Assembly (NCBI RefSeq): GCF_001514065.1
Contig: NZ_KQ948422.1
Location: 62,001 to 126,000 of the forward strand
Source: Streptomyces antibioticus
GTDB lineage: Bacteria > Actinomycetota > Actinomycetes > Streptomycetales > Streptomycetaceae
Reading direction: 5' to 3'
DNA length: 64,000 nt
Both the position numbers and the translations under genes were made by a program. Below, in pieces: positions 1 to 64,000 of the stretch. Below the pieces are notes generated by a model. The model made no database searches, had not been told where the DNA came from, and saw only the letters and a list, made by a program, of their open reading frames with translations. Positions within the stretch are counted from its first letter, which is position 1, and every line of letters starts with the position of its first letter.

Positions 1-279
1 CGCGTACGCGACCGCCGGGTCGTCGATCTCCGAGGTCAGCTGGTCCATCAGGCCGCCGAACCACTCCATCGCCTCTTCCACCGCGGTGCGGAAGAGATCT
101 TCCTTGGTGGTGAAGTGGTTGTAGAACGAGCCGACCCCGACGTCGGCCAGCTCCGTTATCTCCAGGACCGCGACGTCGGTACGCCCCTCGGCCAGCAGGC
201 GCTGCGCCGCGCACACCAGCGCGTGTCGCGTCCGCGCCCGCCGCTGGTCGACTCGCCGGGACGTGGTCCTCTCGGCCAT
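1..279 (-). CDS. TetR-family transcriptional regulator (C-terminus beyond window edge)
   Basis: N-terminal part of a TetR repressor, cut by the window start. The visible 93 residues hold the DNA-binding helix-turn-helix at about residues 20-65; the recognition helix region reads ADVGVGSFYNHFTTKEDLF, a classic TetR signature. The start at 279 is chosen because GGAGG lies about 6 bases upstream; an ATG at 291 is in frame but has no such site. It is divergent from the aromatic-degradation operon beginning at 442, with a strong palindrome at 311-332 between them, so it probably represses that operon and itself. The ligand domain is not visible, so no inducer can be inferred. Confidence 0.9.
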   Translation of the reverse strand, partial: MAERTTSRRVDQRRARTRHALVCAAQRLLAEGRTDVAVLEITELADVGVGSFYNHFTTKEDLFRTAVEEAMEWFGGLMDQLTSEIDDPAVAYA

Positions 280-310
280 CGCATCCTCCATCGCGTCACA
301 CGCCGATTCA

Positions 311-332
311 GAGTTGAAGATATCATCAACTC
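311..332. promoter_or_regulatory. 22-bp palindromic operator between TetR gene and catabolic operon
   Basis: GAGTTGA at 311-317 is mirrored by TCAACTC at 326-332, around a central GATATC; only the symmetric pair at positions 8 and 15 breaks the palindrome. It lies 32 bases from the TetR start and about 110 bases from the dioxygenase start, as expected for an autoregulating TetR repressor of a divergent operon. Inference from position and symmetry. Confidence 0.75.
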
Positions 333-381
333 TTTTTGATCCGACCCCGCGGAGATGTCCATCTCGTTTTCTGAATGTTTC

Positions 382-417
382 GTCAGTTCTATTGACTGAC
401 ATCACTCTCGGAAGTGA
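382..417. promoter_or_regulatory. Two adjacent inverted repeats in the operon leader
   Basis: GTCAGT (382-387) pairs with ACTGAC (395-400), and TCACT (402-406) pairs with AGTGA (413-417). They sit just upstream of the AGGAGG ribosome site at 428-433. They could be extra regulator sites or small leader hairpins; no function is shown by the sequence. Confidence 0.4.
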
Positions 418-441
418 CGATTTCTTCAGGAGGTGGTGACC

Positions 442-1578
442 ATGGCTGTTCACCCCGGCACCCACAACGACCTGCACTCTGAGCAGGGCGCACTGCCTGG
501 AGAGCATCCGGGGCGCGCGGCGAACCCATTGATCAAGGTCCACGACATCGCGTGGCTCGAGTTCTCCAAACCCGACCTCGACCGAGCCGAGGTCTTCGGC
601 AGGGCGTTCGGCTTCGTAACGTCCTACCGCGACGATCGCGAGCTCCATCTGCGGGGCACCCAAGCGGGAGCTCCCTGCGTGATCATCCGCAAGGGCCGCC
701 GATCACGGTTTCTCGGTCCGGCCTTCAGGGCCGTCGACACCCGCGATCTGCTGCGACTGGGAGAGGCGCTCGGCACCAGGACGCATCCCCTGCCCGAGAC
801 GCTGGGCGGGTCGGTGGTCGAGCTGTCCGCCCCCGATGGGCTGCGAGTGCGGGTGATCGCCGACACGGACGAACTGCCCGCCCTGTCGGGTCAGGATCCG
901 CAGCGGTTCAACTTCGGCGGTGACATCGACCGGGTCAACGGCACCCAGCGACCGCCCCGTGAGCCGGCCGGCGTGCGGCGCCTGGGACATGTCGTCCTGC
1001 AGTCGACGAGGTACCGGCGCACGCTGGACTGGTACCTGGAGCACCTCGGCCTGATCGTCAGCGACTTCCTCTACTACGAGGGTCAGCGCGAGCGCGGCCC
1101 GACCATGAGCTTCATCCGCTGTGACCGCGGTGGCACGCTCACCGACCACCACACCCTCGCCCTGACGCTGGGGCCTGCCAACCGGTATGTGCACTCGGCG
1201 TACGAGGTCACCGACCTCGACGCGCTCGCCGCCGGCGGCCAGTACCTGCTGAGGGAGGGCTACCAGCGTTCCTGGGGAATCGGTCGGCACATCCAGGGCA
1301 GCCAGATCTTCGACTCCTGGCGCGACCCCGACGGCTTCCTCGTCGAGCACTTCACCGACGGCGACATGTTCGACAGCACCCTCGAACCCGGCTGGGCGCC
1401 CATGAGGGCCTCCGGCCTCGCGCAGTGGGGGCCACCGGCGACCAAGGACTTCCTGGGGATCGCCCCGGGCCGGGAGTCGCTGGCCGAGCTGCGCTCGATC
1501 CTCACCTCCCTGCGACAAGACGACAACGAGTTCGACCTCGACCGCCCGCGCGGCCTTCTGAAAGTGGCTTCTTCGTGA
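442..1578 (+). CDS. VOC-family extradiol ring-cleavage dioxygenase
   Basis: Predicted iron-dependent meta-cleavage dioxygenase (catechol 2,3-dioxygenase / BphC type) of 378 residues, the usual two-module VOC length plus a leader of about 30 residues. The first module (about residues 30-145) is degenerate. The second (about 178-310) carries candidate metal ligands H183 (LGHVVL), H251 (YVHSAYEV) and E302 (LVEHFTDGD), with DHHTLAL between them. The ATG at 442 is preferred over the GTG codons at 433 and 436 because AGGAGG (428-433) is 8 bases upstream. It is the first gene of an operon with a FAH hydrolase, CoA ligase, DoxX and ring hydroxylase, so it probably cleaves the dihydroxylated ring made by the hydroxylase at 4748. 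The aromatic substrate cannot be named. Confidence 0.85.
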   Translation: MAVHPGTHNDLHSEQGALPGEHPGRAANPLIKVHDIAWLEFSKPDLDRAEVFGRAFGFVTSYRDDRELHLRGTQAGAPCVIIRKGRRSRFLGPAFRAVDTRDLLRLGEALGTRTHPLPETLGGSVVELSAPDGLRVRVIADTDELPALSGQDPQRFNFGGDIDRVNGTQRPPREPAGVRRLGHVVLQSTRYRRTLDWYLEHLGLIVSDFLYYEGQRERGPTMSFIRCDRGGTLTDHHTLALTLGPANRYVHSAYEVTDLDALAAGGQYLLREGYQRSWGIGRHIQGSQIFDSWRDPDGFLVEHFTDGDMFDSTLEPGWAPMRASGLAQWGPPATKDFLGIAPGRESLAELRSILTSLRQDDNEFDLDRPRGLLKVASS

Positions 1579-2522
1579 GTATCACCGTCCTCCGTACCGC
1601 CGACTCGTGGTGGGTCGCGCTCGACGCGCGCGAAGCCGTCCCCGTCGACACCACCGCGACCACGACCGCCGAACTGCTCGCTGGCCTCACGGCAGTCAGC
1701 GCGGCCCGTTCGGGCGGGTCGTCCGCCCAGGCGCGCAGCATCAGCACACTCCCGCTGGTCTCCCCCGTCACCGCGCCGTGCCGGGTGGTCGCGCAGATGA
1801 CCAACTTCGTCTCCCACGTGCGCGATTCGGGCATGAACCCCGCGACCGTGCCGTTGACCTTCTTCCGTAAGACCTCCGGGTCGATCAGCGGTCCTTTCGA
1901 CGGGATCGTGAAGCCCGCGCACGTCCGCTTCCTGGACTACGAAATCGAACTGGGCCTCGTCATCGGGCGCCCGCTGAAGGTCGGCGCCACCGTGACCGCC
2001 ACCAACTGGAAAGACCATGTCGCTGGTCTGGTCATCACCAACGACATCTCCGCGCGCGACGTCCAGCTGCCCAAGACCCAGTTCTACGAGGCCAAGTCGT
2101 ACCCGACCTTCACGCCGGTCGGCCCCTCGCTCGTCCTCCTCGACGCCGACGAACTCGACCGACTCTCCCAGCTCAGGCTCGTCCTCAAGGTCAACGGCGA
2201 GATCCGCCAGAACAGCGACCTCGCCGAAATGATCTACAACCCCCTCCAGGCGCTCCAGGAACTCTCCCGCTTCCAGGCCCTCGGGACCGGTGACCTCATC
2301 CTCACCGGCACACCCGGCGGGACGGCCCTCAAGGCCCCGCCGAAGGTGGTGGAGATCATCGGCTCCCTCCTGCCCCCAGCGGCCAAGTGGAAGGCGTTCT
2401 TCAACGCCCAGGCGAAGAACGCCAACTACCTCCGCGACGGCGACGTGGTGGAGCTGTCCATCCGCACCCCCGACGGGGCGATCGACCTCGGCATCCAGCA
2501 GAACAAGGTGAGGTACGCGTGA
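1575..2522 (+). CDS. Fumarylacetoacetate hydrolase-family enzyme
   Basis: FAH-fold hydrolase or isomerase/decarboxylase, 315 residues. The N-terminal domain is short, then the catalytic domain holds the metal-ligand pattern EIE (DYEIELGLVIG) and the downstream Asp in TNDISARDVQ, followed by the GTPGGT loop near the C-terminus. The start is GTG at 1575, overlapping the dioxygenase stop by four bases (GTGA), which indicates translational coupling. In meta-cleavage pathways this family acts on the ring-opened dienoate (hydrolase, hydratase or decarboxylase), so it likely processes the product of the upstream dioxygenase. The exact reaction is inference. Confidence 0.88.
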   Translation: MSITVLRTADSWWVALDAREAVPVDTTATTTAELLAGLTAVSAARSGGSSAQARSISTLPLVSPVTAPCRVVAQMTNFVSHVRDSGMNPATVPLTFFRKTSGSISGPFDGIVKPAHVRFLDYEIELGLVIGRPLKVGATVTATNWKDHVAGLVITNDISARDVQLPKTQFYEAKSYPTFTPVGPSLVLLDADELDRLSQLRLVLKVNGEIRQNSDLAEMIYNPLQALQELSRFQALGTGDLILTGTPGGTALKAPPKVVEIIGSLLPPAAKWKAFFNAQAKNANYLRDGDVVELSIRTPDGAIDLGIQQNKVRYA

Positions 2523-4399
2523 CCACCAGCACCAACACCGCCATGGCGTGGCCGCGCTACGACCAGCCCGACGACCTGGCCGCCATCGAGGCCGTACCGC
2601 TCGCCGATCGCGGCCTGCCCGCCACCTCGTACGAGCTGCTTCGCCGCGCGGCCGAGCAGTGGCCAGAGCGGACCGCGCTCACCGTCCTGCCCGACGCCGC
2701 GTCCTGGCGCACGCCCAAGAACCGCACCTACGCGGAGCTGCTCGCCGACGTCCACCAGACGGCCAACGCCCTGCACCGCCTCGGCATAGGCCGCCGCGAC
2801 ACCGTCGCACTGCTCTCGACAAGCTGCGACGAGTTGCTCACCGCGCTCCTGGCGGCCCAGCTCGCGGGCATCGTCACTCCCGTCAACCCGACGCTGGCGC
2901 GTGATCACGTGGCCGAGCTGATCCGTCGCGCCGGTGCCCGCGTGGTCGTCACCGCGTCCCCGGAGCTGGACGCGGAGGCTTTTGCGACGAGCGTGGCGCT
3001 GGCCGAGGGGGGGCTGGTGGATCACGTCCTGGTGCTGCGTCCGACCGCTGCCAAGTCCGCGCCTCTAGCGGTGGTGGACAACGCCACCGTGACATACCTC
3101 GCCGATGCTGCGGCCGACCATCCGCGAGACCGGTTCCTCGGTGAGCCGCCCACCGCCGCGGACCTCGCCTCCTTCTTCCACACCGGCGGCACGACCGGGG
3201 CACCGAAACTCGCCGCCCACAGCCATGCCAACGAGATCGCCGACGCCTGGACGATCGCGGCCAACTCGCTGCTGGACGAGGACGCGGTGGTGTTCGCCGC
3301 CCTGCCGCTCTTCCACGTCAACGCGCTCGTCGTCACGCTGTTCGCGCCCCTGTTCCGAGGCCAGCGGGTCGTGTGGGCGGGGCCGCTCGGCTACCGGGAC
3401 ATCGCGCTCTACGGCGAGTTCTGGCGCATCGTCGAGCACTACCGGATCGCCACGATGAGCGCCGTACCGACCGTGTACGCCGTCCTGGCCACCGTCCTCG
3501 TCGGGGAGGCGGACATCAGCTCGATGCGCGGCGCGGTGGTCGGCGCCTCCGCACTGCCCGAGGGCGTGCGCAGGAGCTTCGAGACGGCGACCGGCATCGG
3601 GCTGCTGGAGGGGTACGGCCTGACCGAGGCGACCTGCGCCAGCGTCCGCAGCTTCCTGGACGTCCGCCGTCCCGGGTCGGTCGGGCAGAGGATGCCGTAC
3701 CAGCACATCCGGATCGGGGACGGACTGCCGCCTGGGGAGGTCGGCACCATCTTCATCAGCGGTCCCACCGTCTTCCCCGGCTACGTGGAGGGCCGCGACG
3801 CGAACGGCTACCGGATCAGCGGACAGGGCAAGATCGTCGACGGCTGGCTGGACACCGGCGACCTCGGTCACCTGGACGAGGACAGCTTCCTCTACCTCAC
3901 CGGCCGCGCGAAGGACCTCATCATCCGCGGCGGCCACAACATCGACCCGCGGGTCATCGAGGACACCCTGCTCTCACACCCCGCGGTCACCGGCGCCCAG
4001 GCCGTCGGCCAGCCCGACCAGCGGGCGGGCGAGGTACCGGTGGCATACGTGACGGTCGGCAACGACATGGTCAGCGAGGCCGACCTTCTCGCCTGGGCCG
4101 CCGAACACATCGGCGAGAAGGCCGCGGCCCCCAAGGCCGTACGCATCCTCGAAGTCCTGCCCATCACCGCGGTCGGCAAGCCCTACAAGCTCCCGCTGCG
4201 TGCCGACGCCACCCGCCGTGTGCTGGCCGAAGCCCTCGTCGACCTCGACGACGTCGAGGAGATCCGCGCCGATGCCGACTCCGGAACGGTGACGGTCACC
4301 GTGATTCTACGGACTCGGGCGGCCGAGGCAGCCGAAGTGGCGCGCAGGCTCGACGACTTCGCCGTGCCCTGCCGCATCGTCACGCCGGAGGGCGACTGA
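2519..4399 (+). CDS. AMP-forming acyl-CoA ligase
   Basis: ANL-superfamily acyl/aryl-CoA synthetase, 626 residues. The P-loop reads HTGGTTGAPKLAAHSH at about residue 220, the A5-type motif is EGYGLTEAT, the hinge motif is DGWLDTGDLG, then GRAKDLIIRGGHNIDPRVIED, and the catalytic lysine is in ITAVGKPYK. GTG at 2519 overlaps the FAH stop by four bases. It should activate an aromatic or alicyclic acid, or a ring-fission acid, to its CoA thioester with ATP. The tail after the catalytic lysine is about 60 residues longer than in many relatives and contains an AEAAEVARRLDDF helix. Substrate unknown. Confidence 0.9.
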   Translation: MTTSTNTAMAWPRYDQPDDLAAIEAVPLADRGLPATSYELLRRAAEQWPERTALTVLPDAASWRTPKNRTYAELLADVHQTANALHRLGIGRRDTVALLSTSCDELLTALLAAQLAGIVTPVNPTLARDHVAELIRRAGARVVVTASPELDAEAFATSVALAEGGLVDHVLVLRPTAAKSAPLAVVDNATVTYLADAAADHPRDRFLGEPPTAADLASFFHTGGTTGAPKLAAHSHANEIADAWTIAANSLLDEDAVVFAALPLFHVNALVVTLFAPLFRGQRVVWAGPLGYRDIALYGEFWRIVEHYRIATMSAVPTVYAVLATVLVGEADISSMRGAVVGASALPEGVRRSFETATGIGLLEGYGLTEATCASVRSFLDVRRPGSVGQRMPYQHIRIGDGLPPGEVGTIFISGPTVFPGYVEGRDANGYRISGQGKIVDGWLDTGDLGHLDEDSFLYLTGRAKDLIIRGGHNIDPRVIEDTLLSHPAVTGAQAVGQPDQRAGEVPVAYVTVGNDMVSEADLLAWAAEHIGEKAAAPKAVRILEVLPITAVGKPYKLPLRADATRRVLAEALVDLDDVEEIRADADSGTVTVTVILRTRAAEAAEVARRLDDFAVPCRIVTPEGD

Positions 4400-4400
4400 C

Positions 4401-4751
4401 ATGACCGCCCTCGACACCATCCTCACCTGTCTGCTGGCCCTCTGGTTCACGCTGCTGAGCGCCGGAAAGCTGCTCGGGACGGCTCAGATGGCCGAGCGAG
4501 CCGCCCATCTGGGATTCACCGTCGGCGGCTACCGCGTCATCGGCGCTCTCGAACTCGCCGGTGTTCTCGGCCTCTTCGCCGGATGGGCGGTCACCGGCCT
4601 GGGGATCGCCGCCGCGGTCGGCTTCCTCCTCCTGCTCGCCGGCGCGGTCCTGGCGCACCTGCGCGCCGGAGACCGGCTGCCCGCAGCGGCACCGGCGATC
4701 CTCTCGGCCGTCCTCGTGGTGGTCTACCTGATCGCCCTCCTCCAGAAATGA
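4401..4751 (+). CDS. DoxX-family small membrane protein
   Basis: A 116-residue integral membrane protein with four predicted helices (about residues 5-22, 45-65, 70-88 and 95-113), typical of the DoxX/DoxD-like family. The ATG at 4401 is one base after the ligase stop, and its own stop overlaps the next start (ATGA), so it belongs to the operon. DoxX relatives often accompany oxidoreductase genes, but their biochemical role is unclear. The function here is unknown. Confidence 0.75.
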   Translation: MTALDTILTCLLALWFTLLSAGKLLGTAQMAERAAHLGFTVGGYRVIGALELAGVLGLFAGWAVTGLGIAAAVGFLLLLAGAVLAHLRAGDRLPAAAPAILSAVLVVVYLIALLQK

Positions 4752-6514
4752 GCCACGAGATGAGCCACGCGACGAATGAGCCGACACCTCCGGCGGTCGA
4801 GCAGACCGCGGTGCTAGTGGTCGGGGCGGGCCCCGTCGGCCTGACCCTGGCCCTGCAGCTGGAGCAGCACGGGGTGCGGACCCTGCTGGTGGAGCGGAAC
4901 GCCTCCACCACCCGGCATCCGAAGATGGACGTCACCAACGGCCGCAGCATGGAGCTGTACCGTCACCTCGGCGTCGCCGACGACCTGCGCAAGGTCGCCA
5001 TCCCCGGCGACCGCCGTACGAAGGTGACTTGGGCGACGAACGCGGCCGGCTGGGAACTGGCGTCGTTCGAGTACCCCAGCGTCGACGACCAGCGCGGGAA
5101 GAACCGCGAGCGCAACGACGGCACAGGGCCCTTGGAGCCCTGGATGCGGGTCTCCCAGGTCATCCTCGAACCGGCACTGCGGGACCTCCTGCTGGACCGG
5201 GCGCAGCACGTGACCGTGCAGTACGGGTGGGGGCTGGAGAGCTTCGAGGAGGACGCCGACGGCGTCACCGCCCACCTGGTCGCCGCCGACGGCACGAGCC
5301 GCCGCACGGTCCGCGCCCGCTACCTCGCCGGCTGCGACGGCGCGGGCAGCCGCACCCGTAGACAGCTGGGCATCGGCCTGGACGAGACCGACCTGCGCAA
5401 GCTGGTCGTCAAGGAGATCGGCCTGCCCCGCACAGTGGCGGCCCTGGCCCGCGCCTTCCGGGAGCGGGGCGAACGCCCGGCGGACGGCCGCTTCTACTTG
5501 GTGCACTTCACCACGAAGGACCCCGCGGTCCTGGGCCGGTTCGGCAGCGTCTGGCACCTGCAGTCCCCGGAGGGCTGGACCCTGATCTCGCAGAACGACG
5601 GCGACACCTTCACCCTCCACGCCCCCCTCGGCATGGGTACGGACGCCGACCGCATCGACCCCCGAGAGTTCCTCTTCGAACGTCTCGGCTGCCGCTTCGA
5701 GGCGGACGTGCTGATCGCCAACGCCTGGACACCGCGCCTCACCGTCGCCGACTCCTTCGGCCGCGGCCGCATCTGGCTCGCAGGCGACGCCATCCACCAG
5801 GTGACCCCGACCGGCGGCTACGGCATGAACACCGGAGTCGGCGACGCCATCGGCCTGGGCTGGGCGCTCGCCGCGGTCCTCCAAGGCTGGGGCGCCCCCG
5901 ACCTCCTGGAGGCCTACGAGCACGAACGCCGGGCCGTGGCACTGCGCAACCGGCAGGCCGCCGCCCGGCACGCCCTCGTACGGGCCGCCATCATGACCGC
6001 CAACAAGGCTGAACTGCACAGCGAACGCTGGCTCAGCGCCCGCACCCGGCAGCGCGTCGGCCGCGAGATCCTCGACCTGGGCAACCTGGAGAACGAGGCC
6101 CTCGGCATCGAACTCGGCTACCGCTACGACACCTCACCCGTCGTCTGCCCCGACACCGCACGCGGCGCCCGGGAACCCCGTCAGACGATGGACGAATACG
6201 TTCCCAGCACCTGGCCGGGAGCGAGGCCGCCGAGCGTATTGCTGGCCGACGGCAGCGCACTGTTCGACCTCTTCCACCCGGCCGGCTTCACCCTACTGCG
6301 CTTCGCCGACCACGACGTCACCACTCTCACCGACGCCGCCGACGAACGCGGCGTCCCCCTGGAGGTCGTCGACGTGCGAGACCCGCACGCCCGTGCCCTC
6401 TACGAACGGGACCTGGTCCTCGTACGACCCGACCAGCACGTCGCCTGGCGCGGAGACACCGCGCCCACCGACCCGCTGCGCATCGTCGACCGCATCCGGG
6501 GCGCCCGCCACTGA
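4748..6514 (+). CDS. FAD-dependent aromatic ring hydroxylase (MhpA/phenol hydroxylase type)
   Basis: Group A flavoprotein monooxygenase of 588 residues, adding one hydroxyl to a phenolic ring with NAD(P)H and O2. It shows GAGPVG in the FAD Rossmann fold at about residues 20-50, the DG motif AGCDGAGSRTRR, and the GD motif AGDAIHQVTPTGGYGMNTG near residue 345. A C-terminal thioredoxin-like PHOX domain (about 480-588) is present, as in MhpA, rifampicin and phenol hydroxylases. The start at 4748 overlaps the DoxX stop (ATGA). It probably makes the dihydroxylated substrate for the extradiol dioxygenase at 442. A hairpin follows its stop at 6525-6569. Confidence 0.92.
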   Translation: MSHEMSHATNEPTPPAVEQTAVLVVGAGPVGLTLALQLEQHGVRTLLVERNASTTRHPKMDVTNGRSMELYRHLGVADDLRKVAIPGDRRTKVTWATNAAGWELASFEYPSVDDQRGKNRERNDGTGPLEPWMRVSQVILEPALRDLLLDRAQHVTVQYGWGLESFEEDADGVTAHLVAADGTSRRTVRARYLAGCDGAGSRTRRQLGIGLDETDLRKLVVKEIGLPRTVAALARAFRERGERPADGRFYLVHFTTKDPAVLGRFGSVWHLQSPEGWTLISQNDGDTFTLHAPLGMGTDADRIDPREFLFERLGCRFEADVLIANAWTPRLTVADSFGRGRIWLAGDAIHQVTPTGGYGMNTGVGDAIGLGWALAAVLQGWGAPDLLEAYEHERRAVALRNRQAAARHALVRAAIMTANKAELHSERWLSARTRQRVGREILDLGNLENEALGIELGYRYDTSPVVCPDTARGAREPRQTMDEYVPSTWPGARPPSVLLADGSALFDLFHPAGFTLLRFADHDVTTLTDAADERGVPLEVVDVRDPHARALYERDLVLVRPDQHVAWRGDTAPTDPLRIVDRIRGARH

Positions 6515-6524
6515 GCGCGCGCCC

Positions 6525-6569
6525 GGCGAGCGGCAAGTGCCCGGACGGGCCCGGGACTTGCCGCTCGCC
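6525..6569 (+). terminator. Strong hairpin, likely terminator or processing site
   Basis: A perfect 14-bp stem: GGCGAGCGGCAAGT at 6525-6538 pairs with ACTTGCCGCTCGCC at 6556-6569 around a GC-rich loop that can pair further. It lies 10 bases after the hydroxylase stop and has no U-tract, as is common in Streptomyces. It may end or attenuate the operon before the EthD gene. Confidence 0.75.
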
Positions 6570-6599
6570 AGTTCGTACAGGATCCGTACAGGAGTTGAC

Positions 6600-7370
6600 A
6601 TGAGTCGATCTGTGAAGACCACCTCCTACATGTCCCCCGTCTGGTTGCGCGCGGATCTGCCGCGGGAGGCAGCCCTCGGGTACTGGGCCGGGCCGCACGC
6701 GAAGATCGCCGGGCGGCTGCCCAACATGGCTGAGTACGTGCAGCGGCACTTCTCGCCCACCGATCACGGCTACTGGCCGTCGTCGCCCACGGTGGGCACG
6801 ATGATCCCGCCGAGCTGGCGCTGCGACGGGGTGGCCGAGGTCCGCTTCGGGAGCACGGCCGCCGCGCTGGGCATGCCGGTGCACATGCGAGAGGTGTACC
6901 TGGACGAGCAGAACGTCTTCGAACGGGTCCTCGGACAGGTCACCGGTCCGGGCGGGGGCCGCTGGTGGACCGACGGGCACGACGACGCGGTCGGCCATCG
7001 CACGGTTCTGCTGCTGCGTCGGCGCCGCGGCGTGGGCGGCCGTACTTTCCGGCGATTCGTCCACGACCGCATCGGCCCGGCGCTCCACGAGGCCGGCTCG
7101 CAGGATCTGCGGACGTACACCTTCCTGCCGTGGTCGCGGTTCGTGCACCCCACGCTCGGCGTCTGTCACGACAACCCGACCTTCCGCCGCTATCACGCAA
7201 GTGTCGTCATCGGATCCGACAGCCGTGCCGCCATGGACGACCTGCTCAAGTCCGAGCAGGTCGCCGGGATCGTGGCTGAGCAGCGGACGATGCTGACGGC
7301 CGTCCACGCCTACACCGTGGAGCGGAGCGTGCCGGTCATCCGCGTCGGTTCGGCAGTGGTTACTGCTTAA
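6600..7370 (+). CDS. Tandem EthD-domain protein
   Basis: A 256-residue protein that appears to contain two dimeric alpha/beta-barrel (EthD-like) modules. The first (about residues 5-115) has YWAGPHAKIAGRLPNMAEYVQRHFS. The second (about 140-245) has RRFVHDRIGPALHEAG followed by LRTYTFLPWSRFVHP. EthD proteins accompany oxygenase systems and may cyclise or decarboxylate products or protect them; the precise role is not known. GAACAGG-like and CAGGAG sequence before ATG 6600 supports the start. It lies beyond the hairpin at 6525-6569, so it may be expressed at a lower or separate level. Confidence 0.7.
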   Translation: MSRSVKTTSYMSPVWLRADLPREAALGYWAGPHAKIAGRLPNMAEYVQRHFSPTDHGYWPSSPTVGTMIPPSWRCDGVAEVRFGSTAAALGMPVHMREVYLDEQNVFERVLGQVTGPGGGRWWTDGHDDAVGHRTVLLLRRRRGVGGRTFRRFVHDRIGPALHEAGSQDLRTYTFLPWSRFVHPTLGVCHDNPTFRRYHASVVIGSDSRAAMDDLLKSEQVAGIVAEQRTMLTAVHAYTVERSVPVIRVGSAVVTA

Positions 7371-7434
7371 GAACACAGTAGCGAGGAAGCCCAGAGTGTC
7401 ATCACAGTCGCCGAGCACAGGGGCACACACCGCA

Positions 7435-7698
7435 ATGAGTTCAGTGAAAGGCAAGGTCGCGGTCATCACGGGCGCCGGCTCAGGCATCGGCCGCGCGGTC
7501 GCGTTGGAGCTCGCGCGCCGCGAAGCAAGCATCGCCGTGTCGGATGTCGATCCCATCGGCCTGCGGGAGACGGCCCACCAGGTCGCGGCACTCGGTGCGC
7601 GCGTGCATCAACAATTGCTGGACGTGAGCGACGCCGTCGCGTTCGAGACCTACGCGCACACGGTTGCCGAGCACTTCGGTGTGGTCCATCAGATCTAA
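7435..7698 (+). pseudogene. Truncated short-chain dehydrogenase/reductase
   Basis: The N-terminal 87 residues of an SDR enzyme, with the cofactor motif VAVITGAGSGIGRAVALELA and the acidic SDVD of the second strand. The reading ends at HFGVVHQI followed by a stop, exactly where the family has its NNAG motif; the YxxxK active site is missing (normal length about 250-280 residues). An alternative GTG start lies at 7396. It ends the aromatic operon and was probably cut by a rearrangement with the unrelated sequence that follows. Confidence 0.8.
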
Positions 7699-7976
7699 TG
7701 AGGTACGTCCGCGTAGTGCAGCCGGTCAAGGCGCCGGTGTCCGCGGGTAAGGACGGCGGTCTGTGACCTTTGGCAGCCCAGGACACGGTAGGCGGTTTTA
7801 CGAACGGCCCGCACCGCCCGCTCCCTGCTAGCGGAGAAGTTCCAGCAGGCGGAGTCGCGATCTCCTCCGGAGCGCGGCTGACCGTGTGGTCGGCTCACTG
7901 TGAGATACGGGGCGGTCGGAGCCGTCAACACCGGCTTCGACCGCCCCAACGGCGTTCGCGGAGACAGGGTGGCCGG
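7699..7976. other. Intergenic scar without intact gene
   Basis: 278 bases between the broken SDR and the membrane protein gene. On the minus strand a stretch from about 7830 to 7700 translates as AVRKTAYRVLGCQRSQTAV and onward, resembling a degraded insertion-sequence or replication gene, but the family cannot be named. No start, terminal repeats or transposase motif are visible. Confidence 0.4.
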
Positions 7977-9248
7977 TCAGCCCATGTCCGTCAGGAGGGC
8001 GTTCAGTTCCTTCTCCTGCTGCGCGGCCGGCCTGGGCGGGTTCGAGTGATCGATGCCGAAGGTCCCCAGCACCTTGTCCATCTGGGCGTCGATGGAGTCC
8101 CACCCGGTCTGGTCCAGCGGTTGCAGCGAGGCCTGGTCGGCATCCCACAGGTCACGCAGCGACTGTGCGGCCGCGTGGGCACCCTTCTCGTCCCCGGCGC
8201 GTGCGTCCTTGAGCGACGTGGAGGCGAGGGTCTTCAGGGCGGTGACCTTGGCGGGCGGGAACTTCTTCACCGCCTCACCGGGCGCCATCTGGACCGCGGA
8301 GGTGTTGTCCTCCTCCGGCGCCGGGCCGGTGTGCGGCTGGTTGTGGGCCCAGATCAGGAGTCCCGTGGTGGCGACGGCGAGCAGTGCGAAGCCGGCCAGA
8401 CCGACGCGCTCCTCTCGCAGGTCCCCGGTGGTGTGGGCGGCATGGGCGGCCTCGTAGGTCTCGGTCACGTCCGAGCGCGTCACCGTCAGGTAGACCACAG
8501 TCGCCAGGATCAGGCCGAGGAAGATCAGGCTGGTGGTGAAGGTGCCCAGCGCGAGGCCGGTCGGCTCGCCCGGCTGTGCGACCTTCGGGGAGGCGAGCCA
8601 GTCGCCGATGTTCGCGCCCAGCGGGCGGGTCAGGATGTAGGCGAGCCAGAAGGACAGCACGGGGTTCGCGCCGAACTTCCACAGCCCCGTGATCGCGGCG
8701 ATGAGGCCGAGCGGCAGTAGCACCGAGGCGCCCGGGCTCCAGCCGGTGAGCTCGAGGGTCCAGTCGCCGGTCGCGGTGCCGAGCGCGAAGGTGACGAGCA
8801 CGGCGAGCCAGTAGAACGACTCGCGCGGAAGCGTGGTGACCGAGTGGATCGACAGCGTGCGCTCGCGCAGCCACCACACGCCGAAGACCACCGCGAGCAG
8901 CACCGAGAAGACCGCGGTACTGATCCACAGCGGCACGTTGAGCTGGTCGGTGAGGATGTCGGTGTAGAGGGTTCCCGTGACGCTCACAACGACCACTGTC
9001 AGCCAGTACGGGAACGGTACGTACCGCTTCAGCCGCAGCTGGACGGCCAGGACCACCACGAACACCCCGGTGAAGATCCAGGCCGTGTTCACCAGGCCGA
9101 CGCCCAGCTTCATGTTGATCCAGTCCGCGAAGCTCTCTCCCACAGTCGTGCACAGGATCTTGATCACCCAGAACCATATGGTGACCTCGGGGACCTTGTT
9201 GAGCATGAGGCGCCCGTTGCGCGTGCGCGCTTCCGTTGTCGTCGTCAT
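7977..9248 (-). CDS. Multi-pass membrane protein, DUF347/COG4705 type, with soluble C-terminal tail
   Basis: 423 residues. About ten hydrophobic segments fall in repeated units (KVPEVTIWFWVIKILCTTVGESFADW, then SFYWLAVLVTFALGTATGDW), matching the repeat family of predicted membrane-anchored proteins known as DUF347/COG4705. The GE.FADW and GT.TGDW motifs recur with similar spacing. The last 100 or so residues are soluble, Ala/Lys-rich and start after a final helix at about residue 310. The start at 9248 is the only Met before the first repeat. It lies just downstream of a two-component system on the same strand and may be its target or partner. The molecular function of the family is unknown. 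Confidence 0.75.
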   Translation of the reverse strand: MTTTTEARTRNGRLMLNKVPEVTIWFWVIKILCTTVGESFADWINMKLGVGLVNTAWIFTGVFVVVLAVQLRLKRYVPFPYWLTVVVVSVTGTLYTDILTDQLNVPLWISTAVFSVLLAVVFGVWWLRERTLSIHSVTTLPRESFYWLAVLVTFALGTATGDWTLELTGWSPGASVLLPLGLIAAITGLWKFGANPVLSFWLAYILTRPLGANIGDWLASPKVAQPGEPTGLALGTFTTSLIFLGLILATVVYLTVTRSDVTETYEAAHAAHTTGDLREERVGLAGFALLAVATTGLLIWAHNQPHTGPAPEEDNTSAVQMAPGEAVKKFPPAKVTALKTLASTSLKDARAGDEKGAHAAAQSLRDLWDADQASLQPLDQTGWDSIDAQMDKVLGTFGIDHSNPPRPAAQQEKELNALLTDMG

Positions 9249-9286
9249 GCGGCCAGGTTCACGCGGGGAACCTGCAAGCAACCTGA

Positions 9287-10546
9287 CTACGTGACCGCGC
9301 CGACGGCCGGTAGCGTCACCTCGACGTGCCCGCGGCCGTCCGCGATCGCACGGACCTCCACACCGGCCGAGGCGGCGATGCGCCGGACCACCGGCAACCC
9401 CAGCCCGAATCCGTCGCCGCCGGTCACACCGGCCTCGAAGACCCGCTCCACGTCCGCGGGATCGAATCCGGGGCCGTCGTCCAGGACGTCGACCACGACG
9501 GCCGCACCCTGCCGGCGCGCGGTGACCCACACCCGCGTTCTCGCATGCCGCAGGCCGTTCTCCACAAGAGGTGACAGCAGCGACACTACGACGTTGGGCG
9601 CTACGGCCACCTCGGTGTTCGCCGGAACGGCGACCTCGACCGCGCGACCACCGATAGCCTGCCGCGCGGCGGTGCGCAGATCGCACCGGGTGCCCTCGTC
9701 CGTGCGGGCACGCGCGGCGCGCAGGATCGTCGTGATCGCCGCATCGAGACGTTCGACCTCGCTCAAGATCGCCTTGGGCGGCACGGGCTCGCCGGACAGT
9801 TGAGCCAGTTGCGCCTCGCCCCGCAGGACCGTGAGCGGCGTCCGCAGCTCGTGGGCGATCTCGTCGGTGAGCCGGCGCTCGTCCGCCAGCGCGTTGTCGA
9901 CGCGCTCCAGGAGACGGTCCAGGGTCTGTCCCAGTTCCCCGAACTCGTCCCGAGGGACGCCGAGGTTGAAGCGGCGCCCGGGCTCGTGATGGCCCCAGTC
10001 GTCGGCGAGGGCGGCCATGTCGTGCACGACCCGCAGCGCGCGGCGCACCACGACATGCGCGACACCGCCGGCGAGGACGATCGTGAGGCCACCCAGGATC
10101 AACGACAAGGTCAGACTGCGCTGCTCGGACGTCTCATAAGGCGTGAGATCCACCCGGACGACCACCATCACGGGGTGGCCGTCGACCGGGACCGTCCGCG
10201 CGTACAGGAGGGAGTCGCCGACGGTCGCGGTCTGCGAACGCCCCGCGTCCACCAGCTCCTCGACACGCCCGACCACGCCCGCCGGCACGTTCCCGTCGAT
10301 CAGGCGCCCGTCGGCATACACCCAGGCCACCTCGTCCAACGCCTCACTGCCGTTCTCCGTGAGCACGACACGGCCGCCCTTGGTGGTGACATTCGCCGCG
10401 ACCGCCTCGGCGCGCGTACGGGCCAGGTCGTGCGCGTCGGCGTCCGTCACCCGGCTCAGCAGTACGTGCGAGACGACGACCAGAATGGCGACCACGGCGG
10501 TGGCGATCAGGACGGTGAGCGCGACGACGCTTCTGCGGAATCCCAT
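9287..10546 (-). CDS. Two-component sensor histidine kinase
   Basis: 419-residue membrane kinase. It has a first transmembrane helix at about residues 5-28, an extracytoplasmic sensor region to about 145, a second helix at about 150-172, a HAMP-like linker, a HisKA domain with phospho-acceptor H232 in DEIAHELRTPLTVLRGE, and an ATPase domain with N box (ENGLRHA) and DDGPGFDP, then GFGLGLPVV. The ATG at 10546 shares one base with the stop of the response regulator (TGATG); an in-frame ATG at 10555 is an alternative. The stimulus is not evident. The pair is followed by the DUF347 membrane protein. Confidence 0.93.
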   Translation of the reverse strand: MGFRRSVVALTVLIATAVVAILVVVSHVLLSRVTDADAHDLARTRAEAVAANVTTKGGRVVLTENGSEALDEVAWVYADGRLIDGNVPAGVVGRVEELVDAGRSQTATVGDSLLYARTVPVDGHPVMVVVRVDLTPYETSEQRSLTLSLILGGLTIVLAGGVAHVVVRRALRVVHDMAALADDWGHHEPGRRFNLGVPRDEFGELGQTLDRLLERVDNALADERRLTDEIAHELRTPLTVLRGEAQLAQLSGEPVPPKAILSEVERLDAAITTILRAARARTDEGTRCDLRTAARQAIGGRAVEVAVPANTEVAVAPNVVVSLLSPLVENGLRHARTRVWVTARRQGAAVVVDVLDDGPGFDPADVERVFEAGVTGGDGFGLGLPVVRRIAASAGVEVRAIADGRGHVEVTLPAVGAVT

Positions 10547-11199
10547 CACTGCCATCGGTAGCCGACGCCGCGGACGGTCGCCAGACGCTCGGCCACACCC
10601 AGCGGACCGAGCTTGGCGCGCAGCCGGCGCACGTACGAGTCGAGGGTGTTGTCGCTGACGTGCGCCCCGTGCGGCCAGCCGGCGGCAACGAGGGCGTGGC
10701 GGCGCACCGCGTCGCCCCGGGAGGCGATCAGGCGGCCCAGCAGGCGGAACTCGGTCGGGGTCAGGCTCATGCTCGCCGCATCGTAGGTCACCATGTGCTT
10801 CGCCGGATCGAGGACGACCTCGTGCGATACGGGCGCCACGGTGGCCCGGCGCAGCAGCGCCCGGACGCGGACCAGCAGCTCCGGGATGTCGAAGGGTTTG
10901 GTCATGTAGTCGTCGGCGCCCGCCTCGAAACCGCCCACCTTGTGATGCAGACCGTCCAGGGCGGTGAGCATCAACACCGGCACATCGACGCCGCGAGCCC
11001 TCAGGGCCAGGCAGACATCGCGGCCGTCGGCGTCGGGCAGCCCGAGATCCAGGACGACGAGCTGGGGCATGGGTGCGAGCTGCCGTAGCAGGCTGTCTGC
11101 CGTGGCGGCGACGGAAACGGTGTGACCGTCGTGCTCCAGGGCACGCCTGAGGATGCCGCGAACCGCCGCGTCGTCTTCGCACACCAGGATGAGAGCCAC
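10546..11199 (-). CDS. OmpR/PhoB-type response regulator
   Basis: 217 residues: a receiver domain with acidic pocket E8-D9-D10, phospho-acceptor D51 in VVLDLGLPDADG and conserved lysine in MTKPFD near residue 101, then a winged-helix DNA-binding domain (TPTEFRLLGRLI, ending DSYVRRLRAKLG and VRGVGYRW). The start is GTG at 11199. It is co-transcribed with the histidine kinase by a one-base overlap. It presumably responds to that kinase and may control the DUF347 gene downstream. Confidence 0.95.
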   Translation of the reverse strand: MALILVCEDDAAVRGILRRALEHDGHTVSVAATADSLLRQLAPMPQLVVLDLGLPDADGRDVCLALRARGVDVPVLMLTALDGLHHKVGGFEAGADDYMTKPFDIPELLVRVRALLRRATVAPVSHEVVLDPAKHMVTYDAASMSLTPTEFRLLGRLIASRGDAVRRHALVAAGWPHGAHVSDNTLDSYVRRLRAKLGPLGVAERLATVRGVGYRWQ

Positions 11200-11847
11200 G
11201 AGCTGACCCTAGGTTCTCGTATCTCAATACTCCATCTGCCCCGGCCAGGTACTCGACGCCAGCCCGCCGCCTGTCGGGACAGCACGGTGGCAGGTCCATG
11301 CGTATGACTTGCCGACCTTGGGCATCAGCAACGGCGCCCGCGAGCGTGGTGGTTGCGTGCAGCGCCCTCCCCTCCTGGGGCGAATCTTGTACGGACACCG
11401 CACGAAAACCCATACGGGCCGATTCGCATCCCTGTAAGTCGGATGGTCCGGCTCGACCTCGCCGCCCCGCGGTCTCGCGCCACGAGTAGGTCCGATGACG
11501 TCCCATATCAGCCTCATGCCGACATACGAAAGGTCGACTGCCCTTCAGGGCAGCTTTCTGTTGGGGCCGTTTCCTTGGCTGCTTGGGACCCTAGCGGGGC
11601 GCATTCCACTCAGGGCTGAGAACCCCGGACGATCGCCACGTGCATCGTCCTGCGCAACACGCAGACGACTCGTCGAACAACGCCTCCGCGACAATCCCCC
11701 CGCGCCTCCGGCCTCAGGAGGGCCTCAACACATGGCCCTGTCGCAACAGAGCCGAGCAGAACACGTCTCAGCGGCAGCATATCGGTGCGCTTCCGTGCAG
11801 GTCAGAGGGCCATCAGCCGAATCAGACACACTCAGGCGCCACACTCG
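11200..11847. other. Non-coding stretch beside integration site
   Basis: About 650 bases upstream of the response regulator without a convincing gene on either strand; possible frames are short and lack recognisable motifs. GGCCTC-rich sequence at about 11710-11728 has a counterpart near 34503-34518, again about 130 bases before a tRNA-type repeat, suggesting leftover element ends. Confidence 0.5.
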
Positions 11848-11978
11848 CGAGCAGCGGATTCAGTCCGTTCAGGCGAAGTTGACGATCCGCCAGGACAAAT
11901 TGAACGTTTTCGCAGTTCAGGGCCCTGCACAGGTGGGGAGGGTGGGACTCGAACCCACGGCCGACGGATTATGAGTCC
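11848..11978. repeat. Left copy of 131-bp direct repeat (att-like)
   Basis: It matches 34638-34768 with about ten mismatches and no gaps (about 92% identity), in the same orientation, and ends in a tRNA 3' half. Such tRNA-ended direct repeats are the usual att sites of actinobacterial integrative elements. It bounds a 22.8-kb segment with the copy at 34638. Confidence 0.8.
11934..11978 (-). pseudogene. tRNA 3'-half fragment, anticodon CAU
   Basis: The reverse strand holds the anticodon stem-loop GGACTCATAATCC, a variable region, the T arm GTGGGTTCGAGTCCCAC and an acceptor 3' side. The D arm and 5' acceptor strand are absent; sequence diverges right after the anticodon stem. The acceptor side is also mutated compared with the copy at 34724 (CTCCCCA versus CGCCCCA). 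It is a duplicated att fragment, not a working tRNA. Confidence 0.85.
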
Positions 11979-12593
11979 TTTGAGGATCTTGGCGGTCCTT
12001 GCCGATCAATGCTCATCCTTGACGTTTTCGCAGGTCAGATGCGGTTATCCATGTTGGGGCTAGCCGCCCTTGTCAGTCTGTTGCTGTCCTTGCGGCCTCA
12101 ACTCGGCCTCAATGAGGCCCGACAGGATCGTGCCGAAGACGTGAAGGACGATCGCGCCAGCTCAAGAACAGGGATCGACCCCGCGCGCAGCGGATTACTC
12201 TTCCAACGCATCGAGGACCGCCTTGAAACTGCGATCCCGGCCGGTGGGTTCCTCTACGTCTTTCGTCAAACGAGGGGTGGGGTTCGAGCTTCGCAGAGCC
12301 GGGTTCACGGTCGTTGCCGGCACCGACGGTGGGTAGCCCTTCAAGAGGCAAGCTCGTCCATGACGTCGTCGACATGGCCGGATGCAGGTCCGGGGGCTCT
12401 GGTCGGCGTACCCGCCTCGGAAACGGTCGAACTGGGTGTAGACGGAAGCATAGATAGCTGGCTCGCTCGTTGGGGATCATGTCGCTATCGCGGCGCCGGA
12501 GTGCTTCTCATCGCAGGTGTTCCGCGCCGCCCGCCTGCACGGTGATGCAGGAGCCGGGCCGTGCGCAGATCCATGTGGACTGTGGGAGGGGTC
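11979..12593. other. Non-coding stretch with a partial att motif
   Basis: About 615 bases with no supported gene. At 12022-12038 ACGTTTTCGCAGGTCAG repeats the motif that precedes the tRNA fragments at 11904 and 34695, so a further att remnant or integrase arm site may lie here. The rest shows no motif I can support. Confidence 0.45.
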
Positions 12594-12971
12594 TTACGCT
12601 CCGGGTTCGGCCGGATAGCTGATGACGACGTACAGCTTGCGGACCGTCTCGTGAATCTCCCAGTCCCCTGTCCATCCCTCCGGCATGACGATGGTGCTTC
12701 CCGGCCCAAGGTCGATGGGTTCGGCACCGGTCGGGTACAAGGTCATCCGTCCCGAAAGTATCTGGCAGATCTCGCTGTAACCGTCGCGGGTGGCGGCGAA
12801 TCGACCTGGACTGCATTCCCAGTAGCCGACGTCGGCGCCGCGGCCGTCCGTCCAGAGACCGAGCGCGGACTCGGTCTGTCCGGGGGTGACAGACGTCGGC
12901 TTCGGGGCAGGCTTCGGGAGCTCGGTCGCATTCGCGTCGGCTATGGCGGTGGTCGGCGGGTTGATGGTCAC
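12594..12971 (-). CDS. Cupin-domain protein (EutQ/DUF861-like)
   Basis: 125 residues forming one cupin barrel. After a Pro/Thr-rich leader of about 35 residues come the conserved LGLWTDGRGADVGYWECSPGRF, ILSGRMTLYPTGAEPIDLGPGS and HETVRKLYVVI elements of the cupin_3 family. The start is GTG at 12971 with AAGGAGA about 8 bases upstream. Cupin_3 proteins are often of unknown function; some act with amine or purine catabolism. It lies alone between the left att repeat and the ABC operon. Two decayed relatives occur at 13116 and 28945. Confidence 0.8.
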   Translation of the reverse strand: MTINPPTTAIADANATELPKPAPKPTSVTPGQTESALGLWTDGRGADVGYWECSPGRFAATRDGYSEICQILSGRMTLYPTGAEPIDLGPGSTIVMPEGWTGDWEIHETVRKLYVVISYPAEPGA

Positions 12972-13115
12972 GGACGGTTCTCCTTACGTGAGAGCTCCGC
13001 GCTGGGCGCAAAGCACTGGTTTCGGGTTCGCTGCCATTCGTGCATTCGCATCGGAAGGTCTGCGCTCATCGTCCGGAGACAGCGTTCGCGATCTCGGCGA
13101 GTGCGCTGGCGCGCG

Positions 13116-13310
13116 TCATGTTTCCAAGTCACCGAAGGCGTAGCACGACGCCGGGGTCAGCTCGATGCTGTCCTCGGTCGGTCGCGTCGCCGGCGCGTAC
13201 GACGAAGACCTCGTCGGGCATCCCACGAGGATGTCGTGCGCTTTCCATGGCAGCGGGTCGAGTTCAACCTCGTGTGCATCGACGCAACGCCCCCTCGCCA
13301 CACTCTCCTT
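13116..13310 (-). pseudogene. Degraded cupin gene
   Basis: The minus strand reads PLPWKAHDILVGCPT, then in another frame DEVFVVRAGDAT, then again in the first frame DSIELTPASCYAFGD. These are pieces of a cupin_3 protein with an internal deletion and frameshifts. The same elements occur in the remnant at 28945-29243. No intact start or full barrel remains. Confidence 0.6.
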
Positions 13311-13340
13311 GTAGTCCGAGGGCACGAGATCCGTCAGTTC

Positions 13341-14171
13341 TCAGGCTGACGCGCCAGAGGTGGCGCGGCGGCGCGGGACCCAGCCTGGCCGGGGCACGGC
13401 GGACAGCAGACGCCGGGTGTAGGGGTCCTGTGGGTCGTCCAGGACGGTGGTGGTGCGGCCCGCTTCCACGACGCGCCCCCGGTGCATGACGACACAGTCG
13501 TCGCTGATCTGCCGTACGACGCCCAGGTCGTGGGAGATGAAGAGGTACGCCACGCCCGTCTCGGCGCGCAGGTCGGCCAGCAGGTTGATGATCTGTGCCT
13601 GGACGCTGACGTCGAGGGCGGCGACCGCCTCGTCGAGGATGAGCAGTCGCGGTTCGAGGGCCAAGGCCCGGGCGATGGCGGCGCGTTGACGCTGGCCGCC
13701 GGACAGGGCGCGGGGCCTGGCGCCGCCCTGGCGCTTGTCCAGGCCCACCTGGGCGAGGAGTTGAGCGACTCGTTCGCGTCGGCGGTCGGCGTCCCAGTCG
13801 AAGTGGGCGCGCAGGAGTTCCTCGATGGCCGCCTCGATCGTCTGCTTGGCGTCGAGGGAGGTGTAGGGGTCCTGGAAGACCATCTGGATCTGGCGGGCGC
13901 GGGCCTTGCGGGCTCCGCGTCCGGCTCGGGCCGCCTCGCGTGGCTCGCCGTCCAGGGTGATCCGGCCCGAGGTGGGGGTCTCCAGGCCGGCGACCATGCG
14001 GGCGACCGTGGTCTTTCCCGAGCCCGACTCCCCCACCACAGCCAGCGACCCTCCGGGCGGCAGGGTGAAGCTGACGTCGTCCACGGCGACGAGTTCACCG
14101 GCGGGCTCTCCGGCTGCGGCGCGCACCGGGAAGACCTTGCGGAGGTTCTCCAGTCCCAGCAACTCACTCAT
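13341..14171 (-). CDS. Peptide ABC transporter ATP-binding protein (DppF/OppF type)
   Basis: 276-residue ATPase with Walker A GESGSGKTT at about residues 43-51, Q-loop MVFQDPYTSLD, signature LSGGQRQR, Walker B LLILDEAV and switch ISHDLGV. The tail DPYTRRLLSAVP is typical of OppF/DppF subunits. The start at 14171 overlaps the stop of the partner ATPase (ATGA). It is the last gene of a five-gene importer operon (binding protein, two permeases, two ATPases) and energises uptake of a peptide or other small amide-like solute. Confidence 0.93.
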   Translation of the reverse strand: MSELLGLENLRKVFPVRAAAGEPAGELVAVDDVSFTLPPGGSLAVVGESGSGKTTVARMVAGLETPTSGRITLDGEPREAARAGRGARKARARQIQMVFQDPYTSLDAKQTIEAAIEELLRAHFDWDADRRRERVAQLLAQVGLDKRQGGARPRALSGGQRQRAAIARALALEPRLLILDEAVAALDVSVQAQIINLLADLRAETGVAYLFISHDLGVVRQISDDCVVMHRGRVVEAGRTTTVLDDPQDPYTRRLLSAVPRPGWVPRRRATSGASA

Positions 14172-15220
14172 ACCGGCTCCGTCTGCTCGTCGTGCGCGCG
14201 GTCGGCGTCGCCGCCCGTCTCGTAGGTGATGCGGCCACGCAGTTCCTCGGCCCGGTGGCAGGCCACCTGGTGGTCGTCGACGGTGCGCAGCGCCGGCCGC
14301 TCCGTGCCGCAGCGGTCCTGCGCGAAGGGACATCGGTCGGCGAAGACGCAGCCGGGGCCGGCCTCGAAGGCGGAGACGGGGCGGCCGGGGATGGCCCACA
14401 GCCGTTTGACGTCCACCGTGCTGGGGCGGGAGGCCAGCAGACCGACTGTGTAGGGGTGCAGGGCGGTCTCGTGCAGGTTCGCGGAGGCCGCTGTCTCCAG
14501 GACGGTCCCCGCGTACATGACGGCGATCCGGTCCGTGACGGCCGCGGCGAGGTCGAGGTCGTGGGTGATGAAGACCAGGGCCAGGCCGCGTTCGCGGCGC
14601 TGCTCGTCGAGGATCGCCATCACCTCCTCCTGGGTGGTGACGTCCAGGGCGGTGGTGGGTTCGTCCGCGATGAGCAGGCGTGGCTTCGTCAGCATCGCGG
14701 AGGCGATCATGACGCGTTGCAGGAGGCCGCCGGAGAGCTGGTGCGGGTACTGCCGCATCCTGCGCGGGGCGTCGGTGATGCCGACTTCCCGCAGGAGGGC
14801 GACGGCGCGTTCCTCGGCCTCCTTGCGGGACACCTTGGCCTCGCGCAGGGCCTCGGTGAGGAAGGCTCCCACGGTGGAGACGGGATTGATCGCCGCGCGG
14901 GGGTCCTGGTAGATCATGGCCACTTCCGAGGAGCGGTAACGCCTCAGCGCCCGACGGTCCATACCCGTCACGGAGGTTCCGTCGAACAGGACGTCCCCGT
15001 CGGTGGCCGCCCCGTGCGGGAGCAGGCGCATCAGGACACGGGTCGTCATCGACTTGCCCGAACCCGACTCCCCGACCAGGCCGAGCGCCTCTCCGGCGCC
15101 CACCTCGAAGCTGACGTCGTGCAGCACTCGGCGGGGTTCGCCGCGCACCGGGATGTCCAGGCGCAGGTGACTGACCCGCACCAGAGGATCGGCTCCCGGG
15201 GGATTCAGCCAGCTGTTCAT
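14168..15220 (-). CDS. Peptide ABC transporter ATP-binding protein (DppD/OppD type)
   Basis: 350 residues. Walker A GESGSGKSM, Q-loop MIYQDPRAAINPV, a variant signature LSGGLLQRVMIA, Walker B LLIADEPTTALDV and FITHDLDLAA are present. The C-terminal oligopeptide extension has the cysteine set GCVFADRCPFAQDRCG...CH near residues 295-325 that binds an iron-sulfur cluster in several family members. It overlaps the permease upstream and the ATPase downstream by four bases each. It works with the gene at 13341. Confidence 0.93.
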   Translation of the reverse strand: MNSWLNPPGADPLVRVSHLRLDIPVRGEPRRVLHDVSFEVGAGEALGLVGESGSGKSMTTRVLMRLLPHGAATDGDVLFDGTSVTGMDRRALRRYRSSEVAMIYQDPRAAINPVSTVGAFLTEALREAKVSRKEAEERAVALLREVGITDAPRRMRQYPHQLSGGLLQRVMIASAMLTKPRLLIADEPTTALDVTTQEEVMAILDEQRRERGLALVFITHDLDLAAAVTDRIAVMYAGTVLETAASANLHETALHPYTVGLLASRPSTVDVKRLWAIPGRPVSAFEAGPGCVFADRCPFAQDRCGTERPALRTVDDHQVACHRAEELRGRITYETGGDADRAHDEQTEPV

Positions 15221-16083
15221 GCCCTGACCTCCGCGCGTTCGGCCAGTCGCTCGCCCAGCATGTTGAAGGCGACGACGGTGATGATGATCATGAAGCCCGC
15301 GGCCAGCGATTCCTGCGGACTGCCGTTCAGCAGGGCCGTGCGGCCGTCCGAGACCATCAGGCCCCATTCGGCGTTGGGCGGCTGGATACCAAGGCCCACG
15401 AAGGAGATGGCGCCGAGGTCGAGCAGACTGCTTCCGAGCGAGGTGACCGCCTGGGCCCGCACGAGCGGCAGCACGTTGGGCAGGATGTGGCGCACGCAGA
15501 TCCGCGGCCCGGACAGTCCGGCGAGGGTGCAGGACTCGATGTAGGGCAGGTGCCGCTCCCGCAGCGCGGCGGAGCGCACCACCCGGGCGATGTAGGGCGT
15601 GTACGCGACCGCCAGTGCCACCACGGGAGCGGTGAGCCCGGGCCCGAACAGGACAACGCTGAGTACGGCGAGGAGCAGCGGGGGGAAGGCGAAGGCGATG
15701 TCGAGGACGCGGGTGAGGACCCGGTCGAACCAGCCGCCGAACCACACGGCCGCGATGGCCAGGGTAGTGCCGGCGGTGGTGGCGATGACGACCACGAGCG
15801 CCGGGCCCAGCAGGCTCAGCCGGGCTCCGTACAACACGCGGGAGAAGATGTCGCGTCCTACCGCGTCCGTGCCGAACCAGTGCTGGGCCGACGGTCCCTG
15901 GGCGGCGGCCAGGATGTCGGTCTGGCTCGGGTCGTAGGGCGCCAGCAGCGGGGCGGCCACGGCGACCAGGACCGTCAGGGCGCACCACAGCACGGACAGG
16001 ATCAGGACGGGGTCGACCTTTCGCCACCGGCGAAGGCGCGACGACGGCGCAGCCGTCACGGGCGTACTCGTCACGGCGGTCAT
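15217..16083 (-). CDS. Peptide ABC transporter permease (DppC type)
   Basis: 288-residue inner-membrane permease with about six helices. It has the OppC/DppC N-terminal helix followed by HWFGTDAVGRDIFSRVLYGARLSL and the cytoplasmic EAA loop ESCTLAGLSGPRICVRHILPN. The start at 16083 overlaps the DppB-type gene by four bases. It forms the channel with the protein at 16080. Confidence 0.94.
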   Translation of the reverse strand: MTAVTSTPVTAAPSSRLRRWRKVDPVLILSVLWCALTVLVAVAAPLLAPYDPSQTDILAAAQGPSAQHWFGTDAVGRDIFSRVLYGARLSLLGPALVVVIATTAGTTLAIAAVWFGGWFDRVLTRVLDIAFAFPPLLLAVLSVVLFGPGLTAPVVALAVAYTPYIARVVRSAALRERHLPYIESCTLAGLSGPRICVRHILPNVLPLVRAQAVTSLGSSLLDLGAISFVGLGIQPPNAEWGLMVSDGRTALLNGSPQESLAAGFMIIITVVAFNMLGERLAERAEVRA

Positions 16084-17078
16084 GGGCGTCCGTCCTTCGT
16101 GCGCAGTCGGGGATCGAGGACGGTGTGCAGGGCGTCGACCAGCTGGGTGGTGACGACGAAGGCGACGATGATGAGCGAGGCGACGGCCAGCACCACGTCG
16201 TAGTCCTTCGCGCTGACGCTGCGCAGCATGAGCGAGCCCAGGCCGTCGATGCCGAAGGCCTGCTCCACGACGGCGGCGCCGGCGAGCAGACCGGCGACGG
16301 TGAGGCCGTAGACGGTGGAGATCGGGATGGCGGCGTTGCGCAGTACGTGCCGGCGGAAGACGGTGGCCGAGGGCAGGCCTCGTCCGGTGGCCGTCTCCAC
16401 GTGCTCGCTCGTCTTCTCCGTCCGCAGGGCGGTGCGGGTGATCTGAGCCAGCCAGGCGCACCAGCCGATGGCGAGAGCGAGGGCGGGCAGGGTCAGGTGA
16501 TGCAACTGGTCGGTGAAGCCGCTGCCCGCCCCGACGGCCGGGAACCAGCCGAGCCCGAGGGCGAACACGCTGACCAGGATCGGTGCGGCGACGAAGCCGG
16601 GGATCGCCAGAGCGACGGAGGTGAGCGCGGCCATGGGACCGTTCAGGCGGCGGAAGGCCCCTCCGAGCACGCCCAGCAGGAGCCCCAGCAAAAGGATGAG
16701 CAGGGCGGCGTAGACGACGAGGAAGGCGGTGGTGGCGAACCTGGGTGCCAGCAGGTCGGCGACGCTGCTGTTGCGGTAGACGGTGGACTGGCCGAGGTCT
16801 CCCCGGGGGAGCCCGGACAGCCAGTCGAAGTACCGCACGACGAGCGGCCGGTCGAGTCCCAGCTCGTGGTGGATCTGGGCGATGCGCTGGGGTGTCGCGT
16901 GCGGGCCGGCGACGGCGACCGCGGGGTCTCCCGGAGCGGCGGCCAGCGCCGCGTACACGGCGAACGTGGCCACCACGACGGTGAGGACCGCGCCCGCCAG
17001 GCGCCGGACAATGGCGCGGATCCGCCACAGTGTGCGCCCGGAGAACCGGGAAACAGCGGGGTGCAGGGTGAGGGTCAT
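16080..17078 (-). CDS. Peptide ABC transporter permease (DppB type)
   Basis: 332 residues, about six transmembrane helices. It shows the conserved N-terminal helix with APGDPA, the LGLDRPLVVRYFDWLSGLPRGDLGQS segment and the EAA loop ETATGRGLPSATVFRRHVLRNA. It follows the binding-protein gene after a 100-base gap that holds a hairpin at 17136-17171, so its expression is probably lower than that of the binding protein. Confidence 0.94.
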   Translation of the reverse strand: MTLTLHPAVSRFSGRTLWRIRAIVRRLAGAVLTVVVATFAVYAALAAAPGDPAVAVAGPHATPQRIAQIHHELGLDRPLVVRYFDWLSGLPRGDLGQSTVYRNSSVADLLAPRFATTAFLVVYAALLILLLGLLLGVLGGAFRRLNGPMAALTSVALAIPGFVAAPILVSVFALGLGWFPAVGAGSGFTDQLHHLTLPALALAIGWCAWLAQITRTALRTEKTSEHVETATGRGLPSATVFRRHVLRNAAIPISTVYGLTVAGLLAGAAVVEQAFGIDGLGSLMLRSVSAKDYDVVLAVASLIIVAFVVTTQLVDALHTVLDPRLRTKDGRP

Positions 17079-17135
17079 GATCGCTGCGATACGTCCGGCC
17101 GGGGCCGCGTATCTCCTCCTTTCCAGCGGCGGGGC

Positions 17136-17171
17136 GGGATCCGGAGCCGACGGTGACCGGCTCCGGATCCC
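17136..17171 (-). terminator. Hairpin between binding protein and permease genes
   Basis: GGGATCCGGAGCC at 17136-17148 pairs perfectly with GGCTCCGGATCCC at 17159-17171 around a 10-base loop, just after the binding-protein stop. A stem of this kind in importer operons commonly stabilises or terminates the upstream message so the binding protein is made in excess. No U-tract is present. Confidence 0.7.
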
Positions 17172-17178
17172 GGCAGGG

Positions 17179-18873
17179 CTAGCTGGGCGAGCCCAGCAGT
17201 GCCAGGGACGGGGTGAACATGTACGCCATCGACGTGGTGGCGCCGGTCAGCTTGTCGCTGAAGTAGGAGATCTCGTACGGGGCGACCAGCGAGGTGTCGT
17301 GGTAGCTGCTCTGGAAACGCTTCTGCAGGGTCAGGACGTACGGGGCCCGCTCACGGGGGTCCTCGATACCCCGGGCCGTGTTGTACGCCTTGGTGGCCAC
17401 CGGGTCGTCGAACCCGAAGTTGTATGCCGAACCCGGCACGGCGAGGAAGCCGAGCAGCTCCAACGGGTCGGTCGTCTGGTTGTACCCGACGGTGAGCGTC
17501 AGGTCGACGCCCTTCCTGGCCGACGGGTTGACGAAGGTGTCGCCGTACTGCAGGGGCTGCCGGGCGTCGATGGCTACGGACAGGCCGATCACCTTGGCCT
17601 CCTGCTGGATCAGCTGGGCGACCTGTGACTGGGTCTCGTCGCCCGCCATCGTGACCAGCTTCAGCGTCCTGCCCTTCGCCTTGCTCGACGCCATGAGCTT
17701 CTTGGCGGCGTCGATGTCGTAGGCGTTGGCCTTCTCGTACTCGCGGGCGGCCGCCGCGTAGAGGTCCTCGGCGCCCTTGTCACGCGAACTCGGTGGAAGA
17801 GACGTGTAGTTGGGGGTGGCGGCGCCCTTGAAGACGACGTCCGCGATGCCCTTGCGGTCGATGGCCTTGAACAGCGCCTGGCGCACGCTCTTGTCCGCCA
17901 GGGGGCCGCTGGTGCTGTCGGCGACGGAGAGTTCCAGGTACTGGAAGGCGGGACCGTAGTGCAGGGAGCCGCTCTTGACGGACTTCAGGCTGGAGATCAC
18001 CGCCGGCGGCACCTCCCAGGCACCGTCGACCTCACCGGAGACCAGTGCCTGGGTGAGGGCGCTGGAGTCGGACAGGGGCTTCAACGTGACGCGCCGGGCG
18101 TGCGCCTTGTAGGCCGGGTTCCAGTAGGCGTCGTTGCGCTCCAGCTCGATGGCGGAGCCCGACGTCCACGAGCCGAACTTGAAGGGGCCGCTGCACATCA
18201 GCCCGCCCTTGGCGGTGCCGAGGTTCTTGCCGGCCTTCTCCGCCCATGCCTTCTCGATCACCGCGTAGCTCGGCGCGGCGAGCTGCTTCACGAACTGCTC
18301 GTCGTAGGACGTGAACTTGACGGTCACCTCGTACGGACCGGACGCCGAGGCGGACTTGGCCAACTGGAGCGGCCCGCCGGTGATGGCTCCGGGGCCGAGG
18401 CTGCGCTCCATGCTGTAGGCGACGTCCTCGGCGGTGAGGTCCTTGCCGTCCCAGAACTTGATGCCCTTCCTGATGGTCAGGACGAGCGTCTTCTTGTCGG
18501 TCCATTTCCAGGACGTGGCCACGTTGGGCTTCAGGTCGAAGTCCGGGGTCAGGCGCAGGATCGGATCGCACAGGTTGGAGATGACCAGGTCCGTGCTGTA
18601 GTCGATGGCCTGCAGCGGGTCGATGGAGGCGGGTTCGCCCTTCGGCAGGCCGATGGTGAGGTGGTCCACGTCCTTCGCGGCAGCGGCGGGGAGCTGGCTG
18701 ACCAGCTTGGGCTTCGCGGGGTCCGACGGTCCCTTGCCGCCCGCACCGCCGCCCCCGCAGGCCGTGGCGAGGAGAGCACCGGTACAGACGGCGCCGAGCA
18801 GAGCGGCCGTACGGCGGCCCCGGCGTCCGGCGCCGGGTGGTACCGCGACCGCGGCGGGAGTGTTGGTGTCCAC
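17179..18873 (-). CDS. Peptide-type ABC transporter substrate-binding lipoprotein
   Basis: 564-residue SBP_bac_5 (family 5) lipoprotein. The signal peptide ends in the lipobox LLATACGGG near residue 38. The mature part has LPKGEPASIDPLQ, ILRLTPDFDLKPNVATSWKW, IRKGIKFWDGKDLTAEDVAYSMER and the dimer-typical ACDIDAAKKLM-like block. The start is GTG at 18873, with AAGGAG upstream. It delivers substrate to the permeases at 15217-17078. A paralogue lies at 26961. The solute is unknown; the amidase downstream in transcription order before it hints at an amide or peptide. Confidence 0.92.
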   Translation of the reverse strand: MDTNTPAAVAVPPGAGRRGRRTAALLGAVCTGALLATACGGGGAGGKGPSDPAKPKLVSQLPAAAAKDVDHLTIGLPKGEPASIDPLQAIDYSTDLVISNLCDPILRLTPDFDLKPNVATSWKWTDKKTLVLTIRKGIKFWDGKDLTAEDVAYSMERSLGPGAITGGPLQLAKSASASGPYEVTVKFTSYDEQFVKQLAAPSYAVIEKAWAEKAGKNLGTAKGGLMCSGPFKFGSWTSGSAIELERNDAYWNPAYKAHARRVTLKPLSDSSALTQALVSGEVDGAWEVPPAVISSLKSVKSGSLHYGPAFQYLELSVADSTSGPLADKSVRQALFKAIDRKGIADVVFKGAATPNYTSLPPSSRDKGAEDLYAAAAREYEKANAYDIDAAKKLMASSKAKGRTLKLVTMAGDETQSQVAQLIQQEAKVIGLSVAIDARQPLQYGDTFVNPSARKGVDLTLTVGYNQTTDPLELLGFLAVPGSAYNFGFDDPVATKAYNTARGIEDPRERAPYVLTLQKRFQSSYHDTSLVAPYEISYFSDKLTGATTSMAYMFTPSLALLGSPS

Positions 18874-18887
18874 AGGCGGCTTGCTCC

Positions 18888-20366
18888 TTACAGGGCGTCG
18901 CCGGAGGGCGACAGAAAATGGGAGGGGAGCGGGGGGCGGCGGGTGTGCCAGGCGGTCGCCTGCTCGAAGGCGGCGGCTGCCTGGAGTACGGCGGCGTCGG
19001 CGTGGTGGGGGCCGATGATCTGCAGGCCGACGGGGAGGCCGGCGTCGTCGAATCCACAGGGCACGGAGAGGGCGGGCAGACCGGCGTGGCTGGCGGGTTC
19101 GGTCAGGCGGTGGAAATCGATGGCGGGGTACGCGACCGGATGCCCCTCGTTCTCGGCCGGTCCTCCGGCCGGTCCCGGGTGGGGGAAGACGGTGGTCGGC
19201 ATGGTGGGGGTGATCAGCAGGTCGTACTCGGCGAAGACGGCGGCGAATCCCTCGGAGATACGGCCACGGGTCTGGACCGAGGTCCGCCAGTGGTCGACCG
19301 CCGACCGCGAGGACGCGAGGTCCCCGATCGCCGAGATCATCGGGTGGGAGGCGCCTGGATCCCAGCCGTGCGCCTCGACGAGGTCGCGCAGGCCCACCGC
19401 GAACGCCGGCGCCCAGAAGTCCTGGAAGTACTGGAGCGGGTCGGGCAGCTCCACCTCCACCGGCCGCATCGACGCCCCCAGTACGTCGGTGAAGACCGCA
19501 CCCGCCTCCTCGACCCGCCGCAGCACCTGGGCCGCGACGTGCCCGTGGCCGAGGTCGGGGCTGTAGGCGATGCGCAGGCCGCGCAGCGACAGGTCGCGCA
19601 GGGCGTCCGTGAAAGGCGTGGGCGAGGCAGGCAGCGAGAGCGGGTCGCGCAGGTCGGGGCCGGCCGTGGCCTGGAGCATCAGCGCGCAGTCCGCGACCGT
19701 GCGGGTCAGCGGTCCCGAGGTGTCGACGGAACCGTAGACGTCGCCCTCGCCGTGGACCGGGATGCGGCCCATTGACGCCTTCAGACCGACGACACCGCAG
19801 CAGGCCGCGGGGATGCGGATCGACCCGCCGCCGTCGCTGCCCCAGGCCAGCGGGGCGCAGCCCGCGGCCACCGCGGCCGCGGCGCCGCCGCTGGAGCCGC
19901 CGGCGGTCATCTCCGGGTTCCAGGGGTTGTTGGTGGTCCCGGTCAGCGGGCTCTCGGTGACGCCCAGCATGCCGAACTCGGGGGTACAGGTCTTGCCGAC
20001 CAGCACGGCTCCGGCGGCCTTCAGACGTGTCCAGGCGGCCGTGTCCTTGTCCGGCACGTGGTCCTTGTAGTGCACGGAGCCGTAGGTGGTGCGGACACCG
20101 GCTGTGTCGGTGAGGTCCTTGACGGAGACCGGTATGCCGAGTAGTAGCGGAAGGTCCTCGGCCGGTTCGTTCACGAACCGGTGTTCCGCCGCGCGGGCGG
20201 CGGCGAGGGCCTGTTCCGGAACCGTGGTCACGAACGCGTTGACGACCGGGTCGACGGCCTCGATACGCGCCAGCACCGCCTGGACAGCCTCCACCGGGGA
20301 CACCTCACGGGTCCGGTAGGCGGTGGCGAGGTCTGTCGCGGACATCTCCCACAGCAGGTCAGTCAT
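18888..20366 (-). CDS. Amidase (amidase-signature family)
   Basis: 492-residue Ser-cisSer-Lys hydrolase that cleaves carboxamides. The triad is visible as K83 (PVSVKDLTDTAG), cis-Ser S158 (TAGGSSGG) and nucleophile S182 (DGGGSIRIPA). Their spacing of 75 and 24 residues is the same as in well-known family members such as FAAH. It starts at 20366, overlapping the upstream hotdog gene by eight bases, and stops 15 bases before the start of the transporter binding protein. The amidase, importer and acyl-CoA synthetase therefore look co-transcribed, suggesting import and hydrolysis of an amide followed by CoA activation of the acid. Confidence 0.92.
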   Translation of the reverse strand: MTDLLWEMSATDLATAYRTREVSPVEAVQAVLARIEAVDPVVNAFVTTVPEQALAAARAAEHRFVNEPAEDLPLLLGIPVSVKDLTDTAGVRTTYGSVHYKDHVPDKDTAAWTRLKAAGAVLVGKTCTPEFGMLGVTESPLTGTTNNPWNPEMTAGGSSGGAAAAVAAGCAPLAWGSDGGGSIRIPAACCGVVGLKASMGRIPVHGEGDVYGSVDTSGPLTRTVADCALMLQATAGPDLRDPLSLPASPTPFTDALRDLSLRGLRIAYSPDLGHGHVAAQVLRRVEEAGAVFTDVLGASMRPVEVELPDPLQYFQDFWAPAFAVGLRDLVEAHGWDPGASHPMISAIGDLASSRSAVDHWRTSVQTRGRISEGFAAVFAEYDLLITPTMPTTVFPHPGPAGGPAENEGHPVAYPAIDFHRLTEPASHAGLPALSVPCGFDDAGLPVGLQIIGPHHADAAVLQAAAAFEQATAWHTRRPPLPSHFLSPSGDAL

Positions 20367-20892
20367 CCGGGGTCCCGCCCTCCTGGGACGCGGAGTCGTC
20401 CGCGGTGTCGGCGGGCAGCCACATGACACGCCAGTCGGCGGTGAAGCCGGGACGTTCGCGGCCTTCGACCTCCACCACGCACTTCAGCAGCAGCACGAAG
20501 CCGTCGCCCTTCGGCTCGGTCTCGGCGACGGTGACGTGCAGCCGCATGCGCTCGCCGGCCAGGACCGGGGAGACGAACCGCACCCGGTCCAGGCCGTAGT
20601 TCCAGCCCTCGACGGTGCCCGGTTCAGGCGCCAGGGTGTCGCTCATCAGGCGGTCGAGGAGGCCGAGCAGATGGAAGCCCTCGACCAGGCCCTCGGGGTA
20701 GAGGTCCTCGGCGAAAGTGGACTCGTCCTGGTCCTGGTCGAGGTAGGTGGCGTGCTCGAAGGCGGGCAGCCGGTCCGGGTCGACGGCGAACCAGTCACCG
20801 ACGAAGGTGCGGCCCCGCAGCGCGGGGATCTCCGCGAGCGACACCCGGTGGACGCCGGGGACCCGCGAGGGCGTGGGAGCGAGGTCAGTCAT
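20359..20892 (-). CDS. MaoC-like hotdog-fold protein
   Basis: 177 residues with a single hotdog domain. FAEDLYPEGLVEGFHLLGLLDRL resembles the substrate-facing segment of MaoC hydratases. VRFVSPVLAGERMRLHVTV is the typical central strand pair. The usual hydratase D-x4-H pair is not clearly present, so it may be a hydratase, a thioesterase or a non-catalytic relative. It overlaps both neighbours by eight bases and lies between the acyl-CoA synthetase and the amidase, so an acyl-CoA substrate is likely. Confidence 0.65.
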   Translation of the reverse strand: MTDLAPTPSRVPGVHRVSLAEIPALRGRTFVGDWFAVDPDRLPAFEHATYLDQDQDESTFAEDLYPEGLVEGFHLLGLLDRLMSDTLAPEPGTVEGWNYGLDRVRFVSPVLAGERMRLHVTVAETEPKGDGFVLLLKCVVEVEGRERPGFTADWRVMWLPADTADDSASQEGGTPDD

Positions 20893-23032
20893 GGCGGGCC
20901 ACCAGGAGGGAGTCGGCGATCAGGACGCGTCCGGTGCCGTGCTGCACGAACGCTGGATTGAGGTCGGCCTCGGTCAGCAAGCCCGCGAAGTCGGTGCCGA
21001 GGAGCGAGAGGCGGTGGACGGTGTCGGCCAGCGGGCCGGTGTCCGTCGTAGGCAGAAGGTTACGGTATCCGCCGATAAGGGTGCCGAGCCGTGTGCGGGC
21101 GATCAGGGCGGCGGCCTCGTCCGGGCCGACCGGTGAGAGCGCGGAGGCGGTGTCTGCGTAGAGCTCCACGAGGGTGCCGCCGGTCCCGACCGTGGTGACC
21201 GCGCCGAACACCGGGTCGGCGACGAATCCCAGCAGTGCCTCGACACTGTCCTCACCCACCTGCTGCTGGACCTCGAAGCCCTCGATGACGGCTCCGGGGC
21301 GGGCGGCGCTCACCCGGGCGGTGATGTCCTCGACGGCCTGCCTGAGGGTCGCCTCGTCACTCACTCCGAGGACCACTCCCCCGACGTCCGAGCGGTGCGG
21401 GACATCTGGTGAGGAGACCTTCACCACCAGCGGATAGCCGTGCTCGTCCGCCCACCGCACGGCCGCCTCGGCGTCCGGGACGACCGCGGACTCCACGAGC
21501 GGCAGGCCGTACAGCGACAGCAGCCGTCGGGCGAGGTCCGCCGGCAGTGCGCCGTGATGCTGTGCGATCTCCTGCTTCAAGACCTCCACTGCCTCAGGCG
21601 TGGGGCGCGAGCGTGCGAGGGATCGGACACCGTTCGGCACCGGCCGTCGGTTGCGGGCCAGTGCCCGGAGCGCAACCAGGGCGTTGCCGATGCCCCGCAG
21701 CACGGGTACGGCCGGACCGGCCTGTTCCTCGCACCGCGGCTGCACGCTGAGCGAGGAGCTCGACGCTATGACGACGGGCTTGCCAGGCGCGCTCTCGGCG
21801 ACCGCCCTCGCGGCACGGAACTCCTCGGCCTCGTAGTCGGTCTCCTCGTCGGTCATGGTCGCCTGCGCGTCGAGGACGAGCAGCACGGAGTCCACGGCGT
21901 CATCGGCGGCGATCAGCTCGACGGACCGCCGGAAGCCACCGTCGGGGTACTCCACACTCGCGCCCGCATCGAAGGGGTTGTGTCCCGGCGCTCCCGGCAT
22001 TGCCGCCTCCAGGCCGCGCGCGGTCTCGGCGGCGAAGCGCGGGACTTTCACGCCCTGGTCCGCCGCGAGGTCGGCGGTCAGCGCGGCCTGACCGCCCGAG
22101 ATGGTGATCACGCCGATGCGGGTGCCGGCGGCCGGGGGGAGCTCCGGTACGGCCAGGCACTGGAGCACTGCCGCCATGTCGTCGTAGTCCGTCACCACCG
22201 GCAGATCGAGCTGCTCGAACAGCGCCTGGTAGGCGGCGTCGCTGCCGATCAGCGCGCCGGTGTGGGCGGTCGTCGCGGCGGAGCCCACGCTGCTGCGGCC
22301 CACCTTGAGGACCACCACGGGCTTCCCGGCGGCCCGCATCGCTGCGACACCCTCGACGAAGGAGGGCACGTCCTTGATGGACTCCAGGAGCACGCCGGCG
22401 GCACGTGTGGCAGGGTCGCGCGCCAGCCAGGACAGGTAGGCCGCGGTGGTGGCGCCGTACTCCCCGCCCGTCGAGATGATCTTCGAGTAGCGGACCGGGC
22501 CGGTCGAGCGGGCGATGAAGATGGCGGCGGAACCCGACTGCGCGATCAGCGCCACGTTGCCCGCGGGCAACCGCGTGATGCTGTTGTCGTCGATCCACAG
22601 GGGGATGCGGTCGGTGAGGTTGATGACGCCCATGCAGTTCGGGCCGTGCACCGTCATCTCGCTCGCTGCGGCGAACCGGGTGACCTCTGCGGCGGTGACG
22701 GGGTCGAGTCCGGCGGTCGGCACCAGTGCGGAGCGACATCCGGCCTTTTCCAGGCCGCGCAGCGCGTCCAGGACGGCGGGGGTCGGCAGCGACACGACGG
22801 CGGCATCGATGCCACCGGGGAGAGAGCCGACGTCCGGAAACGCTTCCAGTCCTTCGACCGTGCGCGCCGTGGGGTGCACGACGTGCAGCTCTCCGTCGTA
22901 ACCGGCCTGCCGCAGATTGCGCAGGACGTCGTTGCCGCTGGCCCACTTCCTGGCCGAGGCGCCCAGGACGACGACGGACCTGGGCCTCAACAGGGCAGTC
23001 AGGCCGTCGGGGCGGGAAGGGGACTCGGGCAT
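20885..23032 (-). CDS. NDP-forming acyl-CoA synthetase (acetate-CoA ligase family), fused subunits
   Basis: 715 residues joining the alpha and beta parts in one chain: an N-terminal CoA-binding Rossmann domain (SVVVLGASARKWASGNDVL), ligase domains with the putative phospho-histidine in TTAHTGALIGSDAAY near residue 255, and a C-terminal ATP-grasp domain (YPLVVKVSSPDVPHRSDVGGV...EGFEVQQQV...FGAVTTVGTGGTLVEL). It starts at 23032 with AGGAG 7 bases upstream. It interconverts an acyl-CoA and acid with ATP or ADP. It leads the catabolic transcript hotdog-amidase-importer and is divergent from a TetR regulator. Confidence 0.9.
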   Translation of the reverse strand: MPESPSRPDGLTALLRPRSVVVLGASARKWASGNDVLRNLRQAGYDGELHVVHPTARTVEGLEAFPDVGSLPGGIDAAVVSLPTPAVLDALRGLEKAGCRSALVPTAGLDPVTAAEVTRFAAASEMTVHGPNCMGVINLTDRIPLWIDDNSITRLPAGNVALIAQSGSAAIFIARSTGPVRYSKIISTGGEYGATTAAYLSWLARDPATRAAGVLLESIKDVPSFVEGVAAMRAAGKPVVVLKVGRSSVGSAATTAHTGALIGSDAAYQALFEQLDLPVVTDYDDMAAVLQCLAVPELPPAAGTRIGVITISGGQAALTADLAADQGVKVPRFAAETARGLEAAMPGAPGHNPFDAGASVEYPDGGFRRSVELIAADDAVDSVLLVLDAQATMTDEETDYEAEEFRAARAVAESAPGKPVVIASSSSLSVQPRCEEQAGPAVPVLRGIGNALVALRALARNRRPVPNGVRSLARSRPTPEAVEVLKQEIAQHHGALPADLARRLLSLYGLPLVESAVVPDAEAAVRWADEHGYPLVVKVSSPDVPHRSDVGGVVLGVSDEATLRQAVEDITARVSAARPGAVIEGFEVQQQVGEDSVEALLGFVADPVFGAVTTVGTGGTLVELYADTASALSPVGPDEAAALIARTRLGTLIGGYRNLLPTTDTGPLADTVHRLSLLGTDFAGLLTEADLNPAFVQHGTGRVLIADSLLVARHD

Positions 23033-23281
23033 GGGGCGACTCCTGGTGACAGGGGATGCGCGGTAGTGACCGGCACCGCCAACGGCGGTCGGCCCTCGCG
23101 GGGTTGGTGGGGGTGGCTGCTCCCGGCAGCTCGGCGTTGATCGCGGGAGCAGGGAACAGAGCGGGGCTCCTCGTGCGGCTGGGTGTGCCGCTCGGCGGAG
23201 AGGCTCCGGCGAGCGGCAACTCGCTGAGCGACCAGGCGCGGGAGCTTCCACAGGAAGGGATCCCTGTTGTGTTTTGAAGAA

Positions 23282-23299
23282 TGTATATCGACAGATACA
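23282..23299. promoter_or_regulatory. Candidate TetR operator
   Basis: TGTATATCGACAGATACA has TGTAT/ATACA arms around an 8-base centre and lies in the AT-richest part of the 394-base gap between the synthetase (23032) and the TetR gene (23427). Position and symmetry fit a repressor site; otherwise the gap shows nothing supportable. Confidence 0.5.
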
Positions 23300-23426
23300 C
23301 TTCGGCAAGAGTGTCGACCATACGTTTTCCAGGCGTCACCCATGGTTTACGCGCCGAGTACTCTCAAGGCGTCCCGCCCGGCGAGAGTCACACGGGCCGC
23401 CACCCTGCTGCCGAAAGCGAGAAGCT

Positions 23427-24002
23427 GTGCCCCGCTACGTAGATCACGACCAGCGCCGGGCGGAAATCGTCGAGGCGGCCAGGTACGTGCTCGCCCACGG
23501 CGGCCCCGCCGAACTGACGATCCGTTCCGTCGCCAAGCGGCTCGGGGGCTCCATCACTTTGGTCACGCATTTTTACCCGACACGGCCCGAGCTGATGCGG
23601 GCCGTGGTCACGGCCATGAACGAGAGCTTCGACGCGGAACTGGCAGACCTGGAGACCGGCGCCGATGCGCGCGGCCGGTTGCTCATCCTCCTGAAGTGGA
23701 TGCTGCCGCTCACCGAGCAGGACTGGGTGAACGAGAGCGGCAGGGTCCAGCTCCTCAGCCAGCGCGGGAAGGACGCGAGCGTCGAGGAGTTCGCCGACGG
23801 AATGGACGCCAGGATGCGGGACCTGCTGCGGCAGCACCTGGAGCCCCTGGTCCCCGAGGACCGGGTGGAGACCTACGTCGATCTGCTGCGGGTGACCGTG
23901 AACGGCATTGTGCTCGCAGCCGTCGAACACCACGACGACTGGCCGGCCAAGCGCCAACTCACCGTACTGGAAGAGGCGTTGTCGGCCTTCGGCCTGCTGT
24001 AG
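23427..24002 (+). CDS. TetR-family transcriptional regulator
   Basis: 191 residues. The N-terminal helix-turn-helix is at about residues 10-55 (AEIVEAARYVLAHGGPAELTIRSVAKRLG, then SITLVTHFYPTRPELM). The rest is the helical ligand domain. GTG at 23427 is chosen because the sequence upstream of VPRYVDHDQRR has no TetR features, although an ATG at 23274 is in frame. It is divergent from the acyl-CoA synthetase operon and probably its repressor, with an acyl-CoA or acid as a plausible inducer. Confidence 0.85.
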   Translation: MPRYVDHDQRRAEIVEAARYVLAHGGPAELTIRSVAKRLGGSITLVTHFYPTRPELMRAVVTAMNESFDAELADLETGADARGRLLILLKWMLPLTEQDWVNESGRVQLLSQRGKDASVEEFADGMDARMRDLLRQHLEPLVPEDRVETYVDLLRVTVNGIVLAAVEHHDDWPAKRQLTVLEEALSAFGLL

Positions 24003-24198
24003 GTCGGTTCGTGGATCGCTCCACCCGCGGACTTGATGCCGGATGGAGACCGGCGCCCTCGGCCATCAGGCCCCGACGCCGAAGGAGGAGCCCGCGACGA
24101 CCTGTTGCTGTCGGCAGTCGCACAGCTCCTCCGGGCCGCACCTGGGACAGGTGATCATCAGTTGCGCTGCGGTGCGAGCATGTTCCCCAACCTGGCTG

Positions 24199-25662
24199 TT
24201 ACCGGCCGGAGATGGCGTTGGCCAGTCGTGCCCACCGGCTCGTTGCGCCCAGGTGAGAATTTTCCTCACTCTGATCTGCCGCGCGGTAGAGCGCATACAT
24301 CGCCTGCACTCCGATCCACCGCAGAGGTTCGGGTTCCCAGCGCCGCATCCGCCTGTTGACCCAGGGAAGCCGGGTGAGAGCGGAGTCCTCGTCGAGCACC
24401 AGGTCCGCGAGCGTGCGACCGGCCAGATTGGTGGTGGTCAGACCGCTGCCGACGTATCCGCCGGCCATGGCGATTCCGGTACCGCTGTCGTAGTTCACGG
24501 TGGTGCACCAGTCGCGCGGCACCGCGAGCACGCCACACCAGGCGTGTTCGACCCGCAGGTCGACGGTGGCGGGGAAGAGCGCGTGCAGGGTCGCCGTCAG
24601 AGACTCGACGGTCGCGGTCTGGGTGCGTCCATGGTTGTCCGTCCGCGAGGCGAAGCGGTACGGGTTTCCGCGACCGCCCAGAGCGATACGGCCGTCCGCG
24701 GTGCGCTGGGCGTAGAGGTAGGCGTGGGCACTGTCCCCGAGCACCTCCGCACCGTGCCAACCCACCTGGTCCATGACCGCATCGGGCAGGGGCTCGGTCA
24801 CGATCATGGAGGAGTTCATGGGGAGCCACATGCGACGCTGTCCCCGCAAGCCCGCCGTGAAACCTTCGAGACACTGCACAATGTGCTTGGCCGTCACCGT
24901 GCCACGTGTCGTGGTGACTCGATGGGGTGAGACGGCTGTCGCTTCGGTCGACTCGTAGATGACGGTTCCCTGCGCTTCCACCACACGGGCGAGCCCGCGC
25001 ACCAGCTTGGCAGGCTGAACCCTCGCGCAGTGCGGGGTGAACGCACCCGAGACGGCCGACGGGACGTTGATCCGTCGGCCGAGCTCGGCGGCCGTCAGCT
25101 CGCGGATGTCCGACGGGCCGGCACCCCAGGACCGTTCGTGCTCCACCTCATGGCGCAGGCGGGCTCGTTGGGCTTCCGAGCGGGCGACGAGCAGCATCCC
25201 GTCCTTGACGATGTCGGCCTCGATGCCCTCGTGAGCCGTCACGGCGATCACCTCGTCCACGGCTCCACGCATGGCGGCGAGCAGTTGGACGACGCCGTCG
25301 CGTCCGTGGACGGCGGCATAGCGTTCGCGGGAGCCCGCAAGCTCGGCGGACAACCATCCGCCGTTGCGGCCCGAGGCGCCGAAGCCGGCGAACTCCCGCT
25401 CGATGACGACTATGTGGAGGTCGGGCCGGGCCCGCTTCAGGTAGTAGGCGGTCCACAGCCCTGTCAGTCCGGCGCCGACGATGGCGACGTCCGCCGTGAC
25501 ATCGTGCGGCAGGGGGGCCCGCCGCGATGTCACGGGATCATCGCGGTACCAGAAGGACACCTCTCCGTTGCGGGTACCGCTCGTGGCGCGCTTCACCGAA
25601 GGGAGCGGCCGTTCGTGGGGCCCCTTCGCTGCTGTGGGGGAATTCCGGGAATTGCCGGACAT
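24199..25662 (-). CDS. FAD-dependent amine oxidoreductase (DadA/PuuB-like)
   Basis: 487 residues. The FAD-binding Rossmann fold has VAIVGAGLTGLWTAYYL at about residues 55-75, followed by ERE and FGASGRNGGWLSAEL, the pattern of the DAO/gamma-glutamylputrescine oxidoreductase group. The C-terminal GYVGSGLTTTNLAGRTLADLVL closes the FAD site. The start at 25662 has GAGAGG-like sequence upstream. It probably deaminates an amino acid, amine or N-modified compound. It stands downstream of an M24 peptidase-like gene on the same strand. Confidence 0.88.
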   Translation of the reverse strand: MSGNSRNSPTAAKGPHERPLPSVKRATSGTRNGEVSFWYRDDPVTSRRAPLPHDVTADVAIVGAGLTGLWTAYYLKRARPDLHIVVIEREFAGFGASGRNGGWLSAELAGSRERYAAVHGRDGVVQLLAAMRGAVDEVIAVTAHEGIEADIVKDGMLLVARSEAQRARLRHEVEHERSWGAGPSDIRELTAAELGRRINVPSAVSGAFTPHCARVQPAKLVRGLARVVEAQGTVIYESTEATAVSPHRVTTTRGTVTAKHIVQCLEGFTAGLRGQRRMWLPMNSSMIVTEPLPDAVMDQVGWHGAEVLGDSAHAYLYAQRTADGRIALGGRGNPYRFASRTDNHGRTQTATVESLTATLHALFPATVDLRVEHAWCGVLAVPRDWCTTVNYDSGTGIAMAGGYVGSGLTTTNLAGRTLADLVLDEDSALTRLPWVNRRMRRWEPEPLRWIGVQAMYALYRAADQSEENSHLGATSRWARLANAISGR

Positions 25663-25762
25663 GCTGGGGGCCTCTCCGTCATGAGACAGGTGCAGGGGTG
25701 GAGGGGCGTCCCGCCATGACGGGTGGCTGTGTCCTCCGCTGGTGTGATCGGTGGCGGCAGGC

Positions 25763-26893
25763 CTACTCGACGCGCTCACCCAGGATCGCGAGGGTGTCCC
25801 AGTTGTGCTGGGACGACAGGACCCGGGGGCCGGTGGCCTCGATCACGACGAGATCCTCGAAGGCGAGGACGGCAGGTTCGGTGATCACCGGTTCGACGGC
25901 GAAGACCATGCCCGGTTCGAAGATGGTCTGCTCGCCGTCCCGCAGCCACAGGCTGAGCCCTTCGTGGACATCGAGACCGATGCTGTGCCCGAGCCACCAG
26001 TCCCACATCTCCAGGCCGTTGTCCCGCATGTCGGCGAGGAACTCGTCATGCATGGTGGCCACCGAACGCCCCGGAGTCATCCGCGCGATCGTGCGCTCGT
26101 GGACGCCCGCGAGTTTCTCGTAGGCGTCCTGGACGTCACCGGGGACGGGTGCCACCGCCACGGTCCGCTGAAGGTCCGAGTAGTACCCGTCGATACAGAG
26201 ACCGAACTCGATGGAGAAGACCTGGCCGGGACGGATCGGCCGGTCGGTCGGTTGGGTGCGCTGCTCCGGACTCGCCCAGTTGAGGGCCAGCCAGGAGACC
26301 TCGTCGACGCCTTGCCGGATGGAGGCGAGCCGCAGCTCCTGCGCGAACTCGCGGTCGGTCATCCCCTCCCAGCCTGCCGCGATCGCCTCCACCATCGCGC
26401 GTTCGCCCGCGGCGGCCACCTCGGCGATGACGGCGATTTCGTCCGGTGTCTTGAGGAGCCGGTTGGCCAGCAGAGCCCGGTCGGCGGAGACCAGTGTCGC
26501 CTTGGGCAGCACCCGCGCCAGCCGGTCACGGTCCGCGGCGGTCATGTACTCCGCCTCGATGCCTACCCGAGCCTCGTCCAGACCCTGTAGGCGCAACGCG
26601 TCAGCGAGCGACTGCCAGGCGCCGGTGCCGTACGACCACACTGTGACCGGGATGTCGGTGCGCTCTTTCGCGTAGGTAGGCATCCACTCGGGAATCAACA
26701 ACCGCCGCTCCCCGTCGCGGCGACAGATGAGGAACATGTGTTCCTCGGGCACGACGCTGAGGTGGGGCAGGTAGAGATTGGCCAGATGCCGCAGGTTCTG
26801 GCGGGAGGTGACAACAACGGCGTCCAGCTCTGCCTCGGCAAGTGCCCGCACCGTACGGTCGCTCACGGTCCTGTCGTGCATATCGCGCTTCAT
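25763..26893 (-). CDS. M24-family metallopeptidase-like enzyme (Xaa-Pro peptidase/creatinase fold)
   Basis: 376 residues: an N-terminal creatinase domain (about 1-140) and a pita-bread catalytic domain. Metal-site positions can be placed: E229 (IEFG) where the family has Asp, D240 (YYSDLQRT), the His in LGHSIGLDVHE, the Glu in AVEPVI, and the last Glu in VIEATGPRVL. The Asp-to-Glu change at the first ligand is unusual and leaves open whether it is a peptidase, a creatinase-like C-N hydrolase or a lyase. It starts at 26893 with AGGAGAG close upstream. It lies between the orphan binding protein and the amine oxidoreductase, suggesting one catabolic set for an N-containing substrate. Confidence 0.85.
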   Translation of the reverse strand: MKRDMHDRTVSDRTVRALAEAELDAVVVTSRQNLRHLANLYLPHLSVVPEEHMFLICRRDGERRLLIPEWMPTYAKERTDIPVTVWSYGTGAWQSLADALRLQGLDEARVGIEAEYMTAADRDRLARVLPKATLVSADRALLANRLLKTPDEIAVIAEVAAAGERAMVEAIAAGWEGMTDREFAQELRLASIRQGVDEVSWLALNWASPEQRTQPTDRPIRPGQVFSIEFGLCIDGYYSDLQRTVAVAPVPGDVQDAYEKLAGVHERTIARMTPGRSVATMHDEFLADMRDNGLEMWDWWLGHSIGLDVHEGLSLWLRDGEQTIFEPGMVFAVEPVITEPAVLAFEDLVVIEATGPRVLSSQHNWDTLAILGERVE

Positions 26894-26960
26894 CAGCTCT
26901 CCTGCGTGGGTCGAGGGTGTCCGGCCGAATCGACTCGTGTCGGAATCAGCGCCGAAGGGT

Positions 26961-28643
26961 TCACTTGCTGCTTCCGATACGGGCGAGCGAAGGCTGATTC
27001 ATGTAGGCGAAGGACGCGGTGGCACCGCCCAGCCCCTTCTTGAGGAAGCTGATCTCGCTGATCTGAACCAGGCCCTGGAATCCGTAGTTCTTCTCGTAGA
27101 TCGACTGCGCCTCGGTGAGAAGCTTGGCCTGCTGGGTCGAGTCCGATGTGGCCCGTGCTCGCTCCACCAAGGAGATCACCGTCTGGTTCTTGTAGCCGAT
27201 GAAGTTGAAGTACGTGCCAGGCAGGAACGTCTCGGTCGCTTCCAACGCGTCGGGAGCCACGTTGAAGCTGACGTTCAAGTAGAGATCCAGCTTCTCGCGG
27301 GCGGCCGGATTCGCCGCGGCGTCGGCGTAGGCCGCCGGATCGAGGGGACGGATCTCCACGTTGAATCCGGCTTCCTTGGCAGAAGCCTGCATCAGGACCG
27401 CCGCCTGATTCATGGTGGCGTCACCGGCGAGAACCGCCAGCGTAATGGGCTGTCCCTGGTATCCGGCCTTCTTCGCGAGGGACCGGGCCTGCGACAGCGC
27501 CGCCTTCGATCCCCAGTCCGACCTCTCCGACCGGAAGCTGTCATACGCCTTCCGCCACACGGCCTTGGCCTCAGCCGAAGTCGTGGGGTTGTTCCACACA
27601 TCGACGTTCAGCGCCGTGTAGTTGGCTGCGCCGTGATAGACGCTCTTGGCGAGAGCCTTCCGGTCAATCGTCATGTAGAACGCCTTGCGCAGTTCCGGAC
27701 TGCCCAGCGGGCCGCCGGCCCGAGTTGGGGAAAGAGCCAGGTAGAGCTGGCTCGGCGCCCCGAAGGTGACCGCTCCGGACGTGGCTTTGGACAGTGCAGG
27801 CACCAGGGCGGCCGGCACCTCGTAGGCGCCGTCGATCTCACCTGACAGCAGAGCCTGGGTCAGCGCGGTCGAATCCGAGAGGAACTTCAGCGACACGTGA
27901 CCAGCCTTCGCCGCGAAGGCAGGGTCCCAGTAATGCTGATTCTTCTCAAGCTCGATGGAGGAGCCCGGTTTCCATTGCTTCAGTTCGTAAGGGCCGGTGC
28001 ACATGAGGCCCTTCGCAGGGCTTCCGAGCGCCTTTCCGGCCTTCTCGCCGAACGACTTCTGCTGGACAGCGCCGGCGAAACTCGCCAGTTCCTTCGGCAG
28101 GAGACTGTCCGGCTTGGTGAGACGCACGGTCACTTCGGACGGCCCCGAGGCCTTGATCGTGTCCACATTGCGGAAAAGGAAGCCGGTAAGCCCCTGCCTG
28201 GCATGTTCCAGGCTCCACACCACGTCCGCCGGGGTGACCTGGCTGCCGTCCCAGAACTTCACACCCTTGCGAATACTGAGGGCCAGGGTGCGGGAGTCCG
28301 GCTTCCGCAGAGAGGCGACGCCATCCGTGATCGAGTAGTCGGCGTTGAGCCTCAGCAGGTTGTCGCAGAGGGCCGAACTCACCAGAGAGCTGCTGTAGTA
28401 CCCCGTGTTGGGCGGGTCGATCGTGTTGGGCTCACCGAAGGGAAGGCCCCAATTCAGAGCGGCGATGTTCGCCTTCGCCGTTCCCACCACGCTGGTGGTA
28501 GGTGACGGGATCGCAGGGAACGCGCCCGAGCCCTTTCCACCGCCCGAACAGCCGGCGATCATCAGACTTGCGCCGATTCCGATACACAGGGTCGCTTTTC
28601 TATTGGCGCTTCTCGCACGAAAAGGGGGCAGGGGTACACGCAT
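26961..28643 (-). CDS. Orphan peptide-type ABC substrate-binding lipoprotein
   Basis: 560-residue family 5 binding protein with lipobox LMIAGCSGG near residue 32. Shared blocks with the protein at 17179 show they are paralogues: LPFGEPNTIDP, IRKGVKFWDGSQVTPADVVWSLEHA, MCTGPYELKQWKPGSSIELEKN, and a similar end (FAYMNQPSLARIGSSK). The start at 28643 has GGAG upstream. No permease or ATPase gene is adjacent, so it may feed the importer at 13341-17078, which is about 8 kb away, or another system. Confidence 0.9.
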   Translation of the reverse strand: MRVPLPPFRARSANRKATLCIGIGASLMIAGCSGGGKGSGAFPAIPSPTTSVVGTAKANIAALNWGLPFGEPNTIDPPNTGYYSSSLVSSALCDNLLRLNADYSITDGVASLRKPDSRTLALSIRKGVKFWDGSQVTPADVVWSLEHARQGLTGFLFRNVDTIKASGPSEVTVRLTKPDSLLPKELASFAGAVQQKSFGEKAGKALGSPAKGLMCTGPYELKQWKPGSSIELEKNQHYWDPAFAAKAGHVSLKFLSDSTALTQALLSGEIDGAYEVPAALVPALSKATSGAVTFGAPSQLYLALSPTRAGGPLGSPELRKAFYMTIDRKALAKSVYHGAANYTALNVDVWNNPTTSAEAKAVWRKAYDSFRSERSDWGSKAALSQARSLAKKAGYQGQPITLAVLAGDATMNQAAVLMQASAKEAGFNVEIRPLDPAAYADAAANPAAREKLDLYLNVSFNVAPDALEATETFLPGTYFNFIGYKNQTVISLVERARATSDSTQQAKLLTEAQSIYEKNYGFQGLVQISEISFLKKGLGGATASFAYMNQPSLARIGSSK

Positions 28644-28944
28644 GACTGGCTCCAGATGTTCTGTCGGTGGCCGCGTGCCCAAAACGACCACTGGATGACT
28701 CCGATGAGTGCTTGCTCGTCGGTGTCAGCGAGAATCCGGCCCGGACGGGGTACGTCCGACAGCCAGTTCCGGGTGCAGTCGTCTGGGGAGGGTCGAGGAT
28801 GGGTTCGGCGCTGAAACCCAACGGAGAGTGAGATCATCAACCTTCATGTACGCGTGAACATATAACGCACGATATTTTTCGTCAACGGGTCGGACTTGAT
28901 CAGTTGGCCTCTGCGTCATCCGCGCACCGACGGCGTGTCGGTCA

Positions 28945-29243
28945 GGGGCGACGTGACCTTCCGCAGGGTGGGGCGGAACTCCCGCGCTATCCGCTCCCCG
29001 TGTGAAGGCGCACCACGACGCCTGGGGGCCGGTTCGATGCTCTCCCCGCTCTGGAGTCGCACAGTCGCGTCTGGGCGGACGGCCTACCTCGTGGACCCGC
29101 TCGTGGAGCCCAAGCACGGACAGGCCCTCCCGGCGAGTACGACGAAGACCTCGTCGACCTCGACGTCGCGCACCGCACCCACCGTCAGTGTCCGGACATC
29201 CCGCGAGGACGTCGTGGCTCGATCTCCTAGGCGTTGACGCAAC
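28945..29243 (-). pseudogene. Degraded cupin gene
   Basis: In shifting frames the minus strand reads SHDVLAGCP, then TVGAVRDVEVDEVFVVLAGR, then ATVRLQSGESIEPAP, then FRPTLRKVTSP. These are consecutive elements of a cupin_3 protein, out of frame with one another. Together with the 300 bases between it and the binding protein start, which hold only an AT-rich promoter-like patch at about 28855-28885, this fills the 28644-29339 gap. Confidence 0.6.
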
Positions 29244-29339
29244 GGTCCATCACCGTGGCCCTACGACGCAGACGGATCACGGCAACGGTCGCGCTTCGCG
29301 TCATCGTTGATCAGCACCACACCCAGCCGCAGCCCGGAT

Positions 29340-30224
29340 TCAGTGCGAGGTGAGGCCGAACAGCCGAGCCGCGTTCTCCTTGAGGATCTTCGGACGCACC
29401 TCCTCCTTGATGGGCAGCTCGGCGAAGTCCTTCAGCCAGCGGTCGGGAGTGATCAGGGGGAAGTCGGAGCCGAAGAGCACCTTGTCGCGCAGCAGTGTGT
29501 TGGCGTACTGGACCAGCTGCGGCGGAAAGTACTTCGGCGACCAGCCCGACAGGTCGATCCACACGTTCGGCTTGTGCGTGGCGACGGCGAGCGCCTCGTC
29601 CTGCCATGGAAAGGACGGGTGCGCGATGATGATATTGAGGTTCGGGAAGTCCGCGGCGACGTCGTCGAGGTGCAGCGGGTTGGAGTACTTCAGGCGTATG
29701 CCGCCGCCCCCGGGCAGGCCCGCGCCGATGCCGCTCTGGCCGCTGTGGAAGAGCGCGGGGACGCCCAGTTCCTCGAGCGCCTCGTACAGCGGGTATGCCG
29801 TCCGGTCGTTCGGGAAGAACGCCTGCATGTTGGGGTGGAACTTGAAGCCTCGCACCTGATGCTCCTCGACCAGGCGCCGGGCGGCCCGCACTCCCGTTCG
29901 CCCCTTCGCCGGGTCGATGCTGGCGAAGGGGATCATGACGTCCGGGTGTGCCGCCGCCGCTTCGGCGACCTCTTCGTTGGCGATGGCCGGATAGCCGGTG
30001 GTGGACTCGGCGTCCACGGTGAACACGACACATGCCATGTGCCGTTCTCGGTAGTACGCGGCGACCTGGTCCAGCTGTGGGAGGCGTTGGCCTCCCGGAC
30101 CGAAGTGCTGCTCGGAGGCGGCGAGGAGGTCCGGGGGCAGGGAGGGACGCCCGTCCTTGGAGACCTCGCAGTGGACGTGGACGTCAATGGCTGTGAGGGA
30201 GGTGATGTCGAGTGCGGAGGTCAT
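29340..30224 (-). CDS. Amidohydrolase-2 family metal-dependent hydrolase/decarboxylase
   Basis: 294 residues, TIM-barrel amidohydrolase of the ACMSD / gamma-resorcylate decarboxylase group. The first metal motif is IDVHVHCEV at about residues 13-21; the barrel His motifs are GFKFHPNMQAF, PALFHSGQ and IIAHPSFPW; and the final Asp is in VLFGSDFPL. Members decarboxylate or hydrolyse aromatic acids and ring-fission products. The start at 30224 has AGGAGAC upstream. It is the last gene of the IclR-reductase-P450 operon, so it probably acts on an aromatic acid handled by the P450. Confidence 0.88.
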   Translation of the reverse strand: MTSALDITSLTAIDVHVHCEVSKDGRPSLPPDLLAASEQHFGPGGQRLPQLDQVAAYYRERHMACVVFTVDAESTTGYPAIANEEVAEAAAAHPDVMIPFASIDPAKGRTGVRAARRLVEEHQVRGFKFHPNMQAFFPNDRTAYPLYEALEELGVPALFHSGQSGIGAGLPGGGGIRLKYSNPLHLDDVAADFPNLNIIIAHPSFPWQDEALAVATHKPNVWIDLSGWSPKYFPPQLVQYANTLLRDKVLFGSDFPLITPDRWLKDFAELPIKEEVRPKILKENAARLFGLTSH

Positions 30225-30305
30225 CTGGCCGTCTCCTGGTGTGCGGTGAACAGTTCGGGAAGAGCGATGCCGCAGGTCGCCGCCCATGCGCTCGCTGGTA
30301 GCTGC

Positions 30306-31508
30306 TCAGCGCGTTCGGTGGACGCGCACGGGCAGGGAAGCCCACGAGCGAAGGGTGTTGTTGAGGTGTCGGCGCGGAGTCGCCGTGAGTTCGATGTGCT
30401 CGACGCGGGCGGCAAGCGCGGTCAGCAGCGTTTCGGCCTCCAGCCGGGCGACGTGCTGTCCGACGCACTGGTGGATGCCCATGCCGAAGCCGACGTGCCC
30501 GGAGGGGTCCCTCGCGAGGTCGAACCGGTCCGGATCGTCCCACCGGCCCGGATCGCGGTTGGCGGCGCCGAGGAACATGAGGATCTTCGTGCCCTCGGGG
30601 ACGACCGCGTCGGCGATGGTCACGTCGGTGGTGGCGGTCCGGAAGAAGGTCTGTACCGGTGACTGCCAGCGCACCGCTTCGTCGAAGGCGACGCGCGCCA
30701 GTTCCGGTCGTTCGCGCAGCCGCTGCCACTGCTCGGGGTGGGTGGCGAAGGCGTAGAGACAGGCCGCCAGGCCGTGCACGGTGGTGTCGACTCCTGCGGT
30801 GAGCAGGGAGCGCACCACGAGGGGTGCCTGTGCCTGGGTGAGGTCCCCGCGGTCGGCGGCGGCCCAGATCCTCGCCCCGAATCCGTCATCGGTGAGCGCC
30901 TCGCGGGCGCATTGGGCGTTCACCCACGCCGACAGCTCGGCGACCCGGTGGGCGTCGGCTCTGACCAGATCGTTGACGGGGCCGAAGGAGTTGAAGGCCA
31001 TGTTGCCGTACGGCAGGAGGTTCTCCCGGCCGTCCGGGCCGAGACCCACGGCGTCGGGAAACACCCTGAGCGGAAACGCGCACGCCAGCTCGGTGAAGGC
31101 GTCGAACGTCCCCTCGCCGGCGAGAACCTGCTCGACGAGTTCCTCGGCCGCCCGCTGCCAGGCTGCGCGCAGCACGCGCAGCGCGGACGGGGCCAGAATG
31201 TCCCGCAGCACCCGGCGGGGGGCGTCGTGCCGGGGCGGGTCGGCCTCCAGCAGCACGCTGGGCGGACGCCACGACTCCTCGTGGCGGAAGTTGGCCAGGC
31301 CCACCCCCGACCCCGACTCGAAGTGCTGCCAGTCCGCGAGTGCGGCGTGCACCTCCTCATGGCGGGCCAGGGCACGTACGTCGTATCGGGAGAGATACAC
31401 GACGGGGCCGGCGGTCCTCAGGACGCGGTGCAGCTCCTCGGGGTTTTCGAGGGCGGCCGGTGAGAAGACGTCGATGTCGCAGACGGGCAGCTCGGCGGTC
31501 CCGGGCAT
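30306..31508 (-). CDS. Cytochrome P450
   Basis: 400-residue soluble bacterial P450. The I-helix oxygen-activation motif is LLTAGVDTTVHG, the K-helix ExxR is EAVR, and the heme loop GFGMGIHQCVGQHVA gives Cys348 as thiolate ligand. The adjacent reductase with a C-terminal 2Fe-2S domain supplies electrons, an arrangement known for bacterial aromatic O-demethylases and benzoate-type P450s (for example the CYP199A/GcoA groups). The active-site stretch LPYGNMAFNSFGP recalls those enzymes. AAGGAG 6 bases before ATG 31508 sets the start. Oxidation of a methoxy- or alkyl-aromatic acid is a reasonable inference. Confidence 0.92.
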   Translation of the reverse strand: MPGTAELPVCDIDVFSPAALENPEELHRVLRTAGPVVYLSRYDVRALARHEEVHAALADWQHFESGSGVGLANFRHEESWRPPSVLLEADPPRHDAPRRVLRDILAPSALRVLRAAWQRAAEELVEQVLAGEGTFDAFTELACAFPLRVFPDAVGLGPDGRENLLPYGNMAFNSFGPVNDLVRADAHRVAELSAWVNAQCAREALTDDGFGARIWAAADRGDLTQAQAPLVVRSLLTAGVDTTVHGLAACLYAFATHPEQWQRLRERPELARVAFDEAVRWQSPVQTFFRTATTDVTIADAVVPEGTKILMFLGAANRDPGRWDDPDRFDLARDPSGHVGFGMGIHQCVGQHVARLEAETLLTALAARVEHIELTATPRRHLNNTLRSWASLPVRVHRTR

Positions 31509-31544
31509 GGCGGCTCCTTGCTACGGGGAAGACGGGGGAAGGGG

Positions 31545-32486
31545 TCACAGGTCGAGGACCAGGCGGTCGTCGCGGGACCGGGACACGCACGGGAACATGC
31601 AGGTGTTCGCCGCGCGTTCGTGATCGGCGAGGATCGAGTCGCGGTGGTCGGGGCTGCCTTCCAGTACGGGGGTGAGGCAGGTGCCGCAGGTGCCCTGCTC
31701 GCAGGAGGACAGCACGTCCACTCCGACGCGGCGCACCGCGTCCAGCACCGAGACGTCCGGAGTGACGGTGACGACGCGCCCCGTCCGTCTCAGCTCGACC
31801 TCGAAGGGCAGGTCCCGTACCGGCGCGGCCTGTTCGGCGGCGGTGAACCGCTCGGTACGCAGCGTGTACGCGGGCCAGTGGGCGCAGGCGGCCTCCACCG
31901 CGGTGAGCAGCGGAGCGGGTCCGCAGCAGTAGACCTTGGTGTCCGGGCGCGGGGCGCCGAGCCAGGACCCGAGATCGAGCAGCCCGACCTCGTCCTGGGG
32001 AGCGATGTGTACCCGCTCTCCGTGAGCCGCGGTCAGCTCTTCCAGGAAGGCCATGGAGGCCCGCGTCCGTCCGCCGTACAGCAACTGCCATTCCGCGCCC
32101 AGCAGTTCGGCCTGCTGGACCATCGGCAGGAGAGGGGTGATACCGATGCCGCCGGCGATGAACAAGTACGTCTCCGAGGGCACCAGGGGGAAGTGGTTGC
32201 GTGGCCCGCCGACGCCCACCCGGTCGCCCGGACGCAGTGTGTCGTGGACGAGCGCCGATCCGCCGCGGCCGTACGGCTCTCGCAGGACCGCGACTCGGTA
32301 GGTGTAGGCGTCCCACCGGCTTCCGCACAGCGAGTAGTGCCGCACCGTCCTGTCCGGAAGAACGACCTCGATGTGGGAGCCGGGAGTCCAGTCCGGCAGT
32401 CGCGCGCCGGCCGGATGCACAAGGGTCAGCGCGACCACGCCTTCGGCCACGGCTTCCTTGGCGGAGATTTCCAGAGTCACGACCAC
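31545..32486 (-). CDS. Phthalate dioxygenase reductase-like flavoprotein (VanB type)
   Basis: 313 residues: a flavin domain (about 5-100, with HYSLCG), an NAD domain (about 105-220, with IAGGIGITPLLPM and CGP) and a C-terminal plant-type ferredoxin with cysteines in SCEQGTCGTC and TCMFPC. It passes electrons from NADH to the neighbouring P450. The GTG at 32486 is preferred because GGGAGG lies 7 bases upstream and family members start here; an in-frame ATG at 32558 would add 24 non-family residues and lies inside a palindrome. It sits 36 bases before the P450. Confidence 0.88.
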   Translation of the reverse strand: MVVTLEISAKEAVAEGVVALTLVHPAGARLPDWTPGSHIEVVLPDRTVRHYSLCGSRWDAYTYRVAVLREPYGRGGSALVHDTLRPGDRVGVGGPRNHFPLVPSETYLFIAGGIGITPLLPMVQQAELLGAEWQLLYGGRTRASMAFLEELTAAHGERVHIAPQDEVGLLDLGSWLGAPRPDTKVYCCGPAPLLTAVEAACAHWPAYTLRTERFTAAEQAAPVRDLPFEVELRRTGRVVTVTPDVSVLDAVRRVGVDVLSSCEQGTCGTCLTPVLEGSPDHRDSILADHERAANTCMFPCVSRSRDDRLVLDL

Positions 32487-32551
32487 GTCGTCGCCTCCCG
32501 TCTTCGGATTGCGGGAAGCATGCGCGCGGGCGAACGAAGGGCGCGACGGGA

Positions 32552-32568
32552 CTCTCATTGAATGAGAG
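32552..32568. promoter_or_regulatory. Perfect 8-1-8 palindrome, probable IclR operator
   Basis: CTCTCATTGAATGAGAG is fully symmetric. It lies between the IclR gene stop (32584) and the reductase start (32486). Its size resembles the IclR-linked palindrome at 60660-60676. It suggests a separate, regulated promoter for the reductase-P450-amidohydrolase genes. Confidence 0.65.
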
Positions 32569-32583
32569 ACGAAACGAATTTCC

Positions 32584-33345
32584 TCAGCCCGGGAGGCCGT
32601 GAGACGCCAGGGCCCGGGAAACGCCCCGCGCCGCGGTGCGCACCACGGGCACGACAGAGGCTGCCCCGGCGTCGTTCGGGACGATCACCGAGAATGCGGC
32701 CACCACTTCCCCCTGCCGGCCGCGCACCGGGGCGGCGATACCGAGAGCCTCCTCGTGCAGGTATCCGGGGCAGTACGCGTATCCCTGGCGTCGGATGGCG
32801 GCCAGGGTGGAACGTAGCGCGGTGGGGTTGGTGATGGTGTGCGGCGTGTACGCCTTCAGAGGTCCGGCGAGGATGCGCTCCTGGAGTGCGGCGGAACCAT
32901 GGGCAAGCAGTACGAGGCCACTGGACGACCCGTGCATCGGCAGCCGGCCCGCGATACGGGTGTAGTTGACGACCGCTCCCGGCGCTGTGAGACGTTCGAG
33001 GAACAGCACCTCGTCGCCGTCCAGCACCCCGAGCTGGACATGGTGTCCGACCACATCGTGGACGCCCTCCAGGAACGGCATTGCCGCGTCCCGCAGCGAC
33101 AGGGTGGGCGACGCCCGCGTCCCCAGCTCCCACAGACGCATACCGACCCGCACCCGGCGATCGGCGTCACGTGCCAGGAAGCCGTGCTCGATCAACTCCG
33201 CCACCAGCCGCGACGCGGTCGCCAGGTGCAGTCCCGTACGCCGGGAGATCTCGGAGACAGTGAGAGCCGGGTCGTCGGGCGTGAACACCTCAAGGATCCG
33301 CACGGCTCGCGACAGAACCGACTCACCCGTCCGTGTTGTCCTCAC
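32584..33345 (-). CDS. IclR-family transcriptional regulator
   Basis: 253 residues: an N-terminal winged helix (SVLSRAVRILEVFTPDDPALTVSEISRRTGL, then HLATASRLVAELIEHGFL) and a C-terminal effector domain with LERLTAPG, MHGSSSGLVLLA and the EEALGIAAPVRG motif. The start is GTG at 33345. It lies immediately upstream of, and in the same direction as, the reductase-P450-amidohydrolase genes. IclR proteins commonly sense aromatic acids, in line with the pathway proposed here. Confidence 0.92.
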   Translation of the reverse strand: MRTTRTGESVLSRAVRILEVFTPDDPALTVSEISRRTGLHLATASRLVAELIEHGFLARDADRRVRVGMRLWELGTRASPTLSLRDAAMPFLEGVHDVVGHHVQLGVLDGDEVLFLERLTAPGAVVNYTRIAGRLPMHGSSSGLVLLAHGSAALQERILAGPLKAYTPHTITNPTALRSTLAAIRRQGYAYCPGYLHEEALGIAAPVRGRQGEVVAAFSVIVPNDAGAASVVPVVRTAARGVSRALASHGLPG

Positions 33346-33583
33346 ACAGACATGATCGGCCCATGGTGTCGGGAGGTCCAGGTCCGCACGGATGCGGGGA
33401 TGACCGTTCGCCGCGGTCGACCCGTTGGCTTTCGGGGCGCTCGTCCGGGCCGTCTTCGAGGAGGCGACGCACCAGTGACTGGTCAGCCCTAAGACAACGG
33501 ATCCCTCAGCGGCTGTCCGGACTTTGCGGCTCCTTGATCAACACCCCTCGCCGAGCCGTACGCCGACGCCGCCGAGACGGGCC
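33346..33583. other. Non-coding region upstream of the IclR gene
   Basis: 238 bases that should hold the promoter of the IclR gene. I see no convincing gene or clear palindrome in it. Confidence 0.4.
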
Positions 33584-33680
33584 TTACGGCGTCGAGGGGG
33601 CGGCCAGCCCCAAGCCCGCGGACGCCCCGCCGGTGACGATGCAGCTGCGGTCCTTGAGCTCGAGATCCGTTTCCGCTCCC
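33584..33680 (-). pseudogene. SDR dehydrogenase N-terminal remnant
   Basis: DLELKDRSCIVTGGASAGLGLA is the start of a short-chain dehydrogenase (cofactor motif TGGxSxGxG), followed within a few residues by a stop. No catalytic part remains. It follows the ThDP-enzyme remnant on the same strand as if once an operon. Confidence 0.6.
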
Positions 33681-33681
33681 G

Positions 33682-33858
33682 TTACAGCATCGCTTTCTGG
33701 GGCTGGGTGGCCATCACGATGACGGTGGCGGTGTCCGCGGTCAGGGCCGCCTTGAACGTGCGCTGGAGGTCCTCGGTGATGTCGACGTCGACCGCGCAGC
33801 AGCCGAAGCCGGGCCACGCCGGTGATGTCGAGGCCGGGCAGGCCGAGTCCGCCGGAGT
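33682..33858 (-). pseudogene. Thiamine-diphosphate enzyme C-terminal remnant
   Basis: In two frames the minus strand reads LPGLDITGVARL and then GFGCCAVDVDITEDLQRTFKAAL, ending TATVIVMATQPQKAML. This order (LDITGVA-GFG-DL--A-TADTATVI) matches the end of benzoylformate decarboxylase/acetolactate synthase-type ThDP enzymes. One frameshift and loss of the first 500 or so residues make it a pseudogene. It suggests an older aromatic-acid pathway at this site. Confidence 0.6.
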
Positions 33859-34210
33859 CGACTTGAGCCCACCGATGCCTGGGCAGCGGATCACGCCACG
33901 CCTGAGCCGTAGCCGTCGCTGCCCCTGGGAGGGACGGGATGAGCACGAGAACCGGTGCCGCTGGAGATGTGCCGCGGCCCCGGACGGCCGCTCCTGCCAT
34001 GCCTTTCGGTCCACTCTGGGCCGTTTCCAGTACGGGCCGTTTCCTGGGGCACCAGCTCTGGTCGACTTCCCATATCTGCGCAGGGCAGAGCGACCAGAAC
34101 TGGCGCCACAGGTGCGGAGTTGAACTCGCGCGCAGCGGATTCCTCCCGTTGGCCTACGAACCGAGTCCACGCCTTAGTGCGACGTTTCCGCAGTCCAGAG
34201 GCCTGCGCGA

Positions 34211-34245
34211 TGGGCGGGCGGGACTCGACCCCGCGGCCGATGCGG
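34211..34245 (-). pseudogene. Third, decayed tRNA 3'-end fragment
   Basis: TGGGCGGGCGGGACTCGACC and the following CCGCGGCCGATGCGG parallel the acceptor/T-arm part of the fragments at 11934 and 34724. The sequence before it also keeps GCAGCGGATTC (34131-34141) and ACGTTTCCGCAG (34183-34194) in the same order. It appears to be an older att copy 513 bases from the next one. The 33859-34637 stretch otherwise holds no gene I can support. Confidence 0.6.
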
Positions 34246-34637
34246 TGGCGGTCTCGCCCGGTCCAATTGAGGAAGCCCGGCGAGGAAGGCGGTCGGGGCT
34301 GCCGGGGCGAAGCCGTTGATCACGACACTGCCACGTCGCTGGGGGCCATTTCCTCCGGGTCAGTTCCTGGCACCCACCGGCCGCCGCAACGACCCGGACT
34401 CTCGCGTGCCGCCAACCCGGACGGCCACCACATCGAACGCCGCAGCCCACCTGCACCCGCCGGGGCACAGACCGTCGAGAGCACTCTCCTGGTTACCAGC
34501 AGCCTCAGGGCGGCCTCAATGCATTGAACTACCGTCGCACGACCCAGCGAAACAGGTGTCTCAGATACACGCCTGCACGCATTCATGCTGGTCAGACGAC
34601 TACCAGCCAGCGCAGACCGAGACAGGTCCCAAACCTA

Positions 34638-34768
34638 CGAGCAGCGGATTCAGTCCGTTCAGGCAAAGTTGACGATCCGCCAGGACAAAATGAACGTTTC
34701 CGCAAGTCAGAGCCCTGCCCAAATGGGGCGGGTGGGACTCGAACCCACGGCCGACGGATTATGAGTCC
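34638..34768. repeat. Right copy of 131-bp direct repeat (att-like)
   Basis: About 92% identical, ungapped and co-oriented with 11848-11978. It includes GAACGTTTCCGCAAGTCAG and the tRNA 3' half. It separates the 22.8-kb catabolic segment from the conjugation module, so it may be the end of one or the start of the other element. Confidence 0.8.
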
Positions 34769-34774
34769 GCTGCT
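34724..34774 (-). pseudogene. tRNA 3'-half fragment, anticodon CAU
   Basis: It runs from AGCAGC of the D-arm end through the anticodon loop CTCATAA to the discriminator (…CCCACCCGCCCCA on the reverse strand). It is about six bases longer toward the 5' side than the copy at 11934. The 5' acceptor strand and D stem are missing, so it cannot fold as a tRNA. It is a typical att duplicate of a Met- or Ile-type tRNA gene whose intact copy is outside the window. Confidence 0.85.
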
Positions 34775-34952
34775 GTCGGCGTTGCGCGGCCCGCCCGCAT
34801 CGGGCCGATGGCCCGGCGAGGTGCCAGAGGGCTGGCGGCTGCAGGCCGGAGGCGTCGGCAGCCGCATTCCTCGCCGACAGGAAGCACGCCCTACGCTGAG
34901 GTCTCGTCCTCCGAGTGCCGAATGGTCGTAAATACCCCGGCACGAACGGGCT

Positions 34953-34982
34953 GCGGGTCTCGGCACGAATGCCGGGACCCGC
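34953..34982 (-). terminator. Hairpin after the 35009 gene
   Basis: GCGGGTCTCGGCA (34953-34965) pairs with TGCCGGGACCCGC (34970-34982) with one wobble and a 4-base loop, 27 bases beyond the stop of the minus-strand gene at 35009. It is likely the terminator of the element's minus-strand transcript. Confidence 0.65.
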
Positions 34983-35008
34983 CGTTGGGCCAAGCCCTAT
35001 CGAGGTGA

Positions 35009-35545
35009 TCAGCCGGGTCCGAGCAGTCCTTCACCGGGCCACAGGTCCCGGTCGATTACGAGGCATGCAAGGAATCTCTCCACCTGGGCCAGTGCGGCGG
35101 CCCGTTCAGCGGTCCCGTAGACCACGGTCTGACCGGATGCGGCGTCCAGGGCGCGGACCTGGCTGTGCGGGCCGGCGCAGAGAAGGGCGCGGGTGAGGTC
35201 GGGCAGGCCGAGGCTGAGCGCGTCGCAGTCCCCGGAGCGGACGAGATGGACCAGTTCGGTGGTCACGCGCTCCCAGTCACCGACCGACGGCCAGCCGGTG
35301 CCGCCGGCCAGCTCGTGGGTGAGGGTGGACAGCGGGACGATCTCGCCGGCCCGGCGATCGTGGGTGAGGAGGGTGTGGATGCGGGCGCCGTCGGGCTGGA
35401 GCACGTGTGGGTGCAGGAGCGTATCGGCTGCCACGACGGTGGTGTTGATCTCCGTGGTGCCGGGGTGGGGGTAGTAGGGCTCGTGGGCGAAGAGCAGATA
35501 CACCGTGCGGGTGCGTATCTGGTCGTCAGGCGGGGTCTTCGGCAT
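35009..35545 (-). CDS. Hypothetical protein of the mobile element
   Basis: 178 residues, family not recognised. It starts MPKTPPDDQIRTRTVYLLFAHEPYYPHPGTTEIN, has no signal peptide or membrane helix, and is acidic and globular in composition, ending LVIDRDLWPGEGLLGPG. It starts 14 bases after the stop of the winged-helix gene at 35560 and is followed by a hairpin, so it is the last gene of a two- or three-gene minus-strand operon with the putative replication/regulatory protein. Confidence 0.7.
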   Translation of the reverse strand: MPKTPPDDQIRTRTVYLLFAHEPYYPHPGTTEINTTVVAADTLLHPHVLQPDGARIHTLLTHDRRAGEIVPLSTLTHELAGGTGWPSVGDWERVTTELVHLVRSGDCDALSLGLPDLTRALLCAGPHSQVRALDAASGQTVVYGTAERAAALAQVERFLACLVIDRDLWPGEGLLGPG

Positions 35546-35559
35546 GAGGCGGCGTCCCT

Positions 35560-36999
35560 TCAACGGAGAAGTGCTGGTAGGGGTGGGTGGTGCGTGGCGG
35601 AGGCGCAGGTGGTGCAGCGGCCGTCGCCTGCTGGGTGGGCGCGGCGGGGTGTGGGGCCCGGGCAGGTGTAACAGGGGGGCCAGCCCAGGCAGGTGGGGCA
35701 GCGGTCTTCGCCGGCCGCGGTGCCCGGGCGTCCGCAGTCGGCGCATTCCACCAGCGCCCGGTAGGTCAGGGCCTCGGTGACAGACCGGTCGGCGGGAGCT
35801 GGGGACGATCGTGTGGCGGTGGATGGCGCGAAGGGTTCCTCGGCCGGCGGCGCTTCGGGGCGGTCGGCCACCCGGTGGGGCGGGGGGTAGGCCTGGGCGG
35901 CTCGCAGGCGGGCGGCGATGATCGCCGCGACCGTGGTGTGCACCAGGTGGGGCAGAGGCCTGCCGGCAATGACGTGGCGCAGGTGCTTGCTGCTCCAGCC
36001 GGCCTCCAGCATCACGGTCGCCACGCGGCCCTGATCGGTCAAGGCCTTGCCGGTCAGTAGAAGTTCGGGGCGACCAGCGGCGATGTCGAGCAGCAGGCGG
36101 ATGCCGGGATGCATTTCATCGGCTGGCGGTGCAGCCGGCAGACCTCCGTCCGCTCGTCGCGTCCTGCTCGGCGGGTTCGCGGCGAGGTGCGGGCGCGGAG
36201 GGAGGGGGTTGGTGTTCTGCTGGTTGGTCTTCTTTCTGTTGGTGTTCTTAGGGGGCCGATCAGCCGACGTCGGCTCACCCACCGGTGGATAACCCGACGC
36301 CGGCTGCGACCTGCATGCCTGCCCATCCGGCCGATCGGTGATCACGTACGCAATCCCACCGAGGGTGCCGCCGACGTTCCGGGTGCGTTCGCGCAGAAGG
36401 AAGCCGTGCTGTTCCAGCTCCTTCAGGCCGCTCTTGACGGCCACCTCGCCGTCGCGGCTGTGGCGTGCCAGGTCGGCGACGGTGATGCGCCAGCCGTCGC
36501 GATGCGTGCTGATCAACCCGAACAGCCCCTTCGCCTTGAACGACAGGCGGGGATCGCGGAAGAGACGGTTGGCGATCTGCGCAAACTGATCCGCCGCTAT
36601 CAGACCCCGCCGGATCCCCACCCGGGCGCCTGGTCCCGCTGCCGGAACGGGGGCAGATACCGGTGCAGCACCGTGGCTGGTGTCGCGGGCCGCGACCGTG
36701 TCGGTGAGGCAGTGGACGATCGCACCGAGGGTGCCGTCGTTGCGCCGCGTCTGGGTGCGTGCGAGGTAGCCGCGGGCCTGTAGTTCACTCAGGCCCGCTC
36801 GGATGGCATCCCGCCCGTCCGGTCCGACCCGCATGAGGTCGGCGAGGGTCACCTGCCAGCCCGAGCGGTGGGTACTGAGGTAGCCGAAGATTCCCTTCGC
36901 CTTGAACGACAGCTGAGGTTCACGCAGCAGGCCGTTGGCGATCTGCGTGAACTGATCCGCCGCCATCACGCCTCGGCGAACCCCCGCCCCGTGGCTCAC
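35560..36999 (-). CDS. Duplicated winged-helix protein with C-terminal zinc-ribbon cysteines
   Basis: 479 residues. It carries two tandem copies of a roughly 95-residue winged-helix-like module: residues about 8-100 (MAADQFTQIANGLLREPQLS, then FKAKGIFGYLSTHRSGW) and about 125-222 (IAADQFAQIANRLFRDPRLS, then FKAKGLFGLISTHRDGW). A linker rich in Asn/Lys/Pro follows. The C-terminus has CxxC pairs CADC, CPTC, CYTC and CTTC, suggesting one or two zinc sites. GTG at 36999 is chosen because it overlaps the stop of a small upstream frame (GTGA). It is divergent from the conjugation operon across the TGCGCA array. Replication initiator or master regulator of the element is plausible; neither is proven. 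Confidence 0.75.
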   Translation of the reverse strand: MSHGAGVRRGVMAADQFTQIANGLLREPQLSFKAKGIFGYLSTHRSGWQVTLADLMRVGPDGRDAIRAGLSELQARGYLARTQTRRNDGTLGAIVHCLTDTVAARDTSHGAAPVSAPVPAAGPGARVGIRRGLIAADQFAQIANRLFRDPRLSFKAKGLFGLISTHRDGWRITVADLARHSRDGEVAVKSGLKELEQHGFLLRERTRNVGGTLGGIAYVITDRPDGQACRSQPASGYPPVGEPTSADRPPKNTNRKKTNQQNTNPLPPRPHLAANPPSRTRRADGGLPAAPPADEMHPGIRLLLDIAAGRPELLLTGKALTDQGRVATVMLEAGWSSKHLRHVIAGRPLPHLVHTTVAAIIAARLRAAQAYPPPHRVADRPEAPPAEEPFAPSTATRSSPAPADRSVTEALTYRALVECADCGRPGTAAGEDRCPTCLGWPPCYTCPGPTPRRAHPAGDGRCTTCASATHHPPLPALLR

Positions 37000-37106
37000 T
37001 GCGCTCCCCCACACGTCGTGGAGCCGCCCGCGGCCAGGTCGGGCTGCCTGCGGTGGAGGGGGATGCGGTCAGGGCTTTTGCGTGCGTACGCGCCGGCGAG
37101 GTCCAT
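36996..37106 (-). CDS. Small leader peptide coupled to the winged-helix gene
   Basis: 36 codons, MDLAGAYARKSPDRIPLHRR onward, ending at a TGA that overlaps the GTG of the next gene by four bases. It could be a translated leader or a small protein; an in-frame ATG further upstream (about 37142) would begin inside the inverted-repeat arm. No homology can be claimed. Confidence 0.4.
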   Translation of the reverse strand: MDLAGAYARKSPDRIPLHRRQPDLAAGGSTTCGGAQ

Positions 37107-37127
37107 GCCCGCCAGCTCAGTCAGCGG

Positions 37128-37227
37128 CCCTGACCAGACCATCGACCAGGTCAGGCCGACCACGGTCACAATCCGCGCACTATCCGCGGTGGTCAGGGCA
37201 TGGTCAGGCCGACCATGCCCTGACCAC
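37128..37227. repeat. Left arm of a 100-bp inverted repeat
   Basis: Block A (37128-37169, CCCTGACCAGACCATCGACC onward) is the exact reverse complement of 37575-37616, 42 of 42 bases. Block C (37189-37227) is the reverse complement of 37518-37556 with one mismatch and is itself a hairpin (17-bp arms GTGGTCAGGGCATGGTC / GACCATGCCCTGACCAC, 5-base loop). The blocks are rich in TGGTCAGG motifs. Confidence 0.9.
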
Positions 37228-37245
37228 GCCACGCCCCGTCCGAGT

Positions 37246-37477
37246 TGCGCAAGTTGACTGCGCAGCATCGCGCAGACCCAATGCGCAGCACGGGTTGCGC
37301 AACCAAGAAGGGTGCGCAGTGGTCATCGCTTCGTTGCGCAGCGCCGGACGGGCCTCGCTAGCGCTGAATGCGCATGACTGCGCAGCCTGTTGCGCACCTC
37401 TCCCCTGCGCGGATCCGAACCCTGGACTGCGCACACCAACGCCGGCCCTCCCGTGCCTGCGCATGCTGAGTTGCGCA
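37246..37477. repeat. Array of 12 TGCGCA palindromes
   Basis: TGCGCA starts at 37246, 37259, 37282, 37296, 37313, 37335, 37369, 37379, 37391, 37428, 37458 and 37472. Many are TTGCGCA or TGCGCAG. Spacing is irregular (10-37 bases). The region is non-coding and sits between the arms of the inverted repeat. It is a candidate iteron/origin, partition or transfer site. Confidence 0.85.
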
Positions 37478-37517
37478 GAGACGCGGCGGTGTCCGCTCGC
37501 CCGCCTCTCAACTGCCC

Positions 37518-37616
37518 GTGGTCAGGGCGTGGTCGGCCTGACCATGCCCTGACCACGCTGTTTGTGTCCTCATCGTGACCGTGGTCGGCCTGACCTGGTC
37601 GATGGTCTGGTCAGGG
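37518..37616. repeat. Right arm of the 100-bp inverted repeat
   Basis: Blocks D (37518-37556) and B (37575-37616) mirror C and A, with an 18-base spacer against 19 on the left. The right arm faces the conjugation operon start (37667) exactly as the left arm faces the winged-helix gene, so both divergent transcripts have the same sequence upstream in the same relative orientation. Confidence 0.9.
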
Positions 37617-37666
37617 TCAGCGGATGTCCTCACCAGCAACATCCGTTCTGAATCTGGAGGTTGACG

Positions 37667-38614
37667 ATGCCTCACCGAAGGCATGCCTCGCTCAAAGAGG
37701 AGGGCCCTGCCGTCATCGCGGCAGGGGCCCGCTTGGAGGCGATGCGGCGCCGGGTGCGCCTGTCGCGGGTGGCGGTGTGGACCGTTATCGCGGCCGGACC
37801 CGTCGCCCTGGCCGTAGCCGTCACCTCCACTCCCACGGCAAGCGTCGCAATCGCGCACAACCGGACGGCCGATGCGCAATCGGTCACGGCGGTGGCCGCC
37901 GACCCGGCCGGCTATGCGCAGGTGTTCATGACCGCGTGGCTGCGCAGCAGCGCCGACGACACGGCGAGTGCGCAGGCACGGCTTGCGCAGTCGATGGCAC
38001 CGGACGTCGAACTGCCCGACCCCGCACCGGATGCGCAGTCGGCGCCGGCTTTCGTCATCCCGGTGCGCAGTGCGCGCACCAACAACGGCGCGGGCGCCTG
38101 GTCGGTGACGGTGGCTGCGCAGTACGCGGATAGCGCCGTGCGCTACTTCGCCGTGCCCGTGACCACCAATACCGCGGGCACCTCGTTCGCGGTGACCGGC
38201 GCACCGGCCGTGGTCGCCGGCCCCGGCCGGGCCGAGCCATCCGAATCTCCGTACACCGTGCCCGTCCCTGACGTTGAACTGAGCAGCACAGTGGGCGAGT
38301 TCCTCGCCGCCTATTTGACGGGTGCCGGTGAGGTCGACCGCTATCTGGCTCCCGGTGTGCATCTCACCGCGGTCTCGCCAGCCCCGTTCGCGTCGGTCAC
38401 GGTGCGGCAGATCTCCGCGATCGAAGAGGCCGCGGCCGCCGAGGCGGTTCCGGGTGACGGCACCCGGGTGCACGTCCAGGCGACAGCCAGGGCCCAGGAC
38501 ACCAGCGGGCGGTGGCCGCTGGTCTACGAGCTCACCCTCGCCGCTCGTTCCGGGCGGTGGGAAGTCGCCGCGCTCACCTCCGCCACGGATCAGGGCGGAG
38601 GTGACCGCATATGA
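37667..38614 (+). CDS. Conjugal transfer protein, TcpC/VirB8-like
   Basis: 315 residues: a short cytoplasmic leader, one transmembrane helix at about residues 40-60 (WTVIAAGPVALAVAVTS), then an extracytoplasmic region with two NTF2-like halves (about 80-190 and 205-315). This architecture matches TcpC, the VirB8-like scaffold of Gram-positive conjugation machines. GGAGG 6 bases before ATG 37667 gives the start. It leads the transfer operon. Eight TGCGCA motifs lie in its first 455 bases, mostly as xxT-GCG-CA(A/G), although T-ending codons are rare in the surrounding genes; this suggests selection on the DNA itself. Confidence 0.75.
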   Translation: MPHRRHASLKEEGPAVIAAGARLEAMRRRVRLSRVAVWTVIAAGPVALAVAVTSTPTASVAIAHNRTADAQSVTAVAADPAGYAQVFMTAWLRSSADDTASAQARLAQSMAPDVELPDPAPDAQSAPAFVIPVRSARTNNGAGAWSVTVAAQYADSAVRYFAVPVTTNTAGTSFAVTGAPAVVAGPGRAEPSESPYTVPVPDVELSSTVGEFLAAYLTGAGEVDRYLAPGVHLTAVSPAPFASVTVRQISAIEEAAAAEAVPGDGTRVHVQATARAQDTSGRWPLVYELTLAARSGRWEVAALTSATDQGGGDRI

Positions 38615-38946
38615 ACGCGGACACGAGTGTGCTGGCGGGAAAGCTGGACGATGTCGGCGAAGCGTGGATCAACATGTTCCACCGCTGGGGCGACCTCGGC
38701 CTGCAGGCGGGCCTGACCTGCCTGGTCTTCATCACCATGGTCCAGAAGGTCAGCGTGCGCGCCGGGATCGGCGCCCTGCTGCTGATGATCGTCGCGCTGG
38801 GGTTGTACAACTCGCGCGAGGACCTGGCGAACATGTTCGAGGACGAGGTGAAGAACCCCGCCCAGGGCGCACCCGCCGTCCCCGGCATCTTCTCCCCGCC
38901 ACCCGCCGCGCGGGAGCACATGCCCTCGGAAGGGAGCAGGCTGTGA
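38611..38946 (+). CDS. Small membrane protein of the transfer operon (TcpD-like position)
   Basis: 111 residues with two hydrophobic helices (about 33-48 and 52-70) and a Pro-rich tail. It overlaps both neighbours by four bases (ATGA at 38611, GTGA at 38943). Small two-helix proteins at this place occur between TcpC- and TcpE-like genes. Its exact role in the secretion channel is unknown. Confidence 0.65.
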   Translation: MNADTSVLAGKLDDVGEAWINMFHRWGDLGLQAGLTCLVFITMVQKVSVRAGIGALLLMIVALGLYNSREDLANMFEDEVKNPAQGAPAVPGIFSPPPAAREHMPSEGSRL

Positions 38947-39545
38947 GCGGGGCGGGCGCGGTGAGCGCGCCTCAGGTGGGCCGCTACTACACCGCGGCCC
39001 GGCGTCACCCCTGGGTGCTGGGCAAGGTCGCCGACTGGAAGATTCCCCTCGGCCCCTATACGCCGGCGCAGCTGGCGGTCGCGGTCGGCGGCGGCTTCGT
39101 GCTGTTCAAGACCGTCCAATGGTGGTCGTGGCTGGGCCCGCTGCCGGTGGTGGCCTGGCTGCTGACCGTCTGGGCGGTACGCCGTCAGAAAATCCGCGGC
39201 CGAGCCCCGCTGCCCGCCGCGCTCGGTCTCGTGCTGCTGGGCTGCCAGCCCCACGGCGGGCGCATCGGCGGGCGCGCCGCCCGCGACCGCCAACCCCGCA
39301 CCCTCACCGCGGGCTTCACCATCGAGGGCGCCCCCGGACCACGGCCTACCTCCCACCGGGCCCCGTCCCGCACCGCCCGGCGACGCACCACTACGGCCTT
39401 GAGGCACGAGCCGGGCCCGGCCCGTGCTGCCCGATCCTCCCCGCGCCCTCCCCGGCACACGGCTGGAGGTGGGCTCGTGGTGGGCCCTGCGTCGGGTGTG
39501 CAACGGCTGCTGCTCGCGACCGATGTGCCGGTCGGGGGTGCGTGA
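38943..39545 (+). CDS. TcpE-like conjugal transfer membrane protein
   Basis: 200 residues. RYYTAARRHPWVLGKVADWKIPLGPYTPAQLAV is followed by two adjacent helices (about 45-60 and 62-80: WWSWLGPLPVVAWLLTVWAV), like the TcpE/PrgI-type inner-membrane component that precedes VirB4. The C-terminal 110 residues are basic, Arg/Pro/Thr-rich and probably cytoplasmic and disordered. The start is GTG at 38943, overlapping the previous gene. Its stop shares one base with the VirB4 start. Confidence 0.65.
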   Translation: MSGAGAVSAPQVGRYYTAARRHPWVLGKVADWKIPLGPYTPAQLAVAVGGGFVLFKTVQWWSWLGPLPVVAWLLTVWAVRRQKIRGRAPLPAALGLVLLGCQPHGGRIGGRAARDRQPRTLTAGFTIEGAPGPRPTSHRAPSRTARRRTTTALRHEPGPARAARSSPRPPRHTAGGGLVVGPASGVQRLLLATDVPVGGA

Positions 39546-42247
39546 TGAGGGTGCCGATCCGGCACATCGCCGGGCACCTGCTGTGGTCGGTGCAGGGCAG
39601 CGTGTGGGCGATCTACCGCCTGCATCCCAGCCCTAACGCAAGCGGGCAGGTCGAGGAGAGAGTGCAGGGCACGTATGTGCTCGCTGCGGTCCGCGACGAA
39701 CAGCTTGCCAAAATCACCCACTTGGTGCGCTCGCTGTCCGGGGCGCCGCGCCTGTTCGGGCTGTGCGCGCAGGTCGATCCCGGTGAGATCGCACTGAAGA
39801 TGATCGAGGGAATCGAGCCCGCCGCGCAGGAGACCGATGCGGGCTCGCATCCGTGGGTGGAGAACGTCGAGGCCGCACTCGAGCTGCTGGACGAGCAGGA
39901 GATGCACCGGCGCACGCTGTGGCTGGCCGTACCGCTCACGACCGAATCCGCTGGCCGGCAACTGTCCGCCCAGGTGGGTGCGGTGTGGGCGGAGTTCGCC
40001 CCGCTGCTCGGCCTGCGGGCGGCGCCCGTGTCCTTGCGGGAGGTGAACGCCTACCGCGAGCAGGCCGCGAAAGTCCAGGCGGCGCTCACCGGCGGCATCA
40101 CGTTCCGCCCGGCCCGGCCGGTGGAGATCGTGTGGATGATCCAGCACGCCCTCCACCGCGGCCTGCCCGAACCCCTGCTGGCGGAGGCCGAGAGCAGCAA
40201 CCTGTTCGGCAGCACGCTCCACCGCGGGGTGCTGCGTTCCCCCAGCTACGCCGACCTCGGCCAAGCCCGCCTGCAGGAAGGCGGCATCGACCCGGGCTCC
40301 GACCCCGCCGACGACCGTCAAGGCAGCGAGCGGATCAGGCGGTCGGGGCGTGCGGCGTGGTGGCGGCGCCAGGCCGGCTCGCCGCTGGCGCGGCGCTGGC
40401 TGCAGGTGGAATCCGACACCGGCACCGGCTACCAGGCGCAGCTGGTGCTGGCCGAGTGCCCGCCCGCTGTCAGCCAGAGCGCAGCCGATCTGTTTGCGCA
40501 GCTGGAGAGTCTGGATTTTCCCGTCGACTACACCATCGACCTCACCCTGGTGGGCGCGGAGAAGGCGCGCGCTCAGGTGCAGCGCAAGAAGAACGAACTC
40601 ATCGACCAGGCCGACCAGTACGACGCCCGCCCCACCGGCATGCCCGCCTCGCTGGCCGAAGCCGCCCGTGATCTCGGCGAGCTGGACGCCCGCCTGTCGC
40701 GCACCGGAGTGGAGGTGGAAGTCCAGTCAGTGACCGTGCTGACGGTGTGGGGTCCGACCGCCGCTGTCTGCGATGCCCGCGCCCGCGCTCTTGGCGCGCT
40801 GCTGGCTGGCGCCGACTACCGCGCCGTGCGCCCGACAGGGCTGCAGGAAGCCCTGTTCACCCTCACCCTGCCCGGCACCGTGCGCCCAGGCACGGTACGG
40901 GAGTTCACCCAGCACCAGGTCTCCGAGGACTGGGCGCTGTCCGGCGCCTTCACCTCGGCGGAGGTGGGTGATCCGAACGGCATGTTCCTCGGCATCGACC
41001 TGGACTGCGGCACCACCCGCCCCGTCATGATCAACGTGGCGGACGCGCCGAAGCAGGACGCGTCCGCCTCGATGGGCATCGTCGGTGACCTCGGTGCCGG
41101 CAAGAGCGTGCTGCAGAAACTGATCGCGGAGGCGGTGTGGGCGCGCGGCGGCTGCGCCATCTGCATCGACCGCACCCCGGTGCGCGAATGGGCCACCTTC
41201 GCCCGCGCCGCAGCGGGAAGCCGGGTGCAGATCATCGACGCCGCCCGCGCCGCCGTGTCCATCGACCCGCTGCGCATGTTCGACGGCCCCGAGGGCCGCC
41301 ACTACGCCCTGTCCTACCTCACCCTGCAGCTGGGCATCGGACCGATGAGCACCCACGGCGAAGTCCTCCACCACGCTGTCGAACAGGCCGCCACCAGTGC
41401 CACGCCGTCCATGCGGCGGGTGGTGGAAGTCCTGGAGCAGATGGCCCGGGGGCAGCCGGGGCGGCGCCAGGACGCGGCCGCGACCCTCGCCGGGCTCCTG
41501 CACGTCGTCGCCGACAACAAGCTGGCGGCCATGGTCTTCGATGCCGCCCTGCCCCCGGTGCGGCTGGATGCCTCCAGCGCCTGCGACATGATCGTGATCA
41601 CGACGGCCGGGCTGAAGCTGCCGCCCAAGGCGGCCTTCGCCAACCCCGAGATCCTCCACCAGCAGCCCCTAGAAGCACTGATCGGCCGCGCAGTGCTGTA
41701 TCTGATCGCCGCGCTCGCCCGGCAGAGCGCCTTCGAGGACCCCAGCCGGTTCACCGCCGTCGTCCTGGACGAGTTGTACTGGCTGACCTCCTCGGCCGAG
41801 GGCACCGCCCTCGTGCACGAGATCCTCCACGACGGCCGCAAACACGGCGCCGGCCTCATCGCCGGATCCCACGACGCCGACGAACTCGGCCCCGACCGCG
41901 GCCTGATGGCCTACCGGGCCCTGGCCCGCACCACCGACCGTGAACGCGCCCGCAGAGGCCTGGAGTTCGTCGGCCTCGACCCCAACGACCCTGAACTACT
42001 GCGGCTGGTGACCACCGGCCTGTCCCCCGTCGGCCACAAGGGCCGCGCCGGCGAGTTCCTCCTGACCTGCCCGCGGCAGAACACCGGCCGCATCAAGGCG
42101 ATCATCCCGCGCATCACACGGATCGCCACCTCCATCACCACCACACCAGGCCCCCGAACGCCCCCTCCCCCACCACCTCCGACGCCGGCCACTACCGAGC
42201 CCGACACCGCAGCCGGCGTGGCCCTGTCCAAGGAGCACACGCGATGA
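39545..42247 (+). CDS. VirB4-like conjugation ATPase
   Basis: 900 residues. The N-terminal half (about 1-480) is the VirB4 scaffold-contact region beginning MRVPIRHIAGHLLWSVQGSVWAIYR. The C-terminal RecA-like domain has Walker A GDLGAGKSVLQK near residue 515, Walker B AVVLDELYWL near 738, and GSHDADEL, RLVTTGLSPVGHKGRAGEFLL further on. It is the cytoplasmic motor that assembles and powers the secretion channel. ATG at 39545 is coupled to the TcpE-like gene (TGATG). The tail is Pro/Thr-rich. It is the clearest marker that this is a type IV secretion rather than a TraB/FtsK-type Streptomyces element. Confidence 0.9.
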   Translation: MRVPIRHIAGHLLWSVQGSVWAIYRLHPSPNASGQVEERVQGTYVLAAVRDEQLAKITHLVRSLSGAPRLFGLCAQVDPGEIALKMIEGIEPAAQETDAGSHPWVENVEAALELLDEQEMHRRTLWLAVPLTTESAGRQLSAQVGAVWAEFAPLLGLRAAPVSLREVNAYREQAAKVQAALTGGITFRPARPVEIVWMIQHALHRGLPEPLLAEAESSNLFGSTLHRGVLRSPSYADLGQARLQEGGIDPGSDPADDRQGSERIRRSGRAAWWRRQAGSPLARRWLQVESDTGTGYQAQLVLAECPPAVSQSAADLFAQLESLDFPVDYTIDLTLVGAEKARAQVQRKKNELIDQADQYDARPTGMPASLAEAARDLGELDARLSRTGVEVEVQSVTVLTVWGPTAAVCDARARALGALLAGADYRAVRPTGLQEALFTLTLPGTVRPGTVREFTQHQVSEDWALSGAFTSAEVGDPNGMFLGIDLDCGTTRPVMINVADAPKQDASASMGIVGDLGAGKSVLQKLIAEAVWARGGCAICIDRTPVREWATFARAAAGSRVQIIDAARAAVSIDPLRMFDGPEGRHYALSYLTLQLGIGPMSTHGEVLHHAVEQAATSATPSMRRVVEVLEQMARGQPGRRQDAAATLAGLLHVVADNKLAAMVFDAALPPVRLDASSACDMIVITTAGLKLPPKAAFANPEILHQQPLEALIGRAVLYLIAALARQSAFEDPSRFTAVVLDELYWLTSSAEGTALVHEILHDGRKHGAGLIAGSHDADELGPDRGLMAYRALARTTDRERARRGLEFVGLDPNDPELLRLVTTGLSPVGHKGRAGEFLLTCPRQNTGRIKAIIPRITRIATSITTTPGPRTPPPPPPPTPATTEPDTAAGVALSKEHTR

Positions 42248-42657
42248 GCATGCGTCCTTTCCTGCCTGCGCCTCGCTCACCATTCGTCTCCCGGGCCCGG
42301 CGCCTGGCCGCCGCGGCCGCCATCATCGGCCTGCTGTCCGTCCTGGCCGTCCTCCTTGCCCTCCTCATCACCGCGGGCCGGCCCGAGCCCTGGTGGCCGC
42401 GGGACAACGCCACCTCCCCCACCGACACCCCCACCTCCCCCGCCCCTGCACTACGGCGCGAGGAATGTGATCTGATCGCGGGCCCGGCCCGCACCTACTG
42501 CGAGCACGACACCCACACCCCCCTCTCGCCCCGTCCGCTCACCCCCAGCGGCCACGAAGTGGCGCGGACGGTATGGCGGCTGGTGCCGATCGCCTCAACC
42601 CTGACCGCGCTGATCATCTGGCGCCGGTGCCGGGCGCATGCGCGAGGTGAGTACTGA
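42244..42657 (+). CDS. Small two-helix membrane protein of the transfer operon
   Basis: 137 residues. There is one hydrophobic helix at about 22-45 (AAAAAIIGLLSVLAVLLALLI) and a second near 108-125 (RLVPIASTLTALII), with an extracytoplasmic middle containing two cysteines (ECDLIAGPARTYCEH). It overlaps the VirB4 stop by four bases and abuts the next start. The family is not recognised. Confidence 0.65.
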   Translation: MSMRPFLPAPRSPFVSRARRLAAAAAIIGLLSVLAVLLALLITAGRPEPWWPRDNATSPTDTPTSPAPALRREECDLIAGPARTYCEHDTHTPLSPRPLTPSGHEVARTVWRLVPIASTLTALIIWRRCRAHARGEY

Positions 42658-45540
42658 ATGGCCCGCCTCGCCCACCCCCTGCTCCGGCCGGCCCTCACGG
42701 TCGTGGTCCTCGCCTGCGTGTTCATCGTCGTCAACACCCAGGTCGTGTACGCGGCCGACAGCGGCGGCACGGGTGATCTGCTATCGCCGCTGAACATCAC
42801 CTCCAGCGAGGGCATCCCGATCGACGGCTACGAACTCGGTGCCCAGGGCGGCTCGATCTTCAGTTTCCAGTCGCAGTCCCTGGCGTTCGCCCTGTCCGGT
42901 CTGTTCACCGTGATCCGGCTGCTGGTCGGCCTGGCCGGGTGGGCGATCGAACTCGCCTTCCGATTCCCCCTGCTGGCCCTCCTCATCAAGCCCGCGCAGC
43001 GCGTCGCCGACGCCTACAACACCGTCGTCGTCGACACCCTCGGGCTGAAGGGGCTGCTGCTGGCGTGGGCGTTCATCTTCGCCGCCTTCATGATCGTGCG
43101 GGGGCGGGTCGGCCGCGGACTGGGCGAAATCTTCCTCACCCTCACCATCGCCGCCCTCGCCGCATCCGCCTTCGTCCGCCCTGACTACCTCCTCACCCCG
43201 AGCGGTCCGCTCGGACAGACGCAACAGGTGGCCGCCGAGGTCGCCAAGGAGAGCGTCAACTCCTACGACTGGGGCGGCAAGCTCGCCAGCCTCAGCCCGT
43301 GCGACCGGATGGCCGGCCAGCAGGAGGCCAAGTGCCTGCAAGAGGAGGCCGCGGCGCCCATTGCGGCCACCGAGGTGGCCCGACCGCTGCAGGACTCGAT
43401 CACCAACGCGCTGATCGTCAAGCCGTACATGCTGCTGGAGTACGGGCGCATCCTCGATCCCGCCAAACCGTCCGACCGCAAGGCTTACGCCGTCCACCTG
43501 AAATGGATCACCGGCGGCTACAAGGCAAGCAGCGGCCCGGTCAGTGAGGAACGCAAGGACTACTGCAGCAAGATCAAGGGGCCCGCTAAGCAGTATTGCG
43601 AACGCGATGCGACCGGCGCCGATCAGGACATCCCCGAGGGTGCCGATGATGTCGGGCTCGCGCCGGGCCAGTCGCTGACCGACATCGACTCTGCCGCCTT
43701 CAGCGACGAGGCACGGCAGTTCGCCGCCTTCCTCAACGACCTCAAGAACTCCGGCGACGTGGGTAAAGCCTGTGCTGCCTACGCCGAAAAGCCCACCTGG
43801 TGGCGGGTGGGCGGGGCGTTCCTGCTGCTGGTTGCGGCGTTCTTCATCTGCGGCATGCTGCTGTCCAGCGCGATCGTGCTGCTGGGCACCCAGGGCATCG
43901 GCGCCGCGGCCGCGGCCGGCGGCGCGATGACGTTCATCGTGGCCATGCTGCCCGGCCCGCCCCGCCAGTCGGTGTGGAAGTGGCTGTCGATCTGGGGCAT
44001 CGCCATCCTCGCCATGGTCGGCATCTGCGCCTTCGTGCCGTTCTTCGGCATCGCTGTCGACGCCACCATCACCGACGGCCCCGACCTGATGGTCGAACGC
44101 ATCCTCCTCATCGACGTGCTGGCCATCGCCGCGGCGGCCGGGCACCGCCGCCTGCTCACCGGGATCAGCTCCTTCGGACGGCGCATGGCCATGCGGATGC
44201 GCTACGCGAAGATCGGCGGCACCCACATGCCGGGCGACACCTCCGAACTCGGCGCCGCCCTCGCCATGAACTCCCCCACCGCGCTCGGGGGTTACGGCGG
44301 CGGTCTGCGTGCCTTCGGCAGCGGCGGGGGACGGTTCGGGATGCTGGGCACCCGCCAGCGGCTGATGGGGGCGCTGTCCTCGATGTTCGACGGGGCGGGC
44401 ATGCCCGTCGACACCGGCCGCATCCTTGCCGACGCAACCGCCGAAGCCGGCCGCGGGCTCGCACCGGTCACCGCGGCCGCCGCCGCAGGCGGCCTCGGCG
44501 CCCGCCTCGGCCTGGGCGGGGCACGGCTGGGGGCGCGCGGCGCGTACTGGCTGCTGATCGGCCGCCGCCCCGACCGGGACAAGCTCGCCCAGTGGCAAAA
44601 ACCCACCGCCAACGGCGACCCCCACGGCGGCGGCCCGTACGGCGGCCCGGGCGCGGGGTCTGGTGGTGGGGGACCGCGGCGGCCGGGAGGGCCCCCGGAC
44701 CGCTACCGCGACGACGACGGACAGATCACCGACCGGCACAGCGGCGAAGTCCTGCACGACCAGCACCGCGACCGCACGCTGCTGTCCACCCGCGCCCACA
44801 ACCGGCTCGTGCGCTACCGCGGCTACCGGATCCTCAACCGCGGCGGCCGCCTCCTGTACGGAGCCACCCTCGGCCTGCCGGCCAACGTCCGCCGCACCCG
44901 GCACAGCGGCTCCCGCTACTCCCAAGACGCTCGCCAGCAGGTCCGGGTGTGGGCCAATACCGGCCGCGAGGACCGCCGCGCTTGGGGCGACATGGGCAGG
45001 CACACCACCCAGGTCCTGCGCGACCACCTCGACGACCGCGGCGGCCCCGGCCCCTTCACCAGCTCCCGCCGCCTGCCCACGTCCACGACAGCCGGCGCAG
45101 CTGGCACTGGTACGGCTCGCTCCTCGTCCCCGGATCCTTACAGCGCCGACGTGGCGGGACCGGCCGTCCCGTTCACCCGGGAACAGGCCCGACGCCAGGC
45201 CGAAGGTCTCCGGCCGCCCGGGGCAGGCAGCCCGCCTTCTACGGAAGGGACCGTGCCGGGGCTGCCGCAGCCCTCGACCCGGCCGGCGGGAGGGAGGGGG
45301 CGCCACGACGGCTGGCCGCCGGTCGGTGGCTCATCGAGCCCTCCGGCACCGTCGCCCGACCCTGCAGGCCCACCGCCTGCGCCCTCTCGGACCGGTCCAG
45401 GCCGTGCTTCCGGGCCGTCGATGCAGCCCGATGCCACAGGTCCCGCGTCGCGGGAGCAGGCGCGGGAGATGATCCAGCGGATCATGCGGCGCAACGAAGA
45501 ACGCGCCCGCGGTGAGGGGGAAGGCGGTGAGCCGCAGTGA
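42658..45540 (+). CDS. Large polytopic conjugation protein (VirB6/TrbL/TcpH-like)
   Basis: 960 residues. A cleavable-signal-like first helix (about 8-35, ending VVYAADSGG) is followed by helices at about 80-115, 133-150 and 155-172. A large extracytoplasmic domain (about 180-375) contains paired cysteines (CDRMAGQQEAKC and CSKIKGPAKQYC). Helices then occur at about 383-405, 410-430, 440-465 and 475-490. The last 430 residues are Gly/Pro/Arg-rich, cytoplasmic and disordered. This layout is that of the VirB6/TrbL-type channel protein. It directly follows the previous stop and overlaps the hydrolase gene by four bases. Confidence 0.8.
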   Translation: MARLAHPLLRPALTVVVLACVFIVVNTQVVYAADSGGTGDLLSPLNITSSEGIPIDGYELGAQGGSIFSFQSQSLAFALSGLFTVIRLLVGLAGWAIELAFRFPLLALLIKPAQRVADAYNTVVVDTLGLKGLLLAWAFIFAAFMIVRGRVGRGLGEIFLTLTIAALAASAFVRPDYLLTPSGPLGQTQQVAAEVAKESVNSYDWGGKLASLSPCDRMAGQQEAKCLQEEAAAPIAATEVARPLQDSITNALIVKPYMLLEYGRILDPAKPSDRKAYAVHLKWITGGYKASSGPVSEERKDYCSKIKGPAKQYCERDATGADQDIPEGADDVGLAPGQSLTDIDSAAFSDEARQFAAFLNDLKNSGDVGKACAAYAEKPTWWRVGGAFLLLVAAFFICGMLLSSAIVLLGTQGIGAAAAAGGAMTFIVAMLPGPPRQSVWKWLSIWGIAILAMVGICAFVPFFGIAVDATITDGPDLMVERILLIDVLAIAAAAGHRRLLTGISSFGRRMAMRMRYAKIGGTHMPGDTSELGAALAMNSPTALGGYGGGLRAFGSGGGRFGMLGTRQRLMGALSSMFDGAGMPVDTGRILADATAEAGRGLAPVTAAAAAGGLGARLGLGGARLGARGAYWLLIGRRPDRDKLAQWQKPTANGDPHGGGPYGGPGAGSGGGGPRRPGGPPDRYRDDDGQITDRHSGEVLHDQHRDRTLLSTRAHNRLVRYRGYRILNRGGRLLYGATLGLPANVRRTRHSGSRYSQDARQQVRVWANTGREDRRAWGDMGRHTTQVLRDHLDDRGGPGPFTSSRRLPTSTTAGAAGTGTARSSSPDPYSADVAGPAVPFTREQARRQAEGLRPPGAGSPPSTEGTVPGLPQPSTRPAGGRGRHDGWPPVGGSSSPPAPSPDPAGPPPAPSRTGPGRASGPSMQPDATGPASREQAREMIQRIMRRNEERARGEGEGGEPQ

Positions 45541-46688
45541 GGCCCCGCCGACGCCGCTTAGGGCGATGGGCATGCCTGGTCGCGCTGTTGCTGTCCGCGG
45601 CCGTCTGCTGCGCCGCCCCCGTCTCCAGCGCGATCAGCGCCTACGCCGCCCTGCAAGCCGGCGCCGATAGCCAGGACGCCATTGCCGACGGCGGCAGCGC
45701 GGCGGACATCCCGCCCCGGATGCTCACCGCGTACCAGAAGGCCGTGCAGCGGGTCGGCCGGCATGTGCCGAAGTGCCGGGGCATGCGGTGGCCGATCCTC
45801 GCCGGGATCGCCAAGGTCGAGTCCAACCACGCCACCGGCCACACCATCACCGCGAGCGGCGACATCCGCCCCCGCATCTACGGGGTGCTCCTCAACGGGT
45901 CCGGGGCCGGCGGCAACAGCACCTCCTTCCCGGACACCGATGGTGGCCGCTGGGACGGCACCGCCCTCGGGGAGCGTGCGGTTGGCCCCTTCCAGTTCCT
46001 GCCTACCACCTGGAACTCCGTCGGCGCGGACGCCAATGGCGACCAGGTGGCTGATCCGCACAACGCCGACGACGCCGCACTCGGTGCTGCGATCTACCTG
46101 TGCGGCAACGGCCGAAACCTGACCCAGCGGGCCGAGCTCAAAGCGGCGATCTATCAGTACAACCACTCCACCGCATACGTCGTGAACGTCCTCGGATGGA
46201 TCGACAAGTACACGGCGGCCGCCAACAACCCCGTCCTGAACGGCGTTTCGGGGACCGTCCGGACCGTCATCGAGGCGGCACTCTCCCAGCGGGGCGTGCC
46301 CTACTCCTGGGGCGGCGGCAGCACCACAGGGCCCTCCTACGGGATCTGCTGCTCGCCCAGCGGCAAAAGCGGTGCCAGCATCAAGGGCTTCGACTGCTCA
46401 GGCCTGACCCTGTACGCATACGCCCGGGCGGGCATCCGCCTGCCACGCACCGCAGCCGCACAGGCCGGAATCGGCCAGCGCATCCCCGCCCGTCTCGGCA
46501 CCGGCGCCCTCCAGCCAGGGGATCTCGTCTTCTACGCCCACTCCCCCGGCCGCGATTCGACGATCTATCACGTCGGCCTCTACCTCGGCCACGGACAGAT
46601 GATCAACGCTGCCCGGCCCGGCACCGTCGTCCGCGTCGACTCAGTCAAAGCCATGTCCGGCTACGCGGGAGGAGCCCGCCTGCTGTGA
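45537..46688 (+). CDS. Bifunctional peptidoglycan hydrolase: lytic transglycosylase plus NlpC/P60
   Basis: 383 residues with a signal-anchor helix (about 10-35). The SLT-like domain (about 55-230) has catalytic Glu95 in AKVESNH and the AVGPFQFLPTTW motif. The C-terminal NlpC/P60 domain (about 240-383) has catalytic Cys287 in GFDCSGLT and His in IYHVGLYLG. It opens the cell wall for the conjugation channel, the role of TcpG/VirB1-type enzymes. GTG at 45537 overlaps the channel gene by four bases. It is complete and well conserved. Confidence 0.93.
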   Translation: MRPRRRRLGRWACLVALLLSAAVCCAAPVSSAISAYAALQAGADSQDAIADGGSAADIPPRMLTAYQKAVQRVGRHVPKCRGMRWPILAGIAKVESNHATGHTITASGDIRPRIYGVLLNGSGAGGNSTSFPDTDGGRWDGTALGERAVGPFQFLPTTWNSVGADANGDQVADPHNADDAALGAAIYLCGNGRNLTQRAELKAAIYQYNHSTAYVVNVLGWIDKYTAAANNPVLNGVSGTVRTVIEAALSQRGVPYSWGGGSTTGPSYGICCSPSGKSGASIKGFDCSGLTLYAYARAGIRLPRTAAAQAGIGQRIPARLGTGALQPGDLVFYAHSPGRDSTIYHVGLYLGHGQMINAARPGTVVRVDSVKAMSGYAGGARLL

Positions 46689-46751
46689 CCGCCACCCCGC
46701 ATGCAGTTCCGCAACGAAGAGATCGAGGTGTCTAGGTGATGGGTCGTCAGG

Positions 46752-47489
46752 GTGTCAACACCCGGCCGGAAGCACTGCTGCGGTCTGTCCGGCGGCCAAA
46801 GCCGCCTCACGCGGCGCAGGCTTTCGTCACGGCGCACCGTACTTCTCCGCGCTGTCGTCCGCCCGGGCTGGTCCTGGTGGCGGTCGAATCCCTCGCGCGC
46901 GTCCGATGCGAGCTCCCCGCCTTCATCGCTGGTGTCGATCGCCTTCCTGGACATCGGTGGCATCGCCCTGCTGGCGGTGACGGACACGCAGCAGCCGCTC
47001 CCTGCGATGCCGGAGTCTCCACACGCTTCGACAGCGGTGCCGCCCGCAAGCGCAGCCACGGATGCGTCCGGGGCCGGTACAGCTCTGTCCGCTGCTGGCC
47101 TGCCGGCTGTGGCCGCGCGGCCGTCGGCGGTGACGGTTTCGCCTGCCGCCAGCCCGTGTGCCACCGCGACCCCCGCCATCACGCGCACAGCGGTGCCTGC
47201 GACCCGCACCGCATCAGGTCTGGTACCGCACGGCGGAGGGCTGGCCGGCCAGCGGCCCATCCAGGCCGCGCTCGAAGGACACCCGGCCCGCCGATTACCC
47301 GGCCGCCCAGGAAGGACGGTTGCTCGTTTCGGTCCCCGCTTTGCTGCGGGCCGGCGACCCACCCGGATCGGCCACACCCGACAGCGCACGGTCTTCCCCG
47401 GCACCTCCCCAGAGCGCGCGGGGGGGCGGGCACCGATCTGCGCATCAGCGGCTGGCCCGTCCCCACACCCACATGAAGGGAGAATCTGA
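46752..47489 (+). pseudogene. Possible frameshifted secreted/membrane protein gene
   Basis: An 800-base stretch between the hydrolase and the coupling ATPase. Coding-like pieces lie in different frames: SIAFLDIGGIALLAVTDTQQ plus an Ala/Pro/Thr-rich part at about 46930-47220, then VWYRTAEGWPASGP and DYPAAQEGRLLVSVP at about 47215-47340 in another, and GTDLRISGWPVPTP near 47430-47470 in a third. One frame is open over the whole length (245 codons), but the switch of coding character suggests two frameshifts. A short frame of 12 codons (46700-46738) precedes it. The function is not recognised. Confidence 0.45.
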
Positions 47490-50129
47490 ATGGGTCCTGC
47501 GGTGACATCGCACCTGACCGACCCTGCCGGGTGGTCAACGGCTGCGGCCGGCCGGGCACGTGGCCTGCTCACTGGCGTGATCGAGGCCGCGGGCTGGCTG
47601 TTAGGGCACTGGTGGGTGCCAGTGCTGGCCCTGGCCGGCATCTGGGGCGCGGCCGAGTGGCTGATCCGGCGGCTCGCCGTACGCGCGTCCGCGGAGCGCA
47701 TGGCCCTGGAACTCGTCCCCACCCGCCACTTCGACCCCGGTCTGGAGGAGATCTTCCGCCGCGGCGTGCAGCTCGCCCGTGCCTCCACGTCCATGCCGTG
47801 GTGGGTGCCGCGGCGGGCCAAGGCGGTACAGATCCGGCTGCGCGCCGACGGCAGCACGCCCGTGCGTTACCGCATCGAGGGCCCGGCCGGCGGACAACGG
47901 CTGCTGTCCATCACCCCGTTCGGACCAGCCGTCACCGTCCAGCGAGCCCGCCCCATCCACGACACCCCGCGCACGCACACCGTGCGGGCGGAGTTCGTGT
48001 TGCGCGGCACCCCCACCGCACCTTTGCGCGAGGTGCCACTCGACCCGGACCCACTCCAGCCGCTCATCGACGCGGTCTCGGACCTGCGCGCCGAGCTCGG
48101 CGACCTCGCAGAACTCCGCCTCGACCTCCAGCGCGCCCCCAAATGGGCCCTGCGCGCCCGCCGCGCCCAGCTGATGAGTGCCGCCCGCCGCACCGAGCAC
48201 CGCGAGGCACAGCGAGCCGCACGCTGGCTGCGCCACGACACCGCCGGCCTGGAAGACTCCCTCCCCGCCCAACTCCGCCAGCTCATCACCGGCCGCGACA
48301 CCGGAGCGGGCCGGCGGCTGGTGATGCCGCCCGTGCCGCGCAGGGTGGATCGGGAAGAGGCCCTGGGCAAACTCGCCGCCGACGACCACCTCGTACGCGT
48401 ACAGCTGCTGGTGATGTGCGCCTCCAACACCGAAGGGCGCGCCCAGGCCCGCCTCGCCCAACTCCAGGCCGCACTCGATGTGTTCGGAGGCCGCTCCCGG
48501 TGGGCGATGCGCGGGCTGCGGCTGGGCCCCTGGCGTCTGGGCGCCGATCACTGGCCCACCCGCCGCGGCTTCGAACAGCGCTGGACGCTCGGCCTGTGCC
48601 GGCCGCCGAGGGCGAACTGGGTACGCCTGGAAGAACTCCTCGGACTGCTCAAACCCCCCACCGTCCACTGCCGCCTGCCGCTGTTCCCGACCGAGCTGCC
48701 CACCTTCCGCTTCGGGGATCCCGCACTGCTGCTGCAGGGCATCTACCAGCACCCCGATGGACGCCGTCGCCTGGTCGCCACCCACACCGCGGAGACCTTG
48801 TTCGAGTGCGCGGTCGGCAAAGCCGGCGGCGGCAAAACGGAACGTGCCCTCGCTCAGGCCATCGCCTATGCCCATGCCGGCGGCGCGCTGATGTTCCTCG
48901 ACCCGCACCGCGACTCCTGGCCCCGCGCCGCGCCCTTCCTCGCCCACCCCCACCTGATGGGACGGATCGCGCTGATCGACCTCAACACCACCGGCCCCCA
49001 CCCACATTTGAGTTCGTGGAACCCGCTGGCCCTGCAGCACGGCCAGGCCCCGCACGAAGTGGTGGAGGCGGTCGCCGACGCCTTCGCCGCCGTCCTGGGC
49101 TGGGACGATGCCACGGCGCCCCGCGCGCTGACCATCTTCACCGCCGCCCTCACCGTGCTGACGGCCATCAACCAGATGGCCTGCCAGGCCGGCCGGATGG
49201 AGGATCAGGCCACCCTCTTCCAGATCCGGCCCCTGCTCACCGACCCCGACTTCCGTACCGCTGCCCTAGCCGCCACCACCGGCCTCCTCGACGCAGACAC
49301 TTTCTCGTGGTGGCAGACCGTGTTCCCCCACCTGCCTGCAGACGCCTTCGCCGTGGTCCTCAACCCCCTCGCCCGACTCTCCGCTCATCCCGTCACCCGC
49401 GCCTTCCTCGGCCAGCCAATCGGCGTCTACAACAGCCGTGCCGCCATGGACAACGGCCTCATCGTGTGGATCTGCCCCGCGGGAACCGGTCCCACCGACC
49501 GGCTGCTGACCGCACTGATCGCCCGCGACCTGCTGCGCGCCGTCCGCTCTCGCCGCGACACTCCCGCCCAGCGACGCCGGCCGTTCCGGCTGTACTTCGA
49601 CGAACTCATCACCCTCACCGGCGCCGCCCCGGAAACCATCGCCGCCATGTTCGAGGACTTCCGCAAATACCAGGTCAGTGTCCACGGCATGACCCAACTC
49701 CTGGCACGTCTTCCCGCCCCGGTACGGCAGTCACTCACCCAAAACGCCTCCACTTTGTCCACCACCACCGGTTCCACCACCGCCGTCGCTCCCATCACCG
49801 CCGAATGGGGCGATGCCCCCAGCCCGCGGGAAGTCGCCGCCCTCGACCGCTACGAGCACTACACCTCCCTGACCGTGGGCGGCCGCCGCATCGGACCCGT
49901 GCGGCTCACCGGCTGCCATCTCGATGACGTCTTCGCCGACCAAGCCCGCCCCCGCCAGGTCCCCGCCCTCAACGGCGCCGCACGTACCACCGCCCGCGCC
50001 CAGCCCCTGAACCAGCTCACCGCCACCGCCGCCGCCCAACAAGCCCGCGTCCAGGCCTTCCTCACCCACCTCACCACCGCCACCCCCACACGCCTGACCA
50101 AAGACGACCGGGGACACCGATACCAATGA
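47490..50129 (+). CDS. VirD4/TraG-like type IV coupling ATPase
   Basis: 879 residues. Membrane helices are at about 25-50, then a 380-residue region, then an AAA-type motor with Walker A VGKAGGGKTERA near residue 444, LMFLDPHRD, Walker B LYFDELITL near 701 and a VHGMTQLLARLP sensor region. Such ATPases recruit the DNA substrate and pump it through the channel. It starts at 47490 with a GGGAG-type site. It follows the damaged gene above and overlaps the next small frame by four bases. It could also be a second VirB4-like ATPase, but the HerA/VirD4-type core and placement favour coupling protein. Confidence 0.85.
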   Translation: MGPAVTSHLTDPAGWSTAAAGRARGLLTGVIEAAGWLLGHWWVPVLALAGIWGAAEWLIRRLAVRASAERMALELVPTRHFDPGLEEIFRRGVQLARASTSMPWWVPRRAKAVQIRLRADGSTPVRYRIEGPAGGQRLLSITPFGPAVTVQRARPIHDTPRTHTVRAEFVLRGTPTAPLREVPLDPDPLQPLIDAVSDLRAELGDLAELRLDLQRAPKWALRARRAQLMSAARRTEHREAQRAARWLRHDTAGLEDSLPAQLRQLITGRDTGAGRRLVMPPVPRRVDREEALGKLAADDHLVRVQLLVMCASNTEGRAQARLAQLQAALDVFGGRSRWAMRGLRLGPWRLGADHWPTRRGFEQRWTLGLCRPPRANWVRLEELLGLLKPPTVHCRLPLFPTELPTFRFGDPALLLQGIYQHPDGRRRLVATHTAETLFECAVGKAGGGKTERALAQAIAYAHAGGALMFLDPHRDSWPRAAPFLAHPHLMGRIALIDLNTTGPHPHLSSWNPLALQHGQAPHEVVEAVADAFAAVLGWDDATAPRALTIFTAALTVLTAINQMACQAGRMEDQATLFQIRPLLTDPDFRTAALAATTGLLDADTFSWWQTVFPHLPADAFAVVLNPLARLSAHPVTRAFLGQPIGVYNSRAAMDNGLIVWICPAGTGPTDRLLTALIARDLLRAVRSRRDTPAQRRRPFRLYFDELITLTGAAPETIAAMFEDFRKYQVSVHGMTQLLARLPAPVRQSLTQNASTLSTTTGSTTAVAPITAEWGDAPSPREVAALDRYEHYTSLTVGGRRIGPVRLTGCHLDDVFADQARPRQVPALNGAARTTARAQPLNQLTATAAAQQARVQAFLTHLTTATPTRLTKDDRGHRYQ

Positions 50130-50443
50130 CCCGCCCCCCACCCGCTCCCGAAGCCCCCAACCGGCGCCGCTCACATGGCTCGGCCCCCTACGGACAGCGC
50201 ACCATGCGCTACCGATTTCCCGTCAGCTGCCCCCTCCAGTGGCCAGCCGCGCCGGGAAATCCCGTGCGGCGCAGTAGTGCTGGACGTCCCGAGGCTCGCG
50301 GGTTGCATCGCGTTGCGCACAGGCGAGCCCGGCACAACCTGTCAACGGTGCGCCGGGGCCGTGCAGCCCCGAGGGCATCACCACCAAGGGCGCCCGTCCC
50401 GGGTGAACGGCACAGGTGGACGGGGCCATGGCACCGGCAGTGA
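50126..50443 (+). CDS. Small basic protein, doubtful
   Basis: 105 codons, Arg/Pro-rich, starting at an ATG that overlaps the ATPase stop by four bases. Another frame over the same bases (50175-50492) carries CxxC (TCQRC) and less biased composition. Which frame, if any, is translated cannot be decided. The 50444-50583 gap has nothing supportable. Confidence 0.35.
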   Translation: MTRPPPAPEAPNRRRSHGSAPYGQRTMRYRFPVSCPLQWPAAPGNPVRRSSAGRPEARGLHRVAHRRARHNLSTVRRGRAAPRASPPRAPVPGERHRWTGPWHRQ

Positions 50444-50583
50444 TGGGGGCTGTCGAATGTCGCAGGTTTGTAACCCGCCCCAAACCACTTGAACTTTGCG
50501 TCCGTGAACAATAGATTCGCTTCTGCCACTCAATGCACAGCCGCGTATCACCCATGCCACAGAACGCACTTGAGGAGCGTTGC

Positions 50584-50835
50584 ATGCATCAGTCCACACG
50601 CAGAATTCGCAATACAGAAGCATTGAATATCGGCACCGGCGAAGCCGTAGGCCCGGACCGGTGGCCGCCGGCCACCCGGGCCGTCACCCGCATCGGCCGG
50701 GCCTGCGTCATCGAAGGCCTCACCGACTTCGGCCCCGACGACCTCCGCCTGGTCCGCGACCGCTTCCCCCACCAGCACGTCACCCTCGACGGCGACGTCA
50801 TCACCGTCTGGCCCGCCCTCCTGCCCCACACCTAA
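50584..50835 (+). CDS. Small hypothetical protein
   Basis: 83 residues, MHQSTRRIRNTEALNIGTGE onward, ending DGDVITVWPALLPHT. It is a compact soluble protein with TRIGRACVIEGLTDFGPDDLRLVRDRFP in the middle. GAGGAG about 7 bases before ATG 50584 supports translation. It lies between the coupling ATPase and a lipoprotein. Function unknown. Confidence 0.65.
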   Translation: MHQSTRRIRNTEALNIGTGEAVGPDRWPPATRAVTRIGRACVIEGLTDFGPDDLRLVRDRFPHQHVTLDGDVITVWPALLPHT

Positions 50836-50927
50836 CCGCACGACCAGCTCACCCCCGACAGCTGGCCCGCGGCCCGAGCCCCCACCTCAGCCGAGCGCCC
50901 TTCCCTGCCGAAAGGACACGCGTTCTC

Positions 50928-51518
50928 ATGACCAGCCTGGGCACCACCAGGTTCACCCGGCGCCTGTTAGCCGTGACGATCACGGCAGGCCTGGCCCTCA
51001 CCACCGCCAGCTGCGCCAGCTCCCCACCGAGCCCCCGGCCCGATCACACCGACCCCGCCCCCACACCCGCCGCCCGCACCGGCAGCAGCGCACCGCGCGC
51101 GCAGACCGGCCGGCCGGCGAAGGTGCTGGCCGAACTCGACGGCCCGGCCGCCCTCACGCTGACCCTCACCGCAGCCGAACGCGACCAGACCGGCTACCTG
51201 ACCCTGCGCGGGACCCTGCACAACACCTCCAACACCCTGGTCACGGTCCCGGCCCAATTACGCGGCACGGAGGACGACATCGTCAGAACCAGCCCCTCCC
51301 TGGCCGGCGCCACCCTCATCGACTTCACCCACCACAAGCGCTACTACGTGCTACGCGACACCGACGGCAACCCCCTGACCACCATCGGCCTGACCCGCCT
51401 CAAACCCCACCAAAAAGCCGACGTGTTCATGCAGTTCCCCGCCCCGCCCGGCACCACCCGCCACGTCGGCTTCCAGATGCCTCTGTTCGACACCACCACC
51501 ATCACCATCACCGGATAA
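50928..51518 (+). CDS. Secreted lipoprotein of the transfer region
   Basis: 196 residues with a signal peptide (RRLLAVTITAGLALTTASCASS) whose lipobox cysteine is near residue 29. A Pro/Thr/Ser-rich linker follows, then a beta-rich domain (about 70-196: LRGTLHNTSNTLVTVPAQL...YVLRDTDGNPL) resembling an immunoglobulin-like fold. AAAGGA precedes ATG 50928. It may be a surface component of the conjugation machine. Family not recognised. Confidence 0.75.
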   Translation: MTSLGTTRFTRRLLAVTITAGLALTTASCASSPPSPRPDHTDPAPTPAARTGSSAPRAQTGRPAKVLAELDGPAALTLTLTAAERDQTGYLTLRGTLHNTSNTLVTVPAQLRGTEDDIVRTSPSLAGATLIDFTHHKRYYVLRDTDGNPLTTIGLTRLKPHQKADVFMQFPAPPGTTRHVGFQMPLFDTTTITITG

Positions 51519-51529
51519 GGCCCGCCGGC

Positions 51530-54097
51530 ATGCCCTCCATCCGAGCCCACCTCACCGCTCTCCGCCTGACCCTGGCCTTCTCGCTCTCGCTCTCGCTGAT
51601 CCTCGCGTTGGTTCCGGCTGACGCCGTCGATACAAGCCGCGACCTCGCGCCCACGGCCGTCAGTGTCCGCGACGGCGGAGAATCCGACGCCCCGTCGCCG
51701 ACTCCCTCTCTGGCACTGCGCCCCGGCGCCCGGCTCGCGCCCAACCGCATCCTGAACTTCTCCTCCAGCCCGCTGTCTTTGAGTTACGTCATCACGGATC
51801 AAGACGCTGCACCCCCCGACCACGGCACTGCCGGACCGTCGACCCCCCGTACACCGGGCCATGGCGGCGCCGAGCAACCCGGCACCGCCTCCGCCAGACC
51901 TTCCGCACCTGTGCAGCCCACCAGCAGCGCCTCGGCATCGGCAACGGCCGAGCCGTCGAGAACCCCCTCCGGCACGCCGTCGTCGGCCCCGTCCGGCGCC
52001 GACCACACAGTGAGCCTGTACAGCCTGCTCGCCGCCGCACTCCTAGCAGCCGCCGCCCTCGTCCTCGCCCTGCGCAGACGCCGACGGCACCCGAAGGCGG
52101 GCCGTAAGACCGGTATGGGCACGAAAGCGGCACAGCCCACGGGCGAACCAACTGCGATGGGAGAAGCGGATAGGCCGGAGGGCGCCATGCTCCTGGACTT
52201 GGCCCTGCGCACCATGGCCCATCACAACGCCCACCTGTCGCAACCAGCAAGCCTGCCAGAGGTGCGCGGTGCCCGCATCGGCGCCTCAACAGTGCAGGTC
52301 CTGCCCGAAGACCTCACCGCAGAGCCGCCCGCGCCCTTCATCGCAGGCGGCGACGGTTTCTGGGTGCTACTGCACGACGCCGACCTGCTGGACGCAAGCG
52401 CCGCGGCCCAGGTCCCCGCCCCCTACCCGGCCCTGGTCACCCTCGGCACCGCCAGCAACGGTGAACTACTCCTGCTCAACCTCGCCTCGCTGCCCGCCCT
52501 GCTTCTCGACGGCGAACCCGCGCACATCAGCGAGGTCTCCACCGCCCTGGCCGTCGAACTCACCACCAGCCCCTGGGCCGACCGGCTCGAACTCATCACC
52601 GTCGGCTGCGGTGACGGCCTCTACCACCTGCTGCCCGCGCCGGACATCACCTCCCTGCCCGACAGCGCGCACGCCGTACGCGAAGCGACCGAACGGCTGC
52701 TGGAAGCACACCAGTCAGCCGAGGCAGGCGGGCAACCGATAGTCGTGCTGAGTGCCGACCCGCTCACCACCAGCACCGCCTGGCACTTCGCCGACCTCAC
52801 CACCACCCCCGCCACCCGCCCCCTCACCCTCATCGCACCCGCCGACACCGCCGCACCCCACTTCCCCCACGCACCCCTCCTCGACACGACAGACAACCGC
52901 GCGCAGTACCTCGAACCTCTCGACACCTGGGTCACCCTGCAACGCCTCACCCCGACCGCCTACCAGCAGATCACCAACACGCTCAGGAAGGCGGCGGTAC
53001 GCCCGGCCCACACTCATCACCCGGGACGAAACACCCTGCCGAGCACCGTGAAAGAGGCTGAACCCGAGCCCGGCCAGCACGAACAGAACCCCGGCATCCC
53101 ACCAGCCACCGCGTCTTCAGAGAACAGTCCGCCAGCCTCGGCACCGACTCTCACGGATGGCAGCAGCGACGCCGTCTTTCCCGCGCTCCTGAGCGCCTTG
53201 CACCCGACAACGACCGATCCCGCACACCCGACGGGGGCCCCGTCCGCACGTAGGCCCCCGGCGCAACGGGCCACTGCTAGCCAGAGCGACGGCAGCATCG
53301 CACCGCCGGAATCAGGTGCGGACCGCAGCCGTACGAGCAGTGCGACACAGATCCGGGTTCTAGGGCCGGTCGAGGTCGACGGCGTCGACGCCAGCGGACA
53401 CGGCCCGCGCATCGCGCAACTCGCCGTCCTGCTCTACTTCAAACCCGGACGCACCGCCGATGCCCTGTGCACCGACATGGACCCAGATCATCCCTGGTCC
53501 ACCACCACCCTCAACGCCCGCATGCACGGCCTGCGCGCCGCCCTCGGCAACGACCCCACCGGCCAGCCCTACGTCCCCCGTCGCAAAAGCGGAGATGACC
53601 CCTACCACCTCGCGCCCAGCGTCACCTGCGACTGGACCCGCTTCCAACAACTCACCCGCGACGCCCTTACGGACGAGGGCACCGGCGCGTCCCGAGTCGA
53701 GCAGCTCGAGGAAGCCCTCGCACTGGTCCGCGGTACGCCCTTCGACGGCAAGCCCTTGCCCTGGGCCGAACCCCTCCAGCAGGAAATAACCACCGCCATC
53801 ATCCAGGCCGCCCACACCCTCGCCACCCACCGCATGAACCCCGGCCCGCGCCACGACCTCGACCGGGCCCGGCGCGCCATCGCCCGCGGCCTCGACATCG
53901 ACGACACCGCTGAAGTCCTCTACAGGGACTGGATCCTGGTCGAGCACGCTGCAGGCAACCGCCACGGCGTCCAGACCGCCATCACCCGCCTCCAGCACAT
54001 CACCCGCACCCTCAACTGCCCGCTGGAGAAGGAGACCGAACAGCTCATCGCCACGGTCCTCGGCTCCGCCCGTCACGCCCAGGCCACCCGACCATGA
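51530..54097 (+). CDS. Membrane-anchored protein with C-terminal BTAD/SARP-like domains
   Basis: 855 residues. A signal-like helix at about 10-32, a Ser/Pro/Thr-rich extracytoplasmic part, and a transmembrane helix at about 165-185 (LYSLLAAALLAAAALVLAL) followed by Arg-rich sequence. A cytoplasmic domain (about 210-480) of unknown fold comes next. A winged-helix (IRVLGPVEVDG... at about 605) and bacterial transcriptional activation domain of TPR-like helices run to the end. Such large membrane-tied BTAD proteins occur in actinobacterial type IV secretion clusters; the usual LysM domain is not evident here. It may sense envelope state or organise the machine. It overlaps the next gene by four bases. 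Confidence 0.75.
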   Translation: MPSIRAHLTALRLTLAFSLSLSLILALVPADAVDTSRDLAPTAVSVRDGGESDAPSPTPSLALRPGARLAPNRILNFSSSPLSLSYVITDQDAAPPDHGTAGPSTPRTPGHGGAEQPGTASARPSAPVQPTSSASASATAEPSRTPSGTPSSAPSGADHTVSLYSLLAAALLAAAALVLALRRRRRHPKAGRKTGMGTKAAQPTGEPTAMGEADRPEGAMLLDLALRTMAHHNAHLSQPASLPEVRGARIGASTVQVLPEDLTAEPPAPFIAGGDGFWVLLHDADLLDASAAAQVPAPYPALVTLGTASNGELLLLNLASLPALLLDGEPAHISEVSTALAVELTTSPWADRLELITVGCGDGLYHLLPAPDITSLPDSAHAVREATERLLEAHQSAEAGGQPIVVLSADPLTTSTAWHFADLTTTPATRPLTLIAPADTAAPHFPHAPLLDTTDNRAQYLEPLDTWVTLQRLTPTAYQQITNTLRKAAVRPAHTHHPGRNTLPSTVKEAEPEPGQHEQNPGIPPATASSENSPPASAPTLTDGSSDAVFPALLSALHPTTTDPAHPTGAPSARRPPAQRATASQSDGSIAPPESGADRSRTSSATQIRVLGPVEVDGVDASGHGPRIAQLAVLLYFKPGRTADALCTDMDPDHPWSTTTLNARMHGLRAALGNDPTGQPYVPRRKSGDDPYHLAPSVTCDWTRFQQLTRDALTDEGTGASRVEQLEEALALVRGTPFDGKPLPWAEPLQQEITTAIIQAAHTLATHRMNPGPRHDLDRARRAIARGLDIDDTAEVLYRDWILVEHAAGNRHGVQTAITRLQHITRTLNCPLEKETEQLIATVLGSARHAQATRP

Positions 54098-56034
54098 CCA
54101 CCACACACAAAGCGACACACGCCCGGCAACCCGCTGACGGCTCCCCTACACGACTACCGCCCCGGTCGGCTCCCGGACTTCGGAACGACGGCACCCAGGC
54201 CCACCCCGCGCCCAACACCGGCACGGTCACGCCGACGACGCCTCGCATGCACCGCCTCCTCATCGCCGCCATCAGCACCGGGGCTGTGCTCATCGCCGCC
54301 ATCGGCTTCACCGGCTCGTACTCTGCCGTGCGCACCCTCGCGACAGCCAAAGGCTTCGGCACCTTCGCCTACCTGTTCCCTCTCGGTATCGATGCCGGGA
54401 TCTGTGTCCTGCTCGCCCTCGACCTCCTGTTCACCCGCCACCGCATCCCGCTGCCGCTGCTGCGGCACACCGCCTGGCTGCTCACCGCGGCGACGATCGC
54501 TTTCAACGCGGCCGCCGCCTGGCCCGACCTCCTCGCCACCGGCATGCACGCCGTCATCCCCCTGCTGTTCATCACGACGATCGAAGCCGCCCGGCACGCC
54601 ACCGGCCGCCTCGCCCACATCACCGCCAACACCCACATGGACAGCGTCCGCCTCGCCCGCTGGCTCCTCGCCCCCGCACCCACCTTCCTGCTGTGGCGGC
54701 GCATGAAACTGTGGGAACAACGCTCCTACCGGACGGCCCTCACCCTCGAACAACAACGCCTGCTGTATCAGGCCCGGTTGAGAAGCCGCTACGGACGGGC
54801 CTGGCGACACAAAGCCCCCATCGAAGCCCTTGTCCCGCTCCGCCTGACCCGCTACGGCATCCCCCTCCCCCACACCCCGCCCACAAGCCCTACACCGGCC
54901 GCCGACCCAGCAGCCGCAACCCCAGCCAACGGCCCACGGCAACACACCAACGCCGAGCACGCCCACGCCCAACCCGAAACTCCGCAAGCCTCCCGCACCG
55001 ATCACCCGAGTACGCCCGCCGACAGCATCAGGCAGAGTTCCGGCCCTCACCCACTCCAGACCACACCTCAGACGCTCAGCCACACGGCCGACAAAGCGTC
55101 CTTCCCGTCACATTGGGCATGGTGGGGGCCCGCGCACAGCCACCCTCGCATCCCTGAACCGCACGCGCCCTCCAACCATCGCGCACGCTCCGCGACCGAA
55201 GCCGCCCGCGATAACACGCCACCTCACACCCAGCAGACCGACGCCACGGCCACGACGCCGGCAGCCCAAGGGGAAGTCCCGCCGCAAACGGCTCCTGACT
55301 TCAGCGACGGTCTACCGGCACACCATCACCGGAACGATGAGTCCGCACTGCCGCGCGCCTCAACCCCTGCACCCCCGAGCCCAGAAACCGGCGCCACCAC
55401 CGCACCGCCGGACCATCAGCAGACCGGCACTGCGCCGGGCACGTGCTTCACCCCACACCACCAGCCGACATCCCCGACGCCGTCCCCAGCACGGCGGACC
55501 TATGCGGCGTACGGCCCCAGACCGCCAACGTCCGTCGGCCCGGCATCAATTGACTACACCTCACATGCCGCTCGCCAGACGCCAGACAAGCCACACTCCA
55601 ACGGCCAGGGCAACGACGCCGCGCACCTGACACCCCCCAGCCAGCCGACCCTGACCGACCTCTACTACCTCGAATGGATGAACTACCAGACCCAGCACGG
55701 CACCGAACCCACCCCGGAACAACTCTCCACCCACCTCGCCACCCGGGGACTCCTCGGACGAGGCGACAAACCCATCAGCCCCGCAAACCTCCGTCGACAC
55801 CTTGTGAACTGGCGCATCTACAACCTCTGGGCCGCACAGCGCACCCACCACGACACCCCCTCGACCGATGAGGTCGCCCGTCAGTGTGCGGCCCAACACA
55901 TCACCGGCCAGTACAACCGCCCCATCACTCCCACCTACATCACCCAACACACCCCCGAATACCAACGACGCTGGCACACCCTCACCCACCACAACCACCA
56001 CGAACAACCATCAGACGGACAGCCCCCTGATTGA
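54094..56034 (+). CDS. DUF2637-type (SpdB-like) membrane protein with DNA-binding-like C-terminus
   Basis: 646 residues. About four helices lie between residues 50 and 170 (LLIAAISTGAVLIAAIGFTGSY, YLFPLGIDAGICVLLALDLL, AWLLTAATIAFNAAAAW, AVIPLLFITTIEAA), the DUF2637 pattern seen in Streptomyces spread proteins. A long Pro/Thr/His-rich linker (about 280-505) precedes a conserved-looking 130-residue C-terminal domain (LTDLYYLEWMNYQTQHGTEP...ISPANLRRHLVNWRIYNLW). It overlaps the BTAD gene by four bases and is the last gene of the operon. A role in plasmid spread or in DNA processing is possible. Confidence 0.75.
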   Translation: MTTTHKATHARQPADGSPTRLPPRSAPGLRNDGTQAHPAPNTGTVTPTTPRMHRLLIAAISTGAVLIAAIGFTGSYSAVRTLATAKGFGTFAYLFPLGIDAGICVLLALDLLFTRHRIPLPLLRHTAWLLTAATIAFNAAAAWPDLLATGMHAVIPLLFITTIEAARHATGRLAHITANTHMDSVRLARWLLAPAPTFLLWRRMKLWEQRSYRTALTLEQQRLLYQARLRSRYGRAWRHKAPIEALVPLRLTRYGIPLPHTPPTSPTPAADPAAATPANGPRQHTNAEHAHAQPETPQASRTDHPSTPADSIRQSSGPHPLQTTPQTLSHTADKASFPSHWAWWGPAHSHPRIPEPHAPSNHRARSATEAARDNTPPHTQQTDATATTPAAQGEVPPQTAPDFSDGLPAHHHRNDESALPRASTPAPPSPETGATTAPPDHQQTGTAPGTCFTPHHQPTSPTPSPARRTYAAYGPRPPTSVGPASIDYTSHAARQTPDKPHSNGQGNDAAHLTPPSQPTLTDLYYLEWMNYQTQHGTEPTPEQLSTHLATRGLLGRGDKPISPANLRRHLVNWRIYNLWAAQRTHHDTPSTDEVARQCAAQHITGQYNRPITPTYITQHTPEYQRRWHTLTHHNHHEQPSDGQPPD

Positions 56035-56064
56035 GTAACTGATCAAAAACAGGAAGCTCGCCGT

Positions 56065-56305
56065 TCACGCTGCACGAGCTCGGGGGTTCACCGTCGACGG
56101 CCGGGAACCTCGAGCGCAGCACCTCGTGCCGGTCCACGATCGCGGACAGCGACCCGTGCGGCGGTCGTTGTTGACGATCCCGCGGTGGCTCAGGATGACC
56201 CCATTCAGTGAGCCCGCCGTGCCGGACGAGAAATGGATGATGATGGCGTCGCCCGGCTGTAGCGTCGACGCGATCGCGGCCACCGTCGTCGGCTTTGGCG
56301 AACGT
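56065..56305 (-). pseudogene. AMP-binding ligase internal fragment
   Basis: STLQPGDAIIIHFSSGTAGS, then LNGVILSHRGIVNN, is the P-loop region of an ANL ligase; the canonical threonine and lysine of SGTTGxxKG are changed to SGTAGSLNG. The reading then loses similarity. N- and C-terminal parts are absent. It marks the right edge of the conjugation module, which ends at 56034. Confidence 0.65.
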
Positions 56306-57223
56306 TCACCGTCTTCCGGCCCGTTCGAGGGTGTTCCCGATCGTGAGGCGCTCGGTGATGATCGCCCGTGCGGCTTCGCCCTTTCGGATGGGCAGCAGCG
56401 GGTAGACGTGCACCTGGCGCTCGCCCTCGTGGAACTCCACGTCGACCCCCGCCGCTTTCGCGCGGTCCAGTAGCAGGTGCGCGTCCGGGTTGAGGACGTC
56501 GTGGGTGCCGCTGAAGACGGTGAGCGGGCCAAGCCCTGCCAGCTCGCCGGCCAGCGGGCTCACGCGGGGGTCGTCGGTGGGCAGCTCGCCGCGCCAGAGC
56601 TCTGAGAACACGCGGCCGCCGGGCATAGCCAGCCAGGGATCGGTGGGCTGGACCTGCGGGATCCGCGGGTTGGACCAGGACAGATCCAGCGCCGGGGAAA
56701 TGAGCACGGTCCTGGGCAAGGTGACGCTGTGCTGGTCACGCAGGGCCATCGCGGCGGACAGGGCGATCTGGCCCCCGGCGGAGTCCCCGGCGAGTCGTAC
56801 CTCTCCGTGCCGCTCGCGCGTCTCCAGGACGAGGTCGACGACGGCACTCACCACGGCGTCCGCAGTGCCGAACGGGACCCCTGGGTAGATCGGCACGACC
56901 ACGGTGGTCTGGGCCTCGGCGGCGATCTGGGCCACCAGTTGCCAGTGCGCGGCGGTGATCTCGTACACCCAGCCTCCGCCGTGGGCGTACACGACGGCTC
57001 CCCGGGATGGGGCGGCTGTGGGGCGTACGTGGTACACCGGCCAGCCGTCGCGGCGTGAGACATCGATGGTCACCGGAAACTTAAGTTGCTGCGGCGGTCC
57101 GTACGAGCTGGGCCGCAGCGCCAGGCTGTCGACGAGGGCGCGGGCCTGTTCGGCCGAGCGGAACACGCGAGGCATGCCGGTGGTACGGAGGTACAGGGGG
57201 ATGACCCATTCGGGAAGTCGCAT
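56306..57223 (-). CDS. Alpha/beta hydrolase, hormone-sensitive-lipase type esterase
   Basis: 305 residues. The oxyanion motif HGGGWVYE, the nucleophile motif GDSAGGQ, the acid Asp in SGTHDVLNPD and the His in ERQVHVYPLL form the family IV esterase set. Start 57223 is preferred (GGAGCC upstream) over an in-frame upstream Met at 57364, because the family domain begins at MRLPEWVIPLYL. The gene hydrolyses small esters. It sits between the AMP-ligase remnant and the CoA-transferase gene on the same strand. Confidence 0.9.
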   Translation of the reverse strand: MRLPEWVIPLYLRTTGMPRVFRSAEQARALVDSLALRPSSYGPPQQLKFPVTIDVSRRDGWPVYHVRPTAAPSRGAVVYAHGGGWVYEITAAHWQLVAQIAAEAQTTVVVPIYPGVPFGTADAVVSAVVDLVLETRERHGEVRLAGDSAGGQIALSAAMALRDQHSVTLPRTVLISPALDLSWSNPRIPQVQPTDPWLAMPGGRVFSELWRGELPTDDPRVSPLAGELAGLGPLTVFSGTHDVLNPDAHLLLDRAKAAGVDVEFHEGERQVHVYPLLPIRKGEAARAIITERLTIGNTLERAGRR

Positions 57224-57415
57224 CGGAGTCGGCTCCAGAGGTCGGAAACGCGCGTTTGCGCTGCTTCGGGGCGGAACATCAATGAACGGCGCGGAGTTGC
57301 TCGGCGAGTGCGGGCGGGCGCGGCTCGGGCGAGCAGGTCGAGTGCGTGAGTCCGGCTGACGCACTCGACCTGCTGTTGGGCGGTCTGTGAGGTGCCCGGA
57401 CCTAGTGCCTGCCGG

Positions 57416-58825
57416 TCACACGCTGGTCCATTCCGGTCGGCTCGATCCGCGGGGAACCAGCGGCGGCTGCGGCCACGCGGGCGGAGTGTGGCTGAAGGAG
57501 ACCGGCGGCGCCAGCATGTGGACGTCGCCCAGCGGCGATTCCGCATCGAACGCGCGCGGCTCGCGCAAGCTGTGCTCGTCGTCGATGCCGGCCTGGCCCG
57601 GGTCGACGAGTCCGAGGCTCTGGTACCACATGGCGGTGCGGGTGAGGTTTACGGTGACGTGCCAGGAACCGCCTTCGCGGGCCTGCTTGACGAGCGCGGC
57701 TGCCGCGCCGGCGGCGCCCATGTAGCCGGTGATGAAGTCGTTGATCATGCCGGTCGGTGGCAGCTTCGGGTCCTCCGGCGTGCCTTCCAGCGTCATCAGC
57801 CCGGACGCGGCCGAGCCGTTCATGTCGAAGCCGCCGCGCTCGGCCCACGGGCCGGTCGAGCCGTAACAGGTGACCGAGACCATGACGATGCCCGGGTAGC
57901 GCTCCGCCAGTCGTTCGGGAACGAGGCCGAGGCGTTCGAGTTTGCTGCCGCGGTGGTTGTTCACCACCACGTGCGTGTCGGAGAGCAGGCGGTCGGCGCG
58001 CTCCTGGCCGCGGTCGGTGGTCAGGTCGACGTAGGCACTGCGCGAACCGACGTTGGCTTCGGCGTAGATGAACTCGTGCTCGTAGTCGTTGGGCCGGGTC
58101 GCGCACAACACTTCGGCGCCCTGTTCGGCAAGTGTGCGGCCGATGGTCGGACCGGCGATGGCGTGCGTGAACGACAACACGCGCACGCCGTCGAACGGCC
58201 GCTGCGCCGCAGACCATGCGCGCGGCGGCGCGTCGCCGATGCGGCGCAGGGTGATCACCGGCTGGGTGGCCAGCAACGCCCCCTGCGGATGAGCGAGCCA
58301 TTCCTCGGGAGTCCGGGCCACGCACAGCGGCAGACCCTCGGCGTTGGCCTTCTCCTCCAGATCGAAGGCGTCCCAGGTGGCGAACGCGGCGGCGGTCCTG
58401 TCGGGGTCGGGCGGGATGTCGAGGAAACGCTGCCAGTGTGCGGCGAGGTGCGGGTAGACGCCCGACGCCATCACGGTGCGGCCATCACGGGTGCGGTAGG
58501 GGGTGAGCAGGAACGGATTTTCGATGACCAGAGGGTGCGGGGCCGGTTCACCGGCCAGCGTCGGGTTCCAGTACGCGTTGGGCGTGATGTGGTGGATGGC
58601 TTCGCGCAGGTCGAGCGCGAGGTCCTGGGCGGGCAGGCCGCGGAGCCTGCCGAAGGTGACCGCGCCGACGGCGCAGGCCGCCATCGGGATGGCGATGCAC
58701 GCGCCGAGTCGGTGCCTGGCGGGCACGATCGGGTCTTCCCCGGTGAAGGTGATTGTGCCGCCGGTGTCGGCCGAGGTCAGGCCGATCGGATCCAGTAGAC
58801 CGTCCAGGGCGTGCAACGGGTCCAT
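57416..58825 (-). CDS. CaiB/BaiF family III CoA-transferase
   Basis: 469 residues. The N-terminal half begins MDPLHALDGLLDPIGL. The core has FDGVRVLSFTHAIAGPTIGRTLAEQGAEVL, then VNNHRGSKLERLGL, CYGSTGPWAERGGFD and the C-terminal MINDFITGYMGAAGA, as in CaiB-type enzymes that move CoA between carboxylic acids. The catalytic aspartate of the family is not placed with certainty; D in the DYEHEF region is a candidate. GGAGG 5 bases before ATG 58825 sets the start. It is divergent from a TetR gene across three operator repeats, which implies regulation by that protein. Confidence 0.88.
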   Translation of the reverse strand: MDPLHALDGLLDPIGLTSADTGGTITFTGEDPIVPARHRLGACIAIPMAACAVGAVTFGRLRGLPAQDLALDLREAIHHITPNAYWNPTLAGEPAPHPLVIENPFLLTPYRTRDGRTVMASGVYPHLAAHWQRFLDIPPDPDRTAAAFATWDAFDLEEKANAEGLPLCVARTPEEWLAHPQGALLATQPVITLRRIGDAPPRAWSAAQRPFDGVRVLSFTHAIAGPTIGRTLAEQGAEVLCATRPNDYEHEFIYAEANVGSRSAYVDLTTDRGQERADRLLSDTHVVVNNHRGSKLERLGLVPERLAERYPGIVMVSVTCYGSTGPWAERGGFDMNGSAASGLMTLEGTPEDPKLPPTGMINDFITGYMGAAGAAAALVKQAREGGSWHVTVNLTRTAMWYQSLGLVDPGQAGIDDEHSLREPRAFDAESPLGDVHMLAPPVSFSHTPPAWPQPPLVPRGSSRPEWTSV

Positions 58826-58845
58826 CGCAACCTCCGAAGTTCAAT

Positions 58846-58898
58846 ATACCGATCAGTATCGGATACCGATCAGTATCGGATACGGAACGGTATCTGAT
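58846..58898. promoter_or_regulatory. Triple tandem operator between CoA-transferase and TetR genes
   Basis: ATACCGATCAGTATCGGAT occurs at 58846-58864 and again at 58863-58881 (17-bp period, 2-base overlap). A related third unit, ATACGGAACGGTATCTGAT, lies at 58880-58898. Each unit has inverted arms (CCGAT/ATCGG, GATAC/GTATC). It covers the space between both starts and ends 11 bases before the TetR start. Confidence 0.8.
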
Positions 58899-58909
58899 AA
58901 AGTGCGGGA

Positions 58910-59509
58910 ATGCCACGGGGAACCACGAAGAGACGACCGATCACCGTCGCCGCGCTGCTGGACGCAGCATTCGAACTGTTCGCCGAGCAGGGCTACGGCG
59001 CCACGTCGATAGCGGACATCGCCGCGCGGGCCGGGCTGACCAAAGGCGCGTTCTACTCCAACTTCGACAGCAAGGACGCGTTGTTCCTGGCTCTGTTCGA
59101 TCAGCAGTGGCGTGAGCGCGCCACCCGGCTGGGCCAGACGCTGCTGCGCGCACTGGAGGACGGGACGCCTCTGCACTCCGCCGATCCCGAGGCAGACCGC
59201 CGCTGGCTGCTGATCTCGACCGAGTTCAGCCTGCACGCCATCCGCAACCCCGAGGTCGCCCGGTTGCTGGTCGAGCACGAGAAACGCGGCCGGGCCGCGC
59301 TGGCCGAGCTCATCGAGCAGGCATTGCGCTCGACCGGCCGGGAGCCGGCGATCCCGCTGACCGAGTTGACCCGCATGGTCGTCGCGGTCGCGGAAGGCGC
59401 CCACATTCAGGCCCTGACCGAACAAGCGGCGCACGGCACGACGGAACCGCGCGCCGACAGCACCATGATCGACACCCTGCTCAACCACCTGACCGCGCCT
59501 ACCCAATGA
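58910..59509 (+). CDS. TetR-family transcriptional regulator
   Basis: 199 residues. Helix-turn-helix at about 20-55 (ATSIADIAARAGLTKGAFYSNFDSKDALFLALF), the standard TetR form. The C-terminal ligand domain is helical, with EFSLHAIRNPEVARLLVEHEKRGRAALAELIEQAL. It starts 11 bases beyond the triple operator, so autoregulation is likely, along with control of the divergent CoA-transferase. The inducer may be an acyl-CoA or its acid. Confidence 0.93.
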   Translation: MPRGTTKRRPITVAALLDAAFELFAEQGYGATSIADIAARAGLTKGAFYSNFDSKDALFLALFDQQWRERATRLGQTLLRALEDGTPLHSADPEADRRWLLISTEFSLHAIRNPEVARLLVEHEKRGRAALAELIEQALRSTGREPAIPLTELTRMVVAVAEGAHIQALTEQAAHGTTEPRADSTMIDTLLNHLTAPTQ

Positions 59510-59592
59510 CGCCCGGGCGCAGCGAGGTCGCGAAGCAGCGAGCGATCCGTCAATGCCGGCCGGTGCTGTCCTGTCCGCTGATGATGCGCGGC

Positions 59593-59688
59593 ATGAGTGA
59601 CGATTCCCGCACCAAGGGCCGTCGGCGGGACTACGTGATCGAACAGGTTGAGACCGTGCCGATGACCGCCGAGCAGTACGACCAGTAG
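59593..59688 (+). pseudogene. Small protein gene interrupted by a stop
   Basis: MSDDSRTKGRRRDYVIEQVE, then TVPMTAEQYDQ and a TAG stop, then VSAFGTLICPATG in the same frame. The pattern TVPMTxEQYxQAVxAxxxLI is one I know from short Streptomyces proteins of unknown function, so the TAG and the loss of the remaining sequence look like decay. The rest of the 59510-59767 gap shows nothing else. Confidence 0.5.
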
Positions 59689-59767
59689 GTCAGCGCGTTC
59701 GGCACCTTGATCTGCCCGGCCACGGGAGCTGCGGAGCGGCCCGTGCTGCGGCCGCTTCCGCAGGGTC

Positions 59768-60508
59768 CTACCGCGCAAGCGGCAGCTGGGCCGCGATCTT
59801 CTGGGCCGCCTCTCGCACCAAGTGGCCGTAGGGTTCGAACAGTTCCGCTCCGACCCGCGCCTTAGGCGCCGAGATCGACAGGGTCGCAACGGGCGTCCGC
59901 CCGGGCTGACGGATCACGGCGGCGATGGCGACCGCCCCCTCGGCCAGTTCCTCGTCGGCCGTGGCGTAGCCGTTGCGGCGGACGCGTTCCAGCTCCTCCC
60001 GCAGCCGTTCAGGGTCGGTCAGGGTGCGTGGGGTGGCCGCCGCGAGTGGGCTGCTGAGGTACTGGTCGAGGTCGTCGTCGGAGAAGGTCGCCAGGTAGGA
60101 CTTTCCGTTGGCCCCGCAGTGGAGCGCGGTGCGGCCGCCCAGCGGGTGGACGGTGCGCAACTGGTGCGCGCTGTCGATGCGTTCGACGAGGACCATCTCG
60201 TACCCGTCCGGGATCATGAGATGGACGGTTTCCCCCGTCGCCGCCTGGAGTTCGTTGAGCACGGGCACGGCCAGGTCGCGCAGGTGGGCACTGTTGGCGA
60301 CCTTGGCGCCCACACTGAAGGCGCGGCTGGTCACCTCCCACTGCCCGGCAGAGTCGACCCGGGCCCATCCCGCCTCCTCGAGGGTGAGCAGGCAGCGCTG
60401 CACCGTGCTTTTGGGCATGCCGAGAGCGCGCGCGAGGCCGCTGAGGCCTGCGGGCTGGCGGTCAGCCACCTCCTCCAGGACCCGCAACGCGTTGAGCACA
60501 CTCTGCAT
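59768..60508 (-). CDS. IclR-family transcriptional regulator
   Basis: 246 residues. Winged helix at about 5-60 (MQSVLNALRVLEEVADRQPAGLSGLARALGM, then PKSTVQRCLLTLEEAGWA). Effector domain with LVERIDSAHQLRTVHPLG, LHCGANGKSYLA and the EELAEGAVAIAAVIRQPG motif. GGAGGAG lies just upstream of ATG 60508. It is divergent from an MFS transporter, with a perfect palindrome close to the transporter start. It likely responds to the transported acid. Confidence 0.93.
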   Translation of the reverse strand: MQSVLNALRVLEEVADRQPAGLSGLARALGMPKSTVQRCLLTLEEAGWARVDSAGQWEVTSRAFSVGAKVANSAHLRDLAVPVLNELQAATGETVHLMIPDGYEMVLVERIDSAHQLRTVHPLGGRTALHCGANGKSYLATFSDDDLDQYLSSPLAAATPRTLTDPERLREELERVRRNGYATADEELAEGAVAIAAVIRQPGRTPVATLSISAPKARVGAELFEPYGHLVREAAQKIAAQLPLAR

Positions 60509-60640
60509 GGCATCTCCTCCCCTGTCCCGGCCCCTCATCGCGGGCCAGGCGTCATCACAGCCGGCGGGGCAGTACGGGGCACTTACGCGCAAACCCTTGA
60601 CGGCCCTGTCGGGGCTGCCTACGGTCCTCGCTACCAGCTG

Positions 60641-60676
60641 GTCCACATTACAGCACGTCGGTCCACAATGTGGACC
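60641..60676. promoter_or_regulatory. IclR operator upstream of the MFS gene
   Basis: GGTCCACAATGTGGACC at 60660-60676 is a perfect 8-1-8 palindrome; a half-site, GTCCACATT, lies at 60641-60649. It ends 13 bases before the transporter start and 132 bases from the IclR start. Confidence 0.75.
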
Positions 60677-60689
60677 GAAAGGGGATCTG

Positions 60690-62012
60690 ATGTCAACAGC
60701 AGGCCAGAAAACTCCCGCTCCCCCCGCACCGGACGCCACCACCCGACTGGACAAACGCGGCCGCCGTGCCTTTACCGGCGCTGTGGGCGGCTGGGCGATG
60801 GACGGCTTCGACGTGTCGATCTTCGCGCTGATCGCCGCACCCGCCTTCAAAGAACTCCTGCCTGCCGCGGGGCAGTCCCCGTCCGCGATCAACGTGGGCT
60901 TCTACACCCAGTTGAGTGCGGCCGTCTTCCTCACCGGCTGGGGGCTGTCCTTCATCTGGGGCCCCGTCGCCGACCGCTTCGGACGCCGGCCCGCGATGAT
61001 CGGCAGCATCCTGACCTTCTCGGTCTTCACCGCATTGGCAGGCGCGGCCGACAGCCCCTGGTGGTTCATGGCCTGCCGCTTCTTCGCCGCGCTCGGTGTC
61101 GGCGGCGAATGGGCGATAGCCGGCACGGTCGTGGCCGAGGCCGTGCCCGAGAGGCTCCGCAGCCGCATGGGCGGCTACCTGCACTCGGCCACCTACGTGG
61201 GATCCATCCTCGTCAGCCTTGTCTACCTCACGGTCGGCCACAGCCTGGGATGGCGCGGCCTGCTCTTCCTCGGCCTGCTGCCCGCGCTGCTCGTGCTGTT
61301 TCTGCGGCTCGGCATGCAGGAGCCGGAACGCTTCGAGGCCCTACAGCAGAGCGCAGCCACCGCTCCCGGCACCAAGAACGGATTCCTCGCACCCCTCAGG
61401 ACGGTCCTGCAGCCGCCCTACCGGGCCCGCAGCTGGGGCAACCTGGTGCTGCTGGTCGTGAGCGTGATGGGCCTGTGGGCCGGCTCCACCTTCGGGCCGA
61501 CAGCCATGGTGCACATGGCCGAAGCCACCGGGCGGCACGACGAGGCCCGACTCGCCTCGCTGGTCAGCCTCGTGTCGGCCGCCTGCACCATCATCGGCTG
61601 CTGGGCCGTCCCGCACCTGGCCGACCGGTTCGGGCGCCGCCGCACCCTCGCGGCGCTGTACGGCCTGATGGCCGTCGGCATCCTCGGCGCCTACGGTCTC
61701 GCCTACCCGCGCGAGGACATCCTTCTCTTCTTCGTGTTCGCCGTGGTCCTCGGGTTCGGCGGTGCCAACTTCGCCGTCTTCACCGTGTGGCTGCCCGAGC
61801 AGTACCCGACCCAGATCCGCGCGACCGCCTTCGCCTTCGCCACCACACTCTCCCGGCTGGCCGCCGCCGTGGGCACTCTCCTCATCGCCTGGGGCATCAC
61901 GGCCACCGGGTCCCTGTCCCTGCCGCTGGCCCTGACCGCCGCCCCCTTCATCGCCGGCATTTTCCTCGTCCGCCTCGTCCCCGAAACCCAAGGTCAGTCC
62001 CTGCCGGAGTGA
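60690..62012 (+). CDS. MFS transporter, aromatic acid/metabolite symporter-like
   Basis: 440 residues with about 12 transmembrane helices. The first helix has the GWAMDGFDVSIFAL motif (DGFD), typical of the aromatic acid:H+ and metabolite:H+ symporter groups. WGPVADRFGRRPAM and HLADRFGRRRTL are the repeated MFS loop motifs. The start at 60690 has AAAGGGG about 8 bases upstream. With the IclR gene it forms a classic acid-uptake unit, and the CoA ligase downstream could activate the imported acid. The 299 bases after its stop show no gene. Confidence 0.9.
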   Translation: MSTAGQKTPAPPAPDATTRLDKRGRRAFTGAVGGWAMDGFDVSIFALIAAPAFKELLPAAGQSPSAINVGFYTQLSAAVFLTGWGLSFIWGPVADRFGRRPAMIGSILTFSVFTALAGAADSPWWFMACRFFAALGVGGEWAIAGTVVAEAVPERLRSRMGGYLHSATYVGSILVSLVYLTVGHSLGWRGLLFLGLLPALLVLFLRLGMQEPERFEALQQSAATAPGTKNGFLAPLRTVLQPPYRARSWGNLVLLVVSVMGLWAGSTFGPTAMVHMAEATGRHDEARLASLVSLVSAACTIIGCWAVPHLADRFGRRRTLAALYGLMAVGILGAYGLAYPREDILLFFVFAVVLGFGGANFAVFTVWLPEQYPTQIRATAFAFATTLSRLAAAVGTLLIAWGITATGSLSLPLALTAAPFIAGIFLVRLVPETQGQSLPE

Positions 62013-62311
62013 CCCGGCAGGCAGACCCGCAAGCTGCTCGAACAGACCTCGGCCGCGTGCCAAGCGCTCGTCGGCGGCGCACTCGCCTCATCTCCCGACT
62101 TCGGCCGCTTCAACCCCGGCGCATCGGCGGAACCGCTCGCTGCCCCCCCTCGAAGCGTCAAGGCCCGAGATCCCGCGACGATCCCGGGTCGAAGGGCGCT
62201 CACCGCAAGCCGGGGAACCAGTCCACCCTCACGTGCCCACCGCCCGCCCCGCGCCAAGCCACCCTCACGTTCCTTCGCGGCTTGACCCGGCCCACCTCCG
62301 TGAAAGACATC

Positions 62312-63886
62312 ATGCTGAACCTCTCGGTCCTGCTTGAGGACTCCGCCCGCAAGTACCCGAACCGGGACGCAGTGGTCCTCGGGCCCACGCGTCTGACCTA
62401 CGCCCAAGTCGAGGCCGCCGCGAACCAGGTCGCCAACCTGCTCGTGGAACGTGGCATACGGCCCGGCGACAGGGTGGCGCTCAGCTGCCCCAACGTGCCG
62501 CAGTTCCCGATCGTCTACTACGGCGTGCTCAAGGCCGGCGCAGTCGTCGTCCCGCTCAACATTCTGCTCAAGTCCCGCGAGGTGGCCTACCACCTGCGCG
62601 ACGCCGAAGCGAAGGCCTACTTCTGCTTCCAGGGGACCGCCGACCTGCCGATCGGTGAGGAGGGCTGGGAGGCGTTCAACGAGGTCGAGACCTGTGAGCA
62701 CTTCTTCCTGATGACAGCCGATCCGGCAGCGCCTTCACCGATCGAGGAAGCTGGAGAAGCGAAGTCGCTGGAGGGAGCTCAGACCATCGGCGCGGCGCTC
62801 GCCGGCATGTCGCCGGTCTTCGACCCGGTGGTCACCGAGGCCAACGACACCGCCGTCATTCTCTACACGTCGGGCACGACGGGCCGACCCAAGGGTGCGG
62901 AACTTTCCCACGCGAACACGATGTTGAACGTGATGGCCTGCAACCGGATGTTCCTCAGCCGACCGGCCACGGACAGCCATCTCATCTGCCTGCCGCTGTT
63001 CCACACGTTCGGTGCAACCGTCCAGATGCACGCAGGGTTCTCGATGGCCGCGACCCTCCACCTCGTGCCGCGCTTCGACGCGCAACAGGTCGTACGGCTG
63101 ATGGAGTCCGAGGAGGTGACCTTCTTCGCAGGCGTGCCGACCATGTGGTGGGGCCTGCTGGGCGCCCTCACGGACGGCGTCGACGTCAAGCGAATCGCGA
63201 GCAACCTGCGGGTCGGCGCGTCCGGCGGTGCCGCCCTGCCGGTCGAGATCCTCCGCCAGGTCAAGGAGAAGCTCGGTGTGCAGGTCCTCGAGGGTTACGG
63301 ACTCTCCGAAACGTCGCCGGTGGTGACATTCTCCGACCCCGACTTCGGGGCACGCCCCGGGTCAATCGGCGTCCCGGTCTGGGGGGTCCAGGTCAAGCTG
63401 GTCAGACAGGACTGGTCGGAGGTCACGGCTGTGGGTGAGGTGGGAGAGCTCGCGGTCAAGGGCCACTGCGTCATGAAGGGCTACTACAACCGGCCGGAAG
63501 CCACCGCCGAGGTGATCCAGAACGGCTGGTTCCGCACCGGTGACTTGGCCCGCAGGGACGAGGACGGCTTCTACTACATCGTCGACCGGTCCAAGGACCT
63601 GATCATCCGCGGCGGCTTCAATGTCTACCCGCGCGAGGTCGAGGAGGTCCTGATGACACACCCGGCGATCAGCCTCGCCGCGGTCGTCGGTGTGCCCCAC
63701 CACAGCCACGGTGAGGAGGTGAAGGCTTTCGTCATCCTGCACTCGGGGGCGCAGACGTCTCCCGGCGAGCTGATCGCGTGGGGCAGGGAGCAGATGGCGA
63801 GCTACAAGTACCCGCGCATCGTGGAGATCGTCGAGCATCTGCCGACAACCGCCACCGGCAAGATCCTCAAACGCGAACTCAAATAA
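62312..63886 (+). CDS. AMP-forming long-chain/aryl acyl-CoA ligase
   Basis: 524 residues, standard ANL length. The P-loop is ILYTSGTTGRPKGAELSHAN near residue 185, then EGYGLSETSPV, GWFRTGDLARRDEDGFYYIVDR, the hinge SKDLIIRGGFNVYPREVEE and catalytic lysine in TATGKILKREL. It makes CoA thioesters from a carboxylic acid with ATP. The start at 62312 has no strong ribosome site; a GTG at 62300 is in frame. It follows the MFS transporter by 299 bases on the same strand. Confidence 0.92.
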   Translation: MLNLSVLLEDSARKYPNRDAVVLGPTRLTYAQVEAAANQVANLLVERGIRPGDRVALSCPNVPQFPIVYYGVLKAGAVVVPLNILLKSREVAYHLRDAEAKAYFCFQGTADLPIGEEGWEAFNEVETCEHFFLMTADPAAPSPIEEAGEAKSLEGAQTIGAALAGMSPVFDPVVTEANDTAVILYTSGTTGRPKGAELSHANTMLNVMACNRMFLSRPATDSHLICLPLFHTFGATVQMHAGFSMAATLHLVPRFDAQQVVRLMESEEVTFFAGVPTMWWGLLGALTDGVDVKRIASNLRVGASGGAALPVEILRQVKEKLGVQVLEGYGLSETSPVVTFSDPDFGARPGSIGVPVWGVQVKLVRQDWSEVTAVGEVGELAVKGHCVMKGYYNRPEATAEVIQNGWFRTGDLARRDEDGFYYIVDRSKDLIIRGGFNVYPREVEEVLMTHPAISLAAVVGVPHHSHGEEVKAFVILHSGAQTSPGELIAWGREQMASYKYPRIVEIVEHLPTTATGKILKRELK

Positions 63887-64000
63887 CGCCTGCCCGTCAC
63901 TCTGGACCGGCACGGCACCAATGTCGGCATCGCCCTGGACGCGATGCACTGGCTGAACCACAGCGTTCCGGCAGGTCACGCCAGGAGATCCCGGCCCGGA
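63887..64000 (+). other. Window end; open frame of unknown origin
   Basis: After the ligase stop an open stretch reads LPVTLDRHGTNVGIALDAMH and onward to the window edge. It is too short to assign and has no visible start; it may be a gene remnant. Confidence 0.3.

Follow-up and report, generated by a model that had tools for sequence, protein, structure and literature searches.

Repeat arrays at tra genes are already known in kind. The clt loci of the Streptomyces plasmids pIJ101, pJV1, pSVH1 and pWTY27 are cis-acting repeat regions at or within a tra gene, composed of short direct and inverted repeats on which a high-order complex is proposed to assemble (PMC3583192), and the sps sites of pIJ101 form another such array (PMC4170104). 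The locus described here resembles clt in that direct and inverted repeats lie at and within a transfer gene. It differs in that, as far as the accessible text on clt goes, clt plasmids carry a single FtsK-like Tra translocase, whereas a TcpC homologue, a VirB4-type ATPase and a further ATPase are found here; moreover, clt sequences change from plasmid to plasmid, whereas the hexamer TGCGCA is identical in all elements that have the array (PMC3583192). Like the sps/SpdA2 system, it consists of a short repeated palindrome found on many Streptomyces plasmids and lying partly in a coding region. The sps palindromes are bound by the plasmid protein SpdA2 of pIJ101; however, sps is a 12-bp motif in one to three copies that is tied to spdA and affects stability rather than transfer, and the string TGCGC does not occur in the accessible sps account (PMC4170104). 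A second motif family at our locus, TGGTCGG, recalls the iteron origin of pWTY27, since both comprise 7–8-bp repeats in the two orientations plus a long inverted repeat, but the pWTY27 origin adjoins repAB whereas the neighbours here are a winged-helix gene and a transfer operon, and the available account of that origin describes no counterpart of a TGCGCA array (PMC3583192). Transfer genes of an equal TcpC/VirB4-type class occur on Streptomyces mirabilis pI, which moves to S. lividans, and on the Cutibacterium acnes Flp-pilus plasmid (PMC9195940, PMC5696575). The latter couples its VirB4/TcpC-like genes to a tad locus, as do three Streptomyces plasmids in this study (PMC5696575), and the accessible text on these two plasmids mentions no TGCGCA-like array (PMC9195940, PMC5696575). 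In the open-licence literature searched, as far as its texts were available, we found neither a cis-acting site for TcpC/VirB4-type systems nor a fixed hexamer that runs in many ordered copies into a structural transfer gene throughout a plasmid group.

In this study, we analysed a 64,000-nt stretch of the Streptomyces antibioticus genome, hereafter the window. A first, sequence-only reading had noticed a dense array of TGCGCA running from a non-coding region into a conjugation gene. That gene is indeed one of conjugation: it is a tcpC homologue (37661..38614, forward strand; listed start TTG at 37661, ATG at 37667; Pfam TcpC, PF12642, E 2e-12) and the first gene of a VirB4-type transfer operon, with the TcpC domain first and a VirB4-like ATPase downstream (AAA_10). 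The operon continues on the forward strand with a small protein recognised by its position and its recurrence among relatives (38611..38946), a VirB4/TraC-like ATPase (39119..42247; AAA_10, E 2e-39; TraC_F_IV weak, TcpF and VirB4 models below cut-off), a large membrane protein without a Pfam family that holds an equal gene position in relatives (42658..45540; a weak CD3337/EF1877 model below cut-off), an SLT/NlpC-P60 cell-wall hydrolase (45537..46688; NLPC_P60 and SLT_2) and a putative ATPase without a Pfam family (47490..50129). The position of this last gene suggests the function of a coupling protein (VirD4/TcpA), and the gene at the same place in relatives is annotated as an ATP/GTP-binding protein. 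Among nine window proteins scanned with Pfam, none matched the FtsK family; one of the ATPases was AAA_10/VirB4-like and the other had no match. Further along lies a DUF2637 membrane protein gene (54094..56034, forward strand; PF10935), with no second TGCGCA array beside it in the window. Divergent from tcpC, on the reverse strand, is a gene (35560..37014) whose product combines two winged-helix domains with a Cys-rich C-terminus; this protein is a candidate binder of TGGTCGG. A tRNA-Met gene at 34724-34801 adjoins the left edge of the transfer module.

Relatives came from 198 plasmid records; Streptomyces contributed 127 of these. Nine of the first ten plasmids opened (L068-L077) are linear, the circular one being that of strain CdTB01. 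A Replic_Relax gene closed the operon, with Tad-pilus genes after it, in all three plasmid tracts that were followed to that point; a PF13814 match was present somewhere on all ten plasmid records, in some of them not at the operon end. At L068/L078, L069/L080 and L074/L081, all on large Streptomyces plasmids, a Tad pilus cluster comes after TcpC and the ATPases of VirB4 and coupling type. One Replic_Relax family is carried by linear plasmids of Streptomyces, and several records place the gene about 10-15 kb from one end. In a genus sample, tcpC was present in 36 of 199 genomes, and in several near-complete assemblies it lies close to one or both chromosome ends. In the genome of the window, Replic_Relax gave one strong match, on the small contig C22, and one weak partial match, on C4. 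Because no match was found on the window's own contig, the window element looks like a partial copy of the transfer module.

Direct counting reproduced the numbers of the sequence-only reading: 12 TGCGCA hexamers lie in the non-coding segment 37246..37477, and eight more lie within tcpC (37873..38121) at exactly the places listed. The rate expected by chance had been put at about 0.1 per 232 bases, which agrees with 28 per 64 kb; in 100 shuffles of the window the mean was 28.0 (sd 5.4, top 42), against 46 observed. No other hexamer in the window reaches so high a local density (12 per 240 bp, 20 per 900 bp); the runner-up over 240 bp, GCGCAG, has seven copies and overlaps TGCGCA. The 500 bp upstream contain 12 hexamers, whereas 200 dinucleotide shuffles gave a mean of 0.56 and a top of 3, and the first 510 nt of tcpC contain eight, against a mean of 0.96 and a top of 5 in 500 codon-preserving shuffles. 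We further searched the whole 10.1-Mb genome, by forward matches, for triplets, in which no gap between the three hexamers exceeds 30. All 31 triplets sit in four element copies (C1, 10; C4:154169, 8; C4:220926, 7; C17:11282, 6), and the check proposed earlier, for equal density elsewhere in the genome, thus turned up no unrelated place that matches. The TGCGCA cluster heading the transfer operon is therefore real. An artefact of chance or codon usage might be imagined, given that the in-gene hexamers often read Ala-Gln and that GC-rich genomes are rich in GCGC, but it is refuted by the codon-preserving shuffles, by the genome-wide uniqueness and by the third-position T described below, and we give it practically no weight. 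The three other copies in the same genome (L005 9900-10700 at C4:154169, L007 9900-11000 at C17:11282, and L006 at C4:220926) keep 9–11 hexamers despite decay of the adjoining genes: one has a fragmentary winged-helix gene with no tcpC match, at another neither neighbour was identified, and a third has a stop-interrupted tcpC.

Conservation was examined at 79 loci from named genomes of Streptomyces, Kitasatospora and Actinacidiphila, 76 of which had enough sequence for counts. Taking -650..-150 as the upstream region, and requiring the in-gene count to exceed the top of 200 codon shuffles, we found at least four upstream hexamers in 62 of the 76 relatives and an in-gene count above every shuffle in 70. 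At an identity of at least 58% the figures were 56/62 upstream and 62/62 in the gene; at 50-58% they were 4/7 and 3/7, and below 50%, 2/7 and 5/7. Most relatives under about 45% identity have no array. The sequence-only reading would have been undermined by related elements with conserved genes but no array; the 62/62 in-gene result at 58% identity or more shows the opposite. Among homologues of the genus outside the window's own genome, 14 of 29 exceeded all in-gene codon shuffles, including 13 of 13 at 58% identity or more; the genus loci do not form an independent sample, since some of their strains also supplied named-genome loci. Of ten plasmids, nine have at least four upstream hexamers and nine exceed the in-gene shuffles, the tenth (L072) tying the maximum. 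Five plasmids lower on the tcpC list (L138-L142, 32-50% identity, one from Rhodococcus) had no array, with 0, 0, 0, 1 and 4 hexamers per 2.1 kb, the four being in L138. In a typical element the upstream block counts six to nine hexamers and the first half of tcpC about nine; the window copy has 12 and eight.

A codon alignment was made of 68 genes with 58% identity or more and a length of 250 aa or more, comprising the window gene, the passing plasmid loci among L068-L075 and the named-genome loci. Nine in-gene sites are conserved, each in 51-66 of the 68 genes. At six of them, which lie in the phase NNT GCG CAN, the preceding codon ends in T in 88-99% of the genes. The T-ending frequency over 304 other codons averages 7.3%, although eight of those, too, have T in more than half of the genes. 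At residue 124, D, G, A and S predominate, yet the third-position T is kept in 99%. The Ala codon adjoining the T-ending site codons is GCG in 363 of 385 cases, against 1426 of 4103 elsewhere. This contrast at the codons before the in-gene sites, 88-99% ending in T versus 7% for the rest, shows that selection acts on the DNA word itself and maintains TGCGCA even within coding sequence.

Among the non-consensus in-gene forms, C-to-T or G-to-A transitions within the central CG are the commonest change, accounting for 22 of 59 single substitutions. This counts in favour of a methylation-dependent switch, one of the options raised by the sequence-only reading; TGCGCA also has a GCGC core, and some plasmids have cytosine methylase genes upstream. 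An alternating purine-pyrimidine run such as TGCGCA is moreover Z-prone, so that the segments could act through DNA conformation with no base-specific protein site at all. However, a relative of the neighbouring methylases was found at only seven of 64 loci and nowhere in the window, which led us to drop them as a general partner, and plasmid L139 has two such methylases and no array. As for Z-DNA, the favoured flanks of the hexamer, a pyrimidine before and a purine after, stop the alternation, and the three most enriched palindromes at the window locus include no other alternating hexamer. We regard the methylation or Z-DNA explanation as very improbable.

The sequence-only reading had called the spacing irregular and unlike that of classical iterons. 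The first half of this description stands in that no periodicity was seen, but the spacing is not arbitrary. In 58 loci with at least five upstream hexamers, adjacent gaps cluster at 11-14, 20-23, 24-27, 33-35 and 37 bp, and their order recurs. When 54 loci with at least six hexamers in a narrower stretch were aligned, eight site blocks were common to at least 60% of the loci, and the median pairwise identity was 0.92 in site columns against 0.45 between sites; the aligner may be biased towards site columns, which makes the gap list the more reliable of the two. The upstream hexamers hence keep their order and spacing although the spacers diverge. No longer dyad was found around TGCGCA. Iterons are regularly spaced, at about 17-22 bp; the gaps here mostly range from 11 to 37 bp and show no such regularity.

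The upstream array is enclosed by the two arms of an inverted repeat of about 100 nt, a feature absent from the sequence-only reading. Repeat search and motif mapping placed the left arm at 37128..37228, towards the promoter of the divergent gene, with TGGTCRGG/CCYGACCA units, and the right arm at 37517..37616, in the tcpC promoter region, with operator-like TGGTCGG/CCGACCA units that recur in relatives. The identity is 87% between 37128-37188 and 37556-37616 and 98% between 37189-37228 and 37517-37556. In 21 aligned loci, TGGTCGG/CCGACCA units stand at about -148, -136, -126, -114, -83, -69 and -62 in most tcpC promoters, and the region before the divergent gene holds further units. The TGCGCA blocks bracket the tcpC promoter, with the operator units in between. 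At L074, L075 and L076 the TGGTCGG unit is replaced by TGGAGGGG, GGTGGGG or TGGTGAG, with TGCGCA unchanged.

The winged-helix protein had been suggested as a partner of TGCGCA. It tracks the TGGTCGG motif instead: a protein of at least 57% identity is present at 51 of 60 loci with CCGACC promoters (at five, none was found in the examined stretch), against one of 16 loci without such promoters, 11 of which keep at least four in-gene hexamers. Several array-bearing loci also had no winged-helix gene in the examined stretch. The HTH_36 profile scored just under the cut-off for the window protein and over it for a relative, and an AlphaFold2 model of the divergent protein predicted two winged-helix domains of HHHH-EE topology (20-103 and 142-225) with good local confidence, the whole chain being poor (mean pLDDT 54.5). 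Taken together, these observations suggest TGGTCGG as the operator that the winged-helix protein recognises, although the association between protein and operator class may reflect common descent. Because the operator varies between elements while TGCGCA stays constant, and because the winged-helix protein follows the operator, the sequence comparison points to two putative binders: TGCGCA would be recognised by a factor whose specificity is constant, and TGGTCGG by a regulator particular to each element.

The same arrangement could be viewed as an iteron replication origin, with the winged-helix protein as initiator, TGGTCGG as the iterons and TGCGCA as accessory. The repeats do resemble the pWTY27 origin, whose 7-8-bp repeats and inverted repeat of about 105 bp are bound by RepA according to the part of the report available (PMC3583192). 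An element-specific motif is also what co-evolution of iteron and initiator would produce, and the divergent protein is predicted to have two winged-helix domains; no replication family is among its profile matches. Nevertheless, the array is tied to the transfer operon, several composites occur per plasmid, and some array loci have no winged-helix gene in the examined stretch. On a 103-kb plasmid, the annotated DnaB-like helicase lies at 4982-7516 and the arrays at 33.5 and 58.6-59.5 kb, at least 26 kb away. The origin put forward by the sequence-only reading thus draws weak support at best, and we think it improbable. A partition site had likewise been proposed; it would be centromere-like and bound by ParB or another centromere-binding protein. 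Several partition systems use centromeric repeat arrays, to judge from the accessible text of a report on SCP1 (PMC13245405), and parA/parB of NZ_CP013744.1 are some 2 kb away from its second array. In NZ_CP109230.1 (103 kb), by contrast, the annotated ParB is at 89.8 kb and the arrays at 33.5 and 58.6-59.5 kb, at least 30 kb apart. None of the nine window proteins scanned with Pfam matched a Par family. The ParB sites of SCP1, as that text gives them, are 13- and 19-bp inverted repeats around parAB, in three copies each (PMC13245405). We regard a partition site as very improbable.

Arrays also occur away from tcpC. NZ_CP108307.1, NZ_CP108988.1 and NZ_CP130719.1 carry composites ahead of other genes, in which a CCGACC quartet is flanked on both sides by TGCGCA; the composites of these three plasmids lie directly behind or close to Replic_Relax genes. 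In NZ_CP108307.1, triplets were found at tcpC and at six other places. S. camelliae shows that the two motifs can be separated, with a CCGACC group but no TGCGCA behind a Replic_Relax gene; at the corresponding place SAP1 lacks a TGCGCA array as well. In four opened loci (L258-L261), a CCGACC triad precedes the Replic_Relax gene by about 82-113 bp in three, with a pair in the fourth. A second TGCGCA array stands by a DUF2637 homologue in three plasmids, at the distal end of the transfer and pilus genes, and also in one genome (L078 33529-33941, L080 15467-15861, L081 6583-7725, L104 1260-1562). At three of these four, a DUF3846-like gene is present too, and some hexamers again fall in coding sequence. 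Other arrays, on a few chromosome-arm replicons, lie within or directly follow a TrwC (MOBF) relaxase gene or stand between such a gene and Replic_Relax (L100 8129-8233, L102 7961-8382, and L016 at G096 C2:196675-197164); these arrays are near Replic_Relax genes, in genomes without a tcpC match. TrwC had no match in the window's own genome. The arrays at DUF2637 and TrwC are not explained by a pure tcpC promoter switch.

These places bear on the closest rival of the reading that we prefer, namely that the array and the TGGTCGG inverted repeats form a clt- or oriT-like cis-acting transfer locus on which the coupling ATPase and a relaxation protein assemble. The array lies between the gene for a DNA-binding protein and the transfer operon and runs into the first gene; described Streptomyces clt loci mix direct and inverted repeats, and that of pWTY27 takes in 16 bp of tra, in the accessible description (PMC3583192). 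Further arrays touch Replic_Relax or TrwC genes, and the long inverted repeat encloses the window array, with a single-strand DNA folding z of -17.8 when the arms are included, against -4.2 for the array alone. On the other hand, several arrays occur per plasmid, as in NZ_CP108307.1, unlike a single transfer origin. A dense array was present within about 1.5 kb of Replic_Relax in only five of 58 loci, part of which come from array-bearing records, and of TrwC in only one of 30; both genes were rejected as general partners. We hold a transfer locus of this kind to be a close rival, though less likely than not. Under either reading, the array is most likely where a protein lands that governs or performs the transfer of DNA between bacteria.

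We therefore favour, at slightly less than an even chance, the explanation that the array is a cis-acting, protein-binding nucleoprotein control site of a Streptomyces plasmid transfer operon, as the sequence evidence may be read. Of the options first listed, a cis-acting protein-binding site of the transfer module is the one that held up, given the in-gene selection, the spacing and the place at the head of the tcpC-VirB4 operon; the others proved weaker. The composites ahead of other genes on three plasmids also speak for such a site. A putative sequence-specific protein would recognise the bare palindrome TGCGCA and assemble on the upstream and in-gene blocks in a fixed geometry. It may then bridge or loop across the tcpC promoter together with a regulator bound to the element-specific second operator, which lies at the tcpC promoter and on the side of the divergent promoter and is of the TGGTCGG type here and TGGAGGG, GGTGGGG or TGGTGAG elsewhere. 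The transfer operon would in this way be held off until transfer is called for. Binding, bridging and repression at the array are thus what we infer from its arrangement. Several observations count against the control site. Besides the arrays away from tcpC, the parting of the two motifs in S. camelliae and the array loci in which no winged-helix gene was found, these are the number of ordered sites, which a plain operator would not usually have, and six close relatives among the 62 in which the in-gene block is kept with fewer than four hexamers upstream.

A bolder proposal, which we advance tentatively and consider less likely than not, is that the arrays are the platform of a new architectural factor of constant specificity serving T4S-like transfer, and that the pair of blocks at tcpC licenses or starts the transfer of mostly linear plasmids. 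To our knowledge, how conjugation starts in the large linear plasmids of Streptomyces is poorly known. The array offers a concrete, conserved DNA target for this question, which can be removed inside tcpC by synonymous changes with the protein untouched. If the explanation is true, a binder of fixed specificity beside a plasmid-variable operator would mean that a shared architectural factor is separated from element-specific control.
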